Assembly: GCA_947460975.1 (NCBI GenBank) | Contig: CANHGO010000001.1 | Location: forward strand, 62,001-126,000 | DNA: 64,000 nt | Source of the DNA: Cytophagaceae bacterium | GTDB lineage: Bacteria > Bacteroidota > Bacteroidia > Cytophagales > Spirosomataceae | Direction of reading: 5' to 3' | Part shown: piece after piece, positions 1 to 64,000 of the stretch | How the letters are laid out: each line of letters opens with the position of its first letter | Numbering within the stretch: the stretch's first letter is position 1 | Made by a program: the position numbers and the translations under genes | The notes under the pieces: generated by a model | Told to the model about the DNA's origin: nothing | The model's database searches: none | What the model saw: the letters and a program-made list of their open reading frames with translations, nothing else

Positions 1-2
1 CA

Positions 3-749
3 AGCTTATTGATAGGTGCAATTTTCTTCTCATTTCAAATTTATGGGGACTTTTCAGGGTATACAGACATCGCTTTGGGAACTGCAAGACTTTTTGGCAT
101 CGAATTATTTAACAACTTTTCATACCCCTATTTTTCAAAAAGTATTAATGAATTTTGGAAACGCTGGCATATATCTTTAACCTCTTGGTTTAGGGATTAC
201 ATCTATATTCCCATGGGAGGCAATCGCGTGAACCCAATCAGGAAAATTATAAATACCATTTTTGTATTTCTGATTAGTGGATTTTGGCACGGAGCCAATT
301 GGACTTACATCACCTGGGGTTTCTTGAATTCCATTTTCATCCTGCCAAAATCATTTTCAGAGAAAAGAGCATTAATTCCTACGTCTAAAATATTTAGGAC
401 ATTCTACAGTGGATTTCAAATACTAACAACCTTTTTAACCATTAGCATTTTGTGGGTTTTCTTTAGATCAAAAAGTGTTTATGATGCATGTCAATATTTA
501 AAGAGTTTAGTATTCAAATGGGATGGTATTCTCCCCGATTTCAGAGGACGAAAAAGTGCATTAGTTATATCCATCATCATTTTTGTTTTTATGATTCTTG
601 AATGGATTGGGAAAAGTTACAATTGCCCATTGGTATTTACGAATTCATTTAAAAACAAATGGCTTAAATGGGGATTTTATTATGCGATTATATTTAGCAT
701 ATTGTATTTCTATAGGGGAAACGATCAATTCATATATTTTCAATTTTAA
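3..749 (+). CDS. MBOAT family O-acyltransferase (AlgI-like), 5' partial
   Basis: This is the C-terminal part of a polytopic membrane O-acyltransferase that would transfer an acyl (often acetyl) group to an exported polysaccharide or other extracytoplasmic acceptor. The frame is open to the window edge, so the true start lies upstream; the TTG at 9 is not a credible start. Visible family marks are the segment WKRWHISLTSWFRDYIYIP and the invariant His in SGFWHGANW (about residue 96 of the visible part), surrounded by several hydrophobic membrane helices. The stop is 4 bases before the ATG of an SGNH-like partner, the usual arrangement in which a membrane acyl donor protein works with an exported transferase. 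The acceptor cannot be deduced from this fragment. Confidence 0.9.
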   Translation, partial: SLLIGAIFFSFQIYGDFSGYTDIALGTARLFGIELFNNFSYPYFSKSINEFWKRWHISLTSWFRDYIYIPMGGNRVNPIRKIINTIFVFLISGFWHGANWTYITWGFLNSIFILPKSFSEKRALIPTSKIFRTFYSGFQILTTFLTISILWVFFRSKSVYDACQYLKSLVFKWDGILPDFRGRKSALVISIIIFVFMILEWIGKSYNCPLVFTNSFKNKWLKWGFYYAIIFSILYFYRGNDQFIYFQF

Positions 750-753
750 ATAG

Positions 754-1578
754 ATGAAACATTTATCTCGTGATATTTTTAAGTTTTTGGTGATATTTAT
801 GATTTTATTTCATGTATATCCGGAATATAAATATTGGACAAATAAATACCAGGAAGAAGTAAATGGCGGCGAAGTATATCAAGTCATTAATGCGAGTAAA
901 AAGAAAGGCAAAAAGAAAAAGTTGATTTTAGGAGATAGTGTAACAAAGCAATTTTCAGAATCGGATATTGACACCAGTATTTATTTAAATTTAGCTTCAA
1001 ACCAAGCCATTTCGCTCGTTGGCCAGTTTTGTCTTTTATCCAATTATATCCAAACCAAAAATGAACTAGATACCCTTTATTTAGTTTATCATCCACTGAG
1101 CTTTTCAAATAACTTAGATAATTCATTCACTTTTCACTATTTCGAAAAGCCGTTTTATGGAAATGAATACATGAATTTATTTACGGAAGAAGTAAAAACT
1201 CAGATTGAGAAAATTCCATTCCATTATCTAGCAAAATACCACCCCGTATTAACAAGTAATTGGTCGCCTACTTTTTCAAATGAAGAACAAAATAAGCCCT
1301 TCATTTCAAATATTTCTAAGGTCTATTTGGAGAAAATTGAACTAATCTGTCGGGCAAATAATATTCACTTGATTATTGTTTCCCCTCCTGTGAATCAAAA
1401 ATTCAAAAAAGAATTTTCCGAAATCAAAAAATCAAATGAAAGTTTGCACTTAAAATCTTATTTTGAAAACTTGAAATATTATCCTGAATCTTATTTTTTC
1501 CCTGATCACATCCATTTAAATAAGATCGGTTTAACTAGCTTTTCGTTTCAAGAACTACTTACTAATTCAGCACCGTAA
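754..1578 (+). CDS. SGNH/GDSL-like exported protein, MBOAT partner
   Basis: A 274-residue protein with an N-terminal membrane anchor (about residues 9-23) followed by a basic Lys-rich stretch near 49-56. An SGNH-like nucleophile block LILGDS places Ser62 as the candidate catalytic serine, and PDHIH near the C terminus supplies Asp251 and His254, the expected Asp-x-x-His pair. It follows the MBOAT gene with 4 bases between them, so the two are probably translated together and act in the same O-acylation. Between the motifs the sequence is divergent and I do not recognise a named subfamily. Its last 17 bases overlap the end of the convergent cyclophilin gene. Function by family and context, substrate unknown. 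Confidence 0.7.
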   Translation: MKHLSRDIFKFLVIFMILFHVYPEYKYWTNKYQEEVNGGEVYQVINASKKKGKKKKLILGDSVTKQFSESDIDTSIYLNLASNQAISLVGQFCLLSNYIQTKNELDTLYLVYHPLSFSNNLDNSFTFHYFEKPFYGNEYMNLFTEEVKTQIEKIPFHYLAKYHPVLTSNWSPTFSNEEQNKPFISNISKVYLEKIELICRANNIHLIIVSPPVNQKFKKEFSEIKKSNESLHLKSYFENLKYYPESYFFPDHIHLNKIGLTSFSFQELLTNSAP

Positions 1579-2143
1579 TAGAGAATTTTACGGGCAATAC
1601 AGGTTTTTCATCATACGACTTTTCGGCTTTAATGGAATCCACTACAGCCATTCCCTTCGATACCTTTCCAAAAACTACATAATTTTTATAGAAGGGTGCT
1701 GCCTGCTCAGAATCTGTTACGATAAAAAATTCCGTAGGCGATGATGATTTCTCCGGATTTCCCTCATCATAACGCGCCATCGCAATAGTTCCTCTCACAG
1801 GTTTTAGCCCATCCACGTATTCAGCGGGTACTAAATAGCCCAATCGATCCATAAACTCTCCGCCCCCTTGAATACCGGAGTCATAAATATTGCGGTAAAA
1901 ATATCGATCATCAAAGTATCCCATTTTAACCAAGCGAATAAAATTAATTCGGTGCATGGGAGTCCTTGGGTCTAATTCAATTTCAAAATCTCCCAATCGA
2001 GTCGTGAATAGGATTTTCGACTCTTTGTTTTCCGCTGCAGCTCGATTTAATTGATCCGCAACATGAGCTGGATCTAATTTCCAATCGGGCTTGCAACTAC
2101 CCATGAAAATTGCCAATGCCATCAAACAATAAAATCGAATCAT
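1562..2143 (-). CDS. Cyclophilin-type peptidyl-prolyl isomerase lipoprotein
   Basis: A 193-residue secreted foldase that would catalyse cis-trans isomerisation of X-Pro bonds in the periplasm. The start at 2143 gives a short lipoprotein signal with lipobox MGSC; the longer reading frame to 2206 would run through the terminator of the neighbouring permease and is rejected. Cyclophilin signatures are the early strand TRLGDFEIELDP, the region YFYRN followed by IQGGGEF, and SPTEFFIV, which correspond to the usual FHR, QGGD and SQFFI blocks. The protein is single-domain. Its 3' end overlaps the convergent SGNH-like gene by 17 bases. It stands alone after the permease terminator. Confidence 0.88.
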   Translation of the reverse strand: MIRFYCLMALAIFMGSCKPDWKLDPAHVADQLNRAAAENKESKILFTTRLGDFEIELDPRTPMHRINFIRLVKMGYFDDRYFYRNIYDSGIQGGGEFMDRLGYLVPAEYVDGLKPVRGTIAMARYDEGNPEKSSSPTEFFIVTDSEQAAPFYKNYVVFGKVSKGMAVVDSIKAEKSYDEKPVLPVKFSITVLN

Positions 2144-2173
2144 CTTTTTAGACTTATTAATCGTTAGGAAAAT

Positions 2174-2201
2174 AAAAAAGGGAACCGAGGCTCCCTTTTT
2201 T
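2174..2201 (-). terminator. Rho-independent terminator of the MFS gene
   Basis: On the minus strand a G+C-rich hairpin with arms GGGAGCC and GGTTCCC (one mismatch/bulge) is flanked by an A-run on one side and TTTTTT on the other. It lies 20 bases past the stop of the MFS gene and before the cyclophilin ATG, which separates the two units. Confidence 0.75.
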
Positions 2202-2220
2202 ATCAAATTTAAAAACTTAA

Positions 2221-3429
2221 TTATGCATGATTCACTTTCTTTCCTAAGAAATATAAACCAATGAAAGCAACGATTAAGATCGCTGGGAAAATCAACATAT
2301 TAGATAATGTTGCTTGCCCTGCTGCCAAATCAGCTGCATCGCCAACTAAACCATTACTTAAGGCAACTGTTTTGTTTTTATCAATCCAGCCTCCGATGAT
2401 CGGTTGGAACATAGACGAAGAAAACATACCAATTCCACCTAAAATAGACAATCCTAATGCACCCGTTTGAGGCATTGTTTCGCCCACAAAACCAAGCATG
2501 TTTGGCCAGAAATAACAGATTCCTAACGCATAGAATACAGCAGCTACGTAAAGCATAGAACCGTCCATAGTACTCATCATGTAAATACCTATTACACCAA
2601 ATACGGCAGAACCTAATAAAACTCCAACGGTATTTAATTGCTTAATAATAGGTCCAGCAAAATAACGGCCAACCGCCATCAGACCTGTTACCAACGCTAA
2701 AATAAGCATAGGGCTAGCACCTGCTTTCGCCAAAATTGGGCCAACCCATTGCTGAGGACCGAATTCAGAAATTGCAGTTAAAGCCATACAAGCAGCCATA
2801 AATAAATACAATGGATTTAACATCGCTTTGAAATTATCTAATGTGCTATTCTCTGCAATACGAGGCTTAGGGAAAGTTTGACCAAAGAATAAATAAGCAT
2901 AAACAACAGTAGGGATAATAATTACCCATACTTGTGTTTGCCAAGCCATTCCTGAATCCGTCATAAATTTAGAAATCAAAGAACCGATTACAATTCCACC
3001 TGGGAACCACATGTGGAAACGATTCAATTTGCTATTGAAATCTAGTCCAGAATAAGAATCTGCAATCATAGGATTACAAGCAGCTTCCGTACATCCATTT
3101 CCTAATCCAATCAATAGAGTAGAAATCAATAAAGTGTTGTAATCAACTGCATAAATGGTCATCAAAATACCAATAGCGTGCGCAATTAAAGCAATTTGCA
3201 TGATCAATTTTGGACCAATGGCAGAGTAAAATACACCCCCTAAAATCATAGAAATTGGAAAACCTAGGAACCACATTTGATTGATGTGACCTAATTGCTC
3301 ATTAGATAAGCTTAATTCAGTTCCTAATTGGGGTAAAATACCTGCCCGAATACTAAATGAAAAGGCAGTCGTGATAAGTGCAAAGCAACTTGCCAAGAAT
3401 AGGCGATTTGCATTAATGGGTTGACTCAT
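2221..3429 (-). CDS. MFS transporter, probably sugar-type
   Basis: A 402-residue major facilitator with about twelve hydrophobic helices and no extra domain. The first half contains a loop GPKLIM after helix 2 and LLIGLGNGCTEAACNPMIAD in helix 4-5, similar to fucose/hexose-type permeases of Bacteroidota. The gene is transcribed away from the two Gfo/Idh/MocA oxidoreductases and TIM-barrel isomerase, with 216 bases between starts, so it probably imports the substrate that those enzymes process. The stop is followed by a clear terminator. Substrate specificity cannot be read from the sequence; the link to sugars or polyols is from context and family resemblance. Confidence 0.85.
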   Translation of the reverse strand: MSQPINANRLFLASCFALITTAFSFSIRAGILPQLGTELSLSNEQLGHINQMWFLGFPISMILGGVFYSAIGPKLIMQIALIAHAIGILMTIYAVDYNTLLISTLLIGLGNGCTEAACNPMIADSYSGLDFNSKLNRFHMWFPGGIVIGSLISKFMTDSGMAWQTQVWVIIIPTVVYAYLFFGQTFPKPRIAENSTLDNFKAMLNPLYLFMAACMALTAISEFGPQQWVGPILAKAGASPMLILALVTGLMAVGRYFAGPIIKQLNTVGVLLGSAVFGVIGIYMMSTMDGSMLYVAAVFYALGICYFWPNMLGFVGETMPQTGALGLSILGGIGMFSSSMFQPIIGGWIDKNKTVALSNGLVGDAADLAAGQATLSNMLIFPAILIVAFIGLYFLGKKVNHA

Positions 3430-3612
3430 AGTTGTTTGGATTTAGTTAAAGGTTTAAAAAATAGGTTTTCTTTAAAAAATTAAAAATGAAATAGAAAAAA
3501 TTATGTCAAAAAAACAAAAAGATTTTCATTTTTTATTAAAAAATTCTCATTTTTTTTATAAAATTCAGTAAATTCAAACTCTATTTATGGGCAATTTGAT
3601 GAAATTAAGCCC

Positions 3613-3620
3613 TATTTTTG
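3613..3620 (+). promoter_or_regulatory. Candidate Bacteroidota -7 box (TATTTTTG)
   Basis: TATTTTTG fits the TAnnTTTG -7 consensus of Bacteroidota housekeeping promoters and lies 25 bases before the ATG of the first oxidoreductase. The expected upstream TTG element is not at ideal spacing. The rest of the 3430-3645 divergent region is strongly A+T-rich with a near-repeated TCATTTTTT stretch. Confidence 0.45.
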
Positions 3621-3645
3621 TGTAATTATAAATCTATTAATCATT

Positions 3646-4842
3646 ATGATACAAGGTGGTACTTCTACGCAGGCAAAAAGCCGACAAGGTAGAAAAATTA
3701 AGATGGGGATGATCGGTGGAAGTTTAGAGGCATTTATAGGTGCAGTTCACCGTCGGGGTGCTCAATTAGACGGCGAAATCGAACTAGTTTGTGGAGCATT
3801 CAGTTCAAGTGCACAAAAATCAAAAGAAACAGGTGAAGCGTTATATTTAGATCCAGCTCGCGTTTATGCAAGCTATGAAGACATGATTTTAAAAGAAAAG
3901 GAGCTGCCGGAAGGGGAGCGAATGGACTTTGTCACCATTGTTACTCCCAATCACTTGCATTTTCCTGCTGCCAAAATGGCTTTGGAAAATGGGTTTCATG
4001 TCGTTTCTGACAAACCAGCTACCTTAAACTTACCTGAAGCGAAAGAATTAAAAAAAATAATCGATAAATCAGGTTTGATTTATGCCTTAACGCATAACTA
4101 TACGGCCTATCCGATGATCAAAGAGGCTAAGGCGCTTGTGGACGCAGGCGAATTAGGTGAAATCAGAAAGGTCATTGTTGAATATCCGCAAGGGTGGCTC
4201 ATTGATTTAGTCGAAGCCACGGGTCAAAAACAAGCGACCTGGAGAACTGACCCTGAGCGATGTGGGGCGGCAGGTGCGATTGGTGACATCGGGACACATG
4301 CTGAAAACTTAGTTGAATATATCACAGGTTTAGAAATAGACGAGCTATGCGCCGATCTAACTATTTTTGTCGAAGGACGTAAATTAGATGATGATGGAAA
4401 TATTTTAATTCATTATAGCAATGGTGCTCGGGGTGTTTTACATTGTTCTCAAATTTGTAATGGGGAAGAAAATGATTTAAATATCCGTATTTACGGAAGT
4501 AAAGCGGGTCTGGTATGGCATCAAATGGATCCTAACACGATGATTTTGAAATCTAGAGATGGGGGCAGCCGAAATATACGTACGGCGGTGGGCCAATTAA
4601 GTGATGCGGCGAATGCGCATTGCCGCCAACCCGCTGGTCATCCAGAAGGATATGTCGAGACATTTGCGAATATTTACCGAAATTTTGCTTTTGCCTTGCG
4701 AGCAAGATGGGAAGGAAAACCGCAAAACCCTTTATACGATTTCCCTGGAATCAATGAAGGAATAAAAGGAATGGCGTTCATTTCCAATGTGGTTAAATCA
4801 GCACAAGACAATAAAAATAAGTGGGTTAAATTCGAAATTTAA
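3646..4842 (+). CDS. Gfo/Idh/MocA family oxidoreductase
   Basis: A 398-residue NAD(P)-dependent dehydrogenase. The Rossmann entry MGMIGGSLEAFIG (about 20-32) is a loose form of GxGxxG. The usual EKP loop reads DKP (Asp122-Lys123-Pro124), keeping the catalytic Lys. A later block GDIGTHAENLVEYITG supplies the Asp and His typical of the second active-site strand. It is longer than most family members because of an N-terminal lead of about 18 residues. It is followed by another member of the family after 15 bases and then by a TIM-barrel isomerase, a grouping common in polyol, inositol or 3-keto-sugar breakdown. The specific sugar is not evident. Confidence 0.88.
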   Translation: MIQGGTSTQAKSRQGRKIKMGMIGGSLEAFIGAVHRRGAQLDGEIELVCGAFSSSAQKSKETGEALYLDPARVYASYEDMILKEKELPEGERMDFVTIVTPNHLHFPAAKMALENGFHVVSDKPATLNLPEAKELKKIIDKSGLIYALTHNYTAYPMIKEAKALVDAGELGEIRKVIVEYPQGWLIDLVEATGQKQATWRTDPERCGAAGAIGDIGTHAENLVEYITGLEIDELCADLTIFVEGRKLDDDGNILIHYSNGARGVLHCSQICNGEENDLNIRIYGSKAGLVWHQMDPNTMILKSRDGGSRNIRTAVGQLSDAANAHCRQPAGHPEGYVETFANIYRNFAFALRARWEGKPQNPLYDFPGINEGIKGMAFISNVVKSAQDNKNKWVKFEI

Positions 4843-4857
4843 TTAATAAAATCAATC

Positions 4858-6003
4858 ATGAATAAAATTAAAATTGGCATCGTAGGTACAGGATTTATAG
4901 GACCCGCGCATATTGAAGCATTAAGACGTTTACCCAATGTAGAAGTGGCCGCTTTATGTGAAGTGACTATTGAATTAGCTGAGGCTAAGGCAAAACAATT
5001 GGGAATATCGCGTTGGTATACATTTGAAGATTTATTGAAGCAAGACGACATACAAAGCGTACATATTTGCACACCCAATTTCCTACATTATTCGCAATCA
5101 AAAGCGGCTTTATTAGCAGGCAAACACGTGATTTGTGAAAAGCCTTTAGCCAAAGATTTGCACGAAGCTGAGGAATTAGTCGCTATTGCTGCCAAATCAG
5201 GTTTAGTCAATGCCGTTCATTTCAATTTACGCTATTATCCTTTGGTACGCCAAATGAAAACTATGCGTGAAAAAGGAGATTTAGGCGAAGTTTATTCGAT
5301 TATAGGTTCTTACCTACAAGATTGGTTATTCTATGCGACGGATTATAATTGGCGTTTAGAGCCTGATAAGTCGGGGGATTCTCGGGCCATTGCCGACATT
5401 GGATCGCATTTATTAGATGTCATTGAATACATCACAGGTTTAAAAACGGTAGAGGTTATGGCTGATTTTAATACAGTCCATAAATTCAGAAAGAAGCCAT
5501 TGAAGCCAGTGGAAACGTATTCGGGCAAAATGTTACAACCTGAAGACTATGCGGATGTGCCGATCAACACAGAAGATCATGCCAATGTATTGTTGCGTTT
5601 CGATAATGGAAACAGGGGTTCCGTGACCGTTTCTCAAGTTTCAGCTGGACGTAAAAACCAATTGAAATTAGAAATTTCAGGTTCCAATAAAACCTTTGCA
5701 TTCAATTCAGAGTCACCCAATGAAATGTGGATTGGTAACCGCGACCAAGCAAACCAAGTGTTAATGCGCGACCCTTCGCTGGCCTACCCAGAGGCAACTG
5801 CCTTAATGACATTCCCAGGAGGACATAATGAAGGATTTTCAGATACGTCCAAGCAATTATTCAAAGAAGTATACGCGGCCATCGAAGAGGGCAAGCAACC
5901 GAAAAATCCGAAATTCCCGACTTTTGCGGACGGATACCGAGAATTATTAATTTGTGAAAGAATTTTAGATAGTACACGCAAGCAAGCTTGGGTGAAAATA
6001 TAA
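4858..6003 (+). CDS. Gfo/Idh/MocA family oxidoreductase
   Basis: A 381-residue dehydrogenase with a textbook nucleotide-binding start (IGIVGTGFIG), the canonical EKP at Glu94-Lys95-Pro96, and ADIGSHLLDVIEYITG carrying the catalytic Asp/His. It lies between the first oxidoreductase (15 bases upstream) and the isomerase (11 bases downstream). The two oxidoreductases share the same layout and the phrase EYITGL, but differ in the cofactor loop and EKP position, so they are probably sequential or complementary enzymes rather than a recent copy. Oxidation and re-reduction at a sugar carbon, as in 3-keto-glycoside routes, would suit a pair of this kind; that is inference. Confidence 0.9.
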   Translation: MNKIKIGIVGTGFIGPAHIEALRRLPNVEVAALCEVTIELAEAKAKQLGISRWYTFEDLLKQDDIQSVHICTPNFLHYSQSKAALLAGKHVICEKPLAKDLHEAEELVAIAAKSGLVNAVHFNLRYYPLVRQMKTMREKGDLGEVYSIIGSYLQDWLFYATDYNWRLEPDKSGDSRAIADIGSHLLDVIEYITGLKTVEVMADFNTVHKFRKKPLKPVETYSGKMLQPEDYADVPINTEDHANVLLRFDNGNRGSVTVSQVSAGRKNQLKLEISGSNKTFAFNSESPNEMWIGNRDQANQVLMRDPSLAYPEATALMTFPGGHNEGFSDTSKQLFKEVYAAIEEGKQPKNPKFPTFADGYRELLICERILDSTRKQAWVKI

Positions 6004-6014
6004 ACCTTATTATT

Positions 6015-7067
6015 ATGCAAACGATTAAAGGACCAGCTATTTTTCTGGCACAATTCATGGGGGATGAAGCCCCGTTTAATTCATTAGATGGTATAACCAC
6101 ATGGGCGGCATCACTGGGATACAAAGGAGTTCAAATTCCTTCTTGGGATGGTCGCTGCATAGATTTGCAAAAAGCTGCTGAATCCAAAACTTATTGTGAT
6201 GAGTTGAAAGGAATGTTAGCCGCAAAAGGCTTACAAATAACGGAGCTTTCTTCCCATTTGCAAGGTCAATTAGTTGCCGTAAATCCAGCATATGACTTAG
6301 GATTTGACTCCTTTGCACCAGATTCAGTTAAGGGAAATCCTAAGGCTAGAACAGAATGGGCGATCCAGCAATTAAAATATGCGGCACAAGCTTCTAAAAA
6401 CCTAGGATTAACTGCGCATGCAACATTCTCAGGTTCATTAATGTGGCACACCGTTTATCCTTGGCCTCAAAGACCGGCTGGTTTAGTTGAGCAAGGATTT
6501 AAAGAATTAGGGCGCCGCTGGTTACCGATCTTAAACGCATTCGATGAAGCGGGTGTAGACCTTTGCTACGAAATTCATCCAGGTGAAGATTTGCATGATG
6601 GAATAACGTTTGAGATGTTTTTAGATGAAGTGAAAGGACATAAGCGTGCTAATTTATTGTATGACCCTTCCCATTTTGTTTTGCAAGCATTAGACTACAA
6701 ACAATACATTGATTTTTACCACGAACGCATCAAGATGTTACACGTAAAAGATGCTGAGTTTAACCCAACGGGCAAACAAGGTGTTTATGGTGGGTTCCAA
6801 TCTTGGATCAATCGAGCAGGTAGATTCCGTTCATTAGGAGATGGCCAAGTGGATTTCAAGAGCATCTTCTCTAAACTTACTCAATACGGGTATGATGGTT
6901 GGGCTGTTTTAGAATGGGAATGCTGCATCAAAGACCCTGTTCAAGGAGCTACAGAAGGAGCGCCATTTATTGCAAGTCACATCATCAAAGCGACCGAAAA
7001 GGTATTTGACGATTTTGCAGGAACAGGTGCAGATGAGGAATTTAACAAGAAGATTTTAGGACTTTAA
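6015..7067 (+). CDS. Sugar phosphate isomerase/epimerase family (TIM barrel)
   Basis: A 350-residue AP-endonuclease-2/xylose-isomerase-type barrel. The ATG at 6015 is chosen; a TTG at 5988 inside the previous gene would only add nine residues. Metal-site residues of the family are visible in order: CYEIHPGE, YDPSHF, MLHVKD and VLEWE, giving the expected Glu, Asp/His, His and Glu. No signal peptide is present, so it works in the cytoplasm. As third gene of the run it likely isomerises or opens the keto-sugar or polyol intermediate made by the two dehydrogenases. A strong terminator follows 18 bases after the stop. Confidence 0.85.
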   Translation: MQTIKGPAIFLAQFMGDEAPFNSLDGITTWAASLGYKGVQIPSWDGRCIDLQKAAESKTYCDELKGMLAAKGLQITELSSHLQGQLVAVNPAYDLGFDSFAPDSVKGNPKARTEWAIQQLKYAAQASKNLGLTAHATFSGSLMWHTVYPWPQRPAGLVEQGFKELGRRWLPILNAFDEAGVDLCYEIHPGEDLHDGITFEMFLDEVKGHKRANLLYDPSHFVLQALDYKQYIDFYHERIKMLHVKDAEFNPTGKQGVYGGFQSWINRAGRFRSLGDGQVDFKSIFSKLTQYGYDGWAVLEWECCIKDPVQGATEGAPFIASHIIKATEKVFDDFAGTGADEEFNKKILGL

Positions 7068-7085
7068 TTCCCGAGATTTTTAAAA

Positions 7086-7135
7086 ATAAAAACGCTAACA
7101 TTTTGAGATTCTCAAATTTGTTAGCGTTTTTTTTA
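7086..7135. terminator. Strong bidirectional terminator
   Basis: A long near-perfect hairpin has outer arms AAAAACGCTAACA and TGTTAGCGTTTTT and inner arms TTTGAGA and TCTCAAA. It has an A-run on one side and eight T on the other, so it can end both the isomerase operon (plus strand) and the gyrB-to-barrel run (minus strand). Confidence 0.9.
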
Positions 7136-7149
7136 TTGAGATATAGCGT

Positions 7150-8256
7150 CTAAAAACGATGACTGACCGTCGCTGAAATAAAGTAATCAGCAAAAGCAGC
7201 ATCTCCATGTCTCAAGCTAGTAGGATCCTTTATATCGTAGGCGCTTTTAATTCGATTTCGAACAAGGGCCAAAGGCATGGTTAAAGAAAACATATTTTTC
7301 GACTTGGAATAAGAAATTCCAGGCTCAATAGAAATGATATACCCTGGACGTCTAAATCCATCGCTTCCCCCTACTAAATCATATGAAGGTATTCCCTCAA
7401 TTCTAGTACCTAACATGACTTGAAAGCCTTTTGAAGGGATTAAATCGTATGCCACTCCCACTCGAGCAGCAAACTGATCTGCCACCGAATGGTAGCGAAT
7501 CATCAAATCAGTAATTTTTCTATCAGAGGCAAACTGTTCCGTTTCATTCACATTTTGTGGACTTAAGAGATAAAAACCATTGTAATACAATAGTGATTTT
7601 GTACCCAATACCTTATATCCTTGTACCTCAAAATTATATCCGATCGCACCATCACCTAATTGAATGGATTGGTCAACTGGTTTTTCCAAGGTATAATCTG
7701 ATCCATCTGCTTTACGGCGATGCACCACATCTTTTACATTGGAATTTCCCGTAGGTAATTTAATTCCTAAGCCCAACATAACATTCGCTTTAGGGTGCTT
7801 TAATGGATCTAAAATCCAGTAATTTGCTGTAAATCGAGCATCGCCCAATCCGACGGATTTTGTTTCAAATCGATTTCTTCCCGGATTTCCCGCTACAGCG
7901 TTCCCATAATGCTCATACATCGAGGAGCGATCATTGTATGTAAAAGGTATATTGGCACTCACCGATAAACGATCAGTCACCGAATAACTAATCCCCAAAT
8001 CAGCACTATGTGTATTATTGATGACGTTTGTCCCCTCCGTTTCCCTTTGTGCCTGATATTCTGTACCTACAAAATGCTTGTAAGAATGAAGACTGCGCAT
8101 GCCTAGGGCAACTTGCCATTGACCTGGCTGCATTAACGTATTTGAATTAGGTCCTGATCCTACGGCGCAACTCATGTGACGAACCGCAATACAACCCTGA
8201 GCCTTAACGAGCGAAGGCATTAGACCTATTAAAAATAATATAAATAACTTTTTCAT
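7150..8256 (-). CDS. Outer-membrane beta-barrel protein with Cys/His/Met-bearing N terminus
   Basis: A 368-residue exported protein with signal MKKLFILFLIGLMPSLVKA followed directly by QGCIAVRHMSCAVG, a mature N terminus with two Cys, a His and a Met. The rest alternates polar and hydrophobic residues as in a transmembrane barrel and ends in Phe (SATVSHRF), the usual outer-membrane assembly signal. Blocks such as LGLGIKLPTGNS and LGDGAIGYN resemble the porin/transporter family annotated as MetA-like. It follows a small membrane protein by 75 bases and is the last gene before a strong terminator. I do not recognise a function; the N-terminal ligands suggest metal or redox chemistry, which is inference. 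Confidence 0.7.
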   Translation of the reverse strand: MKKLFILFLIGLMPSLVKAQGCIAVRHMSCAVGSGPNSNTLMQPGQWQVALGMRSLHSYKHFVGTEYQAQRETEGTNVINNTHSADLGISYSVTDRLSVSANIPFTYNDRSSMYEHYGNAVAGNPGRNRFETKSVGLGDARFTANYWILDPLKHPKANVMLGLGIKLPTGNSNVKDVVHRRKADGSDYTLEKPVDQSIQLGDGAIGYNFEVQGYKVLGTKSLLYYNGFYLLSPQNVNETEQFASDRKITDLMIRYHSVADQFAARVGVAYDLIPSKGFQVMLGTRIEGIPSYDLVGGSDGFRRPGYIISIEPGISYSKSKNMFSLTMPLALVRNRIKSAYDIKDPTSLRHGDAAFADYFISATVSHRF

Positions 8257-8331
8257 TTTGCTTAATATTTTAAATACGAGTGTTAGTTAAGAATATAGAA
8301 TCCTAAACTTTAAAAAAATGTATCAAAAAAA

Positions 8332-8832
8332 TTATGCTTTCCTAGGAGGCGAATACACATCTGACTGAAAATTTATAGTTGATAAAGTAAGATGTTGATT
8401 TATTAATCTTTTTAATGGCCATTCAACGATATAAAAGACCCAAGATTCTGCCAACTCACAATATTCTGAAATAAGCGTAACGATTAACTTCTTATTTGCA
8501 GGTCCTGATGAGTTTTCATCTCCTAAATACTCGTTCACCTGTTCCGCTAATTGCAAAAATCGATCTCTAGCATAAGGATCAGCGTCCATATTGGTCTGCA
8601 CATCTACTTCATTACTTATTTTATGATCTGAATTAGGAAAATCTTGGTTCCCAACAATTACCCTTTCAGGTGTTTGCCAATCATTTTGATAAGGCATAGC
8701 AATATTCACGTAAACTTCAGTATTATCACGATTCAAAGTTGAATGACGCTCTATTACAAAATATCGCAAAGCAAATCCCCCGGCTTGAAAGAGTAAAATC
8801 AACATGGAGAATATAGCAACTATTTTTTTCAT
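8332..8832 (-). CDS. Small exported/membrane protein with C-terminal Pro-Pro tail, function unknown
   Basis: A 166-residue protein with a hydrophobic N-terminal segment (about residues 4-25) and then a polar, acidic domain rich in Asn, Asp and Gln. It ends in YSPPRKA (Pro162-Pro163). No catalytic motif is seen and I do not recognise the family. It sits 25 bases after dnaG and 75 bases before the outer-membrane barrel. A second small protein in this window, at 25026-25433, likewise has a hydrophobic start and an aromatic-x-Pro-Pro end and lies just before an outer-membrane receptor gene; the parallel suggests that such proteins assist a barrel partner. Confidence 0.65.
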   Translation of the reverse strand: MKKIVAIFSMLILLFQAGGFALRYFVIERHSTLNRDNTEVYVNIAMPYQNDWQTPERVIVGNQDFPNSDHKISNEVDVQTNMDADPYARDRFLQLAEQVNEYLGDENSSGPANKKLIVTLISEYCELAESWVFYIVEWPLKRLINQHLTLSTINFQSDVYSPPRKA

Positions 8833-8857
8833 AGATTAACAATCGAGCAAAATTAGC

Positions 8858-10828
8858 TTATTTTTCAATGACGGTTCCTAATTCTTGGGAAATATTTTTC
8901 TGAACTTCTTTAAGCTTGATGAAATTCAACAGCAAATCATTCATGTCATTAGGATCACCTTGAAAATTAGCCATTAAGTCCAATGATTCTTGTAGCCGCT
9001 GATCATTGTACACTTTTCTTAACCTTAACACATTTTTATAGGCTAAATCCTCCAGCATTTCAGCTTCATTCGAGACTTTAATTTCATGCCGATCTTTCCA
9101 GGTAGTCGATAAATTATGCTTCTCCGATGAGCAATCGATCGCAAATCGTTGGATTTCCTCGTCGGTGTGATGTAAATAAAATTCAGGTTTTAAGCTATTG
9201 CTATTTTTAAATTCATTTTTGCAAATCTCCATTAACTTATTAAACAAAGGCATTTGGAATAATACCCCATCTAATTCCTCTAATAAATACTGTGTAACAG
9301 AAACACCTGGAGCTTTTTCTGGATTTATTTCCAGATGGCCGAAATTGACCAACAAACGAATGCATTCAGATTCTTGATAAAAAGCTAAATTTTGGTAGGA
9401 TTCACCGCTCGTTTCCGCAACGGGTTCAATCAAATGTTGGACCTCCGTAAACGCTTGGCCCGAAATTGGCGCAAAGCCTCCTTGAGTTTGAGTGCCTGAT
9501 CGTTGCTTTAAGTTCTTTAAATGAATTTTATTCATTTCGGCCAACAACACATCTTCTTCCAAGCGCATCAAAGATGATGTTTTCTGAATAAATAGACTTC
9601 GCTGAATGGCATCAGGAATCTTAGAAATGCTTAAGACCATTTCCTTAATCAATTCCGATCTTTTGAACGGATCATCGCCGGCCTCCTGCAAAAACAAATT
9701 AGCCTGAAATGAAATAATATCTTTGGACTCTTTTTTGATATACTCAATGAAAGCCTCAGAGCCTATTTTCCTGACATAGCTATCAGGATCTTGACCTTCC
9801 GGGAAAACGACCAAATTAACTTGCAATCCCTCTTCTAAAATAAGGTCCATCCCTCTTAGCGCGGCTTTTATACCGGCAGAATCCCCGTCATAAAGAACAG
9901 TAATATGTTGAGTAAAGCGACCGATTAATTTAATTTGTTCAATGGTCAGGGAAGTACCAGAGGAAGCCACAACATTTTTTATGCCCGCCTGATGCAAAGA
10001 AATCACATCGGTATATCCTTCAACTAAGTAACACACATCCAACTTCCTTATTTCATTTTTTGCTTGGTGTATGCCATAAAGACTCGATGATTTATGGTAC
10101 ACTTCCGTCTCTGGAGAGTTGAGGTATTTTGCCTGGCTTGACTTCGCATCATTTCTTAAAATACGTGCACCAAAAGCAATAATTTTACCTGAAACATTAT
10201 GAATCGGAAAAATAACCCGATTTCTAAATCGGTCATATACCTTACCCTCCTCGTTTTTTTGAGTAACCAAACCCGCCTTTTCAATAATCTCTTGAGAGAA
10301 TCCTTGTTTCAGCGCAGATTTCAATAAAGCATCCCAAGCCTCTGGACTATACCCTAAATCAAACGCTTGTAAAGTTGAATCTGAAAAACCTCTTTCTTTG
10401 AAATATGGCAAGGCAATAGACTTCCCTTCCTCCGTATCATACAATTGCTTTTTGAAAAATTCTTTGGCATAATCCAGCATGATGAACAAACTCTCACGCT
10501 CATTTTGACGCAAAATCTGATCATCCGTCATCTCCTCTTCTTGGATATCGATGCCATATTTTTTTGCCAAATGTCTTAGAGCTTCCCCATAGCCTAGCCC
10601 TTCAATGTCCATGACAAATCGAACCGAATCACCGGCTTTGCCACAACCAAAACATTTATAAATTCCTTTGCTAGGGGAAATCGAAAAAGACGGAGTTTTT
10701 TCACCGTGAAAAGGGCAGCAAGCCCAATAATTAGCTCCTTTTTTTTTAACGGTCACATAATCCCCGATGACCTCAGCCACCGCTGCTGCTTGCTTAATTC
10801 GCTCGACAGTTTCAGGATCAATGCGCAT
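8858..10828 (-). CDS. dnaG: DNA primase DnaG
   Basis: A 656-residue primase that makes RNA primers for DNA replication. The N-terminal CHC2 zinc finger shows Cys38-x2-His41 and Cys59-x2-Cys62. The core RNA-polymerase/Toprim domain shows VEGYTDV near residue 268 and YDGDSAGIKA for the acidic metal site. The C-terminal region (about 430-656) is the divergent helicase-binding part. Length is normal for Bacteroidota. The stop of the upstream transporter gene is one base from this start, so dnaG is translated within the gyrB-led unit rather than in the rpsU-dnaG-rpoD arrangement of proteobacteria. Confidence 0.97.
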   Translation of the reverse strand: MRIDPETVERIKQAAAVAEVIGDYVTVKKKGANYWACCPFHGEKTPSFSISPSKGIYKCFGCGKAGDSVRFVMDIEGLGYGEALRHLAKKYGIDIQEEEMTDDQILRQNERESLFIMLDYAKEFFKKQLYDTEEGKSIALPYFKERGFSDSTLQAFDLGYSPEAWDALLKSALKQGFSQEIIEKAGLVTQKNEEGKVYDRFRNRVIFPIHNVSGKIIAFGARILRNDAKSSQAKYLNSPETEVYHKSSSLYGIHQAKNEIRKLDVCYLVEGYTDVISLHQAGIKNVVASSGTSLTIEQIKLIGRFTQHITVLYDGDSAGIKAALRGMDLILEEGLQVNLVVFPEGQDPDSYVRKIGSEAFIEYIKKESKDIISFQANLFLQEAGDDPFKRSELIKEMVLSISKIPDAIQRSLFIQKTSSLMRLEEDVLLAEMNKIHLKNLKQRSGTQTQGGFAPISGQAFTEVQHLIEPVAETSGESYQNLAFYQESECIRLLVNFGHLEINPEKAPGVSVTQYLLEELDGVLFQMPLFNKLMEICKNEFKNSNSLKPEFYLHHTDEEIQRFAIDCSSEKHNLSTTWKDRHEIKVSNEAEMLEDLAYKNVLRLRKVYNDQRLQESLDLMANFQGDPNDMNDLLLNFIKLKEVQKNISQELGTVIEK

Positions 10829-10829
10829 A

Positions 10830-12068
10830 TTACAAAAGTAGACCAGCTAAGGTGGCAGATAAATAAGAAGCTAGAGTTCCGGCAATTAAGGCTTTAAACC
10901 CTAATTTGGCTAAGTCGGACCGGCGAGATGGGGCTAACTCCCCTATTCCGCCAATTTGAATGGCCACAGAAGAAAAATTAGCAAAGCCACACAGGGCAAA
11001 ACTAGTAATAGCAATAGTTTTGGGGCTTAGTGTATCTTTGATTTTAACCATATCCAAGTAAGCCACAAACTCATTAACAACCATTTTCTTTCCCATTAAA
11101 GCACCTGCCACTTCTATGTCAACCGCCGGAACCCCCATAGCAAATGCAAATACGGAAAATACTTTGCCCAAAATTAAATTCATCGATAAGGTTGGCATAT
11201 TAATTAATCCACCCAATTGGCCCAAGCCTAAATCCACCAAGGCAATTAAAGCAATAAAACCGATCAACATGGCGATCACATTTAACCCTACTTTTAACCC
11301 TTCGCTTGCGCCGGCTGCAATCGCATCTACCAAATTAGCATGCGTTTTTTCAATGGACAGTTTTACTTCACCCTCTGTTTCCGACTTCTCAGTTTCCGGA
11401 AATATTATTTTTGAAATGACTAAAGCACCTGGAGCAGCCATTAAACTAGCGGCCAATAAATATGCTGCAGGAACTCCTAAAGATATATAAACGGCCATGA
11501 CTCCACCCGCGATGCAAGCGAAAGAACCTGTCATGGAAGCCATTAACTCTGATTTGGTCATGTTTTTCAAATAAGGCTTAATCATGATTTGAGCCTCCAC
11601 CTGTCCTACAAAAGTAGATGCCACATTTGATAAGGCTTCAGCACCACTGACTCCCATCAGCCAATGAACTCCTTTTCCCATGGTCGAAACAATGCGTTGC
11701 AAAACGCCCAAATGATAAAACATATTCACTAAAACGGCCACAAAAATGATGGTGGGCACCACTTTGAAAAAGAAAATATAATCATTGCCAGGACCAAAAG
11801 CCTTTGTCATTAAATCACGGTCGACGAGCGAACCAAATACAAAAAGTGCCCCCTTGTCTGCTTGACCTAAAAGCGTATTGATGCTATCGCCTAACCATTG
11901 GAATAAGGATTGCCCCACTTCGGTCTTAAGAATAAAAACCGCGAGGAGTACCTGCAACAATAAACCGACGCCCACCGTTCGATAATTAATCGCCTTTCGA
12001 TTATTTGACATCAAAAAAGCAACTCCTAAAATCAGCACTATGCCCAAAAGCCCAGTAAAACGTTCCAT
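10830..12068 (-). CDS. Concentrative nucleoside transporter (NupC/CNT family)
   Basis: A 412-residue cation-coupled nucleoside importer of the inner membrane. It has about ten hydrophobic helices. Family blocks include GVSGAEALSNVASTFVGQVEA in the middle, and near the C terminus CGFANFSSVAIQIGGIGELAP followed by RSDLAKLGFKALIAGTLAS, which form the substrate and cation site in CNT proteins. Length matches bacterial NupC. It lies 23 bases downstream of ppk1 and one base upstream of dnaG in the minus-strand run, so it is co-expressed with replication genes. Which nucleosides it carries is not visible. Confidence 0.93.
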   Translation of the reverse strand: MERFTGLLGIVLILGVAFLMSNNRKAINYRTVGVGLLLQVLLAVFILKTEVGQSLFQWLGDSINTLLGQADKGALFVFGSLVDRDLMTKAFGPGNDYIFFFKVVPTIIFVAVLVNMFYHLGVLQRIVSTMGKGVHWLMGVSGAEALSNVASTFVGQVEAQIMIKPYLKNMTKSELMASMTGSFACIAGGVMAVYISLGVPAAYLLAASLMAAPGALVISKIIFPETEKSETEGEVKLSIEKTHANLVDAIAAGASEGLKVGLNVIAMLIGFIALIALVDLGLGQLGGLINMPTLSMNLILGKVFSVFAFAMGVPAVDIEVAGALMGKKMVVNEFVAYLDMVKIKDTLSPKTIAITSFALCGFANFSSVAIQIGGIGELAPSRRSDLAKLGFKALIAGTLASYLSATLAGLLL

Positions 12069-12091
12069 TTATATAAAATTCATTGGTGTAT

Positions 12092-14383
12092 TTATTCCTT
12101 CTTACTCTCTAAATTTAAAGTATAATTCTCAAATGGAACCACTTCCACTAAATCTTCCTCTTTTAAATGATAAAATTCTTGATGAATATCAAAGGGCTCA
12201 TCGCTTTCCACCTTCCAGTAATTCCCATCTTCTTGCATCTCATAAGAATTAACCGTATCTCGCAAATTCCAATTTAAAATGGTTATGGCCAAGTTTTTTG
12301 CCCTCGAATTAACCAACTCAAATAAAGATTCGATGCGTCGATCAAAACTTCGCACCATCACATCAGCGGAACCACCATAAACTTTGGGATCTTCATTATT
12401 GTGAAAATAGAAAATTCTAGTATGTTCTAAATAATTACCAACGATAGATTTGATGTATATATTCTCCGACAAACCGCTTCTTTGCGGCCTTAAACAACAA
12501 ATTCCACGAACAATTAACAAGATGGGAACCCCAGCTTTGGATGCTTTATAAAGCGCCTCCATCGTTAGCGTATCTTGCAATGAGTTGATTTTCCAACAAA
12601 TTCCTGCAGGCAATCCTGCTTTATGATTGTCGACCTCATGTTCGATCATTTCAATCAATCGGTTTCGCATGTCACGAGGAGCCGTAATTAAATGTTCGTA
12701 ATGAGTGGGCATGGAATGTCCCGTGATTACATTGAAGAACTCGGCGATATCTTGAGTAATTCGAATGTCAGTCGTTAACAAGCCTAAATCAGTGTATAAT
12801 TTGGCCGTATCTTCATTGTAATTTCCAGAAGATAAATGCGCATAACTCATGACATGCGTTCCTTCATTCCGAATCACTTGCAATAATTTGGTATGCGTCT
12901 TCAGACCAGGTATCCCATAAATCACAAAGCACCCTGCTTTTTGAAGCCTTGTAGCCTCTCGTATATTATTCTCTTCGTCAAAACGCGCCTTCACCTCAAA
13001 AAGAACTGATACGTGTTTACCCTGTTCCGCAGCGCGCAATAAGGCATTCGCAATTCTCGAATTCTTTGAAATACGGTATAAGGTAATTTTAATGGCCAAC
13101 ACATGGGGATCATCTGCTGCTTGCTCCAATAGCTGAACGACCGGTTCAAAATTATTATAGGGATGATGCAAGAGGATATCACCGCGCTTCATAGTCTCAA
13201 ATATATCGCCAATTTGAATGGACTTTAAACCCAAAGGTGGCACTACAGGCGGGTTAACGGCCATCTGACCTTTAAATTCTGAATGCTTTAATATCTGCCA
13301 AAAAGAAGTGAAATCTAAAATGGCTGTCTTAACAAATATATCAGACTTTTCTAATGACCAGCGTTTCAGCATTTCCCCAAGCAAAAATTCGGAATGCTCC
13401 TGCTCCACCTCGACTCTTGTAACTCGACCTAAACGACGGTCTTTTATTTTCTTTTTAATCTCATCCACAAAATCTGTTTCCGTATCCTCATGCTCAACTA
13501 AATCAAAATCCCCATTTCGAGTAATCCTAAAAAGGGTCGTGGATTCTATTTCTACATTGCGGTAAAGGACTTGTAATTGTTGGCGTATCAATTCCTCAAT
13601 CGGCAAAAAGACAATTTTATCCTCCCGCTCAATCACATAGAAACGAGCTAAATTTAATGGGATTTGAACAAACGATATTTTACGATCACGCTCAGATTTC
13701 CCCTTACTAACTTTTTTTTCTGGCCCACCGATAGTCACAACTCCAAAAATCAAGGTCTTTGCTAATAAGCTTGGAAATGTATGTGTGTGGTCAAAAACCA
13801 TGGGAGTCAACATCGGATAGATCGTCCTATTAAAATAGGTTTCCACCTCCGATTGTTCCAACGTGGTTAAATCAGCAAAAGAGGCTAAAATTAATCCGTT
13901 TTCAGGAAATAATGGGAGAATCTCATCGACAAATAAGCGATGTTTTTCCTGACTAAATTCCTGCGCCGATGAAATAAGCATTTGCTTAAATGGCACTTCA
14001 CGTAAGCCTGAATAATCCGTTCTCTCCTTCCCAAAATCAATGTAATTATACAAAGAACCAATTCGGATCGTAAAAAACTCATCTAAATTAGACGCCGTAA
14101 TGGCTAAAAATTTCAATCGATCAAAAAGGGACTTGGATTGGTCTCGAACTTGGTCTAACACGCGTTCATCAAACTTAAGCCAAGAAAGATCTCGTGATAT
14201 AAACTTTGCCTTTAACTGAATTTCATGCGACTTCTGCAAGGATTTATCCAATTTCCAGGTAGGATTCTTAGCAGCCAATAAATTGATTTTCCAATTTTTA
14301 GGCCTCAAGAAAGACAAAAGATTCCCAGGTTGAGAATCTTTGTCATTCGAATTTGAATCGTTATTTTGATCTGTTTGTACCAT
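12092..14383 (-). CDS. ppk1: Polyphosphate kinase 1 with N-terminal extension
   Basis: A 763-residue enzyme that reversibly transfers the ATP gamma-phosphate to inorganic polyphosphate. The recognised family start (FISRDLSWLKFDERVL) begins only at residue 61, so about 55 residues of polar, Asn/Asp/Ser-rich and then basic sequence precede it; no internal ATG gives a conventional start. The catalytic His that carries the phosphate is His497 in GLKTHTK, and RIFYFHN with SFDRRIESLFEL marks the second C-terminal domain. It is separated from the small upstream ORF by 5 bases and from the nucleoside transporter by 23. Placement behind gyrB suggests growth-linked expression. Confidence 0.95.
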   Translation of the reverse strand: MVQTDQNNDSNSNDKDSQPGNLLSFLRPKNWKINLLAAKNPTWKLDKSLQKSHEIQLKAKFISRDLSWLKFDERVLDQVRDQSKSLFDRLKFLAITASNLDEFFTIRIGSLYNYIDFGKERTDYSGLREVPFKQMLISSAQEFSQEKHRLFVDEILPLFPENGLILASFADLTTLEQSEVETYFNRTIYPMLTPMVFDHTHTFPSLLAKTLIFGVVTIGGPEKKVSKGKSERDRKISFVQIPLNLARFYVIEREDKIVFLPIEELIRQQLQVLYRNVEIESTTLFRITRNGDFDLVEHEDTETDFVDEIKKKIKDRRLGRVTRVEVEQEHSEFLLGEMLKRWSLEKSDIFVKTAILDFTSFWQILKHSEFKGQMAVNPPVVPPLGLKSIQIGDIFETMKRGDILLHHPYNNFEPVVQLLEQAADDPHVLAIKITLYRISKNSRIANALLRAAEQGKHVSVLFEVKARFDEENNIREATRLQKAGCFVIYGIPGLKTHTKLLQVIRNEGTHVMSYAHLSSGNYNEDTAKLYTDLGLLTTDIRITQDIAEFFNVITGHSMPTHYEHLITAPRDMRNRLIEMIEHEVDNHKAGLPAGICWKINSLQDTLTMEALYKASKAGVPILLIVRGICCLRPQRSGLSENIYIKSIVGNYLEHTRIFYFHNNEDPKVYGGSADVMVRSFDRRIESLFELVNSRAKNLAITILNWNLRDTVNSYEMQEDGNYWKVESDEPFDIHQEFYHLKEEDLVEVVPFENYTLNLESKKE

Positions 14384-14388
14384 TTTTT

Positions 14389-14607
14389 CTATTTGGTTGA
14401 CACTTGATTTTTAATCGCGTCATAGTCAGAACCTAATCTACCTACTTCGGTCATCAAAAACTTTTGAAGTTCCAAATTAAATATTTGCTTATCGTCCGGG
14501 GTTAAGGAATCGTAAAGATTTTTCAGCTCTACGTTGATCAGCTTACGTTCTTGATCAGACTCTGCATGAATACTCCTTAAATGAAAAGATTTAAAATCAA
14601 AAATCAT
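14389..14607 (-). CDS. Small 72-residue helical protein between gyrB and ppk1, unknown
   Basis: A short ORF encoding a charged, probably helical protein with no signal peptide and no Cys motif. It begins 3 bases after the gyrB stop and ends 5 bases before the ppk1 start, spacing that strongly favours real translation within the operon. The sequence contains the acidic-basic segment ESDQERKLINVELKNL and a second helix around LELQKFLMTEVGRL, so a helical hairpin or coiled coil is likely. I do not recognise a family. Confidence 0.6.
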   Translation of the reverse strand: MIFDFKSFHLRSIHAESDQERKLINVELKNLYDSLTPDDKQIFNLELQKFLMTEVGRLGSDYDAIKNQVSTK

Positions 14608-14610
14608 TCC

Positions 14611-16584
<1,974 letters not shown>

Positions 16585-16708
16585 TTATTTATAAATGGTT
16601 AAATGGACTTTGATCCCTAAAGAATCTCCATCCGTAAAAATTTTAGAATTTAATGTTTAAAAATAAAGATTTTTCCGCTGAAAAACTAATAAATTTAAAC
16701 GAATAATT

Positions 16709-18229
16709 TTAGTGCTTAAAGTGTCGGATTCCCGTCATCACCATAGCCATATTATTTGCATCACAATAATCAATCGAATCCTGATCTTTGATCGATCCGC
16801 CAGGCTGAGTGACCGCAACCACACCCGCATTTCCAGCAATTTCCACACAATCCGGAAAAGGAAAAAATGCATCCGAAGCCATCACAGAACCCTTTAAATC
16901 AAAACCAAACTCCTTAGCCTTATCGATCGCCTGTTTTAACGCGTCCACACGAGAAGTTTGACCCACACCTGAAGCTAACAATTGACTATCATTGGCCAAA
17001 ATAATCGTATTCGATTTGGTATGTTTACAGATCTTCAACGCGAAAGCTAATGCGCGCTTTTGCTCATCCGTAGGCACAACTTTAGTCACAGTCTTGAAAT
17101 CACTAACCCCCTCCATCACTAAATCCTTATCTTGTTCCAACACTCCATTGAGCAATGTTTTAAACATTTTTTTAGGAAATTCCACTTGATTTCGCTTCAA
17201 CAAAATTCTGTTTTTCTTGGTTTGCAAAATAGCTAAAGCCTCCGTCGTAAAAGACGGGGCAATTAAAATTTCACAAAATAATGGATTAATAGACTCAGCA
17301 GCCAATTGGTCTACCTCACGATTCGTTGCTAAAACACCTCCAAAAGCGGAAATTGGATCACAAGACAAAGCCTTGTCATATGCCTCCCTAACCGTTTTGC
17401 CCGTCGCCACTCCACAAGCATTCATATGTTTAATTATCACAAAAGCCGTTTCCTCAAATTCATCCAATAAGGATAAACATGCATCCACGTCCACTAAATT
17501 ATTGTAGGACAACTCCTTGCCATGTAATTTGTCAAATAATGTATTCAAATCGCCATAGAAGGTACCTTGTTGGTGCGGATTCTCTCCATATCTCAACGAG
17601 TTAGACGCCAGGCTCGTGTAATTAGCTAAATCTGCCGACTCACCCGCAAAATATCGTTGAATAGCGCCATCATAATGCGAAGACACATAAAATGCCTTTT
17701 GCGCAAAATTCCGTCGCTGCTCTAATGTCGTCGCCACTCCATTCGTCTTTAAAATCGACTCCACTTCCCCATACTGCTCGCGAGAACTCACAATCAAGAC
17801 ATCATTGAAGTTTTTGGCAGCTCCCCGAATCAATGAAATACCACCGATGTCGATTTTTTCAATAATATCATCATCAGACGCACCCGAAGCTACCGTTTCC
17901 TCAAAAGGATATAAATCCACCATCACCAAATCCAAGGCTGGAATTTCAAATTGCTTAGCCACCTCTACATCAGCAGGCAAATCCCTCCGATATAAAATCC
18001 CACCAAAAACTTTTGGATGCAATGTTTTAACGCGCCCTCCAAAAATAGAAGGATAGCCCGTCAAATCTTCCACGGCAATAACCGGGATGCCTAATTCTTC
18101 AATAAATGATTGAGTTCCACCCGTTGAATATAACGTAACGCCTTGTTGGTGAAGCAATCGAATGATAGGTTCTAAACCATCTTTGTAATAAACAGATATG
18201 AGGGCTGATTGTATTTTTTTTAGAGACAT
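16709..18229 (-). CDS. purH: Bifunctional AICAR transformylase/IMP cyclohydrolase
   Basis: A 506-residue enzyme for the last two steps of de novo IMP synthesis. The ATG at 18229 is chosen because the longer frame to 18271 would start at the edge of the terminator of the GH88 gene. The N-terminal MGS-like cyclohydrolase domain contains STGGTQSFIEELGIPV and GRVKTLHPKVFGGIL. The transformylase domain shows the IKHMNACGVATG block near residue 266 that carries the catalytic Lys-His pair, and the end GIRHFKH is typical. Length is normal. It stands alone between two minus-strand units. Confidence 0.97.
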   Translation of the reverse strand: MSLKKIQSALISVYYKDGLEPIIRLLHQQGVTLYSTGGTQSFIEELGIPVIAVEDLTGYPSIFGGRVKTLHPKVFGGILYRRDLPADVEVAKQFEIPALDLVMVDLYPFEETVASGASDDDIIEKIDIGGISLIRGAAKNFNDVLIVSSREQYGEVESILKTNGVATTLEQRRNFAQKAFYVSSHYDGAIQRYFAGESADLANYTSLASNSLRYGENPHQQGTFYGDLNTLFDKLHGKELSYNNLVDVDACLSLLDEFEETAFVIIKHMNACGVATGKTVREAYDKALSCDPISAFGGVLATNREVDQLAAESINPLFCEILIAPSFTTEALAILQTKKNRILLKRNQVEFPKKMFKTLLNGVLEQDKDLVMEGVSDFKTVTKVVPTDEQKRALAFALKICKHTKSNTIILANDSQLLASGVGQTSRVDALKQAIDKAKEFGFDLKGSVMASDAFFPFPDCVEIAGNAGVVAVTQPGGSIKDQDSIDYCDANNMAMVMTGIRHFKH

Positions 18230-18271
18230 TGGAATTGTAAAAATGAAATATAAATTTACAAAAAATGTCAC

Positions 18272-18314
18272 AAAAAAGGTAGCTTTCCTCCATTTTTAAA
18301 TGAGAAAAGCTACC
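18272..18314 (-). terminator. Rho-independent terminator of the GH88 gene
   Basis: Perfect nine-base arms GGTAGCTTT and AAAGCTACC lie 20 bases past the GH88 stop, and on the minus strand the hairpin is followed by TTTTTTG. It isolates the GH88 unit from purH. Confidence 0.85.
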
Positions 18315-18333
18315 GATGTAAGTGGATAAACGC

Positions 18334-19500
18334 TTATTTCTTTTGCTTATAATTCTGCAACCTCAACAAAGCCTCCAAATAATAATAATCCGCATAAATT
18401 AAGGGAACGTCGATCTCAGAATTTAAGCCCTTAGCTCCCACACAATGCTTGATCAAGAAGTTGTTATTTTCTCCTAAGGCTGCCCGATAAGCAGGGCTGG
18501 ATAAAGATTCCATCATCGTTACCGCATCATTGTAATATCTTTTTCCTTTAGCTCCTGAATATTTACTTAATTCCAATAAAGCCGAAGCCGTAATGGCACC
18601 CGCCGAAGCATCTCTTTCCTCATTGGGAATATTTGGCGCATTAAAATCCCAATACGGAATTTTATCCTTTGGTAAATTCGGATGATTCAAATAATAATCG
18701 GTGATTTTTTGAGCAAAATCGAGGTATTTTTTATCCTTCGTTTCACGATACATCGCCACATATCCATAAATCGCCCAAGCATGTCCACGCGTCCAAGTTG
18801 TTTCGTCCTGATATCCCTGATGCTGTTTTTTAGCTAACACTTTCCCTTCAGGATCATAACATATCACATGATAACTTGAGTAATCGGGTCTAAAATGATT
18901 CTTGATCGTATTGTCCGCATGCGTGATGGCGATGTCATGAAAACGTTGATCTCCCGTCTCACGAGATGCCCAAAATAGCAACTCCAAATTCATCATATTA
19001 TCAATGATCACCGGATATTTATAACCTCCTTTAAAGCTATTCCATGATTTAATTAAGCCAATCTTGGGATCAAATCGAGTAGCCAATGATTTAGCCGACT
19101 GAATCAAAACTTTTTTATACGCTGGATCTTTCGTTAAACGTAAACCATTTCCAAAAGAATCAAACATCATAAAACCTAAATCATGCGTTCCTGTATTGTA
19201 TTGTTCTTTCCTAACCGCTTCAGTCCATAAACGAGCCGCCTTTGACCATTTTGGATCTTTTGTTTTTTCGAATAAATACCAAAGTCCGCCTGGGAAAAAT
19301 CCCGAACACCACCAACTAGATGGCAAGTTTCGATAAGTCCCATCAGGTTTAGCTGAATGTATCGTTACCGAAGTATCTGGATGATCTGCCAACATCCGAA
19401 GGTATTGTTGGCCCGCCAAAGCAAATTGTTTATTGATATCTATTTTTTGAGCAAAAGCCCCAGACGTAATCAGCGTAAAAATGAATAAGATTTTTTTCAT
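18334..19500 (-). CDS. Glycoside hydrolase family 88 (unsaturated glucuronyl hydrolase)
   Basis: A 388-residue exported enzyme that would hydrate the 4,5-double bond of unsaturated uronic acids at the non-reducing end of lyase products and so release the sugar. The signal peptide ends in GAFAQ. The two acidic residues of the UGL active site are visible as Asp107 in THDLGF and Asp167 in IIDNMMNLELLF, at the family spacing of about 60. An alpha6/alpha6 barrel is expected from the repeated helix pattern. KduD lies upstream on the same strand after a 176-base gap, consistent with uronate breakdown. Whether the preferred substrate is a glycosaminoglycan, alginate-like or ulvan-type disaccharide cannot be decided. 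Confidence 0.88.
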   Translation of the reverse strand: MKKILFIFTLITSGAFAQKIDINKQFALAGQQYLRMLADHPDTSVTIHSAKPDGTYRNLPSSWWCSGFFPGGLWYLFEKTKDPKWSKAARLWTEAVRKEQYNTGTHDLGFMMFDSFGNGLRLTKDPAYKKVLIQSAKSLATRFDPKIGLIKSWNSFKGGYKYPVIIDNMMNLELLFWASRETGDQRFHDIAITHADNTIKNHFRPDYSSYHVICYDPEGKVLAKKQHQGYQDETTWTRGHAWAIYGYVAMYRETKDKKYLDFAQKITDYYLNHPNLPKDKIPYWDFNAPNIPNEERDASAGAITASALLELSKYSGAKGKRYYNDAVTMMESLSSPAYRAALGENNNFLIKHCVGAKGLNSEIDVPLIYADYYYLEALLRLQNYKQKK

Positions 19501-19676
19501 TGTAAATTGGTTTTGTTTTTAATTTGAAATTTTATCGATTAACGGTCAATCCTATATGTAATCAGGCAAAAATAATTGCCAACGAAAATAACAAAAAATA
19601 AATTCGAATTCAAAATACAGCTTTGGCCTAAAACGGCCTTCATTTAAATTCCAATGACTCTCTAAATAGGATAAGG

Positions 19677-20441
19677 TTATCGTCCCATCCAACCTCCATC
19701 TACCGTCAAAATAGTTCCATGAACATAGTTGGACGCCTCGGAGGCCAGAAACACAATAGGACCTTTGAAATCTTTCGCATCACCCCAACGACCCGCTGGA
19801 ATTCTCCCTAAAATCGAAGTACTTCGTTCTTTATCTTCTCGCAATGCCGTGGTATTGTCCGTTGAGATATATCCAGGCGCAATGGCATTTACATTAATCC
19901 CTTTTCCAGCCCATTCATTAGCCAAAGCCATTGTTAATCTCGCAATTCCTCCTTTGCTCGCTGCGTAACTTGGCACATTAATGCCCCCTTGAAAACTTAA
20001 TAAGGAAGCCGTAAAAATAATTTTGCCAGAACCTGCTTTTAACATCGTACGGCCGATTTCCCTACTCAATATAAATTGGGAAGATAAATTTACTTCCAGC
20101 ACCTCATCCCAATATTCATCTGAATGTTCTGCTGCTGGATCACGCAAAATAGTTCCTGCATTGTTAACCAAAATGTCAACTTTGGGATAATCCCTTAGGA
20201 CTGCTTTGATGAAATCATATAAAGACTCACGATCAGAGAAGTCGGCCTGATAGGCTTTGAAATTTCTCCCTAATGCTTTCACAGCTTTTTCAATGGCAGA
20301 ACCCGCTAATTCCAAAGAAGCTGAAACTCCAATAATATCGGCTCCCGCCTCCGCTAGGCCAATGGCCATTTCCATGCCAATTCCACGTTTGCAGCCCGTT
20401 ACAATAGCTACCTTACCCTTTAAATCAAATAAATCCTGCAT
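19677..20441 (-). CDS. kduD: 2-dehydro-3-deoxy-D-gluconate 5-dehydrogenase (KduD)
   Basis: A 254-residue short-chain dehydrogenase that reduces 2,5-diketo-3-deoxygluconate to 2-keto-3-deoxygluconate in the uronate pathway. The cofactor loop TGCKRGIG (about 15-22), NNAG at 93-96, Ser in FTASLLSF and the Tyr159/Lys163 pair in SYAASK are present. Features favouring KduD over a generic SDR are the start DLFDLKGKVAIVTG, NEWAGKGINVNAIAPGYISTDNT and the end VDGGWMGR. The enzyme is cytoplasmic. It is next to an exported GH88 hydrolase; the isomerase KduI that should act before it is not in the window. It is divergent from a PhyH-like gene. Confidence 0.88.
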   Translation of the reverse strand: MQDLFDLKGKVAIVTGCKRGIGMEMAIGLAEAGADIIGVSASLELAGSAIEKAVKALGRNFKAYQADFSDRESLYDFIKAVLRDYPKVDILVNNAGTILRDPAAEHSDEYWDEVLEVNLSSQFILSREIGRTMLKAGSGKIIFTASLLSFQGGINVPSYAASKGGIARLTMALANEWAGKGINVNAIAPGYISTDNTTALREDKERSTSILGRIPAGRWGDAKDFKGPIVFLASEASNYVHGTILTVDGGWMGR

Positions 20442-20494
20442 CGTTCTGTGTTTATTTACAAAGTATTTGAAACTTCTTTTTTACTCATTTTTTT

Positions 20495-20509
20495 AACACT
20501 ATTCGTGTT
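20495..20509. promoter_or_regulatory. Inverted repeat between kduD and the PhyH gene
   Basis: AACAC-TATTC-GTGTT forms a 5-base-arm dyad in the 116-base divergent region, 54 bases before the kduD ATG and 49 before the PhyH ATG. Its position suits a shared operator, but the arms are short and no regulator gene is near. Confidence 0.35.
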
Positions 20510-20557
20510 GTGAATTATACAAACTTACTAATTTGCAAAATCATAAAGGAATTAAAG

Positions 20558-21526
20558 ATGCAAAACAAATCCATGAACCCGACCATGACACTTAAAAATG
20601 AGCATGAGGATATACCCGGAAACCCATCCATTTCTAAAAGCAGTATCACCAAATTAAATGATCGAAGTAATGGAAAACCGCTGCGAGCGCTAAGCGAAGA
20701 TGAGTTTGCTTTTTGGAAAGAAAATGGTTTTGTCATCGTAAAAAATGCCATTAGTAAAGAGGCTGCTGCATTAACAGCAAAAGCCATTTGGGATTTTGAG
20801 GAAAAAGATCCAGGCCAACCCGAAACTTGGCACACGGAACCAAGAGCCGAAATGCAAATGAAGGAACTCGTCGGATCTGGCATGGTGGAAATGTACAATC
20901 ATCCTTTGTTATGGGAAAATAGGCAATCTCAGCGCGTTTACGATGCCTTTGTGGATGTTTGGGGAGTGGAAGATTTATGGGTGACGATCGATCGTTGCAA
21001 CTTAAATTTTCCTGTGCAAGCCGACAAACCATTCAAAGGGTTTATTCACTGGGATTATGACCCCGAAACAAGACCGGTTAACGTGCAGGGCGTCTTAGCC
21101 TTAGCGGATCAAACGGATGAAAATATGGGTGGTTTTCAATGTATTCCGGAATTGTATAGAAATTATGATACCTGGAAAAAAACTCAACCTGAAGACCGAG
21201 ATCGTTTTAAACCAGATATTTCAGGATTCCAATTGCATAAAGTCAAATTAGAGGCGGGAGATTTATTGATTTTTAATTCCTTGCTTGCCCATGGGATTAG
21301 ACCTAACCTGACGGCCAACAAAGTCCGGGTGGCACAATATATTTCCATGATGCCCGCGGAGCAAAATAATGAAGCATTGAAACAATGGCGTGTCAACTCA
21401 TGGCAACATAAAATTGCACCTGAAGGTTATGCCTTTCCAGGTGATCCGAGGCAATTAGAAAAATCCCAACCTGTTGCCGTACTTAGCGATTTAGGAGAAA
21501 AATTACTGGGTTTGAAGAGTCATTAG
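20558..21526 (+). CDS. Phytanoyl-CoA dioxygenase (PhyH) family protein
   Basis: A 322-residue Fe(II)/2-oxoglutarate-dependent oxygenase. The ATG at 20558 follows AAGGAATTAAAG and is preferred over the GTG at 20510. The iron triad is visible as His164 and Asp166 in HWDYD and His245 in LAHGIRPN, with an Arg shortly after (about 257) for 2-oxoglutarate. No signal peptide is present. The N-terminal 40 residues look flexible. In Bacteroidota such enzymes often accompany carbohydrate operons, but the substrate is unknown. Its last 44 bases overlap the end of the convergent propeller gene, so the two transcripts are antisense at their ends. Confidence 0.8.
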   Translation: MQNKSMNPTMTLKNEHEDIPGNPSISKSSITKLNDRSNGKPLRALSEDEFAFWKENGFVIVKNAISKEAAALTAKAIWDFEEKDPGQPETWHTEPRAEMQMKELVGSGMVEMYNHPLLWENRQSQRVYDAFVDVWGVEDLWVTIDRCNLNFPVQADKPFKGFIHWDYDPETRPVNVQGVLALADQTDENMGGFQCIPELYRNYDTWKKTQPEDRDRFKPDISGFQLHKVKLEAGDLLIFNSLLAHGIRPNLTANKVRVAQYISMMPAEQNNEALKQWRVNSWQHKIAPEGYAFPGDPRQLEKSQPVAVLSDLGEKLLGLKSH

Positions 21527-22649
21527 AAACCGATTCGGCCGGATTAATTTTATTTTTCAAGCCCTCAAAAGCAATTAACCAAGATTTCCCACCCCATTTG
21601 ATCGCTGGATAAGAACAATCAAAGTTGACATCTGAAATATAGGTTTTGGTCAATCGTCCACGAACATCTTTTTTAATCAAGCCAATCTGCTTGAAATATC
21701 GATCACCCATTTGCTTAATCTCCGCAAAAACTAAAGCTGTTTCCCCTTTGGAATTGGAGGCGAGCTGGGGCATTCGAACCTTATCTCCTTTCAAATGAAG
21801 GATCATTTTTTTTGAAGATTGATAAGCCCATTTAACCCCTGAAGAACCCTCCGCTCCTGTGTACCAAGTTGCTTCAAGGCCTTTCACACCACGAGCTAAT
21901 GAAGGACCCGCATGAGGACAAGCATTTACTAGCCAATGATCCTCATAAAGTGAAACAGGCTCCGAATAGGTTTTACCAAAATCGGATGAATGAAGATAGC
22001 CCATATCGCGCTCCCCTTGATCATTTAAATCGCGGTAAATGACATCCACATTTCCTTTCAAATCTGCAAGCGCATCAATTCGACAGCATTCACATGTTTG
22101 TTGGTCTATTGTTTTCATAACCCCAAAACCATTACCAGGACTCGTGTCAGCCGTTACAAGCGTTCTTCCTTTCGGACCTGCTTTGACATCGAGCCAATAA
22201 GCCCTCACTTCCCCATTGGGTAGTGAAATAATTTTTCCAAAGGAATGGCTTAATCCAGCCGCGGTATCCTTGTGAATGTATTGCGGTTTTTGCCAAACCC
22301 CATTTACTTCCATGGCATAAAGCAAGTCCCCATTAAATCGAGAGGCCGACGTAGGACGATTCATTTCATACAACAAAATACAGGTTCCATCGGCTTTATA
22401 AGCAAGTTTAGGCATTCCCTCGGCATGAGTAGACGCTTTTTTATCAATAGGGACCTGCTCGGCAGGCCCCTGGTTGACTTTTCTAAAAAACAAAACTCCA
22501 TTGGCCGATTTCTCCACCCAAGACAAAACAATATCGCCATTTGACTTAACTGCAAATGAAGGATCCATGGCCTGATGAGTAGGATTGGATACCGTTTGCG
22601 CGAAAGAGACCTGCGCAAAGAAAACAAGAGAAAAGATTAGTTTTTTCAT
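21483..22649 (-). CDS. Exported BNR/sialidase-like propeller with CxCC and CPH motifs
   Basis: A 388-residue secreted protein with signal ending SFAQ and a six-bladed BNR-type fold. One good Asp-box-like stretch is SSDFGKTY. It lacks the arginine triad context needed to call a true sialidase. Instead it carries a cysteine cluster CECC (Cys186, 188, 189), a second block ACPHAGPS (Cys244, His246) and a late Cys in FDCSYP, a pattern that looks like a metal- or redox-binding site. Its ATG overlaps the TGA of the TonB receptor gene by four bases, so the two are translationally coupled. A role in acquiring or handling a metal delivered by that receptor is my inference. Confidence 0.7.
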   Translation of the reverse strand: MKKLIFSLVFFAQVSFAQTVSNPTHQAMDPSFAVKSNGDIVLSWVEKSANGVLFFRKVNQGPAEQVPIDKKASTHAEGMPKLAYKADGTCILLYEMNRPTSASRFNGDLLYAMEVNGVWQKPQYIHKDTAAGLSHSFGKIISLPNGEVRAYWLDVKAGPKGRTLVTADTSPGNGFGVMKTIDQQTCECCRIDALADLKGNVDVIYRDLNDQGERDMGYLHSSDFGKTYSEPVSLYEDHWLVNACPHAGPSLARGVKGLEATWYTGAEGSSGVKWAYQSSKKMILHLKGDKVRMPQLASNSKGETALVFAEIKQMGDRYFKQIGLIKKDVRGRLTKTYISDVNFDCSYPAIKWGGKSWLIAFEGLKNKINPAESVSNDSSNPVIFLLNR

Positions 22650-24958
22650 TTTTTGAATAGTTGGAATACATCAATTTGAACACCTACGACCACGGTACGG
22701 GGCGCAGCTGGAGTATAGGTAGCCTTATCGGTGGCGTTATTTCCACGCGTAGCCGTCGTTGCATACAGCACATCACCTATGTTCAAGATATTAGTAAAGA
22801 ATTGATACGCTTTGTAATTATACCCCATACGAACATTGAATACAGAAACGCCTTCATAGCTTTTGGTATTTACCTGATTCTCGAACCATGGGCCAATTTT
22901 TTGCCATTCAACTGCAATACGAGCACCCTTGTATTTGTAGGTTACCTCTGAGTTTGCAATGAAATTAGGCGCTTGTGGCATTTCTTTGCCATTCACATTC
23001 TTTAATGCATCTGCCGCACGTGTACTTAACACAAAATCAACGAAGGTATGTTTTGCATTTGTTCCTCCAAAACGGAAGTTCCATGAATCGTTTGGTCGGT
23101 AGGTGATTTGGTACTCAATGCCCTCATGTAAGGTTCTACCCGCCGACAAATAATCTGTCGTGTTATCAGGTTGGCGAATACCTAACAACTCATTATTACC
23201 CGCTAAACGATAAAATGTATAATCGAAAAACAATTTATGAGCAAGCAAAGATGCCCAGCCACCTACTTCATAATTCGAGAAAACGGCCGGATCGATGCTT
23301 AAGTAAAATTTCTCTCCCGTCGCGGCTGCTTGTGCTGCTGGACGCACGCGAAATACCGCCGAAAGAGCTGGAGGCGAGAACCCTTTGGAGAAATTACCAT
23401 AGAAACCTAGTTGCGATGAGGCTTCATAGGTTAAACCTAACTTAGGCGAAAACTGTGCATAGCTTTTCGATCCCGTCGAATTATCGATGAAGTTCGTGTA
23501 ATCAAAAGACATCTGATCGAAGCGACCACCCAACGATAATCGAATTTTTTCAATCGGATGTAAATCCAATTGCGCATAAGCCGCTTTGTTCCAAATCACG
23601 GCCGAATAATTACCTAGGAACGTCGATGGCAAGACTTGTGTGATCGTGAATTTCTCCACTGATTTTTTATCCGCACGTAATGTAGCGGCTAAATTGATTC
23701 TATACGCCCAATAGTCATTAGGCGAGCGATCTAGTAAAAATCCCGCCACCAATTTCGAATTCAGAAATTCAAAGCTCTGCGTGTGTTGCCCCATCAAGCC
23801 AAAGCTTTTGAAACTATTTTGGTTGATTTGTCCTGAAGCCGTCAATGATGGTGTCGTCCAAGAGATCGAATAGGAGGGGTTTTGGCCTAAAGCATTATCT
23901 CTGTAAAAGGCCGTCAAACTTGAATTCGCATGCTCAGACCATTTATGCTCAAAGGTCAAACGAGAACGAGACGAGAAAGAAGAACGGTAAGTGAAATCCG
24001 CTGGACTTTTATAACTACGGGAATAAAAACCCGTACTATCAATGTTTCCACCCGTTTGAGAAAAATAATCGTTGTAGGCAAATGAGCCCCATAATTTCGT
24101 CTTAGGCGTAAATTGATAATCCAAACGAACGTTAATCGAAGACTTGTCGAAGTCGGAATTAGAAGCCCAAGAACCTTTTTGGCGAGCTACATAACCACCC
24201 GTCATAATCGACCATTTCTTCCCTAATTGTGCTCCAGCCGTGAATTGAACTCGTTTATAGCCCCACTCATCCATCTGATAACCCACCTGTGCTGTCGGAA
24301 TCCCCGGCGCCGTTTTTGTAATTAAATTAATCGCACCACCCACCGCTTCAGGGCCATAAAGTGAGGACGCGGGCCCCTTTATCACTTCCACGGAATTCAA
24401 TCCTTGTAAATTCGTTTCGATCAAGGCATTGTGGTTGAATACGCCAAGTGGACGCAAGGCAAGACCATCTTCTAGGTAAAGGAAATAGGCAGACGTTCCA
24501 AAAGGCTGGCGAATACCCATCCCATGCTGTTCATTGCGGTAATCTAACATCACCACACCCGGAACCTTATTAATAATTTCCGTTAACTGAAGCGCCTTCG
24601 TATCTTGAATCAAGGCAGATCCAATTTTATGAATAGCCACTGGCGTCTCTGCGCGAGTCGCCGCTTGACGAGAGGCCGTCACCACCACCGATTCCAGCGT
24701 TTGTGTAGCTTCTTCTAAGAAAATTGTGCTTTCAGCCTTCGTTTTCGCTGATTTATATCCTAAGGCCGACACCGTGAATTCCCCTTTTTCTTTGAGGTCA
24801 AATTCCCCTCTTTCATTCGAAATGGAAATGATTTTATCGCCTTTTTTTAGGCTAGCGCCGAGAATAGGCTCATTGGTTACTGAATTAAGTACTTTTACTT
24901 TTTGCGCTTGCGCTAACGTTGTCATGCACAGCAACACCGCCAATAATAGCTTTTTCAT
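22646..24958 (-). CDS. TonB-dependent outer-membrane receptor
   Basis: A 770-residue receptor. After the signal MKKLLLAVLLCMTTLAQA comes a short carboxypeptidase-regulatory-like domain (about 20-85, with GYKSAKTKA), then LESVVVTASRQ as the TonB-box region and a plug domain with GVVMLDYRNEQHGMGIRQPFG interrupted only by normal variation and VEVIKGPASSLYG. The remaining 500 residues form the barrel. The size and plug resemble siderophore or metal receptors rather than the 1000-residue SusC type, and no SusD follows. It is coupled by overlap to the Cys-rich propeller and preceded by a Cys-rich small protein, which supports a metal or metal-chelate substrate. Confidence 0.9.
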   Translation of the reverse strand: MKKLLLAVLLCMTTLAQAQKVKVLNSVTNEPILGASLKKGDKIISISNERGEFDLKEKGEFTVSALGYKSAKTKAESTIFLEEATQTLESVVVTASRQAATRAETPVAIHKIGSALIQDTKALQLTEIINKVPGVVMLDYRNEQHGMGIRQPFGTSAYFLYLEDGLALRPLGVFNHNALIETNLQGLNSVEVIKGPASSLYGPEAVGGAINLITKTAPGIPTAQVGYQMDEWGYKRVQFTAGAQLGKKWSIMTGGYVARQKGSWASNSDFDKSSINVRLDYQFTPKTKLWGSFAYNDYFSQTGGNIDSTGFYSRSYKSPADFTYRSSFSSRSRLTFEHKWSEHANSSLTAFYRDNALGQNPSYSISWTTPSLTASGQINQNSFKSFGLMGQHTQSFEFLNSKLVAGFLLDRSPNDYWAYRINLAATLRADKKSVEKFTITQVLPSTFLGNYSAVIWNKAAYAQLDLHPIEKIRLSLGGRFDQMSFDYTNFIDNSTGSKSYAQFSPKLGLTYEASSQLGFYGNFSKGFSPPALSAVFRVRPAAQAAATGEKFYLSIDPAVFSNYEVGGWASLLAHKLFFDYTFYRLAGNNELLGIRQPDNTTDYLSAGRTLHEGIEYQITYRPNDSWNFRFGGTNAKHTFVDFVLSTRAADALKNVNGKEMPQAPNFIANSEVTYKYKGARIAVEWQKIGPWFENQVNTKSYEGVSVFNVRMGYNYKAYQFFTNILNIGDVLYATTATRGNNATDKATYTPAAPRTVVVGVQIDVFQLFKK

Positions 24959-25025
24959 GAATAATTAATTAAAATGAAGAATGCCCACGATGAGAATCGC
25001 GAGTAAAAAAATCAAGAAAAATTAA

Positions 25026-25433
25026 TTACACTTGAGGAGGATGAAAGAAACCCTTAGTGGAGAAATTCGGATGAATTTCAGAAATTTGAAAATTATTTTC
25101 TAGCACATATCGTTCGAAGTAGCGTGCCTTGAAAAGACTTGAAATGGATTGAAAACCTAGGACAACTTCTGGCATTTTATTCAAACGCTCAGCGTTCGAT
25201 TTTTGCTCCTTTTCCTCTGAGGCTTTCAATTGCTTTGATAAATAACATTGCCCGTTGCAATTCAACATGGGCTTATCTCGATTCACACATAGATTTTTGG
25301 CTATAAAATCACGGTTTACTTGATAATATGCAACGGCCGACCACTGATTTAATAGGGGGACTTGCATAACCATGAATAATAAAAGAGCAATGATGCGATT
25401 CACGGAACAAAGGTAATGAATTAAACAATTCAA
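25026..25433 (-). CDS. Small Cys-rich exported protein with C-terminal Pro-Pro tail
   Basis: A 135-residue protein with a hydrophobic segment (about 13-30), then KNLCVNRDKPMLNCNGQC giving Cys49, Cys59 and Cys63, a Lys/Glu-rich helix (about 64-85), and an end FFHPPQV (Pro132-Pro133). Small proteins with this LC-x-N...C-x-G-x-C block recur next to TonB receptor genes in Bacteroidota; I know of no assigned activity. The gene is 67 bases upstream of the receptor and 36 bases downstream of the GH105-like gene. Three Cys in a compact block plus a His and Pro-rich tail suggest metal binding at the periplasmic face. Compare the 166-residue protein at 8332-8832. Confidence 0.7.
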   Translation of the reverse strand: MNCLIHYLCSVNRIIALLLFMVMQVPLLNQWSAVAYYQVNRDFIAKNLCVNRDKPMLNCNGQCYLSKQLKASEEKEQKSNAERLNKMPEVVLGFQSISSLFKARYFERYVLENNFQISEIHPNFSTKGFFHPPQV

Positions 25434-25469
25434 AATATGATTAATGTCAGCGTAGCGTAAAAATAAATT

Positions 25470-26819
25470 TTATTGACCCTTTTCCGATAAATGAACCGCT
25501 GAATCGTTGATTTCAAAGGAGTATTTTTTCAACATTTCCATCATCGCCGAACCGGCCAATAAAGTTGGCCCATAGCCATGAGCCGCAAATGGAGAAATAG
25601 GTCTGAAATAATAAAATGCGGGATCCCAAGCTAAGCCAGTTCCCACGCAAGTTCCTTCTACTTGCCCTTGCGCATTCACACGAGAATTAACGGCATTCCA
25701 TGATAAAATAGCCGCAGGGGCATAAATTTTAGGATCGAGCCAACCATTATTTACACCATTTGCGATGACATAGGCATAAATAGCCGTGGCCGAAGTTTCT
25801 AAATACGAATCGCTTTTATCTAATAATTGATGCCAAAATCCCGTCCCATCTTGTAAACTCATGAGCCCTTTTAAGTGATTTTTTAAATGCGCCAACATAA
25901 ATTTCCGACCCGGATGGTTGGCTGGTAAATACATCAACATTTCTGAGGTGGTCAACAAAGCCCAACCATTTGCCCGAGCCCAATGAAATTCCGGATGGGC
26001 CTCCGCTCCTTCCAAATATCCATGCATAAAAACGTTCAACGACGGATTGTACATCCGCTTATGATAAGCAGAAAACTGCTTGAACGATTCGTCAAAATAC
26101 TTTTCATCGTTAGACGCAATGCCCAATTGGAGCAATGCCGGTATCGCCATATATACATCGTCCAACCACATCGTATTTTTTAAGGGTCGCACACGAACCA
26201 ATGTTCCATCGGGCAGTCGATGCTCTTCCTTCAAAATAAAATCAGAGGCTCTTCGTGTCACATATGACATGTCGGTTGGGAAACCCGATTTTTTAGCCTT
26301 TAAAACAGCCATGGCCATGGCTCCGATATCATCTAATGCTTTGGGCTGAATTAATCCCTTTAAGACATGTGGCTTCAACCGGTTTGCTTCGTCGTATTTT
26401 CGAGCCGATTCAATAGTAGAGGCAATCAAACCCAAACGCTTGAAAACATAATCAAGGTATTTTGACTCACGAGTTAATTGGTATAAATTCAACATGCCCG
26501 AATAGGTAACACCCCATTCATAGGATATGGGCCTAAAATCTCCTTTCGCGAAAACCACTTGGTCCGAATATCCGAGTTCAGGCATCCATGGCCTACCGGA
26601 ACTTTTGTCCACAAAATTTGAAGGCGTTGCTCTGTCTAAATAATTGAAAACACGATCAATCGTTTTTTGAATGTCAGCTAACGCAGGTACTCCGTAAGTC
26701 GTGGGATAATCAGGCTTTAAAGCGTGTAAAGGAGCGGTGGCATCCGAAGCAGTGGTAATATTTTTCTGTGCCTGTGCCCAAAAACTTAAAAAAAGAAAAC
26801 CCAAAATTATTTTTTTCAT
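25470..26819 (-). CDS. GH105/GH88-type unsaturated uronyl hydrolase (YteR-like)
   Basis: A 449-residue exported alpha6/alpha6-barrel enzyme. Start at 26819 gives a clean signal MKKIILGFLFLSFWAQAQ; an in-frame ATG at 26825 is also possible. Two acidic blocks fit this clan: ALDDIGAMAMA (Asp162/163) and MWLDDVYMAIP (Asp220/221), the latter matching the catalytic Asp region of rhamnogalacturonyl hydrolases. HWARANGWALLT is another family block. It would remove unsaturated galacturonyl or glucuronyl residues from oligosaccharides in the periplasm. It sits 28 bases after an acyl-CoA synthetase gene, an unusual neighbour. Family assignment is firm at clan level; GH105 versus GH88 is less sure. Confidence 0.82.
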   Translation of the reverse strand: MKKIILGFLFLSFWAQAQKNITTASDATAPLHALKPDYPTTYGVPALADIQKTIDRVFNYLDRATPSNFVDKSSGRPWMPELGYSDQVVFAKGDFRPISYEWGVTYSGMLNLYQLTRESKYLDYVFKRLGLIASTIESARKYDEANRLKPHVLKGLIQPKALDDIGAMAMAVLKAKKSGFPTDMSYVTRRASDFILKEEHRLPDGTLVRVRPLKNTMWLDDVYMAIPALLQLGIASNDEKYFDESFKQFSAYHKRMYNPSLNVFMHGYLEGAEAHPEFHWARANGWALLTTSEMLMYLPANHPGRKFMLAHLKNHLKGLMSLQDGTGFWHQLLDKSDSYLETSATAIYAYVIANGVNNGWLDPKIYAPAAILSWNAVNSRVNAQGQVEGTCVGTGLAWDPAFYYFRPISPFAAHGYGPTLLAGSAMMEMLKKYSFEINDSAVHLSEKGQ

Positions 26820-26847
26820 ACCCATAATGCATTTGCGTATTCGCAAT

Positions 26848-28323
26848 TTAAAACATTATTTTCAAATCATTTTTGGTCACTTTTCCCATCGCGTTTCGAG
26901 GTAATTCTTCCACAAATTGATACAGTCTAGGAACCTTATACCCAGGCAATCGCTCGCGCAACCAGGTATTTATTTCTTCTTTTGAAATGACATTTCTTAC
27001 CACTAAAACGACGGCAACCACTTCGCCCCATTCATCATCAGGCAAACCCACAACTCCGCAATCTTCTATATCAGGATGGAAACGTAATACTTCTTCAATC
27101 TCTAAAGCAGAAAGTTTATATCCGCCTGACTTGATAATATCCACGGAACTACGTCCCAAAATTTTATAATATCCAATATCCAAATGGGCGACATCGCCCG
27201 TTTTAAACCAACCATCTTCCGTGAACGTTTCTTGGGTCGCTGACGGTTTATTCCAATACGATTGGAAAACGTTCGGGCCTTTTATTTGAATTTCTCCAGG
27301 TTCCAATTCTTCTGTAATTACATCGTTATCACCCATTAAACGGACTGAAACTCCTGGCAAAGGGATACCGACATGCCCAGGTCTTCTTTCCCCATGAAAA
27401 GGGTTACTGATGGCCATAGCTATTTCGGTCATCCCATACCTTTCTAAAAGCCAATGCCCACTGATTTGGTGCCATTTTTCCATAACAGAAACGGGTAAAG
27501 CAGCAGATCCAGATACCATTAGGCGAAATTTAAGCAAGGTGTCATATATGACATGTTGGTCTGCCGTCGACAGAATATCCCAATGAGAAATGAGTTTGAA
27601 ATATATGGTCGGCACCGCCATAAAAACGGTCAATTCACCTGAAAGCAGTCGACTAAACACTTCAGCCGCATCAAATTTGGGCAAAAATTCACAAGTGGCT
27701 CCTACCGACAAACTACAGCCGATCACATTAATAATACCATGAATATGATGCAGAGGTAAAATACAAAGGGTCCGATCTGAAGCTTTCCATTCCCAAGCTT
27801 GCACAAGGCAAGCGATTTGAAAATCAATATTTGCATGCGTTGTGACTACGCCTTTGGGAAGTGAAGTGGTTCCAGACGTATACAAAATCATGGCGGGTCG
27901 TTCAGAAGAAATTTCAGGCAAACTGATTTCCTGTAGCTCAACTTCTTCATGAACCAAATGATAGGTTATTTGGCTTAACTGCACAAACGGCAATAAAACT
28001 TCTTGGAAATCGGTGTCGATCACCACTTGGCTTGCCCCCGTATCCTCCAAAACATATTGCAAAGAAGCGATGGGATAACTAATACACAAGGGAACGGCCA
28101 CTCCGCCAGCTTTCCAAATTCCCCATTGGACCGCCACATAATGAAAACCCGGTTGGACCATAAAAGCCACTCGCGCACCATGTAAGTCAGTTCCCCCTAA
28201 CAAAAATCGACACGCCCATTGGTTGGACGCATCGATTAATTGTTGGTATGTAAAATCCCCATTCGGGTCTGAAATCGCTACCGAGTCAGCAAAAAGATGT
28301 GCACTCGAAGTAATTTTGGGCAT
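26848..28323 (-). CDS. Acyl-CoA synthetase, ACSF3/malonyl-CoA synthetase-like
   Basis: A 491-residue adenylate-forming enzyme. The P-loop-like motif LYTSGTTSLPKG (near residue 147), LLERYGMTE (near 298), the hinge DGWFKTGDVA and the C-terminal PRNAMGKVTKND with the catalytic Lys are all present. The stretches LPLHHIHGIIN, FMAVPTIYFKLI, MVSGSAALPVSVMEKW and RSSVDIIKSGGYK are those I associate with ACSF3 and MatB malonyl-CoA synthetases rather than acetate or long-chain enzymes. It would make malonyl-CoA (or methylmalonyl-CoA) from the free acid. It starts one base after the PQQ dehydrogenase stop, so the two are tightly linked; why is unclear. Confidence 0.82.
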   Translation of the reverse strand: MPKITSSAHLFADSVAISDPNGDFTYQQLIDASNQWACRFLLGGTDLHGARVAFMVQPGFHYVAVQWGIWKAGGVAVPLCISYPIASLQYVLEDTGASQVVIDTDFQEVLLPFVQLSQITYHLVHEEVELQEISLPEISSERPAMILYTSGTTSLPKGVVTTHANIDFQIACLVQAWEWKASDRTLCILPLHHIHGIINVIGCSLSVGATCEFLPKFDAAEVFSRLLSGELTVFMAVPTIYFKLISHWDILSTADQHVIYDTLLKFRLMVSGSAALPVSVMEKWHQISGHWLLERYGMTEIAMAISNPFHGERRPGHVGIPLPGVSVRLMGDNDVITEELEPGEIQIKGPNVFQSYWNKPSATQETFTEDGWFKTGDVAHLDIGYYKILGRSSVDIIKSGGYKLSALEIEEVLRFHPDIEDCGVVGLPDDEWGEVVAVVLVVRNVISKEEINTWLRERLPGYKVPRLYQFVEELPRNAMGKVTKNDLKIMF

Positions 28324-28324
28324 A

Positions 28325-31153
28325 TTATAATTTTGCTTCTATTCCTATAATTTGTACCACGGTTTGTGCCACAGCTGCTTTTGGATTAACTGCTACAAAA
28401 TACAAATCTTGCATACCTGTTGTCGGTTGGATTTCTACCTTTATCGCCGGCATAGGTGCACCACGACGCATTCCACCCCCACCACCAGGTTGAGCTGGAG
28501 TAGTTGGCGCGACCACTGGAGTTCCTAAAGGAGCACCTTTTTGAGCCGCATTTGGATTAGCAGCCGCTGGAGGGCCCCCAAAACTTGCTTGGGAAACCGC
28601 GATGAAATTCGTTTTACCAATTACCGGTCCTGTAGGAGAACCCAAGTGTACCTCAATCACTCCACCAGAAGCGCTTGATCTACCAGGGGCTGTTGCCGTA
28701 ATATCCAACGATTTGATTCCGGTTAAATCGATTGCCTTAAATCCAATATATGGATTTTGGCCAATCATATTCGTCGACTTAGACGGGGTAATCAATTGCT
28801 CGATGCCTGATTGCACATCTGCCTTTTCTGGATTTAAAAATGGATGACGCAATAATACCCACTTTTCAGATTGAACGGGAGCCATCTTTTTGTTTCCCTT
28901 ATCTAAGTAAGTAGCACGAAGAACAAACACGCCTTTTGTGGAAGCATGTTCTTGAGGGATAGTAGGCGATAAATCTCCTTTTAAGGCAATTGAATTATTT
29001 GCTTTAGGATCTGACAAACTCATGATATAAGTCACCATGGTTTTCGCATCTGCTTTTGAAATTTGTGGATGGGCAGCCATCGCATGATCACCCCAAACTC
29101 CATTTCCACCGGCGATCACCTTATTGGACAATTGATCAATCATGTTTTGTCCTTTATATTTATCGGCCACTTCTTGGTAGCTCGGTCCTACCGAACGTAC
29201 ATTTTTGATGTGGCAAGATTTACAGTCACTTTGATTGATCAACCGCAAACCAGCGGACGCAAACAAATCACTGTCGGCCTTCCGGTGCGACTGCGCCATT
29301 TCAATCGGATCGTAACCAGAAGGAATATAATCGAGCGTAGTAGCTACCGTCTCTTCTTTAATTCCATTTCCTAACATTCCGTCTTCTTTATCCTTAACAG
29401 TCACCTGGTAATTGATTTTTTGACTTGGGAAATAAAAGGATTTATTGGCCGAATTTAATACGATGTCCACTTCAGGTGCTTCGTTCCCTACTAATACTTC
29501 TAGTGAATTCGTATTGCTCGCTCCTTTTGCATCAGTAGCCTTCAAGGTTACTTGGTAGGTTCCAGGATTTGTCAACAACAATTCTGGGCTGGCGCCTTTC
29601 AAGGTTTTAACTAAAGTGCCTAATTTTTTAACGGTCCACGTATAGGTTAAGGCATCGCCATCAAAATCTTTTGTGCCTTCAGCAGACAATGTTGATTTGA
29701 AAGGAGCCGCACCTTTTAATTTAGATGCGGATATTTCTACTTGAGGTTTACGGTTTCCTCCTTGGTATTCAACTTTCACTAAGCGCGCATTGTCGTTTCC
29801 TTTGAACCAAGCCGAACCATATTCCAATACATATAAATCGCCATCAGGACTAAAGCTCATGTCAATAGCAGAGCCGAAATTTTGATTAGGAAGGAAGCGC
29901 TCCATGGATTTATAATTTCCTTTTTCGTCCATAGTTACGGCCATAATCCAACCGCGCATGAACTCAACGATCAACCATTTTCCTTCATAATAAGCCGGGA
30001 AAGCTCTTTTGGCTGTTGGGAAATCAGAACGGTGATATACGGGTCCACCCGTTGCACTTCTACCCGCAGCTCCCATCAATGGAAACTCTTCAGAATTAGC
30101 ATAAGGGTACCATAAGAAAGCATTTTGTGCGGGAGGCAATTCACGTAAACCTGTATTATTAGGTGAATCGTTGATTGGATTCGCCGGATTGAACTTAGGC
30201 CCCATGGCTAACGTCTCGAAATTAAAGTCGGTATATGGAATGTTATTTCCGATAAAGTAAGGCCAACCGAAAAATCCAGGACCTTTTGCTTGATTAAATT
30301 CATCATATCCGCGAGGTCCTTTAGGCCCATCCACAGAAGCATCTGGTCCTACTTCACCCCAGTAAATAAATCCAGTTTTTGAGTCAACACTCACGCGCCA
30401 AGGATTTCTGTGACCCATCGTGTATATTTCAGGCTTTGTTTTTGGTGTTCCTACCGGGAATAAGTTACCCTTAGGGATTGAATACGTACCATCTTTTTCA
30501 GGATGAATACGTAAGATTTTACCACGTAAATCATTGGTAGAAGCGGCCCCTCTTTGATCATCCCAATAGGCTTGACCTGGGCGTTCGTCTATCGGAGAAT
30601 ATCCATCATTGTTACTGTTACTTGTGTTGTTACCTATGGTTAAAAACAAGTTTCCTGATTTATCAAACGCCATTCCACCGCCAGTATGGCAACATTCCTC
30701 ACGTTGAACAGGAACGTCTAACATGATTTTTTGTTGGTCTACTAACAACTCCTCTCCCTTTAACTCCATGCGAGACAACACGTGCTTTTTCTCTGTTGGA
30801 TGTGCATAGTACACATAAAGCCAATGATTTTCTTTAAAATTGGGATCTAGGATTATGCCTTGTAAACCTTCTTCGGCTTCGCGAACGGTTCCGATCCGAT
30901 TGGTATATTTCGTGTTTACATTAATATGAGCAAGCACTTTTGTTTGATTGGTTTTGGGATCAAACTGTTTCACGTCACCCTTACGTTCGGCCAATAAAAT
31001 TCGACCATCGGGTAGAAAAGTCATCATCATCGGCTCGTCTAGCTTTTCAGCCAGAACTGTTTTGACAAATCGATTTTCGTCAGGGGCTTGTGCAAAGGAA
31101 CTTGATACATGTATAAAACATAAACAAGCTAAGAGAGCGTAAATTTTGTTCAT
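28325..31153 (-). CDS. PQQ-type sugar dehydrogenase with PKD, cytochrome c and C-terminal CBM-like domain
   Basis: A 942-residue exported multidomain protein. Signal peptide ends SSSFAQ. A soluble glucose/sorbosone-dehydrogenase propeller covers about 28-450 (FLPDGRILLAERKG, MGHRNPWRVSVD). A PKD domain follows (about 465-555, FDGDALTYTWTV). A class I cytochrome c with CKSCH near residue 642 and MVTYIMSLSDP comes next, and a carbohydrate-binding-like beta domain ends the protein, interrupted by a Gly/Pro/Ala-rich insert. It would oxidise a sugar in the periplasm and pass electrons through its own haem. The architecture is common in Bacteroidota, but substrate and PQQ use are unproven. No PQQ synthesis genes are in the window. 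Confidence 0.9.
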   Translation of the reverse strand: MNKIYALLACLCFIHVSSSFAQAPDENRFVKTVLAEKLDEPMMMTFLPDGRILLAERKGDVKQFDPKTNQTKVLAHINVNTKYTNRIGTVREAEEGLQGIILDPNFKENHWLYVYYAHPTEKKHVLSRMELKGEELLVDQQKIMLDVPVQREECCHTGGGMAFDKSGNLFLTIGNNTSNSNNDGYSPIDERPGQAYWDDQRGAASTNDLRGKILRIHPEKDGTYSIPKGNLFPVGTPKTKPEIYTMGHRNPWRVSVDSKTGFIYWGEVGPDASVDGPKGPRGYDEFNQAKGPGFFGWPYFIGNNIPYTDFNFETLAMGPKFNPANPINDSPNNTGLRELPPAQNAFLWYPYANSEEFPLMGAAGRSATGGPVYHRSDFPTAKRAFPAYYEGKWLIVEFMRGWIMAVTMDEKGNYKSMERFLPNQNFGSAIDMSFSPDGDLYVLEYGSAWFKGNDNARLVKVEYQGGNRKPQVEISASKLKGAAPFKSTLSAEGTKDFDGDALTYTWTVKKLGTLVKTLKGASPELLLTNPGTYQVTLKATDAKGASNTNSLEVLVGNEAPEVDIVLNSANKSFYFPSQKINYQVTVKDKEDGMLGNGIKEETVATTLDYIPSGYDPIEMAQSHRKADSDLFASAGLRLINQSDCKSCHIKNVRSVGPSYQEVADKYKGQNMIDQLSNKVIAGGNGVWGDHAMAAHPQISKADAKTMVTYIMSLSDPKANNSIALKGDLSPTIPQEHASTKGVFVLRATYLDKGNKKMAPVQSEKWVLLRHPFLNPEKADVQSGIEQLITPSKSTNMIGQNPYIGFKAIDLTGIKSLDITATAPGRSSASGGVIEVHLGSPTGPVIGKTNFIAVSQASFGGPPAAANPNAAQKGAPLGTPVVAPTTPAQPGGGGGMRRGAPMPAIKVEIQPTTGMQDLYFVAVNPKAAVAQTVVQIIGIEAKL

Positions 31154-31241
31154 AAAACAGGTTGATTTAATTATTTAACAAAAATGATACAATAATCAAT
31201 CAATTAAAAATTTAGCATTTATATTGCTACCAAAATTGAAT

Positions 31242-31255
31242 ATTTGTCGACAAAT
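31242..31255. promoter_or_regulatory. Perfect 14-base palindrome ATTTGTCGACAAAT
   Basis: A perfect dyad in the 127-base region between the divergent PQQ-dehydrogenase operon and the DUF4440-like gene, 25 bases before the latter's ATG. It is the most symmetrical site in that gap and a fair operator candidate for the minus-strand operon or for both units. Confidence 0.45.
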
Positions 31256-31280
31256 TTGTTTTAAACTAACCTAAAGACCT

Positions 31281-31706
31281 ATGAAATTGTTTATTCTATT
31301 ATTTTTATTGCCTTTGCATTCCTTATTTAGCCAGAAGAATACGGAACAAAAGGAAATTGAGCTCGTACTAAAAACACAAGAAAACTTATGGAATAAGGGG
31401 GATGTTCCAGGATTCATGGAATACTACGAAAAATCGGAAGACCTCAAGTTTATTGGCAAAAATGGTATTACAAGTGGTTGGAAAGCAACTTTACAACGAT
31501 ACCTCACTACGTATCCAGATCAAGAAACAATGGGGAATTTAACGTTTGACATCAAGGAAATCGACGTCACGGCTGGTAAAACGGCATGGATTTTGGGTAA
31601 ATGGCAATTAGTTCGACCCAAAAAAGGAGATGTGGGTGGATATTTCACAATTCTAATGAAAAAAATTAAGGGCCGTTGGCTCATTGTCAGAGACCACACT
31701 AGTTAA
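31281..31706 (+). CDS. Exported DUF4440/SnoaL-like (NTF2-fold) protein
   Basis: A 141-residue protein with signal MKLFILLFLLPLHSLFSQ and a single NTF2-like fold. The pattern IELVLKTQENLWNKGDVPGFMEYY at the start of the mature part and KKIKGRWLIVRDHTS at the end are typical of DUF4440 proteins. Such domains bind small ligands or act as simple enzymes; nothing here identifies a substrate. It ends one base before the convergent arsC-like gene, so the two share no terminator. It is divergent from the PQQ dehydrogenase operon. Confidence 0.75.
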   Translation: MKLFILLFLLPLHSLFSQKNTEQKEIELVLKTQENLWNKGDVPGFMEYYEKSEDLKFIGKNGITSGWKATLQRYLTTYPDQETMGNLTFDIKEIDVTAGKTAWILGKWQLVRPKKGDVGGYFTILMKKIKGRWLIVRDHTS

Positions 31707-31707
31707 T

Positions 31708-32307
31708 TTAAACCCTCGAAAAAACGTAAAACATTTCGCTGGCGATTTGTTTGGAACGTTCGTCATATTTTTGAGACTCAAGATTAGTATCGTCAAACTC
31801 CTTAGGATCCTCATATCGTACGGGGATTCTTGCTTCGGCGCCAGGGATAAATGGACAATTTTCATCTGCATGTGAGCAAGTCATAATGGTGGCAAAAATA
31901 CCATGGGGATTAATGACATCGTCGTACAATTTTGAAAAGACAATGATGGGTCTGGCGTCTTTTTGATGTAAAATAAAATAGATGGGATTTGAGTGGCCAT
32001 GCTTGGAAATGATAAAGCCTGAACGTTCTAAAGAATGAATCGTTCGTTCATTGCATACCGTGACTTCGACACCCCCCGAATAGCAAAAAGCTGGTATTTC
32101 AAAATAATCTGCAGCTGTTTGTGCCCAAATTTGGGAAAATTGTGATCGACGTGAATTATGCGTGCAAATGAAATTTAGTCGGATGGGCTGACCCTTCTCA
32201 CGCTTTGATTTGATGTAATCGATCAAGGGTTGAAGAACAGATTTACGCTCATCAGATATTTCAAGCGATAAAATTGATTCTATGTTTTCGTTTAACTTAG
32301 TATTCAT
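31708..32307 (-). CDS. arsC: Arsenate reductase, thioredoxin-coupled LMW-phosphatase type
   Basis: A 199-residue enzyme that reduces arsenate to arsenite. The P-loop CTHNSRRS gives the Cys-x5-Arg nucleophile (Cys48, Arg54). CSHADENC supplies Cys144 and Cys151 at the x6 spacing of thioredoxin-coupled ArsC, and YEDP (Asp167) matches the general-acid loop. About 40 extra residues precede the catalytic domain, making it longer than the 130-residue classical enzymes. It is the last gene of arsR-arsI-arsC, 11 bases after arsI. No arsenite efflux gene (arsB or acr3) lies in this cluster. Confidence 0.88.
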   Translation of the reverse strand: MNTKLNENIESILSLEISDERKSVLQPLIDYIKSKREKGQPIRLNFICTHNSRRSQFSQIWAQTAADYFEIPAFCYSGGVEVTVCNERTIHSLERSGFIISKHGHSNPIYFILHQKDARPIIVFSKLYDDVINPHGIFATIMTCSHADENCPFIPGAEARIPVRYEDPKEFDDTNLESQKYDERSKQIASEMFYVFSRV

Positions 32308-32318
32308 CTTCTATTCAA

Positions 32319-32825
32319 TTAGCAACAACCGGAACCTGGTGCGCATGTGTTAACGGTCGTTAAATCAGATAAACTTATTTTTTCTTTTGGGGAAACGGGC
32401 GGCATGCAACAAGCAGCAGCATCTTCTAAGGCATAATGTGGATCATTAAATTCGGCATCTTCATGAAAGTAATAAACTTCCCACTGAACACCATCAGGAT
32501 CTGTGGCCCAAAATTTATCTTGTATCGCATAACAGCATGATGTACCTATTTCCTCTTTAGAAACTATTCCTTGAGCCCTTGCTTTTTCTAATAAATTAGA
32601 CATTTCCTCAAATGTTTCCACTTGAAAACCTAGGTGACCAAAATTTGATTGAACACGATCTGAATTTTCGATAAATGAGATAATTAAAGAAGGTTTATCT
32701 AAAATATATTTTGCGTATCCTGGCTTTACCTTGTTAGCAGGCTGACCAAAAAAAGTTGAATAAAAATTCACGGAAGCCGCTAAATTGCTGACATAAAGTG
32801 AGACATGCATACGTGGAAAGCTCAT
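32319..32825 (-). CDS. arsI: ArsI/CadI-type VOC protein (C-As lyase-like)
   Basis: A 168-residue glyoxalase-fold dioxygenase. The ATG at 32825 lies 2 bases after the arsR stop; the TTG nine bases earlier is rejected. Metal ligands expected for ArsI are His7 (MHVSLYV), His64 (FGHLGF) and Glu116 (WEVYYF). The vicinal pair Cys97-Cys98 in TSCCY matches the substrate-binding pair of known C-As lyases. These enzymes break the carbon-arsenic bond of trivalent organoarsenicals. The C-terminal tail carries AACCMPP and ends CAPGSGCC, extra Cys pairs that may bind arsenic or metal. Position between arsR and arsC fits an arsenic role. Confidence 0.85.
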   Translation of the reverse strand: MSFPRMHVSLYVSNLAASVNFYSTFFGQPANKVKPGYAKYILDKPSLIISFIENSDRVQSNFGHLGFQVETFEEMSNLLEKARAQGIVSKEEIGTSCCYAIQDKFWATDPDGVQWEVYYFHEDAEFNDPHYALEDAAACCMPPVSPKEKISLSDLTTVNTCAPGSGCC

Positions 32826-32827
32826 AA

Positions 32828-33163
32828 TTAACAACAGTTAGATTTTTGTGTGATATAATAATCGTCAAAGAATGCTCCAAATAGGTTTCTAAACTCCGCC
32901 CATTTTTCTGGATTAATGCAATAGCAAATTGACACCCCTTCGATTGTACCCTGAATAAACCCTATTTCTTTTAATTCGCGTAAATGTTGGGAAATAGTTG
33001 CCTGGGCGAGTCCCAATTCCTGAACCAAATCCCCATTAATACAGGTAGTTGACCTAACTAAATACTGTAAAATCGCAATTCGCGCTGGATGTCCTAAAAC
33101 TTTAGCCATGTGTGCCATGGCATTCTGTTCTGTTGAAAATAAATCGGTTTTGGTAATCCCCAT
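32828..33163 (-). CDS. arsR: ArsR-family transcriptional repressor
   Basis: A 111-residue winged-helix repressor. The recognition helix LAQATISQHLRELKEIGF is typical. The usual ELCVCDL inducer site in helix 3 is not present; instead there is a single Cys41 (TTCINGDLV), a CYC pair at Cys80/Cys82 and a terminal pair Cys110-Cys111 (KSNCC). The arsenite site may therefore be built from Cys41 and distal Cys residues, as in atypical ArsR proteins. It heads arsR-arsI-arsC and would derepress the operon when arsenite or methylarsenite binds. A palindrome 12 bases before its ATG is a likely autoregulatory site. Confidence 0.88.
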   Translation of the reverse strand: MGITKTDLFSTEQNAMAHMAKVLGHPARIAILQYLVRSTTCINGDLVQELGLAQATISQHLRELKEIGFIQGTIEGVSICYCINPEKWAEFRNLFGAFFDDYYITQKSNCC

Positions 33164-33174
33164 GACATATTATT

Positions 33175-33186
33175 ATATTGCAATAT
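33175..33186. promoter_or_regulatory. Perfect 12-base palindrome ATATTGCAATAT before arsR
   Basis: This dyad lies 12 bases upstream of the arsR ATG within a longer A+T-rich near-symmetrical region. Its position and short A+T-rich arms fit an ArsR-family operator, so autorepression is likely. Confidence 0.55.
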
Positions 33187-33237
33187 TACGATCAATAATT
33201 TTGTATTACAAGAGGCATTTGAAAAATTGCAAAAAAA

Positions 33238-34110
33238 TTAATGATCTCCCTTCCTTTTGAGCAATACGCCTCCAGCAGCTTCTTTGATGATATTCGTAAA
33301 AATGAAGGCATTAGCATCATATTCAAGAACCAAATTCCGTAAATGCCGAACCTCGAAACGGGTCATGATCGTATAGAGAATGTCGGTCGGATGACTCACA
33401 TCAAAACTATCTTTCATGAATCCTCGTTCCCCTTTGTATACGGTAATTCCTTTCCCCATCTGCATGACAACGGCCTTTTTGATCTCTTCATGGTTTTTGG
33501 AAATAATCGTTACGCCGATGTATTCTTCCAGACCTTCGACGACATAGTCGATGCACCGAGTTGCAATAAAATACGTCAGCATGGCATAAAGTGCGGTCAC
33601 CATTCCTAAGCCAATCGCGGCAATTAAAAACAAGATGACATTAATCCCTAAAATGATTTCAGAAATGGTGAAACCGGAGCGTTTCAAGGTATATAGGGCT
33701 AAGACTTCAATCCCGTCGATGGCACATCCGCCCCTCATCCCCAAGCCGATACCCAAGCCTAAAAAGACTCCCCCAAAAATCGAAATCAATAATTTATCAG
33801 AGGTAATGACAGGATAGGGAATAAATGAAAGTGCTAAGGCCAATCCTATGACAGCTAATAAGGTTCGAATCGCAAAGTTTTTACTAATTAAATATCCGCC
33901 CATGATAATAAATGGCACATTACATAGTATCACCAACATAGTGATCGGAATATGATAAGTTTCATGAATCAAAAGTGCTACTCCAGTCACCCCCCCATCC
34001 AAGAAATGATTGGGGACTAAAAAACTTTCTAGGGCAAATCCGGCAAACAAAATGCCTGCGACAGCATAGAAAAAGTCTTGAACATTGTCTTTGATTGAAT
34101 GAGTACTCAT
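33238..34110 (-). CDS. YitT family membrane protein (DUF2179)
   Basis: A 290-residue membrane protein with about six hydrophobic helices (to about residue 205) and a cytoplasmic DUF2179 domain at the C terminus (about 215-285, with YTIMTRFEVRHLRNLV). FLDGGVTGVALLIH and GMRGGCAIDGIEVLALY are family blocks. YitT proteins are widespread and of uncertain function; the DUF2179 part resembles ligand-binding regulatory domains. Its ATG overlaps the stop of the cyclase gene by four bases, so the pair is translated together, which raises the possibility that its soluble domain or transport activity responds to the cyclase product. Confidence 0.85.
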   Translation of the reverse strand: MSTHSIKDNVQDFFYAVAGILFAGFALESFLVPNHFLDGGVTGVALLIHETYHIPITMLVILCNVPFIIMGGYLISKNFAIRTLLAVIGLALALSFIPYPVITSDKLLISIFGGVFLGLGIGLGMRGGCAIDGIEVLALYTLKRSGFTISEIILGINVILFLIAAIGLGMVTALYAMLTYFIATRCIDYVVEGLEEYIGVTIISKNHEEIKKAVVMQMGKGITVYKGERGFMKDSFDVSHPTDILYTIMTRFEVRHLRNLVLEYDANAFIFTNIIKEAAGGVLLKRKGDH

Positions 34111-36203
34111 GAATATTTAGATTTAATAATTTGTAAATGTTTTTCTTTTTGCGCTGCTCTTAAATTGCGAGCCGTGTCTGTAAAATAATGATGATTTTCT
34201 AAGAATTTAATTTGTATTTGATCCCAAACAGATTCTTCATTGACCACATTTCTAGCTTTTAACTCGTTGAATAATTGGTCGCCAATGGTAAAAAAATCAT
34301 CCCGACCTAAATAATCCAAATCTGCATCGGCAATAATTTCTTCTAATTTATTTTGGGGTTTTTGGGGGATTTTAGTGGCCATAATCATCCCGCAAATGAT
34401 TTCTATTTCAGGCAAAGTAAATCCGATATGAAATAAATGATCTTTGGCATATTGGCAGGAAATCTCTTCATGCCCATCGGCCTGAACTAAAAAACCAGTA
34501 TCATGAAAAAGTGCAGCTACCATAACTAGCTCTAAATCGCTCTCTCCTATTCCTTCTAAAATGGTAATTTTACGGGCACTTGTAAATACGTCGAGCGTAT
34601 GAGAAATCGAATGATAAAATAAGTTGGGAGATAAGTCGACAAGCAATTCAGATATCACCAAATCATACACTTCCAAAACTTTTGGGGTACAAAAACATTT
34701 TGAAAGGGCATAAATCTGCACCTCATTTTCTTTGCCTTTGACCTTAATGGCATCCAATTTTTGAAAATCAAAAAGTCCTGAATGATCCACATCTGAAACA
34801 ACGGATTCAGAAACCAGTATTTGTCCTGGTCCGGCATTTGAACATAGTCGGGCTGCTAAATTAACCGCATCACCAATCACCGTATAATTCATTTGATCCT
34901 TAGACCCTATATTTCCAGCGATGGCCTTTCCTCGATTGATGCCTATGCCGATTTCAATGGGATCCATTCCTTTTTCCCCTCTAAGCACATTGAAATCGAT
35001 AAGTAATTTCTGCATTTCGATGGCGGTCAACAAAGCCCTTTTAGTATCATCGTGGCCAAAAATAGGTGCGCCGTAAATGACCATTAAGGCATCGCCAATA
35101 ATCTTATCCAAGGTACCGTTGTACTTGAAAACCACCTCGATCATCAAGTCAAAATATTCATTCAAGGTTTTGACCACATCGATCGGATCCATGCGTTCAC
35201 TCATATTGGTAAAACCGCGGATGTCCGTAAATAAAGTGGTCAGCGTTAATTCTTGTCCGCCAAGATTCAATAAATCTTCATTTTCTAAAATCTTGTCGAC
35301 AATCTGTTTGGATACGTATTTCTTAAAAGTACTCTTTATTTTATCCAGGTAGGAAATATCCTCCATGGCAATCACTGTACCAATTTGCTCCCCGAGATCA
35401 TCGATCAGTGGAGAGATGGTCAGATTCACATTAACTGATTCATGTCCTACTTTGATTAAAAAGTTTTGTTCCGAATAAACCCTGACTTCCTGCTCAACTT
35501 TTTCTAAAAGAATCAATAATTCAGGATCCTTTTCAAATACAATTTGATAATGATTGCCCATGCATTCTTCGGCTGAAATGTGTGCGATTTTGACCGCCGT
35601 TTTATTGACGTAATCTATTTCACCAAACAAATTGGTCGTAATAACACCCGTATGAATCGACTCCATGATGTTATCATTAAATCGTTTCGATTCTAACAGT
35701 GTATCCAATAAAAACGTATTGTTATAAGCTACGCTAGCCTGAACAGAGATGGCTGAAAGCATCGCGGAATCCTCTATAGAGAAATCTGACATACCATTTC
35801 TAAGTTCCTTGTCAAAAATAACAATCGAGCCCAGCAATTGATTTTTCCCGGTGATAGGCGCAGCAATAGCAAATGATTTCTCTAATTTTTCTAGAAGATT
35901 AGTCTCAATAGGAACACAAGCATGCTTCTCTTTTTGAGTAGCTAAGGTATTTAAAAAACCTCTTTTTTTGTTGAAAATTATCTTTGACAGAACTTTTTCA
36001 TCCAAATTAAACACAGCCTTCGGGACGAATAAATCTGAGTTCTTTTCCTCAATTAAAACAAAACCACAGGAAGCATCTAAAATTCCACAGGTTCGAATTA
36101 AAATATCATGCAATAAATCATCCACATCCTCATGTTCAATCAGGGTATTGGTGATTTCAAGCAAAGTCTCTAATTCGAGCTGTTTGAAAGCAATATTATT
36201 CAT
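34107..36203 (-). CDS. GAF-PAS-adenylate cyclase-HD phosphohydrolase fusion
   Basis: A 698-residue cytoplasmic signalling protein. Order: GAF (about 11-165), PAS (about 173-285), a linker helix, class III cyclase (about 315-495) and an HD-type domain (about 510-690). In the cyclase, metal Asp327 (TDIRGF) and Asp371 (GDALMV) are present; Lys367 and Asp445 match the adenine-specifying pair, and Asn448 with Arg452 are the transition-state residues, so ATP cyclase activity is likely. The HD part shows His531/His535, FHDTG (His567-Asp568), His578 and Asp626/Asp628. Joining a synthase to a metal phosphohydrolase in one chain is unusual. It overlaps the YitT gene by four bases. Confidence 0.85.
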   Translation of the reverse strand: MNNIAFKQLELETLLEITNTLIEHEDVDDLLHDILIRTCGILDASCGFVLIEEKNSDLFVPKAVFNLDEKVLSKIIFNKKRGFLNTLATQKEKHACVPIETNLLEKLEKSFAIAAPITGKNQLLGSIVIFDKELRNGMSDFSIEDSAMLSAISVQASVAYNNTFLLDTLLESKRFNDNIMESIHTGVITTNLFGEIDYVNKTAVKIAHISAEECMGNHYQIVFEKDPELLILLEKVEQEVRVYSEQNFLIKVGHESVNVNLTISPLIDDLGEQIGTVIAMEDISYLDKIKSTFKKYVSKQIVDKILENEDLLNLGGQELTLTTLFTDIRGFTNMSERMDPIDVVKTLNEYFDLMIEVVFKYNGTLDKIIGDALMVIYGAPIFGHDDTKRALLTAIEMQKLLIDFNVLRGEKGMDPIEIGIGINRGKAIAGNIGSKDQMNYTVIGDAVNLAARLCSNAGPGQILVSESVVSDVDHSGLFDFQKLDAIKVKGKENEVQIYALSKCFCTPKVLEVYDLVISELLVDLSPNLFYHSISHTLDVFTSARKITILEGIGESDLELVMVAALFHDTGFLVQADGHEEISCQYAKDHLFHIGFTLPEIEIICGMIMATKIPQKPQNKLEEIIADADLDYLGRDDFFTIGDQLFNELKARNVVNEESVWDQIQIKFLENHHYFTDTARNLRAAQKEKHLQIIKSKYS

Positions 36204-36252
36204 GTCTTTGTTTTTTGCCCTCAGAATTTAATTCCATCGCTTCATAAAATAA

Positions 36253-36276
36253 ACCCTTCTAAAAGCTTAAAAGGGT
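36253..36276 (-). terminator. Weak hairpin after the STAS gene
   Basis: ACCCTT and AAGGGT arms enclose an A+T-rich loop with the inner dyad AAGCTT. On the minus strand it follows the STAS stop by 65 bases and is trailed by TTATTTTA, so it may partly separate the partner-switching genes from the cyclase gene. Confidence 0.4.
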
Positions 36277-36341
36277 AATATTTCATACATAAAAATGTAA
36301 ACCTCAAAGGTAAGACTTATTGGTAATTAGGAAAAAGAAAA

Positions 36342-36683
36342 TTAAAAATCAGCTAATGCTTCTTCTTTAGTCGCATAAACCGATGAGTATTTCGTTAAAC
36401 CCATAATTTTAAAAGTCTTGTCAACGATAGGTGCCAAATTATAATAGCCTAATTTCCCATCTACCTCCTGCAATTTTTCAATGATTTCAATCAGGATAGA
36501 AACCCCGATACTGTTGACCACTTTAGTCTGGGCCATATCTAATAAAAATCGGGTCTTTCCATTTGAAATGTTTTCGTAGCAAATGCCAGAAATCATTTCC
36601 CCACCTTCATTATTCAAATATCCCTCAGTTGTTAAAATTACTAAATCGTTCTCTTCTTGTATGCTTACGTTAAATTGGCTCAT
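36342..36683 (-). CDS. STAS-domain anti-anti-sigma factor
   Basis: A 113-residue SpoIIAA/RsbV-like protein. The loop VVNSIGVSIL places Ser58 at the position that the partner kinase phosphorylates, after the strand RFLLDMAQ. In the unphosphorylated state such proteins bind the kinase and free its target. The start overlaps the stop of the kinase gene by four bases, which supports a stoichiometric pair. The target that is released here (a sigma factor or other effector) is not encoded in the window. Confidence 0.88.
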   Translation of the reverse strand: MSQFNVSIQEENDLVILTTEGYLNNEGGEMISGICYENISNGKTRFLLDMAQTKVVNSIGVSILIEIIEKLQEVDGKLGYYNLAPIVDKTFKIMGLTKYSSVYATKEEALADF

Positions 36684-37096
36684 GATTCTTTCTTTTTTGT
36701 CATTGTTACAGTTGTACCTTCTTTAGTGGATTCGAACTCTACGGTATCCATTAATTCTTTTATAAGTTGTAAACCCCAGCCGCGTTTGCGTTCATCGGTG
36801 CCCAACTTATTTTCAATTTTAGGAATTTGAACTTTTGATTTATCAAATCCAATTCCTTGATCAATCACTTTAATGACTAAGGTGTCTTCTTCCAAGATAA
36901 AATGGATGAATACATTGTTTTGAGCCTGTGAGTGCTCAAATGCATTAATGCATGCCTCGATAAGCGCCATACTGATTTCAGCGGCTTTATCTTCGCTCAA
37001 ATCCATGTGCTTCGCAACTACCTCTGCCGTATTGATAGCCACCAGCTCCATGTTGGCTATAATCGGGAGTTTTAATTCAATTTTCGGTTTATCCAT
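36680..37096 (-). CDS. RsbW-like serine kinase/anti-sigma factor
   Basis: A 138-residue GHKL ATPase. The N box appears as ALIEACINAFEHS, the G1 box as DQGIGFD and the G2 box as RGWGLQLIKELMD. The small size and lack of sensor domain identify a partner-switching kinase that phosphorylates the STAS protein encoded next, and binds a sigma factor or other partner when free. It lies 21 bases after the second phosphatase gene and overlaps the STAS gene by four bases. This fixes the order phosphatase, phosphatase, kinase, antagonist. Confidence 0.88.
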   Translation of the reverse strand: MDKPKIELKLPIIANMELVAINTAEVVAKHMDLSEDKAAEISMALIEACINAFEHSQAQNNVFIHFILEEDTLVIKVIDQGIGFDKSKVQIPKIENKLGTDERKRGWGLQLIKELMDTVEFESTKEGTTVTMTKKKES

Positions 37097-37117
37097 TTTT
37101 TCTCATTTTATTAAACA

Positions 37118-39058
37118 TCATTTATTTTTTTTGATTATTACAAACGTTATATCATCTGGGTTGTGCAAACCATCCAGCCATTTATCTGCCTCTAAAATAA
37201 AAGAATTTTTAATTTCATCCGCAGATTTAGATCCTACAGCTTCTAAATGGTCTTTTACTCGATCATAATCATACATCTCCCCAGCTGGATTCGGTGCTTC
37301 AGGCAAACCATCTGACAACTGAATCACCACATCTCCTGACTCAAAATCCCTTTCAATCAGGTCGAAATCTTCATTTCCAAGACCACCCAAAGGCAAATTT
37401 GTTTGCAAGATTTCTTCCACTTTTTTAGTAGCTGCTTTGTATAAAAATATCGGAGGCATAGCAGCAGAGGTCATCCGTATCTTGTCATCTTTAACCTCAA
37501 CGATGTTTAAGCTCATCCTTAAAGTACCTAAATCGATCTTGCGAATGACTTGATTTAATTTTTTCAGGATTAAATTGATGTTCGTTTCTGTAATACTAAT
37601 TAAACTAGCCTTTGTTACAGAAACCATCATACCAGAGGCCACCCCATGTCCGGTTGCATCTCCACAAATAGATAAAATCGTTTTATCTGGCTTGACTATA
37701 AAATCATAATAATCTCCGCCTACTTCAGTAGAAGAACGAATAAAAGTTGCTATTTCCAAATCAATGTTTGTTGGCAAAATTTTGGGCAAAAAGCCTATTT
37801 GCATTTTTTTCGCCGCTTCTAATTCTTTTGTTTTTCGAGTCTCTTCAATTTTAGCAAATTTGCGCTTTTGAGCACTAGATTGTACCATCATTAAAACAAA
37901 AATGGCCAAGACAAATAAAACACAAATACCTCCGATCAATAGTTTTGTTTGCTCTTTTTGGGCATCCAACGCATCATTTTTATCCTGCTCGACGAGCGCA
38001 AAATTCTGTGCCTGATTAACCTGCTTATCACTGTAAAGGCTATCGCGTAAATCATTTGCTTTCTTTAAATACAAAAATGCTTGGCTATCTTGCCCCAAAC
38101 TTCTATAGACTTTAGATAGAAGCTTATAATTATTTAGAGCTCCTAACGTATAAGAATACTTTTTAGAAAGCTCATTAAATAAGTTACCATATTTCAAACT
38201 AGAGTCTGGCATATTGAGTTTATAATAAGCCTCCGACATACCATAATATGATTCCAACGCACCTTTTAATCTACTAGTATATAACTGAATGGGAATTGCT
38301 TTGTGATAGGCCTTGATCGCTTTTTCAAAATTTCCCAATTGTATATTTAAATTTCCCTCTAATATATATGGGTATCCCCATTGTTCTAAATAGGGATATT
38401 TATTATTGATTTTTTGTCCAATGATGAGAAATTTTTGTGCTTTGTCATATTCATTGATTAATAAATATATATCGACTAAATGTATCACTCTCTGCCTAGT
38501 AGTATTTGTCAATTCGGAATTTTTGACAGAGTTTAAACTCAATAAATCCTGATCTATTTTATTTAAATACTCTAAGCACTTGTCTTTATTACCTAAATGC
38601 GCATATATATAGGCAATTTGATAATTTATATCATTGTAAGGATTTGAAAAATAAAAAGTAGATTTTTCTGTAAGAGCCGTTTTATATCCCTTATCTAAAT
38701 TAATTTTTCTATATTTTAAAGCATCAAATGCATGGTAAAGTGCAGAAGTATAGTTTCCAGAATAAATATTCTCTGCATTAGCAAATAATAAATTAATTTG
38801 TTCAAGCAGTTCGGTTGAATTAACTTCTTTGGCTTCAATTTCAGCCTTCTTAAGAAAAATTACTGCTGAATCTAGTTTACTTTGAACTAAATTGACAGCC
38901 AAACTAATATAGATTTTTGCCTTTACCGATTTATCACTTGTTTTCTCGATTTTAAGCAATGAATCTTTAACACTTACTTTAGATTGGGCATGTAATACAT
39001 TCATGCTTCCCACAAATGCTAACAATAAAATAAAGAATGATTTAATAAAGTTCTTCAT
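37118..39058 (-). CDS. TPR-membrane-SpoIIE (PP2C) phosphatase
   Basis: A 646-residue protein. The ATG at 39058 yields signal sequence MKNFIKSFFILLLAFVGSMNVLHAQ; a longer TTG frame reaching the upstream gene is rejected. About 340 periplasmic residues form TPR-like helices (YPYILEGNLNIQLGNFEKAIKAYHKA). One membrane helix near 370-392 leads to a coiled-coil ELEAAKKMQIGFLP and a SpoIIE-type PP2C domain with GGDYYDF, CGDATGHG and DDITFVI carrying the metal Asp residues. It should dephosphorylate the STAS protein in response to an outside signal. It lies 50 bases after the other phosphatase gene. Confidence 0.88.
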   Translation of the reverse strand: MKNFIKSFFILLLAFVGSMNVLHAQSKVSVKDSLLKIEKTSDKSVKAKIYISLAVNLVQSKLDSAVIFLKKAEIEAKEVNSTELLEQINLLFANAENIYSGNYTSALYHAFDALKYRKINLDKGYKTALTEKSTFYFSNPYNDINYQIAYIYAHLGNKDKCLEYLNKIDQDLLSLNSVKNSELTNTTRQRVIHLVDIYLLINEYDKAQKFLIIGQKINNKYPYLEQWGYPYILEGNLNIQLGNFEKAIKAYHKAIPIQLYTSRLKGALESYYGMSEAYYKLNMPDSSLKYGNLFNELSKKYSYTLGALNNYKLLSKVYRSLGQDSQAFLYLKKANDLRDSLYSDKQVNQAQNFALVEQDKNDALDAQKEQTKLLIGGICVLFVLAIFVLMMVQSSAQKRKFAKIEETRKTKELEAAKKMQIGFLPKILPTNIDLEIATFIRSSTEVGGDYYDFIVKPDKTILSICGDATGHGVASGMMVSVTKASLISITETNINLILKKLNQVIRKIDLGTLRMSLNIVEVKDDKIRMTSAAMPPIFLYKAATKKVEEILQTNLPLGGLGNEDFDLIERDFESGDVVIQLSDGLPEAPNPAGEMYDYDRVKDHLEAVGSKSADEIKNSFILEADKWLDGLHNPDDITFVIIKKNK

Positions 39059-39108
39059 AGATTTAATTCGTACGTTCCATAAACAATCTTTTCGTTTTAT
39101 AATATTGA

Positions 39109-42100
39109 TCAAACGTGCTTAATAACGACTATCGTAATATCGTCTGGGGTTGTTTGGCCGGCCAACCAATCACTTCCTAATACCATCAATGCATCCTTTA
39201 TTTCTTCCGCCGTTTTGTCTGCATTCAGTAAAATACAATCCTCAACAGCCTGATAACCCAGTTGCTCTCCTTTTAGATTAGGAGCTTCTGGCAAACCATC
39301 CGATGCAATGACAAATATGTCTCCTTTTGAAAATGAACGTTCCTCCATATCAAAAGTAGCTCCATACAAACCACCTAGAGGTAATCCACTGATTTGTATT
39401 TCTTCGATCTTTTTCGACTTAGCTACATATAAATAACACGGTGGCATAGCCGCTGAACTAAGTTTCAATTTGTTCTTCTTAAAATGAACGATATTTAAAC
39501 TCATCCTTAAAATTCCTAAATCCACTTTTTTCACAAGTCGATTTAAGTCATACAGCATTTTATTTGGTTCATCTAGAGGAAGACCGATTAGACCGGCTTT
39601 GGTGATGGACACCAACATACCCGCTGCCGTTCCATGACCTGTGGCGTCTCCACAAACTGCCACCAAACTACCATCGGGCTGAGGATGAAAATCGTAATAA
39701 TCACCACCTACTTCCGATGATGTTTGTAAATAACTAGCTATATCTAAGCCATCGACCTTAGGTAAGGTTTTAGGCAACATCCTATTTTGCAAATCCTTGG
39801 CCGCCTCTAATTCAGCCATTCTTCGCTCGTCTTCCGCCTTACCTCTTGATTTTTTAGCTTGGTATTTTCCAAATAAAATGAAAAAATACACTAACAATCC
39901 CAGGTAAACCAGGTAAGCAAAAATGGTTCGATACCATGGTGGAGAAATTTTAAATTTAACGCTAGTTTCATCACTCACATGGCCTGAAGCGTCCATGGCT
40001 CTAACATGAAAGGTATAGGTGCCTTCATGTAAATTGGTATATTCCTTTTTGAAATCTTTGATATATTCACTCCAAGTATCATCCTGGTTTTCGAGCCAAT
40101 AACTAAAAGTTGTCTTACTCTCTGTTCCATATAAAGGATAGGCCACCTCGAAGACCAGGTTGTTTTGAGAAAAAGGAAGTGTTTCAGGCACAATGGGAAC
40201 AGGTTCCCCATTGGAAGAGATCGATCGAATTAAGGCTTTAAATTGTTGGGCTGGCTCCTTTAACGCCAAAGCAGGAAGGTAGCGATACAATTTGCTTTCC
40301 TGCGAACCAAACCAAATGACCTCATTATCTCCGCTTCCTTCCGGAAATACATTATAACTTAATTCATCCAAATCTACTTTGTAAAAAGGGTATTTTTCAT
40401 AAGTAAATCCTTTTTTAATGTCAAAATACGTTTTGAATAATCCTTTTTTACAGACTAACCAACCATACCCTGCATCTTTATTATAAGTGTAATTCCATAG
40501 TCCATCCGAAACCATTTCATCTAAACTGAAGCCTGAATATTTTAGTTTTTGAGCTTTCGTGTCAATAATAAAAACTTTATTAGAAGAATCACAAGTAGCC
40601 AAAATATCATCTTTCAAATACACTATTCCCTTCTGCTGCTTGGTTTTAGCGAATGATTTATCTTGCGGCAGAGGAGTAAATGCTCCCTGACCAGATACAT
40701 CATATTTGAACATGACAATTCCCTTCCGCGTGGATATCAATATTTTTCCAGGCTCAAGTTCCGAAACATTAGAGCCACGACATTGATCACCACCAATAAT
40801 TTTAATTTGCTTCCAAACCTTGCCATTAAATTGATGTAGTAAAAGTCCATAGGCACTATTACTACTAAATAAAAGGGAAGGATTTAACTTGGACTGAATG
40901 GATTTGTTGCTTCGATAAATATCCGAAATTTTAATCTTCTTCCCATTTAAAACAGCGTTTATCGAATAGTTGTTTGTACAAACAATTTGATCATTAAATA
41001 AAACCAAGGATCCACCCAACTCTTTTACATCCAAAGACTTAAATACCGAAGTTTCGGTTATCGACTTTTTAGGGACAAATTGAAATAAATCATCATTTGT
41101 ACGGATGATTAATTTTCCCTTGTGCCTTAAGATGTCAGAAACTCCACCTACAATTCCATTTAATGTTGAAAAATTAGTCAAAGACGGGTCAAAAGAGATT
41201 TTAGTGGCTCCTGAATTTGCCCCCCAAATATCTCCCACTCGGTCTTGCATGACGAATCCTAAGCCAGTTTCAGGTAAGCCCGAACTCAAGCCAACTTCCG
41301 CGTTGGTACTTAAGTCTTGATTTAAAAATAAGATTCCCCTGTCATTAGTAATGATCGCAATCTTGCCATTTCGCATGACCTTGTCATTGATGTATGACTT
41401 GCCTTCCATGACGTATTTGTTGGCATACGGATTATCCACCGGCAAAAATTCGCCTTTCTTGGTCATCCTAATTAATCCAATGTTTCGCGAAACCAACAGG
41501 TGATCCCCGTTGTCCAATTGGTAATTTGCCTCGATCCGATTTTGAGCAAATAACTTTTCAGAACCTTTGATGACCGAAAACCCATTTTTACTAGAATACT
41601 TGAATAAGCCTTTCCCCCAAACTCTTAAGTAAACCCCGTCCGGTGAACCTAAAATAATATGCACATCATCCTTAAACTTGTATGAGCGTAAATACTTTTT
41701 ATCCTTAAATAAATAAACTGCATTTTCTGTTTGAAAAAATACGGTGTCTTGACGAACAACCAATCCCCAAAATGTAGCTGAAACCTCATCCTTTTTGGGC
41801 AATTTATCAGAAAGAGATATATACTCATTTTGACCAAATTTATTTTTTTCCAAATACCCGAAATTGGTTCCATTAAATCCTAAGTAAATCGTATTTTTTG
41901 AATCTGTTTCCGCATCACGAACAAAAGCACTCATTGGCTTTCCATTCTGCAATACCCGCCTAACCCTTTGTCCATCAAATTCGATTAACCCATTTCTAAC
42001 ATTACCCACATAAATGACCCCTTCTTTATCTTGAAGCACTACATAATTACCAAACATAGACCTCAGAAAATCCCTTTTGTAATGCGAAATGAAAAAATTA

Positions 42101-42183
42101 CCTAGCTCTAAATCTTTTGAATCAGTATTTTGAGAGACTACACCAAATGGAAGAAATAGCAGTAATGCAATGACAAATTTCAT
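39109..42183 (-). CDS. Propeller-Y_Y_Y-membrane-SpoIIE (PP2C) phosphatase
   Basis: A 1024-residue sensor phosphatase. Signal MKFVIALLLFLPFGVVS; about 620 residues with propeller-like repeats (VMQDRVGDIWGANSG and similar), a Y_Y_Y domain around 680-755 (TNLHEGTYTFHVRAMDASG), one membrane helix (WYRTIFAYLVYLGLLVYFFI), a short coiled coil with AELEAAKDLQNRMLP and a SpoIIE domain with GGDYYDF, CGDATGHG and DDITIVV. The input module is that of Bacteroidota hybrid two-component sensors, here joined to a phosphatase instead of a histidine kinase. The catalytic domain resembles that of the next gene closely, so the two phosphatases probably act on the same STAS protein with different inputs. Confidence 0.88.
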   Translation of the reverse strand: MKFVIALLLFLPFGVVSQNTDSKDLELGNFFISHYKRDFLRSMFGNYVVLQDKEGVIYVGNVRNGLIEFDGQRVRRVLQNGKPMSAFVRDAETDSKNTIYLGFNGTNFGYLEKNKFGQNEYISLSDKLPKKDEVSATFWGLVVRQDTVFFQTENAVYLFKDKKYLRSYKFKDDVHIILGSPDGVYLRVWGKGLFKYSSKNGFSVIKGSEKLFAQNRIEANYQLDNGDHLLVSRNIGLIRMTKKGEFLPVDNPYANKYVMEGKSYINDKVMRNGKIAIITNDRGILFLNQDLSTNAEVGLSSGLPETGLGFVMQDRVGDIWGANSGATKISFDPSLTNFSTLNGIVGGVSDILRHKGKLIIRTNDDLFQFVPKKSITETSVFKSLDVKELGGSLVLFNDQIVCTNNYSINAVLNGKKIKISDIYRSNKSIQSKLNPSLLFSSNSAYGLLLHQFNGKVWKQIKIIGGDQCRGSNVSELEPGKILISTRKGIVMFKYDVSGQGAFTPLPQDKSFAKTKQQKGIVYLKDDILATCDSSNKVFIIDTKAQKLKYSGFSLDEMVSDGLWNYTYNKDAGYGWLVCKKGLFKTYFDIKKGFTYEKYPFYKVDLDELSYNVFPEGSGDNEVIWFGSQESKLYRYLPALALKEPAQQFKALIRSISSNGEPVPIVPETLPFSQNNLVFEVAYPLYGTESKTTFSYWLENQDDTWSEYIKDFKKEYTNLHEGTYTFHVRAMDASGHVSDETSVKFKISPPWYRTIFAYLVYLGLLVYFFILFGKYQAKKSRGKAEDERRMAELEAAKDLQNRMLPKTLPKVDGLDIASYLQTSSEVGGDYYDFHPQPDGSLVAVCGDATGHGTAAGMLVSITKAGLIGLPLDEPNKMLYDLNRLVKKVDLGILRMSLNIVHFKKNKLKLSSAAMPPCYLYVAKSKKIEEIQISGLPLGGLYGATFDMEERSFSKGDIFVIASDGLPEAPNLKGEQLGYQAVEDCILLNADKTAEEIKDALMVLGSDWLAGQTTPDDITIVVIKHV

Positions 42184-42291
42184 CGGATATTATTTTTAAA
42201 TAGGTAAGTTTTTGAACTGTAAAAGATTAACCACTGAATGAATTTAGATTCTTTTAGAAACTAATTTGTGAATATAATAAAAATATTAATA

Positions 42292-42299
42292 CAAAATTA
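42292..42299 (-). promoter_or_regulatory. Candidate -7 box (TAATTTTG) for the signalling operon
   Basis: On the minus strand TAATTTTG fits TAnnTTTG and lies 109 bases before the ATG of the propeller phosphatase. The rest of 42184-42420 is A+T-rich with no other strong feature seen. No good upstream TTG box was found. Confidence 0.35.
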
Positions 42300-42420
42300 T
42301 CGTGACGGTAGTGTATATATGTTTTTTAATTATTTCTTGAAATGAAAAATGGCTCCCCAAAAAGAGATAAAATATTTTTTTTGCATTCAGAACGTACCAA
42401 CAAATAATCAATCCGTTAAC

Positions 42421-43854
42421 TTAATTATCCCGATAGTTTAAAGCGGGCTTACGGTTTCCTAGCAGGGACTTATATTGAAAATCCACACCTCTCTTTTTAG
42501 TCCATTCATCCGTCGCTTCTTGAATCATTTTAGGATTTTTGAATAGGTCAATAGCCGTCAAAGCAATGGTTTTTGCTGCGACCATCATTCCTTTTCGGCC
42601 TATGCTGGTTCCGCCGGAGGCGACGGCTTGCCAACTATGTGCCGATGTTCCCGGTACCCAAGTAGCGGTTCCTAAACCGATGGTTGGCACCACCCAAGAA
42701 ACATCCCCTACATCCGTGGACCCACCCGAACTAGGATCTTGTCGATTCAAAAATACTTGATTCGTTGTATTTAAATCCATGGGCTCCATTCCGGGAGTTT
42801 GTTGGAGCTGCTTCGCGAAAGCAGTTTCTGTCGGCGAAAGAGTGTAGCCTCCTACTATCTTTAAATTAGCTGACATCGTTTCCGCTAAACGTTCATTGGG
42901 TAAAATCTCATATACCCCACTGATCAGTTCCACTTCAAATTTAGTTCCGGTACCTAGCGCAGCCCCTTCGGCAGCCTTTTCAACTCGGTCCCAAACATCA
43001 AAAACAATATTTCGATTTGGTGAGCGAATGTAATAATATACTTCTGCAAAATCGGGAACAATGTTAGGAGCTTTACCCCCATTCGTGATGACATAATGAA
43101 TTCTTGTGGACGCAGGCACATGTTCACGCATCATATTGACCATATAATCCATGGCCTCCACCGCATCTAGAGCAGAACGCCCCCTTTCAGGTGAAGCAGC
43201 CGCATGAGACGATAATCCATAAAAACGAAATTTACCTGCTTTATTGGCCAACGAAGAAGAAGCCGCCACCGTATTTTCATCATTGGGATGCCAGTGTAAC
43301 ATGACATCCGCCTGAGCAAATAAACCTGCTCGGACCATGTAAACTTTCCCAGCGCCCCCTTCTTCAGCGGGACAACCGTATAATTTAATGGTACCTTTTT
43401 GACCCGTTTCTTTCATCCAATCTTTGACCGCTATGGCCGCAGCCACAGAACCAGTGCCAAATAAATGATGGCCGCAAGCATGTCCTGAATTCCCCCCTAA
43501 AGAACGTTTAACAGGGATACTATCTTGCGATAAACCAGGCAAAGCATCATATTCTGCCATGATCCCAATGACTGGTTTTCCCTGGCCAAAAGTTGCCACA
43601 AAGGCCGTTGGTATATCAGCCACGCCAGCTTCAATAATAAATCCAGCTTGTTTCAAAGTTTCCTGAAGCAATAATGAACTTTGCTTTTCCTTATAACCCA
43701 CCTCGGCCAAACCCCATATTTTTTGTGCCATTTGGCCGTAGGTTGATTCCAATTTGGCGATGCGAGCGATGGCCTTTTTTTTGTCGAGATCCTGAGAATT
43801 AGCTACCCATGAAAGAGTAGACAATAGAATTAAAATTAAACTTTTACGAATCAT
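42421..43854 (-). CDS. M20 family amidohydrolase (AbgB-like), exported
   Basis: A 477-residue metallo-amidohydrolase. The ATG at 43854 gives signal MIRKSLILILLSTLSWVANS; the longer frame to 44031 overlaps the lipid-kinase gene and is rejected. GIMAEYDALPGLSQ, SGHACGHHLFG, PAEEGGAGKVYMVR and ADVMLHWHP are the metal-binding and catalytic blocks of the M20 aminobenzoyl-glutamate hydrolase B group. It would cut an N-acyl or peptide-like amide in the periplasm. The real substrate is uncertain since AbgB-like proteins are broad. It is the third gene after the CBS protein and the lipid-kinase-like gene, with 19 bases before it. Confidence 0.88.
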   Translation of the reverse strand: MIRKSLILILLSTLSWVANSQDLDKKKAIARIAKLESTYGQMAQKIWGLAEVGYKEKQSSLLLQETLKQAGFIIEAGVADIPTAFVATFGQGKPVIGIMAEYDALPGLSQDSIPVKRSLGGNSGHACGHHLFGTGSVAAAIAVKDWMKETGQKGTIKLYGCPAEEGGAGKVYMVRAGLFAQADVMLHWHPNDENTVAASSSLANKAGKFRFYGLSSHAAASPERGRSALDAVEAMDYMVNMMREHVPASTRIHYVITNGGKAPNIVPDFAEVYYYIRSPNRNIVFDVWDRVEKAAEGAALGTGTKFEVELISGVYEILPNERLAETMSANLKIVGGYTLSPTETAFAKQLQQTPGMEPMDLNTTNQVFLNRQDPSSGGSTDVGDVSWVVPTIGLGTATWVPGTSAHSWQAVASGGTSIGRKGMMVAAKTIALTAIDLFKNPKMIQEATDEWTKKRGVDFQYKSLLGNRKPALNYRDN

Positions 43855-43873
43855 GTATGTGAAATTTATGCGA

Positions 43874-44740
43874 TTAATTGGGGACAATATAGTTGAATTT
43901 AGCAGGAAGAATTTTAAAATCAAATGTATCCGACTCCAAAACTTCCCCATCCACTTGCGCAATAAGGACCCGATTGCAATGGATGCGAGTTGCTTGAATA
44001 GTAGAAAATTCCAAAAAAGAATAGTTAACATGTTTTCCTTTTTGAATGAGTGGCATATAAAAAAGACGCTTAATCACAGCTATAGGATTGCATAACATCA
44101 TATTTAATGCACCATCTTGAATGGAGGCCATTGGGAAAAAATGGAATCCACCACCCGCTCGGGAGGAATTAAAAATCATACACAAAAATACTTTCTTAAC
44201 GATTGTTTTTCCTCCGCGATCAAAGCTGATCTCGTAGGATTTAAACTTTAATAGTTGGGGTATCGCCGCCAAATAATACCCTAAAGCACCTCCAATAAAT
44301 CGAATGGCCTGCATCGATTTCAACACATCCCCCTCAATACCAATCCCGACCCCATTTAAAAAAATCATGTCATTAACCTGTCCAGCGTCATAACTCGCTG
44401 TATGGCCATTCAAAATATGGCCCAAATGTTCTGTTTTTGAAATTTTGCCAAAAACTTTCCAATGAAAATCATTGCCAGTCCCACCTTGAAATAAACCAAT
44501 AGGAATGGAGCAATCAGGGTATTTATTGACAAAATAATTAAAGGTACCATCGCCCCCCATGACCCACACTTCATCAAAATTTTGTAAGTCGGCAGGCCAT
44601 GGTAGATCAAATAACTGGATGGACCAACTAGGCCTTTTTTCAGCGACTTCAGCCAAAACCCAATCACGGTAAGCTTTAATGTTACTTTTATGAGGATTTA
44701 CTAAAAAACAAATCTTTTTAAAGTCAATGTTAGTCTTCAT
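43874..44740 (-). CDS. Diacylglycerol kinase-like lipid kinase
   Basis: A 288-residue member of the DAGK catalytic family. VNPHKSN near the start corresponds to the NP phosphate-binding loop, VMGGDGTFNYFVN to the nucleotide loop, and FQGGTGNDFHWKVFG to the GTGNDFA block. FHFFPMASIQDGALNMMLC is the second conserved region. It would phosphorylate a lipid such as diacylglycerol or sphingoid base; the specific lipid is unknown. Its ATG directly abuts the stop of the CBS gene and it precedes the M20 gene by 19 bases, so the three are probably cotranscribed. Confidence 0.88.
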   Translation of the reverse strand: MKTNIDFKKICFLVNPHKSNIKAYRDWVLAEVAEKRPSWSIQLFDLPWPADLQNFDEVWVMGGDGTFNYFVNKYPDCSIPIGLFQGGTGNDFHWKVFGKISKTEHLGHILNGHTASYDAGQVNDMIFLNGVGIGIEGDVLKSMQAIRFIGGALGYYLAAIPQLLKFKSYEISFDRGGKTIVKKVFLCMIFNSSRAGGGFHFFPMASIQDGALNMMLCNPIAVIKRLFYMPLIQKGKHVNYSFLEFSTIQATRIHCNRVLIAQVDGEVLESDTFDFKILPAKFNYIVPN

Positions 44741-45169
44741 TTAGGCATGAATGTAATTCTTGAGATGCTCAATCGTTTCCAAATGTTTTTTTATAGTGGA
44801 TCGAATTAAATCATTAATCGAAATGATTCCCATCAACTCCCCCTCTTCAACGACCGGCAAATATCGAATATTTTTTTCTGACATAATAATCATGCAAGAT
44901 TCAAGGCTGGTGGTTCGATCGATCAAAGGCAAATCTGTCGTCATAATTTCAGCCACCGAAGTATCCGAAGAGTTCTTGTCCAATAAAACAACTTTTCGCG
45001 CATAATCTCGTTCCGTCAAAATACCCACATATTTACCCTGATCTAATACCACAACTGAACCTATGTTTTTTTCTTGCATAATTTGCAAGGCCGAAATAAT
45101 CTTGGAATCTGGGCTGACCGATACGACATAAGACCCTTTTTGGGCCAATATGTCAATGACTTTTTTCAT
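44741..45169 (-). CDS. CBS-pair domain protein
   Basis: A 142-residue protein consisting of two CBS motifs only (first around 10-65, with NIGSVVVLDQGKYVGILTERDYARKV; second around 75-130, with NIRYLPVVEEGELMGIISINDLIR). CBS pairs bind adenosine nucleotides or similar ligands and usually regulate a partner. There is no attached catalytic domain. Adjacent downstream genes encode a lipid kinase-like enzyme and an M20 hydrolase, either of which might be the regulated partner. Confidence 0.9.
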   Translation of the reverse strand: MKKVIDILAQKGSYVVSVSPDSKIISALQIMQEKNIGSVVVLDQGKYVGILTERDYARKVVLLDKNSSDTSVAEIMTTDLPLIDRTTSLESCMIIMSEKNIRYLPVVEEGELMGIISINDLIRSTIKKHLETIEHLKNYIHA

Positions 45170-45344
45170 GGCTTTAGATTTAAATTTATTGGAATTATTT
45201 AAATTAATAAAAATATATTACAATTAAATACATTTTAAATATTTAAATCAATTTGCTGTATCAAATCATTTATTGAAATTAAATCTGATAATAAAATAAT
45301 AAAACAATAAATTTATACATCCTCTATTTAATCCCCATTAGAAA

Positions 45345-46061
45345 ATGCAATCCCAGATAAAAACCGCCATCATCACAGGAGCCTCCAAAGGAATTGGACG
45401 TGCACTAGCGCTATTGTTAGCCAAAAATAATTTCCAATTATCCATTGTCGCGCGAAGCCAAGGTGAATTAAAAGATTTGGCAGCCGAGATAACCGAAATA
45501 GGACATAGACCCTTATATTTTGTGGGCGATGTTTCGGATGAGGCATTTGTCCAACAAACCATCGACAAAACGGCACATACTTTTCAAAAAATAGATTTCT
45601 TAATCAATAATGCGGGGACTGGGACTTTTGGCCCCACAGAATCTTTTTCAGGCCAGTCTTGGGATACCATTTTTGACACCAATGTAAAAGGCACGTTTCT
45701 TTTCTCTAAGGCAGTTTTGCCATGGATGAAAGAAGCTAAAAAGGGACATATTATTTCTGTGGCATCTGATGTCGCGAAACGCGTTTTTGATGGGGGAGCC
45801 TTGTATTGTTCATCGAAATATGCCCAACATGCATTTACCGAAGCACTAAGAAAAGAAGTTAGAAGAGATGGCATAAAAGTATCTACCGTCTATTCAGGCT
45901 TGGTTGACACGATGTTTCACCCAGAACCCCAAGGTTCAGAGTCACATAAAGATTGGTTGTCATGTGAAGACATGGCCGACAGTATTTTTTACATTATGAA
46001 CCAACCCGCGCATGTGGTCATCGATGAATTAATGATTCACCCACTTTCCCAAGAATACTAA
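45345..46061 (+). CDS. Short-chain dehydrogenase/reductase
   Basis: A 238-residue classical SDR. TGASKGIG (about 11-18) binds the cofactor, NNAG lies at 88-91, and Ser141 with Tyr154/Lys158 (YCSSK) complete the catalytic set. It resembles 3-oxoacyl-ACP reductase-type and sepiapterin-like SDRs, but the C-terminal region (EPQGSESHKDWLSCEDMADSI) is not specific. It is a single-gene unit on the plus strand, followed 81 bases later by a clear terminator. Substrate unknown. Confidence 0.9.
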   Translation: MQSQIKTAIITGASKGIGRALALLLAKNNFQLSIVARSQGELKDLAAEITEIGHRPLYFVGDVSDEAFVQQTIDKTAHTFQKIDFLINNAGTGTFGPTESFSGQSWDTIFDTNVKGTFLFSKAVLPWMKEAKKGHIISVASDVAKRVFDGGALYCSSKYAQHAFTEALRKEVRRDGIKVSTVYSGLVDTMFHPEPQGSESHKDWLSCEDMADSIFYIMNQPAHVVIDELMIHPLSQEY

Positions 46062-46136
46062 GATTAATACGCTTTACATACTCAAAATTCAATCAATCTT
46101 TGAGTCAAATTTAAGCTGATTCATTCTGTAATCATC

Positions 46137-46170
46137 AAAAAAAATCCTGGTCAAAGGCCAGGATTTTTTT
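46137..46170 (+). terminator. Rho-independent terminator of the SDR gene
   Basis: Arms AATCCTGG and CCAGGATT, with an A-run before and seven T after, lie 81 bases downstream of the SDR stop. The remaining bases up to 46350 are A+T-rich and hold the promoter region of the next gene. Confidence 0.88.
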
Positions 46171-46229
46171 GAATTCTCCAATTTACTTCATCAAAATGTT
46201 CTAAACTCTACAACATATACCACAAGTTA

Positions 46230-46248
46230 ATGTATAATTTTGATACAT
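46230..46248 (+). promoter_or_regulatory. Dyad ATGTAT-7-ATACAT enclosing a -7 box
   Basis: Six-base arms surround AATTTTG, so that TAATTTTG at 46235-46242 fits the TAnnTTTG -7 box inside the dyad. It lies about 110 bases upstream of the oxidoreductase ATG at 46351. A repressor bound here would block the promoter; the assignment is tentative. Confidence 0.4.
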
Positions 46249-46350
46249 TAAATCAATTACTTTTATTTTTAAATTATTTTTACAATAGCTGATCATAAAA
46301 GATGTTAATTCTAATCATTCTTTTTAATTTCAAGCGATAAAAAATTTAAT

Positions 46351-47433
46351 ATGACTCAATCAAAAAATATTCGTGTATTGGTAGTAGGATGTGGTAACAT
46401 GGGCGCTTCACATGCAAAAGCCTATCATACCATTCCAGGATTTGAAATATGTGGACTCGTTTCCACCGGTGAGAGCAAGGAAAAATTAAATCAAGAATTA
46501 GGGGGTGGCCAAGCATTGTATTCTGATTATTATACAGCGCTTCAGGAAACAAAACCAGATGCTGTTTGTATATCTACCTACCCCGATACCCATGAGGCTT
46601 TTTCAATCGCAGCTTTGGAAGCCGGATGCCATGTATTTTTAGAAAAACCCATCGCAGATTCCTTAGCTGGAGCAGAAAATGTGGCAAAGGCTGTATTGAA
46701 ATCAGGTAAAAAATTAGTTGTTGGTTATATTTTACGCCATCATCCTTCTTGGATTAAGTTCATTGAAATCACGAAAAACCTGGGAAAACCATTGGTTATG
46801 CGAATGAATTTAAACCAACAAAGCCACGGATACATGTGGGATGTGCATCGTAATTTAATGAAGAGCTTAAGCCCTATTGTTGATTGTGGGGTTCATTATA
46901 TTGACGTTATGTGCCAAATGACCCGTTCTAAACCTGTGCGTGTTTCGGCCATTGGCGCTAGATTGACGGAGGATATTCCGGCCGGGAATTACAATTATGG
47001 CCAACTTCAAATTTATTTTGAAGATGGATCAGTGGGTTGGTACGAGGCGGGTTGGGGTCCCATGATTTCGCAAACTGCTTATTTTGTCAAAGATGTCTTT
47101 GGGCCCAAAGGTTCCGTTTCTGTCGTGGCGAAAGAAGCCGGTGGCGAAGGCAAATCTTCCTCCATCGAAGCTCATACAAAAACAGAATCTCTTCGCGTTC
47201 ATTGGGCCGACTTAGATGCCAATAATGATTTCAGCCGGGATGATGAATGGGTGAACCTAACCGACGAGCCAAATCACCAGGAATTATGTGATCGCGAGCA
47301 ACTGTATTTCTTAAAAGCCATTCAAGAAAATATGGATTTAAGGGATCATCTAGATGATGCCGTCAACAGCCTGCGCATTGCTTTTGCTTGCGATGAATCT
47401 ATAAAAAAGGGAGTTATGGTTCAGCTTTACTAA
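46351..47433 (+). CDS. Gfo/Idh/MocA family oxidoreductase
   Basis: A 360-residue NAD(P)-dependent dehydrogenase. VVGCGNMGASHAKAYH is the Rossmann start, FLEKPIADSL gives the EKP (Lys99), and SPIVDCGVHYIDVM carries the second active-site His. It is a distant relative of the two oxidoreductases at 3646 and 4858 and is not part of a sugar operon; its neighbours are an SDR and a peptidase. The stop codon lies inside a 15-base hairpin. The substrate is unknown. Confidence 0.88.
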   Translation: MTQSKNIRVLVVGCGNMGASHAKAYHTIPGFEICGLVSTGESKEKLNQELGGGQALYSDYYTALQETKPDAVCISTYPDTHEAFSIAALEAGCHVFLEKPIADSLAGAENVAKAVLKSGKKLVVGYILRHHPSWIKFIEITKNLGKPLVMRMNLNQQSHGYMWDVHRNLMKSLSPIVDCGVHYIDVMCQMTRSKPVRVSAIGARLTEDIPAGNYNYGQLQIYFEDGSVGWYEAGWGPMISQTAYFVKDVFGPKGSVSVVAKEAGGEGKSSSIEAHTKTESLRVHWADLDANNDFSRDDEWVNLTDEPNHQELCDREQLYFLKAIQENMDLRDHLDDAVNSLRIAFACDESIKKGVMVQLY

Positions 47434-47455
47434 CTTTTGGAAAGTTAGTAAAGCT
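47423..47455. terminator. 15-base perfect hairpin spanning a stop codon
   Basis: AGCTTTACTAACTTT and AAAGTTAGTAAAGCT pair perfectly around a three-base TGG loop. The oxidoreductase TAA stop is inside the left arm. There is no T-run on either side, so it is not a classic intrinsic terminator, but it lies exactly between convergent genes and could stop or protect both transcripts. Confidence 0.6.
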
Positions 47456-47462
47456 AGGGAAA

Positions 47463-49508
47463 TTATTTTAAATAGGTACTTAACCAGTTGCCAACTTCTT
47501 GATAATGAAACTTTGAATTTTCCGGATTTAAAATCCAGTGATTTTCGCTTGGAAAAACAATCAATTTGCTTGGAATTTTTAGGCGCTGATGAATGCTCCA
47601 GTTTTCCAAGGTATTATTGATCGGCACGCGGAAGTCATTCTCCCCTACGGTTAACAGCATTGGCGTTTTGAAATTAGCTGCATAGCGCATTGGATTCTGC
47701 TCTTTCCAAGTTTTTGTAGGTACCCAAGGCGCACCTCCATTCATCAATTCACGACCCCAAATCACATCTGATGTACCCCATTGTGCCTCTGAATTCACCA
47801 AACCCGCATGCGCAATTAAACATTTGAAATGTGAAGTAGTCGCCTGCATCCAGTTGGCGAAATGCCCCCCATACGAAGCACCCCCCGCCGCTTGACGTGT
47901 TCCGTCAATAAACGAAAAGCGTTTAATCGCATCCGCTGCAGCCTCCAAAATCTCATTTCCAGGTCCGCGGAAAGGATCCAACTGAATATCTTGTGTAAAT
48001 TTTTCGCCATATCCCGTGGAACCTGTGTAATCCGTCATAATCAACACATAACCGGGTGCACCTAAAATATGTGCATTCCAACGATACCCAAAATTATCCT
48101 TGATTGAAATCGCAGGACCTCCATGCATTAATACAAACAAGGGATATTTCTTATTTGGATCAAAGCCCGCTGGTTTCAGTACAAAGCTTCTCACTTTTTT
48201 ACCCCGACTCGTTGTAGTCCAAATTACTTCTGGCCTAGGAATGTCTAAAGCCAAAAGCACCTTGTCATTGCTTTTTGAGATAGGTATTTGTTGGCCTTCA
48301 GCGAAAGCAAATACTTCTGGTGGAGCACCTAAATGTTGGTATGTAAAGGCAAAATTTCCTCCCCTAGCCGCCGAAACAGCAGTGTAAGAACCCATTTGAC
48401 CACCTAGCACCGGATTTACTTCACCAGAAGCAATCGAAATTTTAATGATTCTGTCCACACCCTGATCTTCTATACTTGCCAAAATATCAGAACCTACCAT
48501 TTTAAAATCGTTCATAGGTCGGTCTAGCTTTGAGGCTAATTCCATTTTAGCTGACATAGAAGGCCATGAATATCTAAACATTCGATTGATGTAATACAGC
48601 TTATTTCCATTTTCAGATCCTGTCGTAATTAAATAACGACCATCGCTAGAAAAATCAACGGTGGCATAATCAATTCCATCGGAGGTTAATTGGGTTTCCT
48701 TACCACCTTGAATATTGACTTGAAATAAATTGGACGTTGACGATTGATATGCCGTCGTATTATAATCCGTGCTTGCAGAAAAAACAATGGATTTATTATC
48801 TGGTGCAAATGAAAACGAGCCTAAGTTAAACCCTTGAGATTTTACTAGGGAAACATCTTTAAATAAATTTATGGGTTGAGCGCTGCTAGTTGACAAATCT
48901 AAAGCGTAAATGTGCGCTTGTTTCTCGTCTAACCAAGAGTCCCAGTAACGAACTGGAAATGAGGTGTAAACACGTGCTTTTGCTTTGATTTTTTTCTTTT
49001 CATCTGCCATTTTTTTACTCAAAGAATCCGTAAACGCTGAAGGGTATACGCGAGAAGTGAAGGCTAAGCAACGGCCATCCGAGGATAATTTTGCGGCAGA
49101 AACACCCGTGGAAATAGATGTTATTCTTTGTGCCTCTCCCCCATTTAAAGGCAGTGAATACAATTGGGCCGCTTCATCTCCATCTCTTTTGGCTGTAAAA
49201 TAAATTTTATCGCCGGATGGTGACCAAAAATAATTATCCTCACCACTTTTGGAAGAGGTAATTCTTCTAGGACTTGTTTTCCCATCACTTGGGGCCAACC
49301 ACAAATCTGTGGTTTGTTCGTCTAGGTTATAGGAAGTTTCTACTTGGCTATAGACAATAAACTTACCATCAGGTGAAATTACTGGAGCACCTACTTTTTT
49401 AAGTTTCACCATTATTTCATGGGTCAAAGGCTTGGAGGCTTGGTTTTGTCCGAATGAACTTTGGAATAAAAAAAATAGGCCGCTAATAATTAGTAACAAT
49501 TTCTTCAT
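47463..49508 (-). CDS. S9 family prolyl-oligopeptidase-type peptidase, exported
   Basis: A 681-residue serine peptidase. Signal MKKLLLIISGLFFLFQSSFG is followed by an N-terminal beta-propeller (about 30-420, with WD40-like PD40 repeats such as VISPDGKFIVYSQ and YFWSPSGDKIYFTAKRDG). The alpha/beta-hydrolase domain has Ser545 in GGASYGGHF, an Asp in VGENDFRVP and a His in SENHWIL. It would release dipeptides or cut short oligopeptides in the periplasm. It is divergent from the M13 peptidase gene with 59 bases between starts, so both may share control. It resembles acylaminoacyl/dipeptidyl peptidases more than classical POP. Confidence 0.93.
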   Translation of the reverse strand: MKKLLLIISGLFFLFQSSFGQNQASKPLTHEIMVKLKKVGAPVISPDGKFIVYSQVETSYNLDEQTTDLWLAPSDGKTSPRRITSSKSGEDNYFWSPSGDKIYFTAKRDGDEAAQLYSLPLNGGEAQRITSISTGVSAAKLSSDGRCLAFTSRVYPSAFTDSLSKKMADEKKKIKAKARVYTSFPVRYWDSWLDEKQAHIYALDLSTSSAQPINLFKDVSLVKSQGFNLGSFSFAPDNKSIVFSASTDYNTTAYQSSTSNLFQVNIQGGKETQLTSDGIDYATVDFSSDGRYLITTGSENGNKLYYINRMFRYSWPSMSAKMELASKLDRPMNDFKMVGSDILASIEDQGVDRIIKISIASGEVNPVLGGQMGSYTAVSAARGGNFAFTYQHLGAPPEVFAFAEGQQIPISKSNDKVLLALDIPRPEVIWTTTSRGKKVRSFVLKPAGFDPNKKYPLFVLMHGGPAISIKDNFGYRWNAHILGAPGYVLIMTDYTGSTGYGEKFTQDIQLDPFRGPGNEILEAAADAIKRFSFIDGTRQAAGGASYGGHFANWMQATTSHFKCLIAHAGLVNSEAQWGTSDVIWGRELMNGGAPWVPTKTWKEQNPMRYAANFKTPMLLTVGENDFRVPINNTLENWSIHQRLKIPSKLIVFPSENHWILNPENSKFHYQEVGNWLSTYLK

Positions 49509-49567
49509 GTTGGTAGTTTTAAAGTTTTAAACCTGTTAATTTAATCATTCATTAACTCTACTAAAAT

Positions 49568-51598
49568 ATGAAGAAAAAGTTTTCGTTGTTTGCATTATCT
49601 GTAGGAATATTATTTTCGAACACCATTTCCGCACAAAATTTCAAGTTTATTGACCGAGGGAATATGAATTTCTCCGTTAAACCGGGGGATGATTTCGTTG
49701 AATATTCCAATGGAACCTGGGTAAAAAATCATCCAATTCCTGCTAAAGAAACCCGATGGGGCAGTTTCAATGAAATTAGAGATTTTAATATTAAAGCAGT
49801 TAAACTGCTATTAGAAGAAACGGTAGCCAAGCAAAAATCGCTAGCGAAAGGGTCTGTAGAAAGAAGGGTTGCCGATTTTTATGTAGCGGCAATGGACAGC
49901 CTTAGAATTGAATCTTTGGGATTTGATCCCATCAAATCAGATTTGAAAAAGGTACAGGATGTACAAAATAGAGAAGATTTAATTAAAGAAATAGCTCGAT
50001 TCAAAACGCAGGGCCTAGGTTCTCCATTCTTTGGGTCTTATGTTGGCCAAGATCGGAAAAACGTAAAAAAGATGGTACCTCAAATTGGACAAGGAGGGAC
50101 TTCGTTGCCCGATCGCGACTATTATTTAAAAACGGACCCTCGGACATTGAAGATCCAGGAAGCATTTAAAAAATACATAGCAACCTTATTTGAATTGATT
50201 GGCACGCCTACAAATCAGGCTAAATCAAATGCCGAGCAAATTTTCTTATTAGAGAAAAGGCTTGCTACGGCACAAATGGCGCGCGTTGAAATGCGTGATC
50301 CATACAAAACATATAACAAGTTCTTGTTGGCCGATTTTCAAAAGAAAACACCGACCATCAACTGGTCAGAGCAATTCAAATTATTAGGCATACCTCCTCA
50401 AGATTCCATCTTAGTAGGAGCACCTAATTTTTTAGTTGAGGTCAACAATACGTTGACGGATACGCCCATTGAAAATTTGAAAGCATATTTAACCTGGAAT
50501 ATTTTAAAGGGATCAGCATCCTATTTAAGTAGCCCGTTTGTTAAGGCAAGTTTTGACTATGCAAAATTCTTAAGCGGCCAAGAAACCCAAACTCCTCGTT
50601 GGCAGCGCATGTCCACCCTAACCGATGGAACAATTGGTGAACTTTTGGGCCAGTTGTATGTGGCCAAACACTTTAAACCTGAGGCAAAAGAGCGCATGAA
50701 GGAATTATTGGTTAATATGCGGACAGCCTTCGCCAATCGAATCAATAGACTAGATTGGATGTCGGAGCCCACTAAAAAGAAGGCATTAGATAAATTAAAT
50801 GCGTTTACGCCTAAAGTTGGCTACCCAGACCAATGGAAAACCTATGAAGGGCTAGACATCTCGGCGGATTCATTTTACCAAAACATGAAGAATGCGAGCA
50901 TTTGGGCTTATCAAGATAATATAAACCAAATAGGGAAACCGGTAGATCGGACTAGATGGGGCATGACACCGCCGACGGTAAACGCTTATTATAGCCCAAC
51001 GATGAATGAGATTGTCTTTCCAGCTGGTATTTTGCAATTCCCATTTTTCTCAGCAGATGCGGATGATGCGATTAATTATGGAGGAATTGCAGCGGTTATT
51101 GGACATGAAATGTCACATGGATTTGACGATTCAGGAAGCCAATACGATAACGATGGTACGTTGAGAAACTGGTGGACACCTGAAGATTTGGCTAAATTTA
51201 AAGCAAAAACGGTCCAATTGGGAGCTCAATTTGATCAATATACGGTGGTAGATACGATTCATGTGAATGGAAAGTTTACGATGGGTGAAAACATCGGTGA
51301 TTTGGGTGGATTGAATATCGCTTACGAAGCATTTAAGATGACTAAGCAGGGACAATCTAAAAAGAAAATTGATGGTTTGACTCCAGACCAACGATTCTTT
51401 TTGGCATGGGCGCAAGTATGGAGAGGATCATCTAGACCAGAGATGGCAGCTCAAATGATTAAAACAGATCCTCACTCGCCTGGCCAGTATCGGACGATTG
51501 GAACTCCAGTTAATATGGATGCTTGGTATGAAGCATTTAATGTGAAACCAGGTGATAAGTTATATAAGAAACCTGAGGACAGAATTAAAATTTGGTAA
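49568..51598 (+). CDS. M13 family metallopeptidase (neprilysin/PepO-like), exported
   Basis: A 676-residue zinc endopeptidase. The signal ends NTISAQ. The zinc site is HEMSH (His513, Glu514, His517) and GENIGD (Glu574). VNAYYSPTMNEIVFPAGIL corresponds to the substrate-binding NAxY block of M13 peptidases. The family-typical C-terminal CxxW is replaced by an end in RIKIW, as usual for bacterial members. It would cut short peptides in the periplasm. It is divergent from the S9 peptidase and is followed by a terminator and then, convergently, by a SusCD pair. Confidence 0.95.
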   Translation: MKKKFSLFALSVGILFSNTISAQNFKFIDRGNMNFSVKPGDDFVEYSNGTWVKNHPIPAKETRWGSFNEIRDFNIKAVKLLLEETVAKQKSLAKGSVERRVADFYVAAMDSLRIESLGFDPIKSDLKKVQDVQNREDLIKEIARFKTQGLGSPFFGSYVGQDRKNVKKMVPQIGQGGTSLPDRDYYLKTDPRTLKIQEAFKKYIATLFELIGTPTNQAKSNAEQIFLLEKRLATAQMARVEMRDPYKTYNKFLLADFQKKTPTINWSEQFKLLGIPPQDSILVGAPNFLVEVNNTLTDTPIENLKAYLTWNILKGSASYLSSPFVKASFDYAKFLSGQETQTPRWQRMSTLTDGTIGELLGQLYVAKHFKPEAKERMKELLVNMRTAFANRINRLDWMSEPTKKKALDKLNAFTPKVGYPDQWKTYEGLDISADSFYQNMKNASIWAYQDNINQIGKPVDRTRWGMTPPTVNAYYSPTMNEIVFPAGILQFPFFSADADDAINYGGIAAVIGHEMSHGFDDSGSQYDNDGTLRNWWTPEDLAKFKAKTVQLGAQFDQYTVVDTIHVNGKFTMGENIGDLGGLNIAYEAFKMTKQGQSKKKIDGLTPDQRFFLAWAQVWRGSSRPEMAAQMIKTDPHSPGQYRTIGTPVNMDAWYEAFNVKPGDKLYKKPEDRIKIW

Positions 51599-51661
51599 TC
51601 AAATCATTTAATGTTTAGGGTTTCAAAAAATAGACCTTAAATTTTACACAAGCAAATCCAT

Positions 51662-51694
51662 AAAAAAAGGTGACTCTTCGAGTCACCTTTTTTT
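51662..51694. terminator. Bidirectional Rho-independent terminator
   Basis: Arms GGTGACTC and GAGTCACC around a three-base loop have seven A on one side and seven T on the other. It ends the M13 peptidase unit on the plus strand and the first SusCD unit on the minus strand. Confidence 0.92.
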
Positions 51695-51726
51695 ATTTGA
51701 CATATCCATAAGGACATGTGCAAATC

Positions 51727-53169
51727 TTATTTTCCAATCGCAGGATTCGTTTGAATTTCTGTTAATGGAATTCCATAAATGTAACGTGGGTCAGATGGTT
51801 GAATCACCGCTCCAGCACCAAATGAATTTAATGGCTCACCGCGGCGAAGAACATCATTCGCACGGAAACCTTCCGCTAAGAATTCAATTCTACGTTCCAT
51901 TAAGATAGCTTTGATTAAGTCCGCCTTTGCAAGGGTACCAAAATCATAACTCGCATCTGAACGCTTATGTACCGCAGTCAACAAAGCTAAAGCACGCGTC
52001 GCGTTTCCAGCTTCCGCTTCCGCCTCAGCTAAGTTGAGCAATACCTCAGCATATCGAATGTTGGGTACATAGTCAATATAAGGATTCACGCCACTGAATT
52101 TAGTACTAGAAGGGAAATTAGCTACTGCAGTTCTAGGTACAGTTAATTTCGTCTTACGATCATCCGTGGCAGAAAACTGAGCCTGATTATAAACACCCGT
52201 AGCTCCTATATTTAAATAATATTCTACGTTTCCTGCATTGAAGTAGAAACCCAATTGGTTTTGAGTACCTGGAGGGTTTGTTGCATCCATAGGAAATGAG
52301 AAAATAGACTCAGTTGTCGTATAAGGTGCTTTGAACACGGCAGATACATCAGCCTGCAAAGCATGTGCCACACGAGCAGTAGCTCTAAAAGGTGCAGCCG
52401 CAGAAACAATTTTATTCGCTTCCGTGATTACACCTGCGTAATCTGCTTTGGCCAACAATACTCTTGTCTTTAAAGCAATCGCCGAATTCTTGTGTGCACG
52501 TGTTGTGTTTAACAGGGCAGATGCATAGGAATCAGGTAATTCAGCTTCAGCTTCATTCAAATCTTTTAAAATTTGATCATAAATCTGTGCGACAGAACTA
52601 CGCGCTAACGCGTTGTTTGCAGAAGATGTTTCTCCTTTTAAACGCAATGGCAATCCAGCAGAAGCTCCCTTATCTAAAATAAAAGGTTTTGCAAAATACT
52701 GTACCAAAGAGAAATACGTTAAAGCACGTAAAAACTTAGCTTCTCCTCTATAATTCGCAGCTAAAGCAGCTGGAACTGCGGTAGGATTTGCAGCCAAACC
52801 TTCTAAGAACAAATTAGCACGGTTGATCGTCGAGTAACCTACTACCCAAAAATTAGCCAAATACGAATCCGAAGGATCTTGGTTACCTTGGTACGTAGAA
52901 TATCCCGTTACCGAGTTCGTCGTACGGTTAACCCAATCCTCTCCACGGATGTCATTATAAATTAAATAACGACCTCCAAATAAACTTCCCGATTTAGCTG
53001 AACCATAAAGTCCATTAACTTGGGATAAAACACGAGCTGGTGTATTAAATACCGTCGCATCAGACAAATCCAATTCAGGAACTGCGTTCAAGAATTCCTT
53101 ATTACAGGAAGAAACCGTCATCGCTAAGGCGATAGACAAGATTCCAATTTTGTTTGTGAATAATTTCAT
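51727..53169 (-). CDS. SusD/RagB family outer-membrane lipoprotein
   Basis: A 480-residue nutrient-binding lipoprotein. Lipobox VSSC puts the lipidated residue at Cys22. The sequence then follows the SusD pattern: EFLNAVPELDLSDATVF near the start, INRANLFLEGL, FLRALTYFSLVQYFAKPF and ILMERRIEFLAEGFRANDVLRRG near the C terminus. It caps the SusC channel encoded just upstream (19-base gap). No carbohydrate-active gene adjoins it; the nearest neighbours are peptidases. The ligand cannot be read from the sequence. Confidence 0.95.
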   Translation of the reverse strand: MKLFTNKIGILSIALAMTVSSCNKEFLNAVPELDLSDATVFNTPARVLSQVNGLYGSAKSGSLFGGRYLIYNDIRGEDWVNRTTNSVTGYSTYQGNQDPSDSYLANFWVVGYSTINRANLFLEGLAANPTAVPAALAANYRGEAKFLRALTYFSLVQYFAKPFILDKGASAGLPLRLKGETSSANNALARSSVAQIYDQILKDLNEAEAELPDSYASALLNTTRAHKNSAIALKTRVLLAKADYAGVITEANKIVSAAAPFRATARVAHALQADVSAVFKAPYTTTESIFSFPMDATNPPGTQNQLGFYFNAGNVEYYLNIGATGVYNQAQFSATDDRKTKLTVPRTAVANFPSSTKFSGVNPYIDYVPNIRYAEVLLNLAEAEAEAGNATRALALLTAVHKRSDASYDFGTLAKADLIKAILMERRIEFLAEGFRANDVLRRGEPLNSFGAGAVIQPSDPRYIYGIPLTEIQTNPAIGK

Positions 53170-53188
53170 TTTCTTATCTCCTTTAAAA

Positions 53189-56100
53189 TTATAAACCTAT
53201 GTTAAGACCAATTGTAAATGACCTAGCTTGTGGAATTGAGTTACGCTCAATACCTGATGCTAAATTTGTATCTCCATTGGTTGAGATTTCAGGGTCAACC
53301 CCAGCATATTCCGTCCATAAAAAGGCATTGTTTGCCTGTGCATACACACGAAGGCTATTAATACCCAATTTAGTCAAGTTGGCAGGAATCTTATATCCCA
53401 AAGTAGCCGTTTGCAAACGAATGAAATCTCCTTTTTGAATATTGGCATCAATTAAGAAAGATGAACCATTCGAAACGTTATCACCATATACAGCACGAGG
53501 AATATCCGTAATTTGTCCTTCTTTAGTCCATGAATTTAATACATCCACTGAATTGTTCCATACACGTTGGTCACGTAAACCTGCTTGAGAACCATTGTAA
53601 ATCAAGTTACCTCCAGAGAAAGTAAAGTTCATTCCAAGGTCAAAACCTGCATAGCGGAAAGTATTATTAAATCCTCCGTAGTAGGTTGGCATTGTGTTTC
53701 CTAAGATTTGTTGTTCTGATGAAACAGATACTGTACGCGTTCCATCTAACAAAGTCCAAGCATCAGCTCCACCTAAGTGTTGGTATTGTACTTTAACACC
53801 ATCTTTTCTGACATAGATACGACGTCCGTTGGCTGGGTTAACACCAGCCGTCTTAACTCCGTAAATTTGTGCAGCTGAATAACCAACTTTCGTGATGGAC
53901 GTAGTCTCTAAACCAGATGTTGCCGTTAAAATAGGCGTATTCGCATCTACTAAAGAAGTAACCATATTTTCATTGGTTGCAAAGTTGACACTAGTAGTCC
54001 AAGTAAATCCACCGTTATTAATCGGAGTCGCCGTAATCGCTAACTCGTAACCTCGGTTATACATCGAACCTACGTTGGCCAAAATTGAGTTTCCAGGAAT
54101 ACCTTTTGAAGGTGCTTGTGGAACGTTCAAAATCAAATTATTGATATCCTTGTTGTAGTAGTTGGCCTCTAACGAAATACGATCATTTAAGAAACTAATA
54201 TCGATACCAAAATTGGTCTGCTCACTAGTCTCCCATTTCAAATCCTTATTTCCTGCTTGGTTAAACGCCAATGTTGGCGCCGCACCATACAAACCAGAAC
54301 CAAAAGTAGAATAAGAACCATAGGCATTTGGAACGTTACCGTTACCCACTTTACCCCATGATGCCTTCAAACGAAGGTTAGAAATTTTGTTACCTAGGTT
54401 GGTATTCTTGAAGAACTTCTCCTCAGAAACAGTCCAACCGGCTGATACTCCACCAAAATCACCCCAACGGTTATCCGCAGAAAGAGCAGAGTTTCCATCA
54501 CGACGGTAATTAGCACTTAAGAAATATTTACCTGCATAATTGTAACTGAAACTTCCCAAATAAGCCTCATAAGCCACTTGGTAAATTCCATTTCCAGCTG
54601 CTAAGTTAGTTCCAAAGTTTCCTTGAAAATCAGTGAAGAAAAAATCAGCTAATCCTTGACGTTGAGCTCCCCAGTTTAACACACGAGTTTTTTGAGAATC
54701 CGAACCTAAAACCGCTGAGATGTTGTGGTTTTCGCCCAACTTCACATTGTATTGTAAGGTGTTAATCAAGTTCCAGTTGTCAGAACGAGCGGTATTGTTG
54801 TAAGCATCACCACTGGCAGCCCAACCGTCTCCATTGTATGGATTGAAGAAACGAACATTTTCTGTGTTTCTACGATCCCATGAATAACTTGTCCTAAAAT
54901 TCAATCCTTCTGTAATTTTAATCTCAGCACCTAAATTTGCAATTAAACGCGTGTTTTCAGAAGTAATTTTATCTAAATCACGTACAACCGCTGGGTTAGG
55001 GAACTGTGCTGGAAGCAAGTTATTCATACGACCTACCGTATTGTTCTCTAGGTTATAATTGCCATCTGGTAAATAAGCTGGCAAGTTAGGAACTTGAGCC
55101 ACCGCAATACGACCTAATCCTGACGTATTAAATGCACCACCAGGATTTGAACCTGACATAGGTGCCATATTATACGTATTAGAATAATTGAAATTAGTTG
55201 TAAACTTCAACCAGTTTGTTGCTTGGTGGTCCATGTTGAAGCGACCAGAACGACGTTGGAAAGTATTGCTACGTAAAAAACCTTCTTGGTCTGAAAACCC
55301 AGCAGAGAAGTAATAAGAAGTCTTATCAGTTCCCCCTGTTATCGTCATGTTATGATTTTGAGAGAAGGCTGTTTGATAAACTACTTTAGACCAATCTGTA
55401 TCAATCAAAGATCCATCTGGATTATAATTTGGCAAGAAAGATTGGTTAGCTGAATTTCTTTGAGTCGCAGATACTGCATTTGGATTCAATTTCAATGCAT
55501 TTCCAATGGCCATATTTTTATGGTACATATATTGCTCAGCATTTAACACATCTGGCAAACGAACTGCGTCACTAACACCAGCCCAAGAATCTATCGACAC
55601 CTTCGCTTTTCCTGATTTTCCACGCTTCGTAGTAATCAATAAAACTCCAGCACCTGCACGAGAACCATAAATAGCGGCAGAAGCAGCATCTTTCAATACG
55701 TCAATCGACTCAATGTCAGATGGGTTAATATCCGCTAATGGGTTATTGGTCGTCGAGTTAGCCGAAACGTTATCTGTAGAAATTGGGATACCGTCAATCA
55801 CCACTAAAGGGAATGAGCTAAGTGATAATGAACTTAAACCACGTACACGAATCACTGGAGGGTTATTCAATAAACCATTAGGCTGTGTGATGTTCACACC
55901 TGCTGCTTGGCCCGTTAAACCTTGTGAAAAACTTTGTACAGGACGCTCGGCGATCGCCGCTGCTTTAATGGTAGAAGCTGCACCGGTAAATTCAACACGC
56001 TTTTTGGTGCCATAACCTACTACAACTACTTCAGAAAGTTGGGTATTGTCAATGGACAATTTAACATCAACCACCGTACGATTACCTACTGTGACTGTTT

Positions 56101-56338
56101 GAGCATTGTAGCCTACAAAGCTAAATACCAATGAAGCTCCTTCACCCACGGAAATGGAATAAGAACCATCTGCACTTGATGTGGTCCCTTTGTTGGAACC
56201 CTTAGTGCTAATACTGACACCAGGCAATCCGCCACCATCTTCTGAAGAAGTGACCTTTCCTGTTACTGTTCTGTTTTGAGCAAATAACGAGCTAACACTA
56301 GCTGCTACTAAAACCCAAATTAGTAAGAGTTTTTTCAT
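53189..56338 (-). CDS. SusC/RagA family TonB-dependent transporter
   Basis: A 1049-residue outer-membrane importer. After the signal (ending SSLFAQ) there is a carboxypeptidase-regulatory-like domain (about 22-100), LSEVVVVGYGTKK as the TonB-box region, a plug with GVNITQPNG and IESIDVLKDAASAAIYG, and a large barrel ending in Leu. It works with the SusD protein encoded 19 bases downstream. A -7-like box and a 7-base-arm dyad lie 60-100 bases upstream of the start. Its first 100 residues resemble those of the second SusC in this window closely, the rest only moderately. Confidence 0.96.
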   Translation of the reverse strand: MKKLLLIWVLVAASVSSLFAQNRTVTGKVTSSEDGGGLPGVSISTKGSNKGTTSSADGSYSISVGEGASLVFSFVGYNAQTVTVGNRTVVDVKLSIDNTQLSEVVVVGYGTKKRVEFTGAASTIKAAAIAERPVQSFSQGLTGQAAGVNITQPNGLLNNPPVIRVRGLSSLSLSSFPLVVIDGIPISTDNVSANSTTNNPLADINPSDIESIDVLKDAASAAIYGSRAGAGVLLITTKRGKSGKAKVSIDSWAGVSDAVRLPDVLNAEQYMYHKNMAIGNALKLNPNAVSATQRNSANQSFLPNYNPDGSLIDTDWSKVVYQTAFSQNHNMTITGGTDKTSYYFSAGFSDQEGFLRSNTFQRRSGRFNMDHQATNWLKFTTNFNYSNTYNMAPMSGSNPGGAFNTSGLGRIAVAQVPNLPAYLPDGNYNLENNTVGRMNNLLPAQFPNPAVVRDLDKITSENTRLIANLGAEIKITEGLNFRTSYSWDRRNTENVRFFNPYNGDGWAASGDAYNNTARSDNWNLINTLQYNVKLGENHNISAVLGSDSQKTRVLNWGAQRQGLADFFFTDFQGNFGTNLAAGNGIYQVAYEAYLGSFSYNYAGKYFLSANYRRDGNSALSADNRWGDFGGVSAGWTVSEEKFFKNTNLGNKISNLRLKASWGKVGNGNVPNAYGSYSTFGSGLYGAAPTLAFNQAGNKDLKWETSEQTNFGIDISFLNDRISLEANYYNKDINNLILNVPQAPSKGIPGNSILANVGSMYNRGYELAITATPINNGGFTWTTSVNFATNENMVTSLVDANTPILTATSGLETTSITKVGYSAAQIYGVKTAGVNPANGRRIYVRKDGVKVQYQHLGGADAWTLLDGTRTVSVSSEQQILGNTMPTYYGGFNNTFRYAGFDLGMNFTFSGGNLIYNGSQAGLRDQRVWNNSVDVLNSWTKEGQITDIPRAVYGDNVSNGSSFLIDANIQKGDFIRLQTATLGYKIPANLTKLGINSLRVYAQANNAFLWTEYAGVDPEISTNGDTNLASGIERNSIPQARSFTIGLNIGL

Positions 56339-56406
56339 GTTTGTTTATTTAAATGAATGTTAAGAGCAAAATTAAAAAATTATATTTTGTTAATATGACT
56401 TTTTTG

Positions 56407-56437
56407 CAAATTTAATTTACTTTCAGTAAAGAAAGTA
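56407..56437 (-). promoter_or_regulatory. -7 box and adjoining dyad upstream of the first SusC gene
   Basis: On the minus strand TAAATTTG (56407-56414) fits TAnnTTTG and would give a leader of about 60 bases. Directly upstream lies TACTTTC-AGTAAA-GAAAGTA (56418-56437), seven-base arms, in a position where a bound activator or repressor would act. The 306-base gap 56339-56644 holds only this, A+T-rich sequence and the next terminator. Confidence 0.45.
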
Positions 56438-56574
56438 TTACTATGGTTGAAATTTACGGCTCAAAAGCGCTAAAAACGAAATAAAAAATTTAAAATTGAA
56501 TTTATATTAGTCCTTTAACAAAGTAAGAATACAAATTGTTTACCTACACTTAATATCCAATAATGGAAAAATAC

Positions 56575-56604
56575 AAAAAGGCGACCCAATTGAGTCGCCT
56601 TTTG
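56575..56604 (-). terminator. Rho-independent terminator of the second SusCD unit
   Basis: Arms GGCGAC and GTCGCC, with TTTTTG after the hairpin on the minus strand, lie 45 bases past the SusD stop. A shorter T-run on the plus side is irrelevant since no plus-strand gene precedes it. Confidence 0.82.
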
Positions 56605-56644
56605 CATGTACTAATTGTTCGATTGAATCAAACAATCAAAAAAA

Positions 56645-58075
56645 TTAGTTCTTATCCCAGAACAATTTAGTTGTAACCACATCACCACCGATGGCAGAAG
56701 CAGCGGCAGTATAAGAAGTTCCATTTAAAGTTTGCTCCGTATTAGGATAAGTTAAACGATTAGGAAATCCTGACTTAGCGTTTACTGGCGCTGTAATTAC
56801 AGGGAAATCTAAACGACGTAACTCAGTCCAAGTCTCATATGAACGGTTATATAAAGCGATCCATTTCTGTGTACCAATCTTTTGCTTCCAGTTTCCTGCA
56901 GCAGTCGAATAAGCCACATCCGTTTGCTCCAAGTAAGCAGCTGCTTGTGCAGCAGTACCTCCCCAATAGAGAATTGAAGCAGTAATCGCATTATTATAGT
57001 GTTGCTCAGCAGTACCTGCTACATTAAATCCTCTTTCTTTTGCTTCAGCACGTAAGAATTCAGTCTCAACATAATCAGCTAATACGTAAGGAGCATCAGC
57101 GGCGATTACTTTAGCACCTGCGCGAGAAAAATCAACATACGTATTTACTTTTCCCACTACACCACCAGCATAGTTACCTGCATTGTTTGTGGAGAAATAA
57201 GCTGTTTTACGTGGATCATTCCATCCCGCTAATTTAACCATCAAATCCCTTGCAGCGATGTAATCTTGACGACCACCTAATACGATATCTGCATATAATG
57301 GGTTTTGATTAGGAGATGCTGATAGGTAAGTAAATAAACCATTATCAGAAGCTGAATTAATTGCACCCGCATCAGATGCCTCAACAGCTGATTTTGCAGC
57401 ACTTGCATTTTCATCAGCTACAATCATAGCTAATTTCATACGCAAGGTGTTAGCAAACTTAACCCATTTGGTCACCGAACCTTTATATACAACATCCTCA
57501 GATGAGGTAAATCCAGCTGCATTCACGTCAAGTTTTGTGATATCCGCATTTAAACGAGTGATCAAATCGGCTGAAACCGTTTTAGCATCATCGTATTTTG
57601 GAAATAAAATAGCCGCATTCAGAGCTTCTTTGTAAGGAATATTACCAAAAGTATTAACTAGAATACCAAAAGTATACACCTCCATAATATCCAAAATAGC
57701 TAATTTATTCGCCTTCTCTTTTGGAAGCAAAGAAGCATCCGCGCTAATTAAACGCGTCGACTCACGTAAGTCAGCTAATACGTCACGGTACATTGCATTC
57801 CACCAAGTATTGGGGATTGCACGAGTAGCGAAATCATATTGAGCCTCATCTTGATATACCGCCATAGCCCATTGACTCGTGGTAAAACGGAACACGTTTG
57901 TGTTCACACTCGCTGAAGCTAAGTTTCCTGATAGAGACTTAACCGCATTAGAGAACAAAGTAGGTGCTGGAATTGCAGCAGGCTTCTTAGTCTCAACATT
58001 TAAGGACGCTAAATCCTCCGTACAAGCTGATGCAATAAACAAAAGCGGTACAAAAACTAAAAATATTCTTTTCAT
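56645..58075 (-). CDS. SusD/RagB-like nutrient-binding lipoprotein (SusD-like 2 type)
   Basis: A 476-residue lipoprotein with lipobox ASAC (Cys18). It belongs to the more divergent SusD-like group: SQWAMAVYQDEAQYDF, WWNAMYRDVLADLREST, FGNIPYKEALN and SVTKWVKFANTLRMKLAM are typical, and WIALYNRSYETWTELRRL near the C terminus. It pairs with the SusC gene ending 20 bases upstream. This group is found with peptide as well as glycan uptake systems; the ligand is unknown. Confidence 0.93.
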   Translation of the reverse strand: MKRIFLVFVPLLFIASACTEDLASLNVETKKPAAIPAPTLFSNAVKSLSGNLASASVNTNVFRFTTSQWAMAVYQDEAQYDFATRAIPNTWWNAMYRDVLADLRESTRLISADASLLPKEKANKLAILDIMEVYTFGILVNTFGNIPYKEALNAAILFPKYDDAKTVSADLITRLNADITKLDVNAAGFTSSEDVVYKGSVTKWVKFANTLRMKLAMIVADENASAAKSAVEASDAGAINSASDNGLFTYLSASPNQNPLYADIVLGGRQDYIAARDLMVKLAGWNDPRKTAYFSTNNAGNYAGGVVGKVNTYVDFSRAGAKVIAADAPYVLADYVETEFLRAEAKERGFNVAGTAEQHYNNAITASILYWGGTAAQAAAYLEQTDVAYSTAAGNWKQKIGTQKWIALYNRSYETWTELRRLDFPVITAPVNAKSGFPNRLTYPNTEQTLNGTSYTAAASAIGGDVVTTKLFWDKN

Positions 58076-58095
58076 CTGTATATAATTAAGGATGA

Positions 58096-61000
58096 TTAAA
58101 ACAATAATTTCACATTGAATCCAATCGAACGCGTCGTTGGATATGCACCTGATTGATACCCTTGCACGTTTCCAGCAGAAAGGTTCTCTTCAGGATCGGA
58201 GTTAGGAATATTTTTGTGAATAATCCACAAATTACGTCCGTACAATGATAAGTCCACCCCTTTGATTCCGCCTAGCTTTGCAACAACTGCACGAGGCAAA
58301 GAATAAGTGATGTTTGCCTCACGTAATTTCACATAGCTAGCATCGTAAACGAATTCGTGTTGAGGGTTAAAAGCATACCCGTAAGTACCATAATAGTTAT
58401 CTACACGGATTGTATTTTTCGAACCATCTGCTAACACACCTGGCATGATTATACCACCACCTTCAGAAATATCACTACGAGATGGATTTCCCTTGTCATT
58501 CAATAAAGCTGATTCTGCTAATACTCCTGTTGCAGCACCATAGTACTGATCTAACGAGAATACAGAACCACCAGACTTCACATCGACTAAGAAACTTAAA
58601 GTAACGTTCTTGTAACGGAACGAGTTATTAATACCCCCGATCCAGTTAGGATTAACATTACCGATAATATTCGTTGTAGTCGTAGTCATATCGTAACGGC
58701 CATTTGATTTCACTAATTTTTCGCCATTCACGTACTTCCAAGTTCTACCCTTTAAGATACCATAAGGCTCACCTACTGTCGCATTTAATGTAACACCCCC
58801 TTGAAAAGATGCCAATTGTAAGTTTAAACTTTCATTATAAAGGCTTAATACTTTATTGCGGTTACGAGTGAAGTTGACATTTACATTCCAAGCGAAGTCT
58901 GGAGTCTTAATAGGAGAACCATAAACGCTTAATTCAATACCATTGTTTTCGATATTACCCGCATTGACAAATGTCGAATTATAACCCGTTGCTGTAGTAA
59001 CAGACGCAGGCATAATTTGATCCAAAGTATTTGTTTGATAGTAAGTCAAATCAAAACCTAAACGATTTTGTAAAAACGACATTTCTAAACCGATCTCTTT
59101 GGAGATCGTTTGCTCTGGTTTCAAACTAGGATTGTTCTGAGTTCCAGGAACTGAGAATAAAATAGTAGAACCGAATGGAGCTGGTTGATCATATACGTTT
59201 TTAATCGCTCCCCAAGGTGCATCATTACCTACCGTTGCATAGTTTGCACGTAATTTACCTGAAGTTAACCAAGGTAAATCTTCGATGTGGTGAGAGAATA
59301 ACCAACTCGCTGAACCTGCATAATACAAATAAGCATTGTTCTCTACCGGTAACGTAGATGACTTGTCTTGACGAACTGTTCCGTCTAAGGTTAAGAAATC
59401 TTTATAGGTTAATGTAGCACCACCGAATAAACCGAATACTTCACGAGGATTGTATGTTTCAGATGGAGCTGAAACAGTACCTTTCGAGTTAGCGATAGAA
59501 TATAAACCTGGAACGATTAGACCACCATTTGTAATGGCATAAATCGAGCGGTTCAAAGACTTACGTAAGTTTAAACCAGCTAATGCTTTCAAGTTTAAAT
59601 CCTTCACTATGTTTTTATCAAAATTCGCGATTAAATCATAGTTGATTTCCTCAAAGTGACGATCATAACGAGAATACTCTGGAATATCAGTTGAACCTAC
59701 AGCAATGCGCTCCTCTTGGAATTCATCATAGCTATCCATCGTGATACGACCCATTACGTTTAAATAATCTGTTGGTTTGTAGTTCAACATGGCATTACCA
59801 AACATACGTGTACGAGTATCGTTCTGATTGTTTTGGTAACGAGTCCAATAGTAGTTATCTGTGTAGATCGGTTTTAAACCTGCTGCTGATGAAGGATCTG
59901 ACCAGTTCCATGTTACGTTTTTCTTGTTACGGAAATACGCATCTTTTTGCTCATAAATATCTACGTTGGTTTGATACCACTGACGGAAGTTTTGATTGAC
60001 GTTCAATCCATCATAACCTGAACCATAACGACCCAAACCTTCTACTACTGACACGTTAGCCGAAGCAGATGCTGTTAATTTAGAAGAAATAGCGTAAGTC
60101 CCTGAAAGGTTCATGATATTCTTAGTTACCTTTGAGTTAGGTAGAGTACCACGATCTTCGTTACGCGTAAATCCTAATTTGAAACTACCTTTATCGGTCG
60201 CTCCATCTAAAGAGATATTTGTGTTGTTTGAAATAGCTGTTTCGTAGAATTTTTCCGGCGTATTTGCAGCAGCCACCCAAGGCTTCGCTTTTAGGTAGTT
60301 AGGACCCGCTGGATCAAAAGCATCCCAATGGTAAACCATCAAGCTAGGATCAAACTTCGTTCCATAAGAAGCATCTTCAGAAGTGGGAACAACTAAATCA
60401 TCTTTCCCATCTCCATTTGCATCGAAAAAGAAGAAACCATCTTTTTGATATGGATCCGAATAACCTGCACCATACTGATTTTGATATTTAGGAAAAGTAG
60501 TACCATCAATGGTACCTACTGATAGACCCGTATTGATGGTTAAACCTAAACCTTTCTTTGCTTTTTTAGAAGTGATCATGATCACACCATTTGAAGCACG
60601 AGAACCGTAAAGAGCCGTAGCCGCAGCACCTTTCAATACAGTCATAGACTCAATGTCATCCGGGTTAATATCCGCAGCTGCATTACCATAATCATAACCA
60701 CCACGACCTGTACGCTGGTTAGAAGTGTTCGTTACTGAGTTATCAATAGGAACTCCATCTACAACGAATAATGCTTGGTTGTTACCAGTCAAGGACTTTG
60801 AACCACGGATTACTACGTTCGTAGATCCACCGATCGAGTTACCTTGTGTGATCTGCACACCTGATACTTTACCAGAAAGTTGTGAAAATGCATTACCTGA
60901 ACGAACCCGAGTAAGTTCCTCACCTTTTATCTGCTGAGCAGCATAAGGCAATGAATTCTTTGTACGGGTTAAACCCAATGCAGTGACAATCACTTCGTTC

Positions 61001-61302
61001 AACTCAGAAGCGTCTGAAGCTAGAGCAACATTGATCGTGGATTGAGATCCTACATTGATTGTTTGAGGCTTATAGCCAACAAAACTAAAAACGAGCGCAT
61101 CTGAATTACTTACCATAATTTTGTAAGATCCGTCAGATGTTGACGTAGTACCACGAGCGGTACCTTTTAGGCTGATACTAACTCCCGGAAGAGCCGAACC
61201 ATCCTCAGAAGAAGTAACCTTTCCAGTTACTTGCCTTGTTTGAGCTAGAGATGAACTGAATGCAGCCATCACTATTACCCATACGAGTAAGAGTTTTTTC
61301 AT
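58096..61302 (-). CDS. SusC/RagA family TonB-dependent transporter
   Basis: A 1068-residue outer-membrane importer. Signal ends SSSLAQ; carboxypeptidase-regulatory-like domain about 22-100; LNEVIVTALGL as TonB-box region; plug with GVQITQGNSIGGSTNVVIRG (the GSTNVVIRG form marks the SusD-2 linked group) and IESMTVLKGAAATALYG; barrel ending FNVKLLF. It forms a complex with the lipoprotein encoded 20 bases downstream. Compared with the first SusC it has a different plug-barrel, so the two systems probably take up different ligands despite near-identical N-terminal domains. Confidence 0.96.
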   Translation of the reverse strand: MKKLLLVWVIVMAAFSSSLAQTRQVTGKVTSSEDGSALPGVSISLKGTARGTTSTSDGSYKIMVSNSDALVFSFVGYKPQTINVGSQSTINVALASDASELNEVIVTALGLTRTKNSLPYAAQQIKGEELTRVRSGNAFSQLSGKVSGVQITQGNSIGGSTNVVIRGSKSLTGNNQALFVVDGVPIDNSVTNTSNQRTGRGGYDYGNAAADINPDDIESMTVLKGAAATALYGSRASNGVIMITSKKAKKGLGLTINTGLSVGTIDGTTFPKYQNQYGAGYSDPYQKDGFFFFDANGDGKDDLVVPTSEDASYGTKFDPSLMVYHWDAFDPAGPNYLKAKPWVAAANTPEKFYETAISNNTNISLDGATDKGSFKLGFTRNEDRGTLPNSKVTKNIMNLSGTYAISSKLTASASANVSVVEGLGRYGSGYDGLNVNQNFRQWYQTNVDIYEQKDAYFRNKKNVTWNWSDPSSAAGLKPIYTDNYYWTRYQNNQNDTRTRMFGNAMLNYKPTDYLNVMGRITMDSYDEFQEERIAVGSTDIPEYSRYDRHFEEINYDLIANFDKNIVKDLNLKALAGLNLRKSLNRSIYAITNGGLIVPGLYSIANSKGTVSAPSETYNPREVFGLFGGATLTYKDFLTLDGTVRQDKSSTLPVENNAYLYYAGSASWLFSHHIEDLPWLTSGKLRANYATVGNDAPWGAIKNVYDQPAPFGSTILFSVPGTQNNPSLKPEQTISKEIGLEMSFLQNRLGFDLTYYQTNTLDQIMPASVTTATGYNSTFVNAGNIENNGIELSVYGSPIKTPDFAWNVNVNFTRNRNKVLSLYNESLNLQLASFQGGVTLNATVGEPYGILKGRTWKYVNGEKLVKSNGRYDMTTTTTNIIGNVNPNWIGGINNSFRYKNVTLSFLVDVKSGGSVFSLDQYYGAATGVLAESALLNDKGNPSRSDISEGGGIIMPGVLADGSKNTIRVDNYYGTYGYAFNPQHEFVYDASYVKLREANITYSLPRAVVAKLGGIKGVDLSLYGRNLWIIHKNIPNSDPEENLSAGNVQGYQSGAYPTTRSIGFNVKLLF

Positions 61303-61431
61303 GTTGATTTGTTTGTTAATGAAAAAATAATTTTAAAAGTTCCTAAAAGTAAAAAAATGTTTTTAAAATGTCAATAAATCGATAATTTAATTATTGAATA
61401 TTGCTAGAAAATTGCATTATAAAATATTTAA

Positions 61432-61449
61432 TATGTCAAAATTGACATA
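61432..61449. promoter_or_regulatory. 18-base dyad TATGTCAA-AA-TTGACATA
   Basis: Perfect eight-base arms with a two-base spacer lie 130 bases upstream of the second SusC ATG. The 61303-61601 gap between SusC and GntP holds no ORF, and this is its only clear structure. It suits a dimeric regulator of SusCD or a far-downstream element of the GntP transcript. Confidence 0.5.
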
Positions 61450-61601
61450 GAAGCAAATATTATTTGGCTAAAAAATATCACTAAACCGTGTTGGGGAAAT
61501 GAACCAATATTATATTATTTTAATATCTCCAACATGCCGATTTGCCAACAAAGCGACATGAAGAAATCTTAAAATTCAAAAATTGTTTAGATTGATTTTA
61601 T

Positions 61602-62915
61602 TTAAATAATGGCATTCAAGGCTAATACGCCTATTAATCCCACGACCGAGACAATGGATTCCATGACAGACCAAGACCGAATCGTCTCTGAAATGCTTAG
61701 ATTAAAATATTCTTTGAAGAGCCAAAAGCCCCCATCATTCACATGAGAAAACATTAAACTCCCCGCGCCGATACTCAATACCATTAAGTTGGGGTCCACA
61801 CCACCCCCGGCGACTAACGGATATATCATTCCTGCAGCCGTTAACCCGGCAATCGTGGCTGATCCCACACAAACCCGAATAATGGCAGCCATCAACCAAC
61901 CCAAAACCAAGGGAGGAATAGGCAGCGCCCCTAAATAACCGGCAATTTCCTTGCTTACACCCGAAACCAATAACACTTCTTTTAAAGTTCCAGCCCCTGC
62001 GATAATCAAAAGAATCATCCCCACATCTTTGACCGCTTCAGCATATATGTTCATGATATCCTCCATCTTTTTGCCCAAACGTAATCCTAAACTGTAGGTG
62101 GCAAAGCAGATAGCGACCAACATCACCATGGCGGGATCTGCGATTAATTTAAATACTTGGCCTAAAACCGTTGTCTTGTCAATATACACTTCGGCTATGG
62201 TGGTAAAAACCAATAAAAATACGGGCAACAAGGCCGTCACAAAACTGGAAAATTTATTAGGCAATTCATTCTCAGGCAATGATTTCACCGAAAATGTCCC
62301 TAAAGATTTGATGGGCCGATTGACCAATGTCTTCGCAAAAATGGGTCCTGCCAATATAATCGCAGGAATAGCAATAACGATTCCATACATCAAGGTAAGC
62401 CCCATGTTGGCCTGAAATTGTGCCACCAAAGCTGCTGGAGAAGGATGAGGAGGTAAAAAACCGTGAGCCACCGACAAAGAAGCCATCATGGGAACTCCAG
62501 TGACCAGGGGATGTAACTTATACTGATGTACTAAAGCAAAAACCAATGGAATCATTAACACAAAACCCACATTGTAAAAAAGAGGAATGCCTATGATAAA
62601 ACCTGTGAACATTAATCCCCAGGCCATATTTTTTTGACCAAAAATATTAATCAAGGTTCCAGAAATTTGTTGGGCCGCCCCACTCTCCGCCACCAACTTA
62701 CCCAACATCGCTCCCAATACGATAATCGTTACTAAAGAACCTAAGGTGTCACCTAAGCCTTTTTGAATCGTTTTAGCCAAGTCAGTGATTGGAATCCCCA
62801 ACATCACACCCGCCGACAAACTGATCAATAAGAAAGCGACAAATGAATTGACCTTCAAATAAGTGATCAAAAAAACCAGAAGTAAAATGCAAATGATGAC
62901 GATGAAAATTGACAT
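61602..62915 (-). CDS. GntP family gluconate/organic acid permease
   Basis: A 437-residue symporter with about twelve hydrophobic helices. GIPLFYNVGFVLMIPLVFAL, HGFLPPHPSPAALV and GSATIAGLTAAGMI are characteristic GntP blocks; the PPHPSP segment in particular. It would import gluconate or a related sugar acid, including possibly 2-keto-3-deoxygluconate-type compounds, with protons. It follows a nucleotidyltransferase gene after a 171-base gap filled with heptamer repeats that could fold across its start. No terminator was seen after the stop. Confidence 0.92.
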   Translation of the reverse strand: MSIFIVIICILLLVFLITYLKVNSFVAFLLISLSAGVMLGIPITDLAKTIQKGLGDTLGSLVTIIVLGAMLGKLVAESGAAQQISGTLINIFGQKNMAWGLMFTGFIIGIPLFYNVGFVLMIPLVFALVHQYKLHPLVTGVPMMASLSVAHGFLPPHPSPAALVAQFQANMGLTLMYGIVIAIPAIILAGPIFAKTLVNRPIKSLGTFSVKSLPENELPNKFSSFVTALLPVFLLVFTTIAEVYIDKTTVLGQVFKLIADPAMVMLVAICFATYSLGLRLGKKMEDIMNIYAEAVKDVGMILLIIAGAGTLKEVLLVSGVSKEIAGYLGALPIPPLVLGWLMAAIIRVCVGSATIAGLTAAGMIYPLVAGGGVDPNLMVLSIGAGSLMFSHVNDGGFWLFKEYFNLSISETIRSWSVMESIVSVVGLIGVLALNAII

Positions 62916-62921
62916 AGGTTA

Positions 62922-62971
62922 TTTTTAGGTAAGAGGTAAAATTAGGTAAGTAGGTATTAGGTAATAGGTTA
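62922..62971 (+). repeat. Heptamer repeat array (TAGGTAA-type), left arm
   Basis: Six units of TAGGTAA or one-base variants, two of them shifted by 1-3 bases, lie 7 bases from the GntP ATG. The first 18 bases (62922-62939) are the exact reverse complement of 63076-63093. Confidence 0.85.
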
Positions 62972-63050
62972 TTAATAAATGTTAGCTTAAGAGTATTTAT
63001 AAAATGATTCGAATATAAATAATATTGCGTAAAATACCACTAGAAATAGA

Positions 63051-63093
63051 CCTCTTACCTATTACCTATTACTTATTACCTCTTACCTAAAAA
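63051..63093 (-). repeat. Heptamer repeat array, right arm (inverted)
   Basis: Five and a half exact-period heptamers CCTNTTA or CTTATTA read on the plus strand, the reverse of the left array. The array covers the TAG stop of the nucleotidyltransferase gene, so the last coding bases are part of the repeat. Confidence 0.85.
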
Positions 63094-63956
63094 TCCCCAT
63101 ACGTTTCCTCCAGGTATTTTTGCATCACCAATATATCCTCCTTGCTCGTTAGGTCGGGCACATTTTCAGCTAATGGAATGGCGTAAAAACCCTTTCCTGT
63201 TCCCTCGCCGAACATAGCCACCGAGGTAGGTAATTCTTTTTCGTTGCGCACCGGGTGAAAAGGTGTGGCCGCCAAAAAAGGCAAAAAAGTACTCGCCTCA
63301 AAGACGAAAATATTCATACTGACACCCAATCGGCCCAATTGAGCCATTAACTCGTCCGCTTGCTCTTGCGTAGGCTTTTCGATAATCTCCAATAAATAGC
63401 CATCTGCATCTGTTCTAATTAAAGCAAAAGCCGAGATACGCTCCGCAGGGTACAATAAACTATCTCGGTGATAGGAAATCAATGCCTGCGTTTCATTGGA
63501 CGACCAAAGCAATTTAAGTGCATTTACACTATATAAATTATCTGAATTACAAACAATCACTCGGCCCGTTTGCCAAGAATCATGTTGCATCAACGCTTGG
63601 TATACCGCATCTGCCGTTCCAGCAGGCTTTTCTCTGTCCGCAGGAATTTGTTGGCGCGCGAAGACAATTTGTAAACCCCAACAAGCATCCTTCGCCATCA
63701 GCGATTCACAATATTCTTGGGATACTGAATCCGTCGGATGAAGCAATAACATAACTTCTTCAATCCCAGCTAAATGTGCGTTATATAATTGATAATCAAT
63801 TAATGTCTTCCCATTCTTTCCTACCTGAATCATCCCTTTGGTGACTGAATTTGCCTGGGCAACCAAGGAAGGATCTAAATCCGACACCCCTTCAGCCATA
63901 GCTTTCTTCATCCTTGAGGCCATTCCTCCTGCTAATATCAATAAACGCTTTTTCAT
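63087..63956 (-). CDS. Nucleotidyltransferase-type sugar/hexitol phosphate enzyme
   Basis: A 289-residue GT-A-like nucleotidyltransferase. LLILAGGMASRM at the start is the nucleotide-binding loop in a slightly altered form (GGMASR instead of GGxGTR), and VIVCNSDNLYS contains the metal Asp. DADGYLLEIIEKPTQEQADEL is the usual EKP region. There is no C-terminal left-handed helix, so it is a transferase without attached acetyltransferase. The activated sugar is unknown. It is upstream of the GntP permease on the same strand with 171 bases between; 44 bases of A+T-rich sequence separate its start from the window end. Confidence 0.85.
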   Translation of the reverse strand: MKKRLLILAGGMASRMKKAMAEGVSDLDPSLVAQANSVTKGMIQVGKNGKTLIDYQLYNAHLAGIEEVMLLLHPTDSVSQEYCESLMAKDACWGLQIVFARQQIPADREKPAGTADAVYQALMQHDSWQTGRVIVCNSDNLYSVNALKLLWSSNETQALISYHRDSLLYPAERISAFALIRTDADGYLLEIIEKPTQEQADELMAQLGRLGVSMNIFVFEASTFLPFLAATPFHPVRNEKELPTSVAMFGEGTGKGFYAIPLAENVPDLTSKEDILVMQKYLEETYGDF

Positions 63957-64000
63957 ATTATATTAAAAAAATAAACTTTCTGATTCAGACTTTGTGCCCT

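Follow-up and report, generated by a model that had tools for sequence, protein, structure and literature searches.

The window analysed here is a stretch of 64,000 nucleotides from a water bacterium, whose genome is 62.6% complete and encodes one cNMP_binding protein. The minus strand carries an open reading frame at 34107–36203 that starts with ATG and runs uninterrupted for 698 amino acids (P0001); the plus strand of the same stretch holds 49 stops. The N-terminal region of P0001, residues 26–159 (35727–36128, minus strand), is GAF-like. The Pfam GAF and GAF_3 matches lie under the cut-off (E 0.04–0.07; 0.044 for GAF), and the region adopts an α/β fold in the predicted model. A PAS domain comprises residues 177–283 (35355–35675, minus strand; Pfam E 5.7e-12). 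Residues 321–500 (34704–35243, minus strand) form a class III cyclase domain, identified as Guanylate_cyc with an E value of 8.4e-30 and 104.1 bits against a curated cut-off of 21.9. Residues 511–698 (34110–34673, minus strand) form an HD phosphohydrolase domain, with a Pfam HD match at residues 533–628 (E 1.7e-7; 32 bits against a cut-off of 22). Guanylate_cyc is followed by HD in one chain, both above the Pfam thresholds, as had been read earlier from the letters of the sequence.

The AlphaFold2 model of P0001 has a mean pLDDT of 75.9 and a pTM of 0.55. The PAS domain and the linkers are modelled at low quality. The block means of the cyclase domain are 69–95, except for a dip to 40 at residues 431–440. 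The HD domain is all-helical from residue 507, with block means of 93–98 from residue 511, and this is the fold that the earlier note had expected for the C-terminal part.

The metal-binding aspartates of the cyclase are D327 and D371, and the adenine-type pair is K367/T441. We take this Lys/Thr pair to be that of class IIIb, both in position and in its role in selectivity. An alignment of 33 cyclase rows, restricted to those with a profile E of 1e-30 or lower, showed D327, D371, K367 and the transition-state residues N448 and R452 in 33/33. The residues named before (D327, K367, D371, D445, N448 and R452) are all intact at their positions; the second adenine-selecting position, however, is T441 and not D445. 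The top single-domain structural matches found by Foldseek are CyaC of Spirulina, Cya2 and CyaB. CyaC also carries the Lys/Thr pair. Synthesis of a cyclic nucleotide by this predicted ATP-type cyclase is well supported, and the product is probably cAMP. The cyclases fused to HD domains are of two types: Lys/Thr in the family of the window, and Lys/Asp in five other loci (L014–L016, L110 and L125).

In the HD domain, the metal ligands are identical in 138/138 HD rows; H531, H535, H567-D568, E579, D626 and D628 are kept in all of them, and W660 in 137/138. Every HD position listed in the earlier note (H531, H535, H567-D568, H578, D626 and D628) carries the residue given there. H578 is not invariant (N in 7/138 rows), whereas the neighboring E579 is found in all 138. 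Judged by domains and residues, an intact class III cyclase and an intact HD domain in the single P0001 chain are confirmed.

The closest solved HD proteins are 2pq7, YedJ and BH2835, all three uncharacterised, and YpgQ (with ADP), and a Foldseek search with the HD domain of a homologue matched 2pq7, 2pjq and YpgQ. YpgQ is a nucleotide pyrophosphohydrolase that acts on linear nucleotides. YpgQ and 2pq7 are free-standing, whereas the domain in P0001 is fused. Class I cyclic nucleotide phosphodiesterases are themselves members of the HD superfamily, and in a PDB profile search the N-terminal half of the domain resembled them around YHxxxH..HD (best phosphodiesterase 0.0028). They were outranked in this search by other HD chains, including the phosphohydrolase 4mcw (0.0022), presumably an HD-GYP protein. 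The profile A6, built as a control on the other HD clade, matched phosphodiesterases equally well (0.0023), so the likeness is not specific to the clade of the window, and we rejected the class I motif as proof of phosphodiesterase activity. P0001 has no match to PDEase_I in Pfam at E≤1, and none to the HD-GYP family in Pfam (E≤1) or NCBIfam (E≤0.01). Cleavage of the cyclase product by the HD domain is something we infer. It is plausible that P0001 both forms and breaks down a single nucleotide, and the genomic context described below supports this.

The gene downstream, at 33238–34110 on the minus strand, encodes a YitT membrane protein of 290 amino acids with a C-terminal DUF2179, both above the cut-offs (YitT_membrane 1.8e-53, 181.5 bits; DUF2179 1.8e-10, 40.9 bits). 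Going by Pfam names, YitT/DUF2179 is an uncharacterised family. The stop of the cyclase–HD gene and the start of the YitT gene overlap in the four bases ATGA (34107–34110, minus strand). This overlap, already pointed out in the earlier note, is present in the window and in 13/13 relatives, and YitT is a real partner, being fused to the same HD clade at other loci. A branch separates the HD-linked YitT proteins (26 rows) from the unlinked ones (17 rows). The motif YKGERG is invariant in the DUF2179 of this linked branch; in the window it occupies residues 225–230 of a DUF2179 at residues 221–280 (33271–33450, minus strand). YitT is also present in control genomes of Bacillus, Caulobacter, Thermotoga and Lactococcus.

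The model of an HD–YitT fusion (L113) matches PII-like proteins with E values of 0.04–0.09, with ribosomal protein S6 ahead of them (0.02). Among the PII-like matches are SbtB with cAMP (6mmq) and with AMP (6mmo), and CPII with AMP. The match is assigned to DUF2179 by the length of the stretch. The DUF2179 tail models as PII-like in fold, and YitT is a candidate receptor or effector in which DUF2179 would sense a cyclic nucleotide. The likeness to SbtA/SbtB, a membrane transporter with its sensor, is that SbtB, a PII-like cAMP/AMP sensor, is matched over a DUF2179-sized stretch; DUF2179, in contrast, is a domain within a membrane protein, whereas SbtB is a separate protein. YitT is not known to be related to SbtA.

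Upstream of P0001, also on the minus strand, lie partner-switch genes. These encode a STAS-domain protein of the anti-anti-sigma type (36342–36683; E 5.3e-8; order conserved), an RsbW-like HATPase of the anti-sigma kinase type (36680–37096; E 4e-25), a TPR-SpoIIE (PP2C) phosphatase (37118–39112; E 3.6e-27) and a Y_Y_Y-SpoIIE (PP2C) phosphatase (39109–42183; E 2.4e-25).

The search for the HD domain gave at least 150 matches. We took 80 regions, with 81 HD genes besides that of the window. They comprise the matches with the highest scores, almost every match whose open frame differed from about 400 amino acids, and 24 of about 400–466 amino acids. L018–L048 were excluded from the locus counts and from the tree, L018 and L019 being the window gene itself and L020–L048 short duplicates. 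A second set of 40 was drawn from 141 listed places so as to span genera, and among the 40 are the five of a length that suggested a fusion (approximately 495 or 860–900 amino acids); the share of fusions in it is biased upward because these were deliberately included. In a 98-row HD tree, all cyclase-fused and YitT-linked rows fall on one branch with a support of 100/99; two rows, L051 and L085, are on long branches and their placement is unsure. A quickly built tree with 138 HD rows was weakly supported (46) and set aside, so the 40 later loci lack a sound placement.

Thirteen further full or near-full loci, at 60–98% identity, have the same protein chain with the same ATGA overlap. The fusion of the window type is nevertheless rare, being found in 3/395 sampled Bacteroidota genomes among the matches retrieved. 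HD–YitT fusions were seen at seven loci. The fusion is a rare form of a larger, common Bacteroidota module of histidine kinase, receiver, receiver-cyclase, HD and YitT. At L124, the genes for histidine kinase, two receivers, cyclase, YitT and HD are consecutive, and at L050, L183 and L186 the kinase, two receivers and cyclase are followed by a fused HD–YitT. We counted neighbors for 24 HD genes from 21 genomes, chosen only for holding the HD clade of the window. A cyclase lies within 6 kb of HD in 16/24 (two of them fusions; 0.2 expected), and YitT within 1 kb in 12/24 (four fusions; 0.02 expected), leaving eight without a cyclase and 12 without YitT at these distances. The 40 further loci come from the same taxonomic order; they have a cyclase within 7 kb in 27 cases, YitT within 1 kb in 11 and neither nearby in 12.

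With the same script, a cyclase is fused or within 3.5 kb at 14/24 loci of the window clade vs 5/57 rows of the other clade. At the level of genomes, a class III cyclase is present in 22/22 that hold the HD clade of the window vs 25/76 of the remaining genomes sampled from the class (p 3e-9), with HD matches that were not retrieved scored as outside this clade. Fusions and gene order link class III cyclases to one particular HD clade and one particular branch of YitT. The association does not extend to the HD family as a whole. Class III cyclases are not markedly commoner in genomes holding other HD members (21/59) than in those without HD (4/17), and one uniform family of HD cNMP phosphodiesterases is therefore unsupported and was rejected.

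The earlier note knew of no described class in which a cyclase carries its own HD domain. For bacteria, no recognisable report of a cyclase–HD chain or of cyclase–HD–YitT was found in the open-access literature, judged by titles and abstract openings. A chain of cyclase and phosphodiesterase is known in plants, and the idea of a cyclase with its own phosphodiesterase has a precedent there in CAPE (PMC5159850). CAPE (combined adenylyl cyclase with phosphodiesterase) occurs in the liverwort and other streptophytes, and both activities are reported in vitro (PMC5159850, PMC8115329). Its chain joins a class III adenylyl cyclase to a class I cyclic nucleotide phosphodiesterase, an architecture analogous to the cyclase and HD of P0001. 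In CAPE, however, the phosphodiesterase comes first and two predicted TM helices separate the domains, whereas the HD of P0001 is C-terminal. The CAPE phosphodiesterase is of class I, whereas P0001 has a small bacterial HD that does not match PDEase_I, and its operon includes YitT and partner-switch genes. By analogy, P0001 may work like CAPE without being a member of it. In the unfused relatives, the joining of receiver and cyclase is reminiscent of CyaC, which is activated by phosphotransfer according to the title of a reference cited in PMC1183210. Cyclases of the CyaC type are not known to carry an HD domain.

We propose that the locus, as the fused form of the Bacteroidota module, combines three functions around a single messenger, namely ATP-type cyclase, phosphodiesterase and membrane receptor, and we put the probability of this reading at roughly 0.5. 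Through the GAF-like and PAS domains, P0001 would perceive a signal that controls how active the cyclase is. The Lys/Thr class III cyclase would make a 3′,5′-cyclic nucleotide, most likely cAMP, and the C-terminal HD metal phosphohydrolase would cleave it to the linear nucleotide, keeping the signal short and local. YitT, coupled by the stop/start overlap, would be the likely receptor through its PII-like DUF2179 tail, and its membrane activity may change on binding the cyclic nucleotide or the AMP product. In other Bacteroidota these parts are encoded separately, by genes for histidine kinase, receiver, receiver-cyclase, HD and YitT. A broader version, in which Bacteroidota possess a dedicated cAMP/cNMP circuit of a phosphorelay- or GAF/PAS-controlled cyclase, an HD phosphodiesterase and YitT with a PII-like sensor, sometimes in one chain, is offered only tentatively.

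The substrate of the HD domain could instead be another nucleotide, either a linear one (such as NTP/dNTP, as in YpgQ) or a dinucleotide, so that the chain joins two signals. The identity of the nearest solved chains (2pq7, YedJ, BH2835 and YpgQ with ADP) fits this, as does the occurrence of the other HD clade in many genomes without a class III cyclase (38/59); yet the window clade itself is strongly tied to cyclases and recurs with two cyclase types, and we consider this reading rather unlikely. Less probable still is a core unit of HD and YitT, in which a compound that is nucleotide-like or phosphorylated is moved by YitT and processed or sensed by HD, perhaps without catalysis, and the part of the cyclase is purely regulatory. 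HD–YitT pairs that lack a cyclase within 6 kb (L128, L049) and the distinct branch formed by the linked YitT proteins point this way. The invariant metal ligands (138/138), however, favor catalysis, and cyclases occur near HD far above chance, including at loci without YitT.

A Pycsar-like anti-phage system, with a pyrimidine cyclase and YitT as the membrane effector, shares with the window the class III cyclase fold and a membrane partner. PycC profiles from PADLOC recognise the cyclase domain (7.5e-22), and PycTM fusions occur in the other HD clade, in 23/57 rows. The PycC matches, however, fall in the shared cyclase domain (stretches within 285–502), and the window has an adenine-type cyclase with the Lys/Thr pair kept, an HD hydrolase, and YitT in place of PycTM/PycTIR. 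No PycTM or TIR gene was present among the neighbors examined, neither YitT nor the HD–YitT fusion had a PADLOC match, and two-component genes adjoin the unfused relatives. Given the adenine-type residues, and since none of the neighbors examined is a known effector gene, membership in Pycsar was set aside as highly improbable. The rarity of the fused form might suggest a chance juxtaposition or a misassembly, but this is refuted by the 13 loci with the same chain and overlap, and other cyclase–HD fusions exist; we give it practically no credence. Little is known about signalling of the cAMP type in Bacteroidota. If the reading of one messenger made, cleaved and sensed at this locus is true, it would amount to a new class of cNMP phosphodiesterase in bacteria, and would give the orphan membrane family YitT/DUF2179 a ligand, a regulator and a receptor role.

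A degenerate cyclase was considered in two TolB/TPR–HD proteins (L119, L123) and rejected, as Pfam finds no cyclase in L119. The N-terminus of L119 looks TIR-like by eye only, with no Pfam assignment. The recurrent neighbors of the other HD clade are a SixA-like phosphatase and polyphosphate kinase. At a threshold of 1e-45, HD is absent from 7/7 genomes of the same genus as the window. In the plasmid collection it is present in two records, from Persicobacter and Adhaeribacter.

The cyclase-HD gene lies on the minus strand of the window (34107-36203) and encodes a chain of 698 aa. Pfam placed PAS (residues 177-283), Guanylate_cyc (residues 321-500) and HD (residues 533-628) above its cut-offs, which confirmed that HD follows the cyclase; the GAF domain that the earlier note had assigned to the same chain fell below its Pfam cut-off and is suggested at most. 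The residues that the note had named in the cyclase and HD domains are all present at those numbers. An alignment of 33 cyclase rows (only those with a profile E ≤ 1e-30) has D327, K367, D371, N448 and R452 conserved in 33/33. The second adenine-selecting position in the window family is T441, which makes the window cyclase a Lys/Thr type (class IIIb). The nearest Foldseek match of the whole-chain AlphaFold2 model was an engineered phytochrome-cyclase, followed by CyaC, Cya2 and CyaB as the closest single-domain matches. The C-terminal part was modelled as an HD domain, with block pLDDT 93-98 from residue 511 onward.

One scan of genome contigs for the window chain gave 17 loci. Thirteen (L001-L013) encode the same GAF/PAS/cyclase/HD chain with 60-98% identity, L011 ending at a contig edge. 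The four-base overlap with a YitT/DUF2179 gene recurs: the ATGA overlap with YitT next is found in 13/13 of these relatives. SpoIIE, RsbW-like and STAS genes adjoin the chain in 12/13 (the L011 flank is too short), upstream in ten loci and downstream in L007 and L008. Three further cyclase-HD chains (L014-L016) have a Lys/Asp-type cyclase, an N-terminus judged hydrophobic by eye, and a SpoIIE gene immediately upstream (Pfam: L014 only). The seventeenth locus, L017, breaks off past the first 65 residues. All seven same-genus genomes in the sample of the window's order (G469, G581, G600, G622, G625, G649, G703) gave no HD match at 1e-45, despite near relatives elsewhere (L001-L006, 86-98% identity to the window gene, come from other records), so that patchy distribution or transfer is possible.

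With profile A2, built on the HD domain, 181/395 Bacteroidota genomes gave a match at E ≤ 0.001, and the weakest matches may be other HD proteins. We fetched 80 of the matched regions, containing 81 HD genes, and combined these with the window and L001-L016 in a careful tree of 98 rows. Partner genes were classed by profiles based on the window and a small number of loci, with Pfam on examples as backing. The 19 cyclase-fused rows all fall in a single branch (41 rows, support 100/99), called the window's HD clade here, and so do the other 12 rows linked to YitT. PycTM fusions, 23 rows in total, lie only outside this clade; L111, inside, has a PycTM gene 1.8 kb off. Read from the best tree, cyclase-HD fusion occurs at three places (the window family; L110 with L014-L016; L125) and HD-YitT fusion also at three (L050; L113 with L118; L122); the well-supported branches alone force fewer. 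The L125 fusion (5992-11589) is an 1866-aa chain with GAF, a class III cyclase and HD at its end. A later locus set added three HD-YitT fusions (L181, L183, L186). The cyclase-HD chain is rare, being found in 3/395 genomes (G000, G041, G150) among the fetched A2 matches.

The same partners also occur as separate genes. In L124, a histidine kinase (481 aa), a receiver (126), a receiver-cyclase (351), YitT (326) and HD (213) run on one strand, and the Lys/Thr pair of the window cyclase is also found in the receiver-cyclases aligned. Linkage was measured in 21 genomes, chosen solely for holding the window's HD clade, with 24 HD genes, 57 cyclase domains and 29 YitT genes. A cyclase lies within 6 kb of 16/24 HD genes (0.195 expected) and YitT within 1 kb of 12/24 (0.022 expected); ten have both. 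In an internal comparison, a cyclase is fused or within 3.5 kb in 14 of the same 24 HD rows versus 5/57 other-clade rows. Across the window's order, HD was matched at E ≤ 1e-45 in 140/390 genomes, and a few of these matches sit in chains as long as the PycTM fusions. In the 40 of these loci that were fetched, a cyclase lies within 7 kb in 27 (a receiver-cyclase in 22) and within 250 bases in 17; YitT lies within 1 kb in 11, together with a cyclase in 10, and 12 have neither. L109 (1910-5946) carries two distinct Lys/Asp-type cyclases in tandem, immediately upstream of HD and YitT.

Class III cyclases are present in 205/395 sampled genomes. In the 98 sampled genomes related to the window's at class level or closer, they occur in 22/22 with the window's HD clade versus 25/76 others, HD matches that were not fetched being counted outside the clade; the Fisher p of 3e-9 is too strong because the genomes are related. 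Genomes with other HD members lack this association, with a cyclase in 21/59, as against 4/17 of those without HD. The informative part is the contrast between the HD clades.

H531, H535, H567, D568, E579, D626 and D628 are invariant in 138/138 HD rows (profile match of more than 140 residues required), which makes catalysis likely. The closest solved chains are 2pq7 (2.3e-9) and YedJ (4.7e-4) by profile and 2pq7, 2pjq and YpgQ with ADP by fold. Profile A5, which covers the N-terminal half, matched four other HD chains best (BH1327, BH2835, 2pq7, 4mcw) and then, from E 0.0028, class I cyclic nucleotide phosphodiesterases, with YHN..H..DV and HD in common. A control profile from the other HD clade (A6) likewise matched these phosphodiesterases (0.0023). 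The phosphodiesterase-like first half is thus common to the whole HD family and does not set the cyclase-linked clade apart, so the argument that the HD substrate is the messenger rests on gene linkage.

A branch with SH-aLRT 99 separates the 26 HD-linked YitT proteins from the 17 unlinked YitT of the same 21 genomes. In DUF2179, positions 225-230 read YKGERG in 26/26 linked proteins; the unlinked ones match it at Y 12, K 6, G 12, E 2, R 5 and G 17 (n = 17). The linked proteins also have an additional residue at 236, absent from 17/17 unlinked, and E277, where 16/17 unlinked have D. The HD-YitT fusion L113 gave a good model (mean pLDDT 89.8), which besides HD chains matched 3hlu (DUF2179, 0.005) and ribosomal protein S6 (0.02). 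Many PII-like proteins followed (0.04 to 0.09), including SbtB with cAMP or AMP, CPII with AMP/ADP, and PstA and SbtB with c-di-AMP. These matches are compatible with DUF2179 as a putative nucleotide sensor but are no proof, and the fold alone is not telling because S6 also matches.

The most likely scheme is that an input sets cyclase activity, through GAF/PAS in the window protein and a phosphorelay in other loci; the STAS/RsbW/SpoIIE switch may be an input to the window cyclase. Beyond synthesis, the cyclic nucleotide would act on the DUF2179 tail of YitT and HD would terminate the signal. Fusion of HD to the cyclase, or to YitT, would hold the signal local.

In plants, a cyclase is joined to its own phosphodiesterase in CAPE (PMC5159850; PMC8115329). 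The bacterial chain has another HD family, another domain order and other partners, and is not a CAPE. The earlier note knew of no described class of cyclase with its own HD domain. The pairing of a cyclase with a phosphodiesterase has this plant precedent (PMC5159850); for the bacterial chain or module, full-text searches of open-access literature found no recognisable paper. The available part of an early signalling-protein census (PMC1183210) tallies class III cyclases and HD-GYP separately and does not mention the chain. A Pycsar reading of the chain was considered and dropped (PMC11224242).

Outside the window's clade, PycTM, the Pycsar effector domain, is fused to 23/57 HD rows in chains of about 400-466 aa (L052, L058, L062, L064, L089-L096, L098-L108). 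Near the 98 HD rows, 24 loci have a SixA-like histidine-phosphatase-family gene and 18 a polyphosphate kinase (Pfam check: one example each). HD also closes chains of 860-900 aa that include TolB-like and TPR regions (L119 3973-6561, L123 5989-8628, L165 6992-9583, L188 4865-7561), and the N-terminus of L119, which has no domain assignment, appears TIR-like by eye. Downstream of YitT in the window (31708-33163, minus strand) are an ArsR-family regulator, a glyoxalase-family protein and a small protein, without a Pfam match at 1e-4, that by eye resembles an arsenate-reductase-type phosphatase. L119, too, has an ArsR-like gene (by eye) close to HD.
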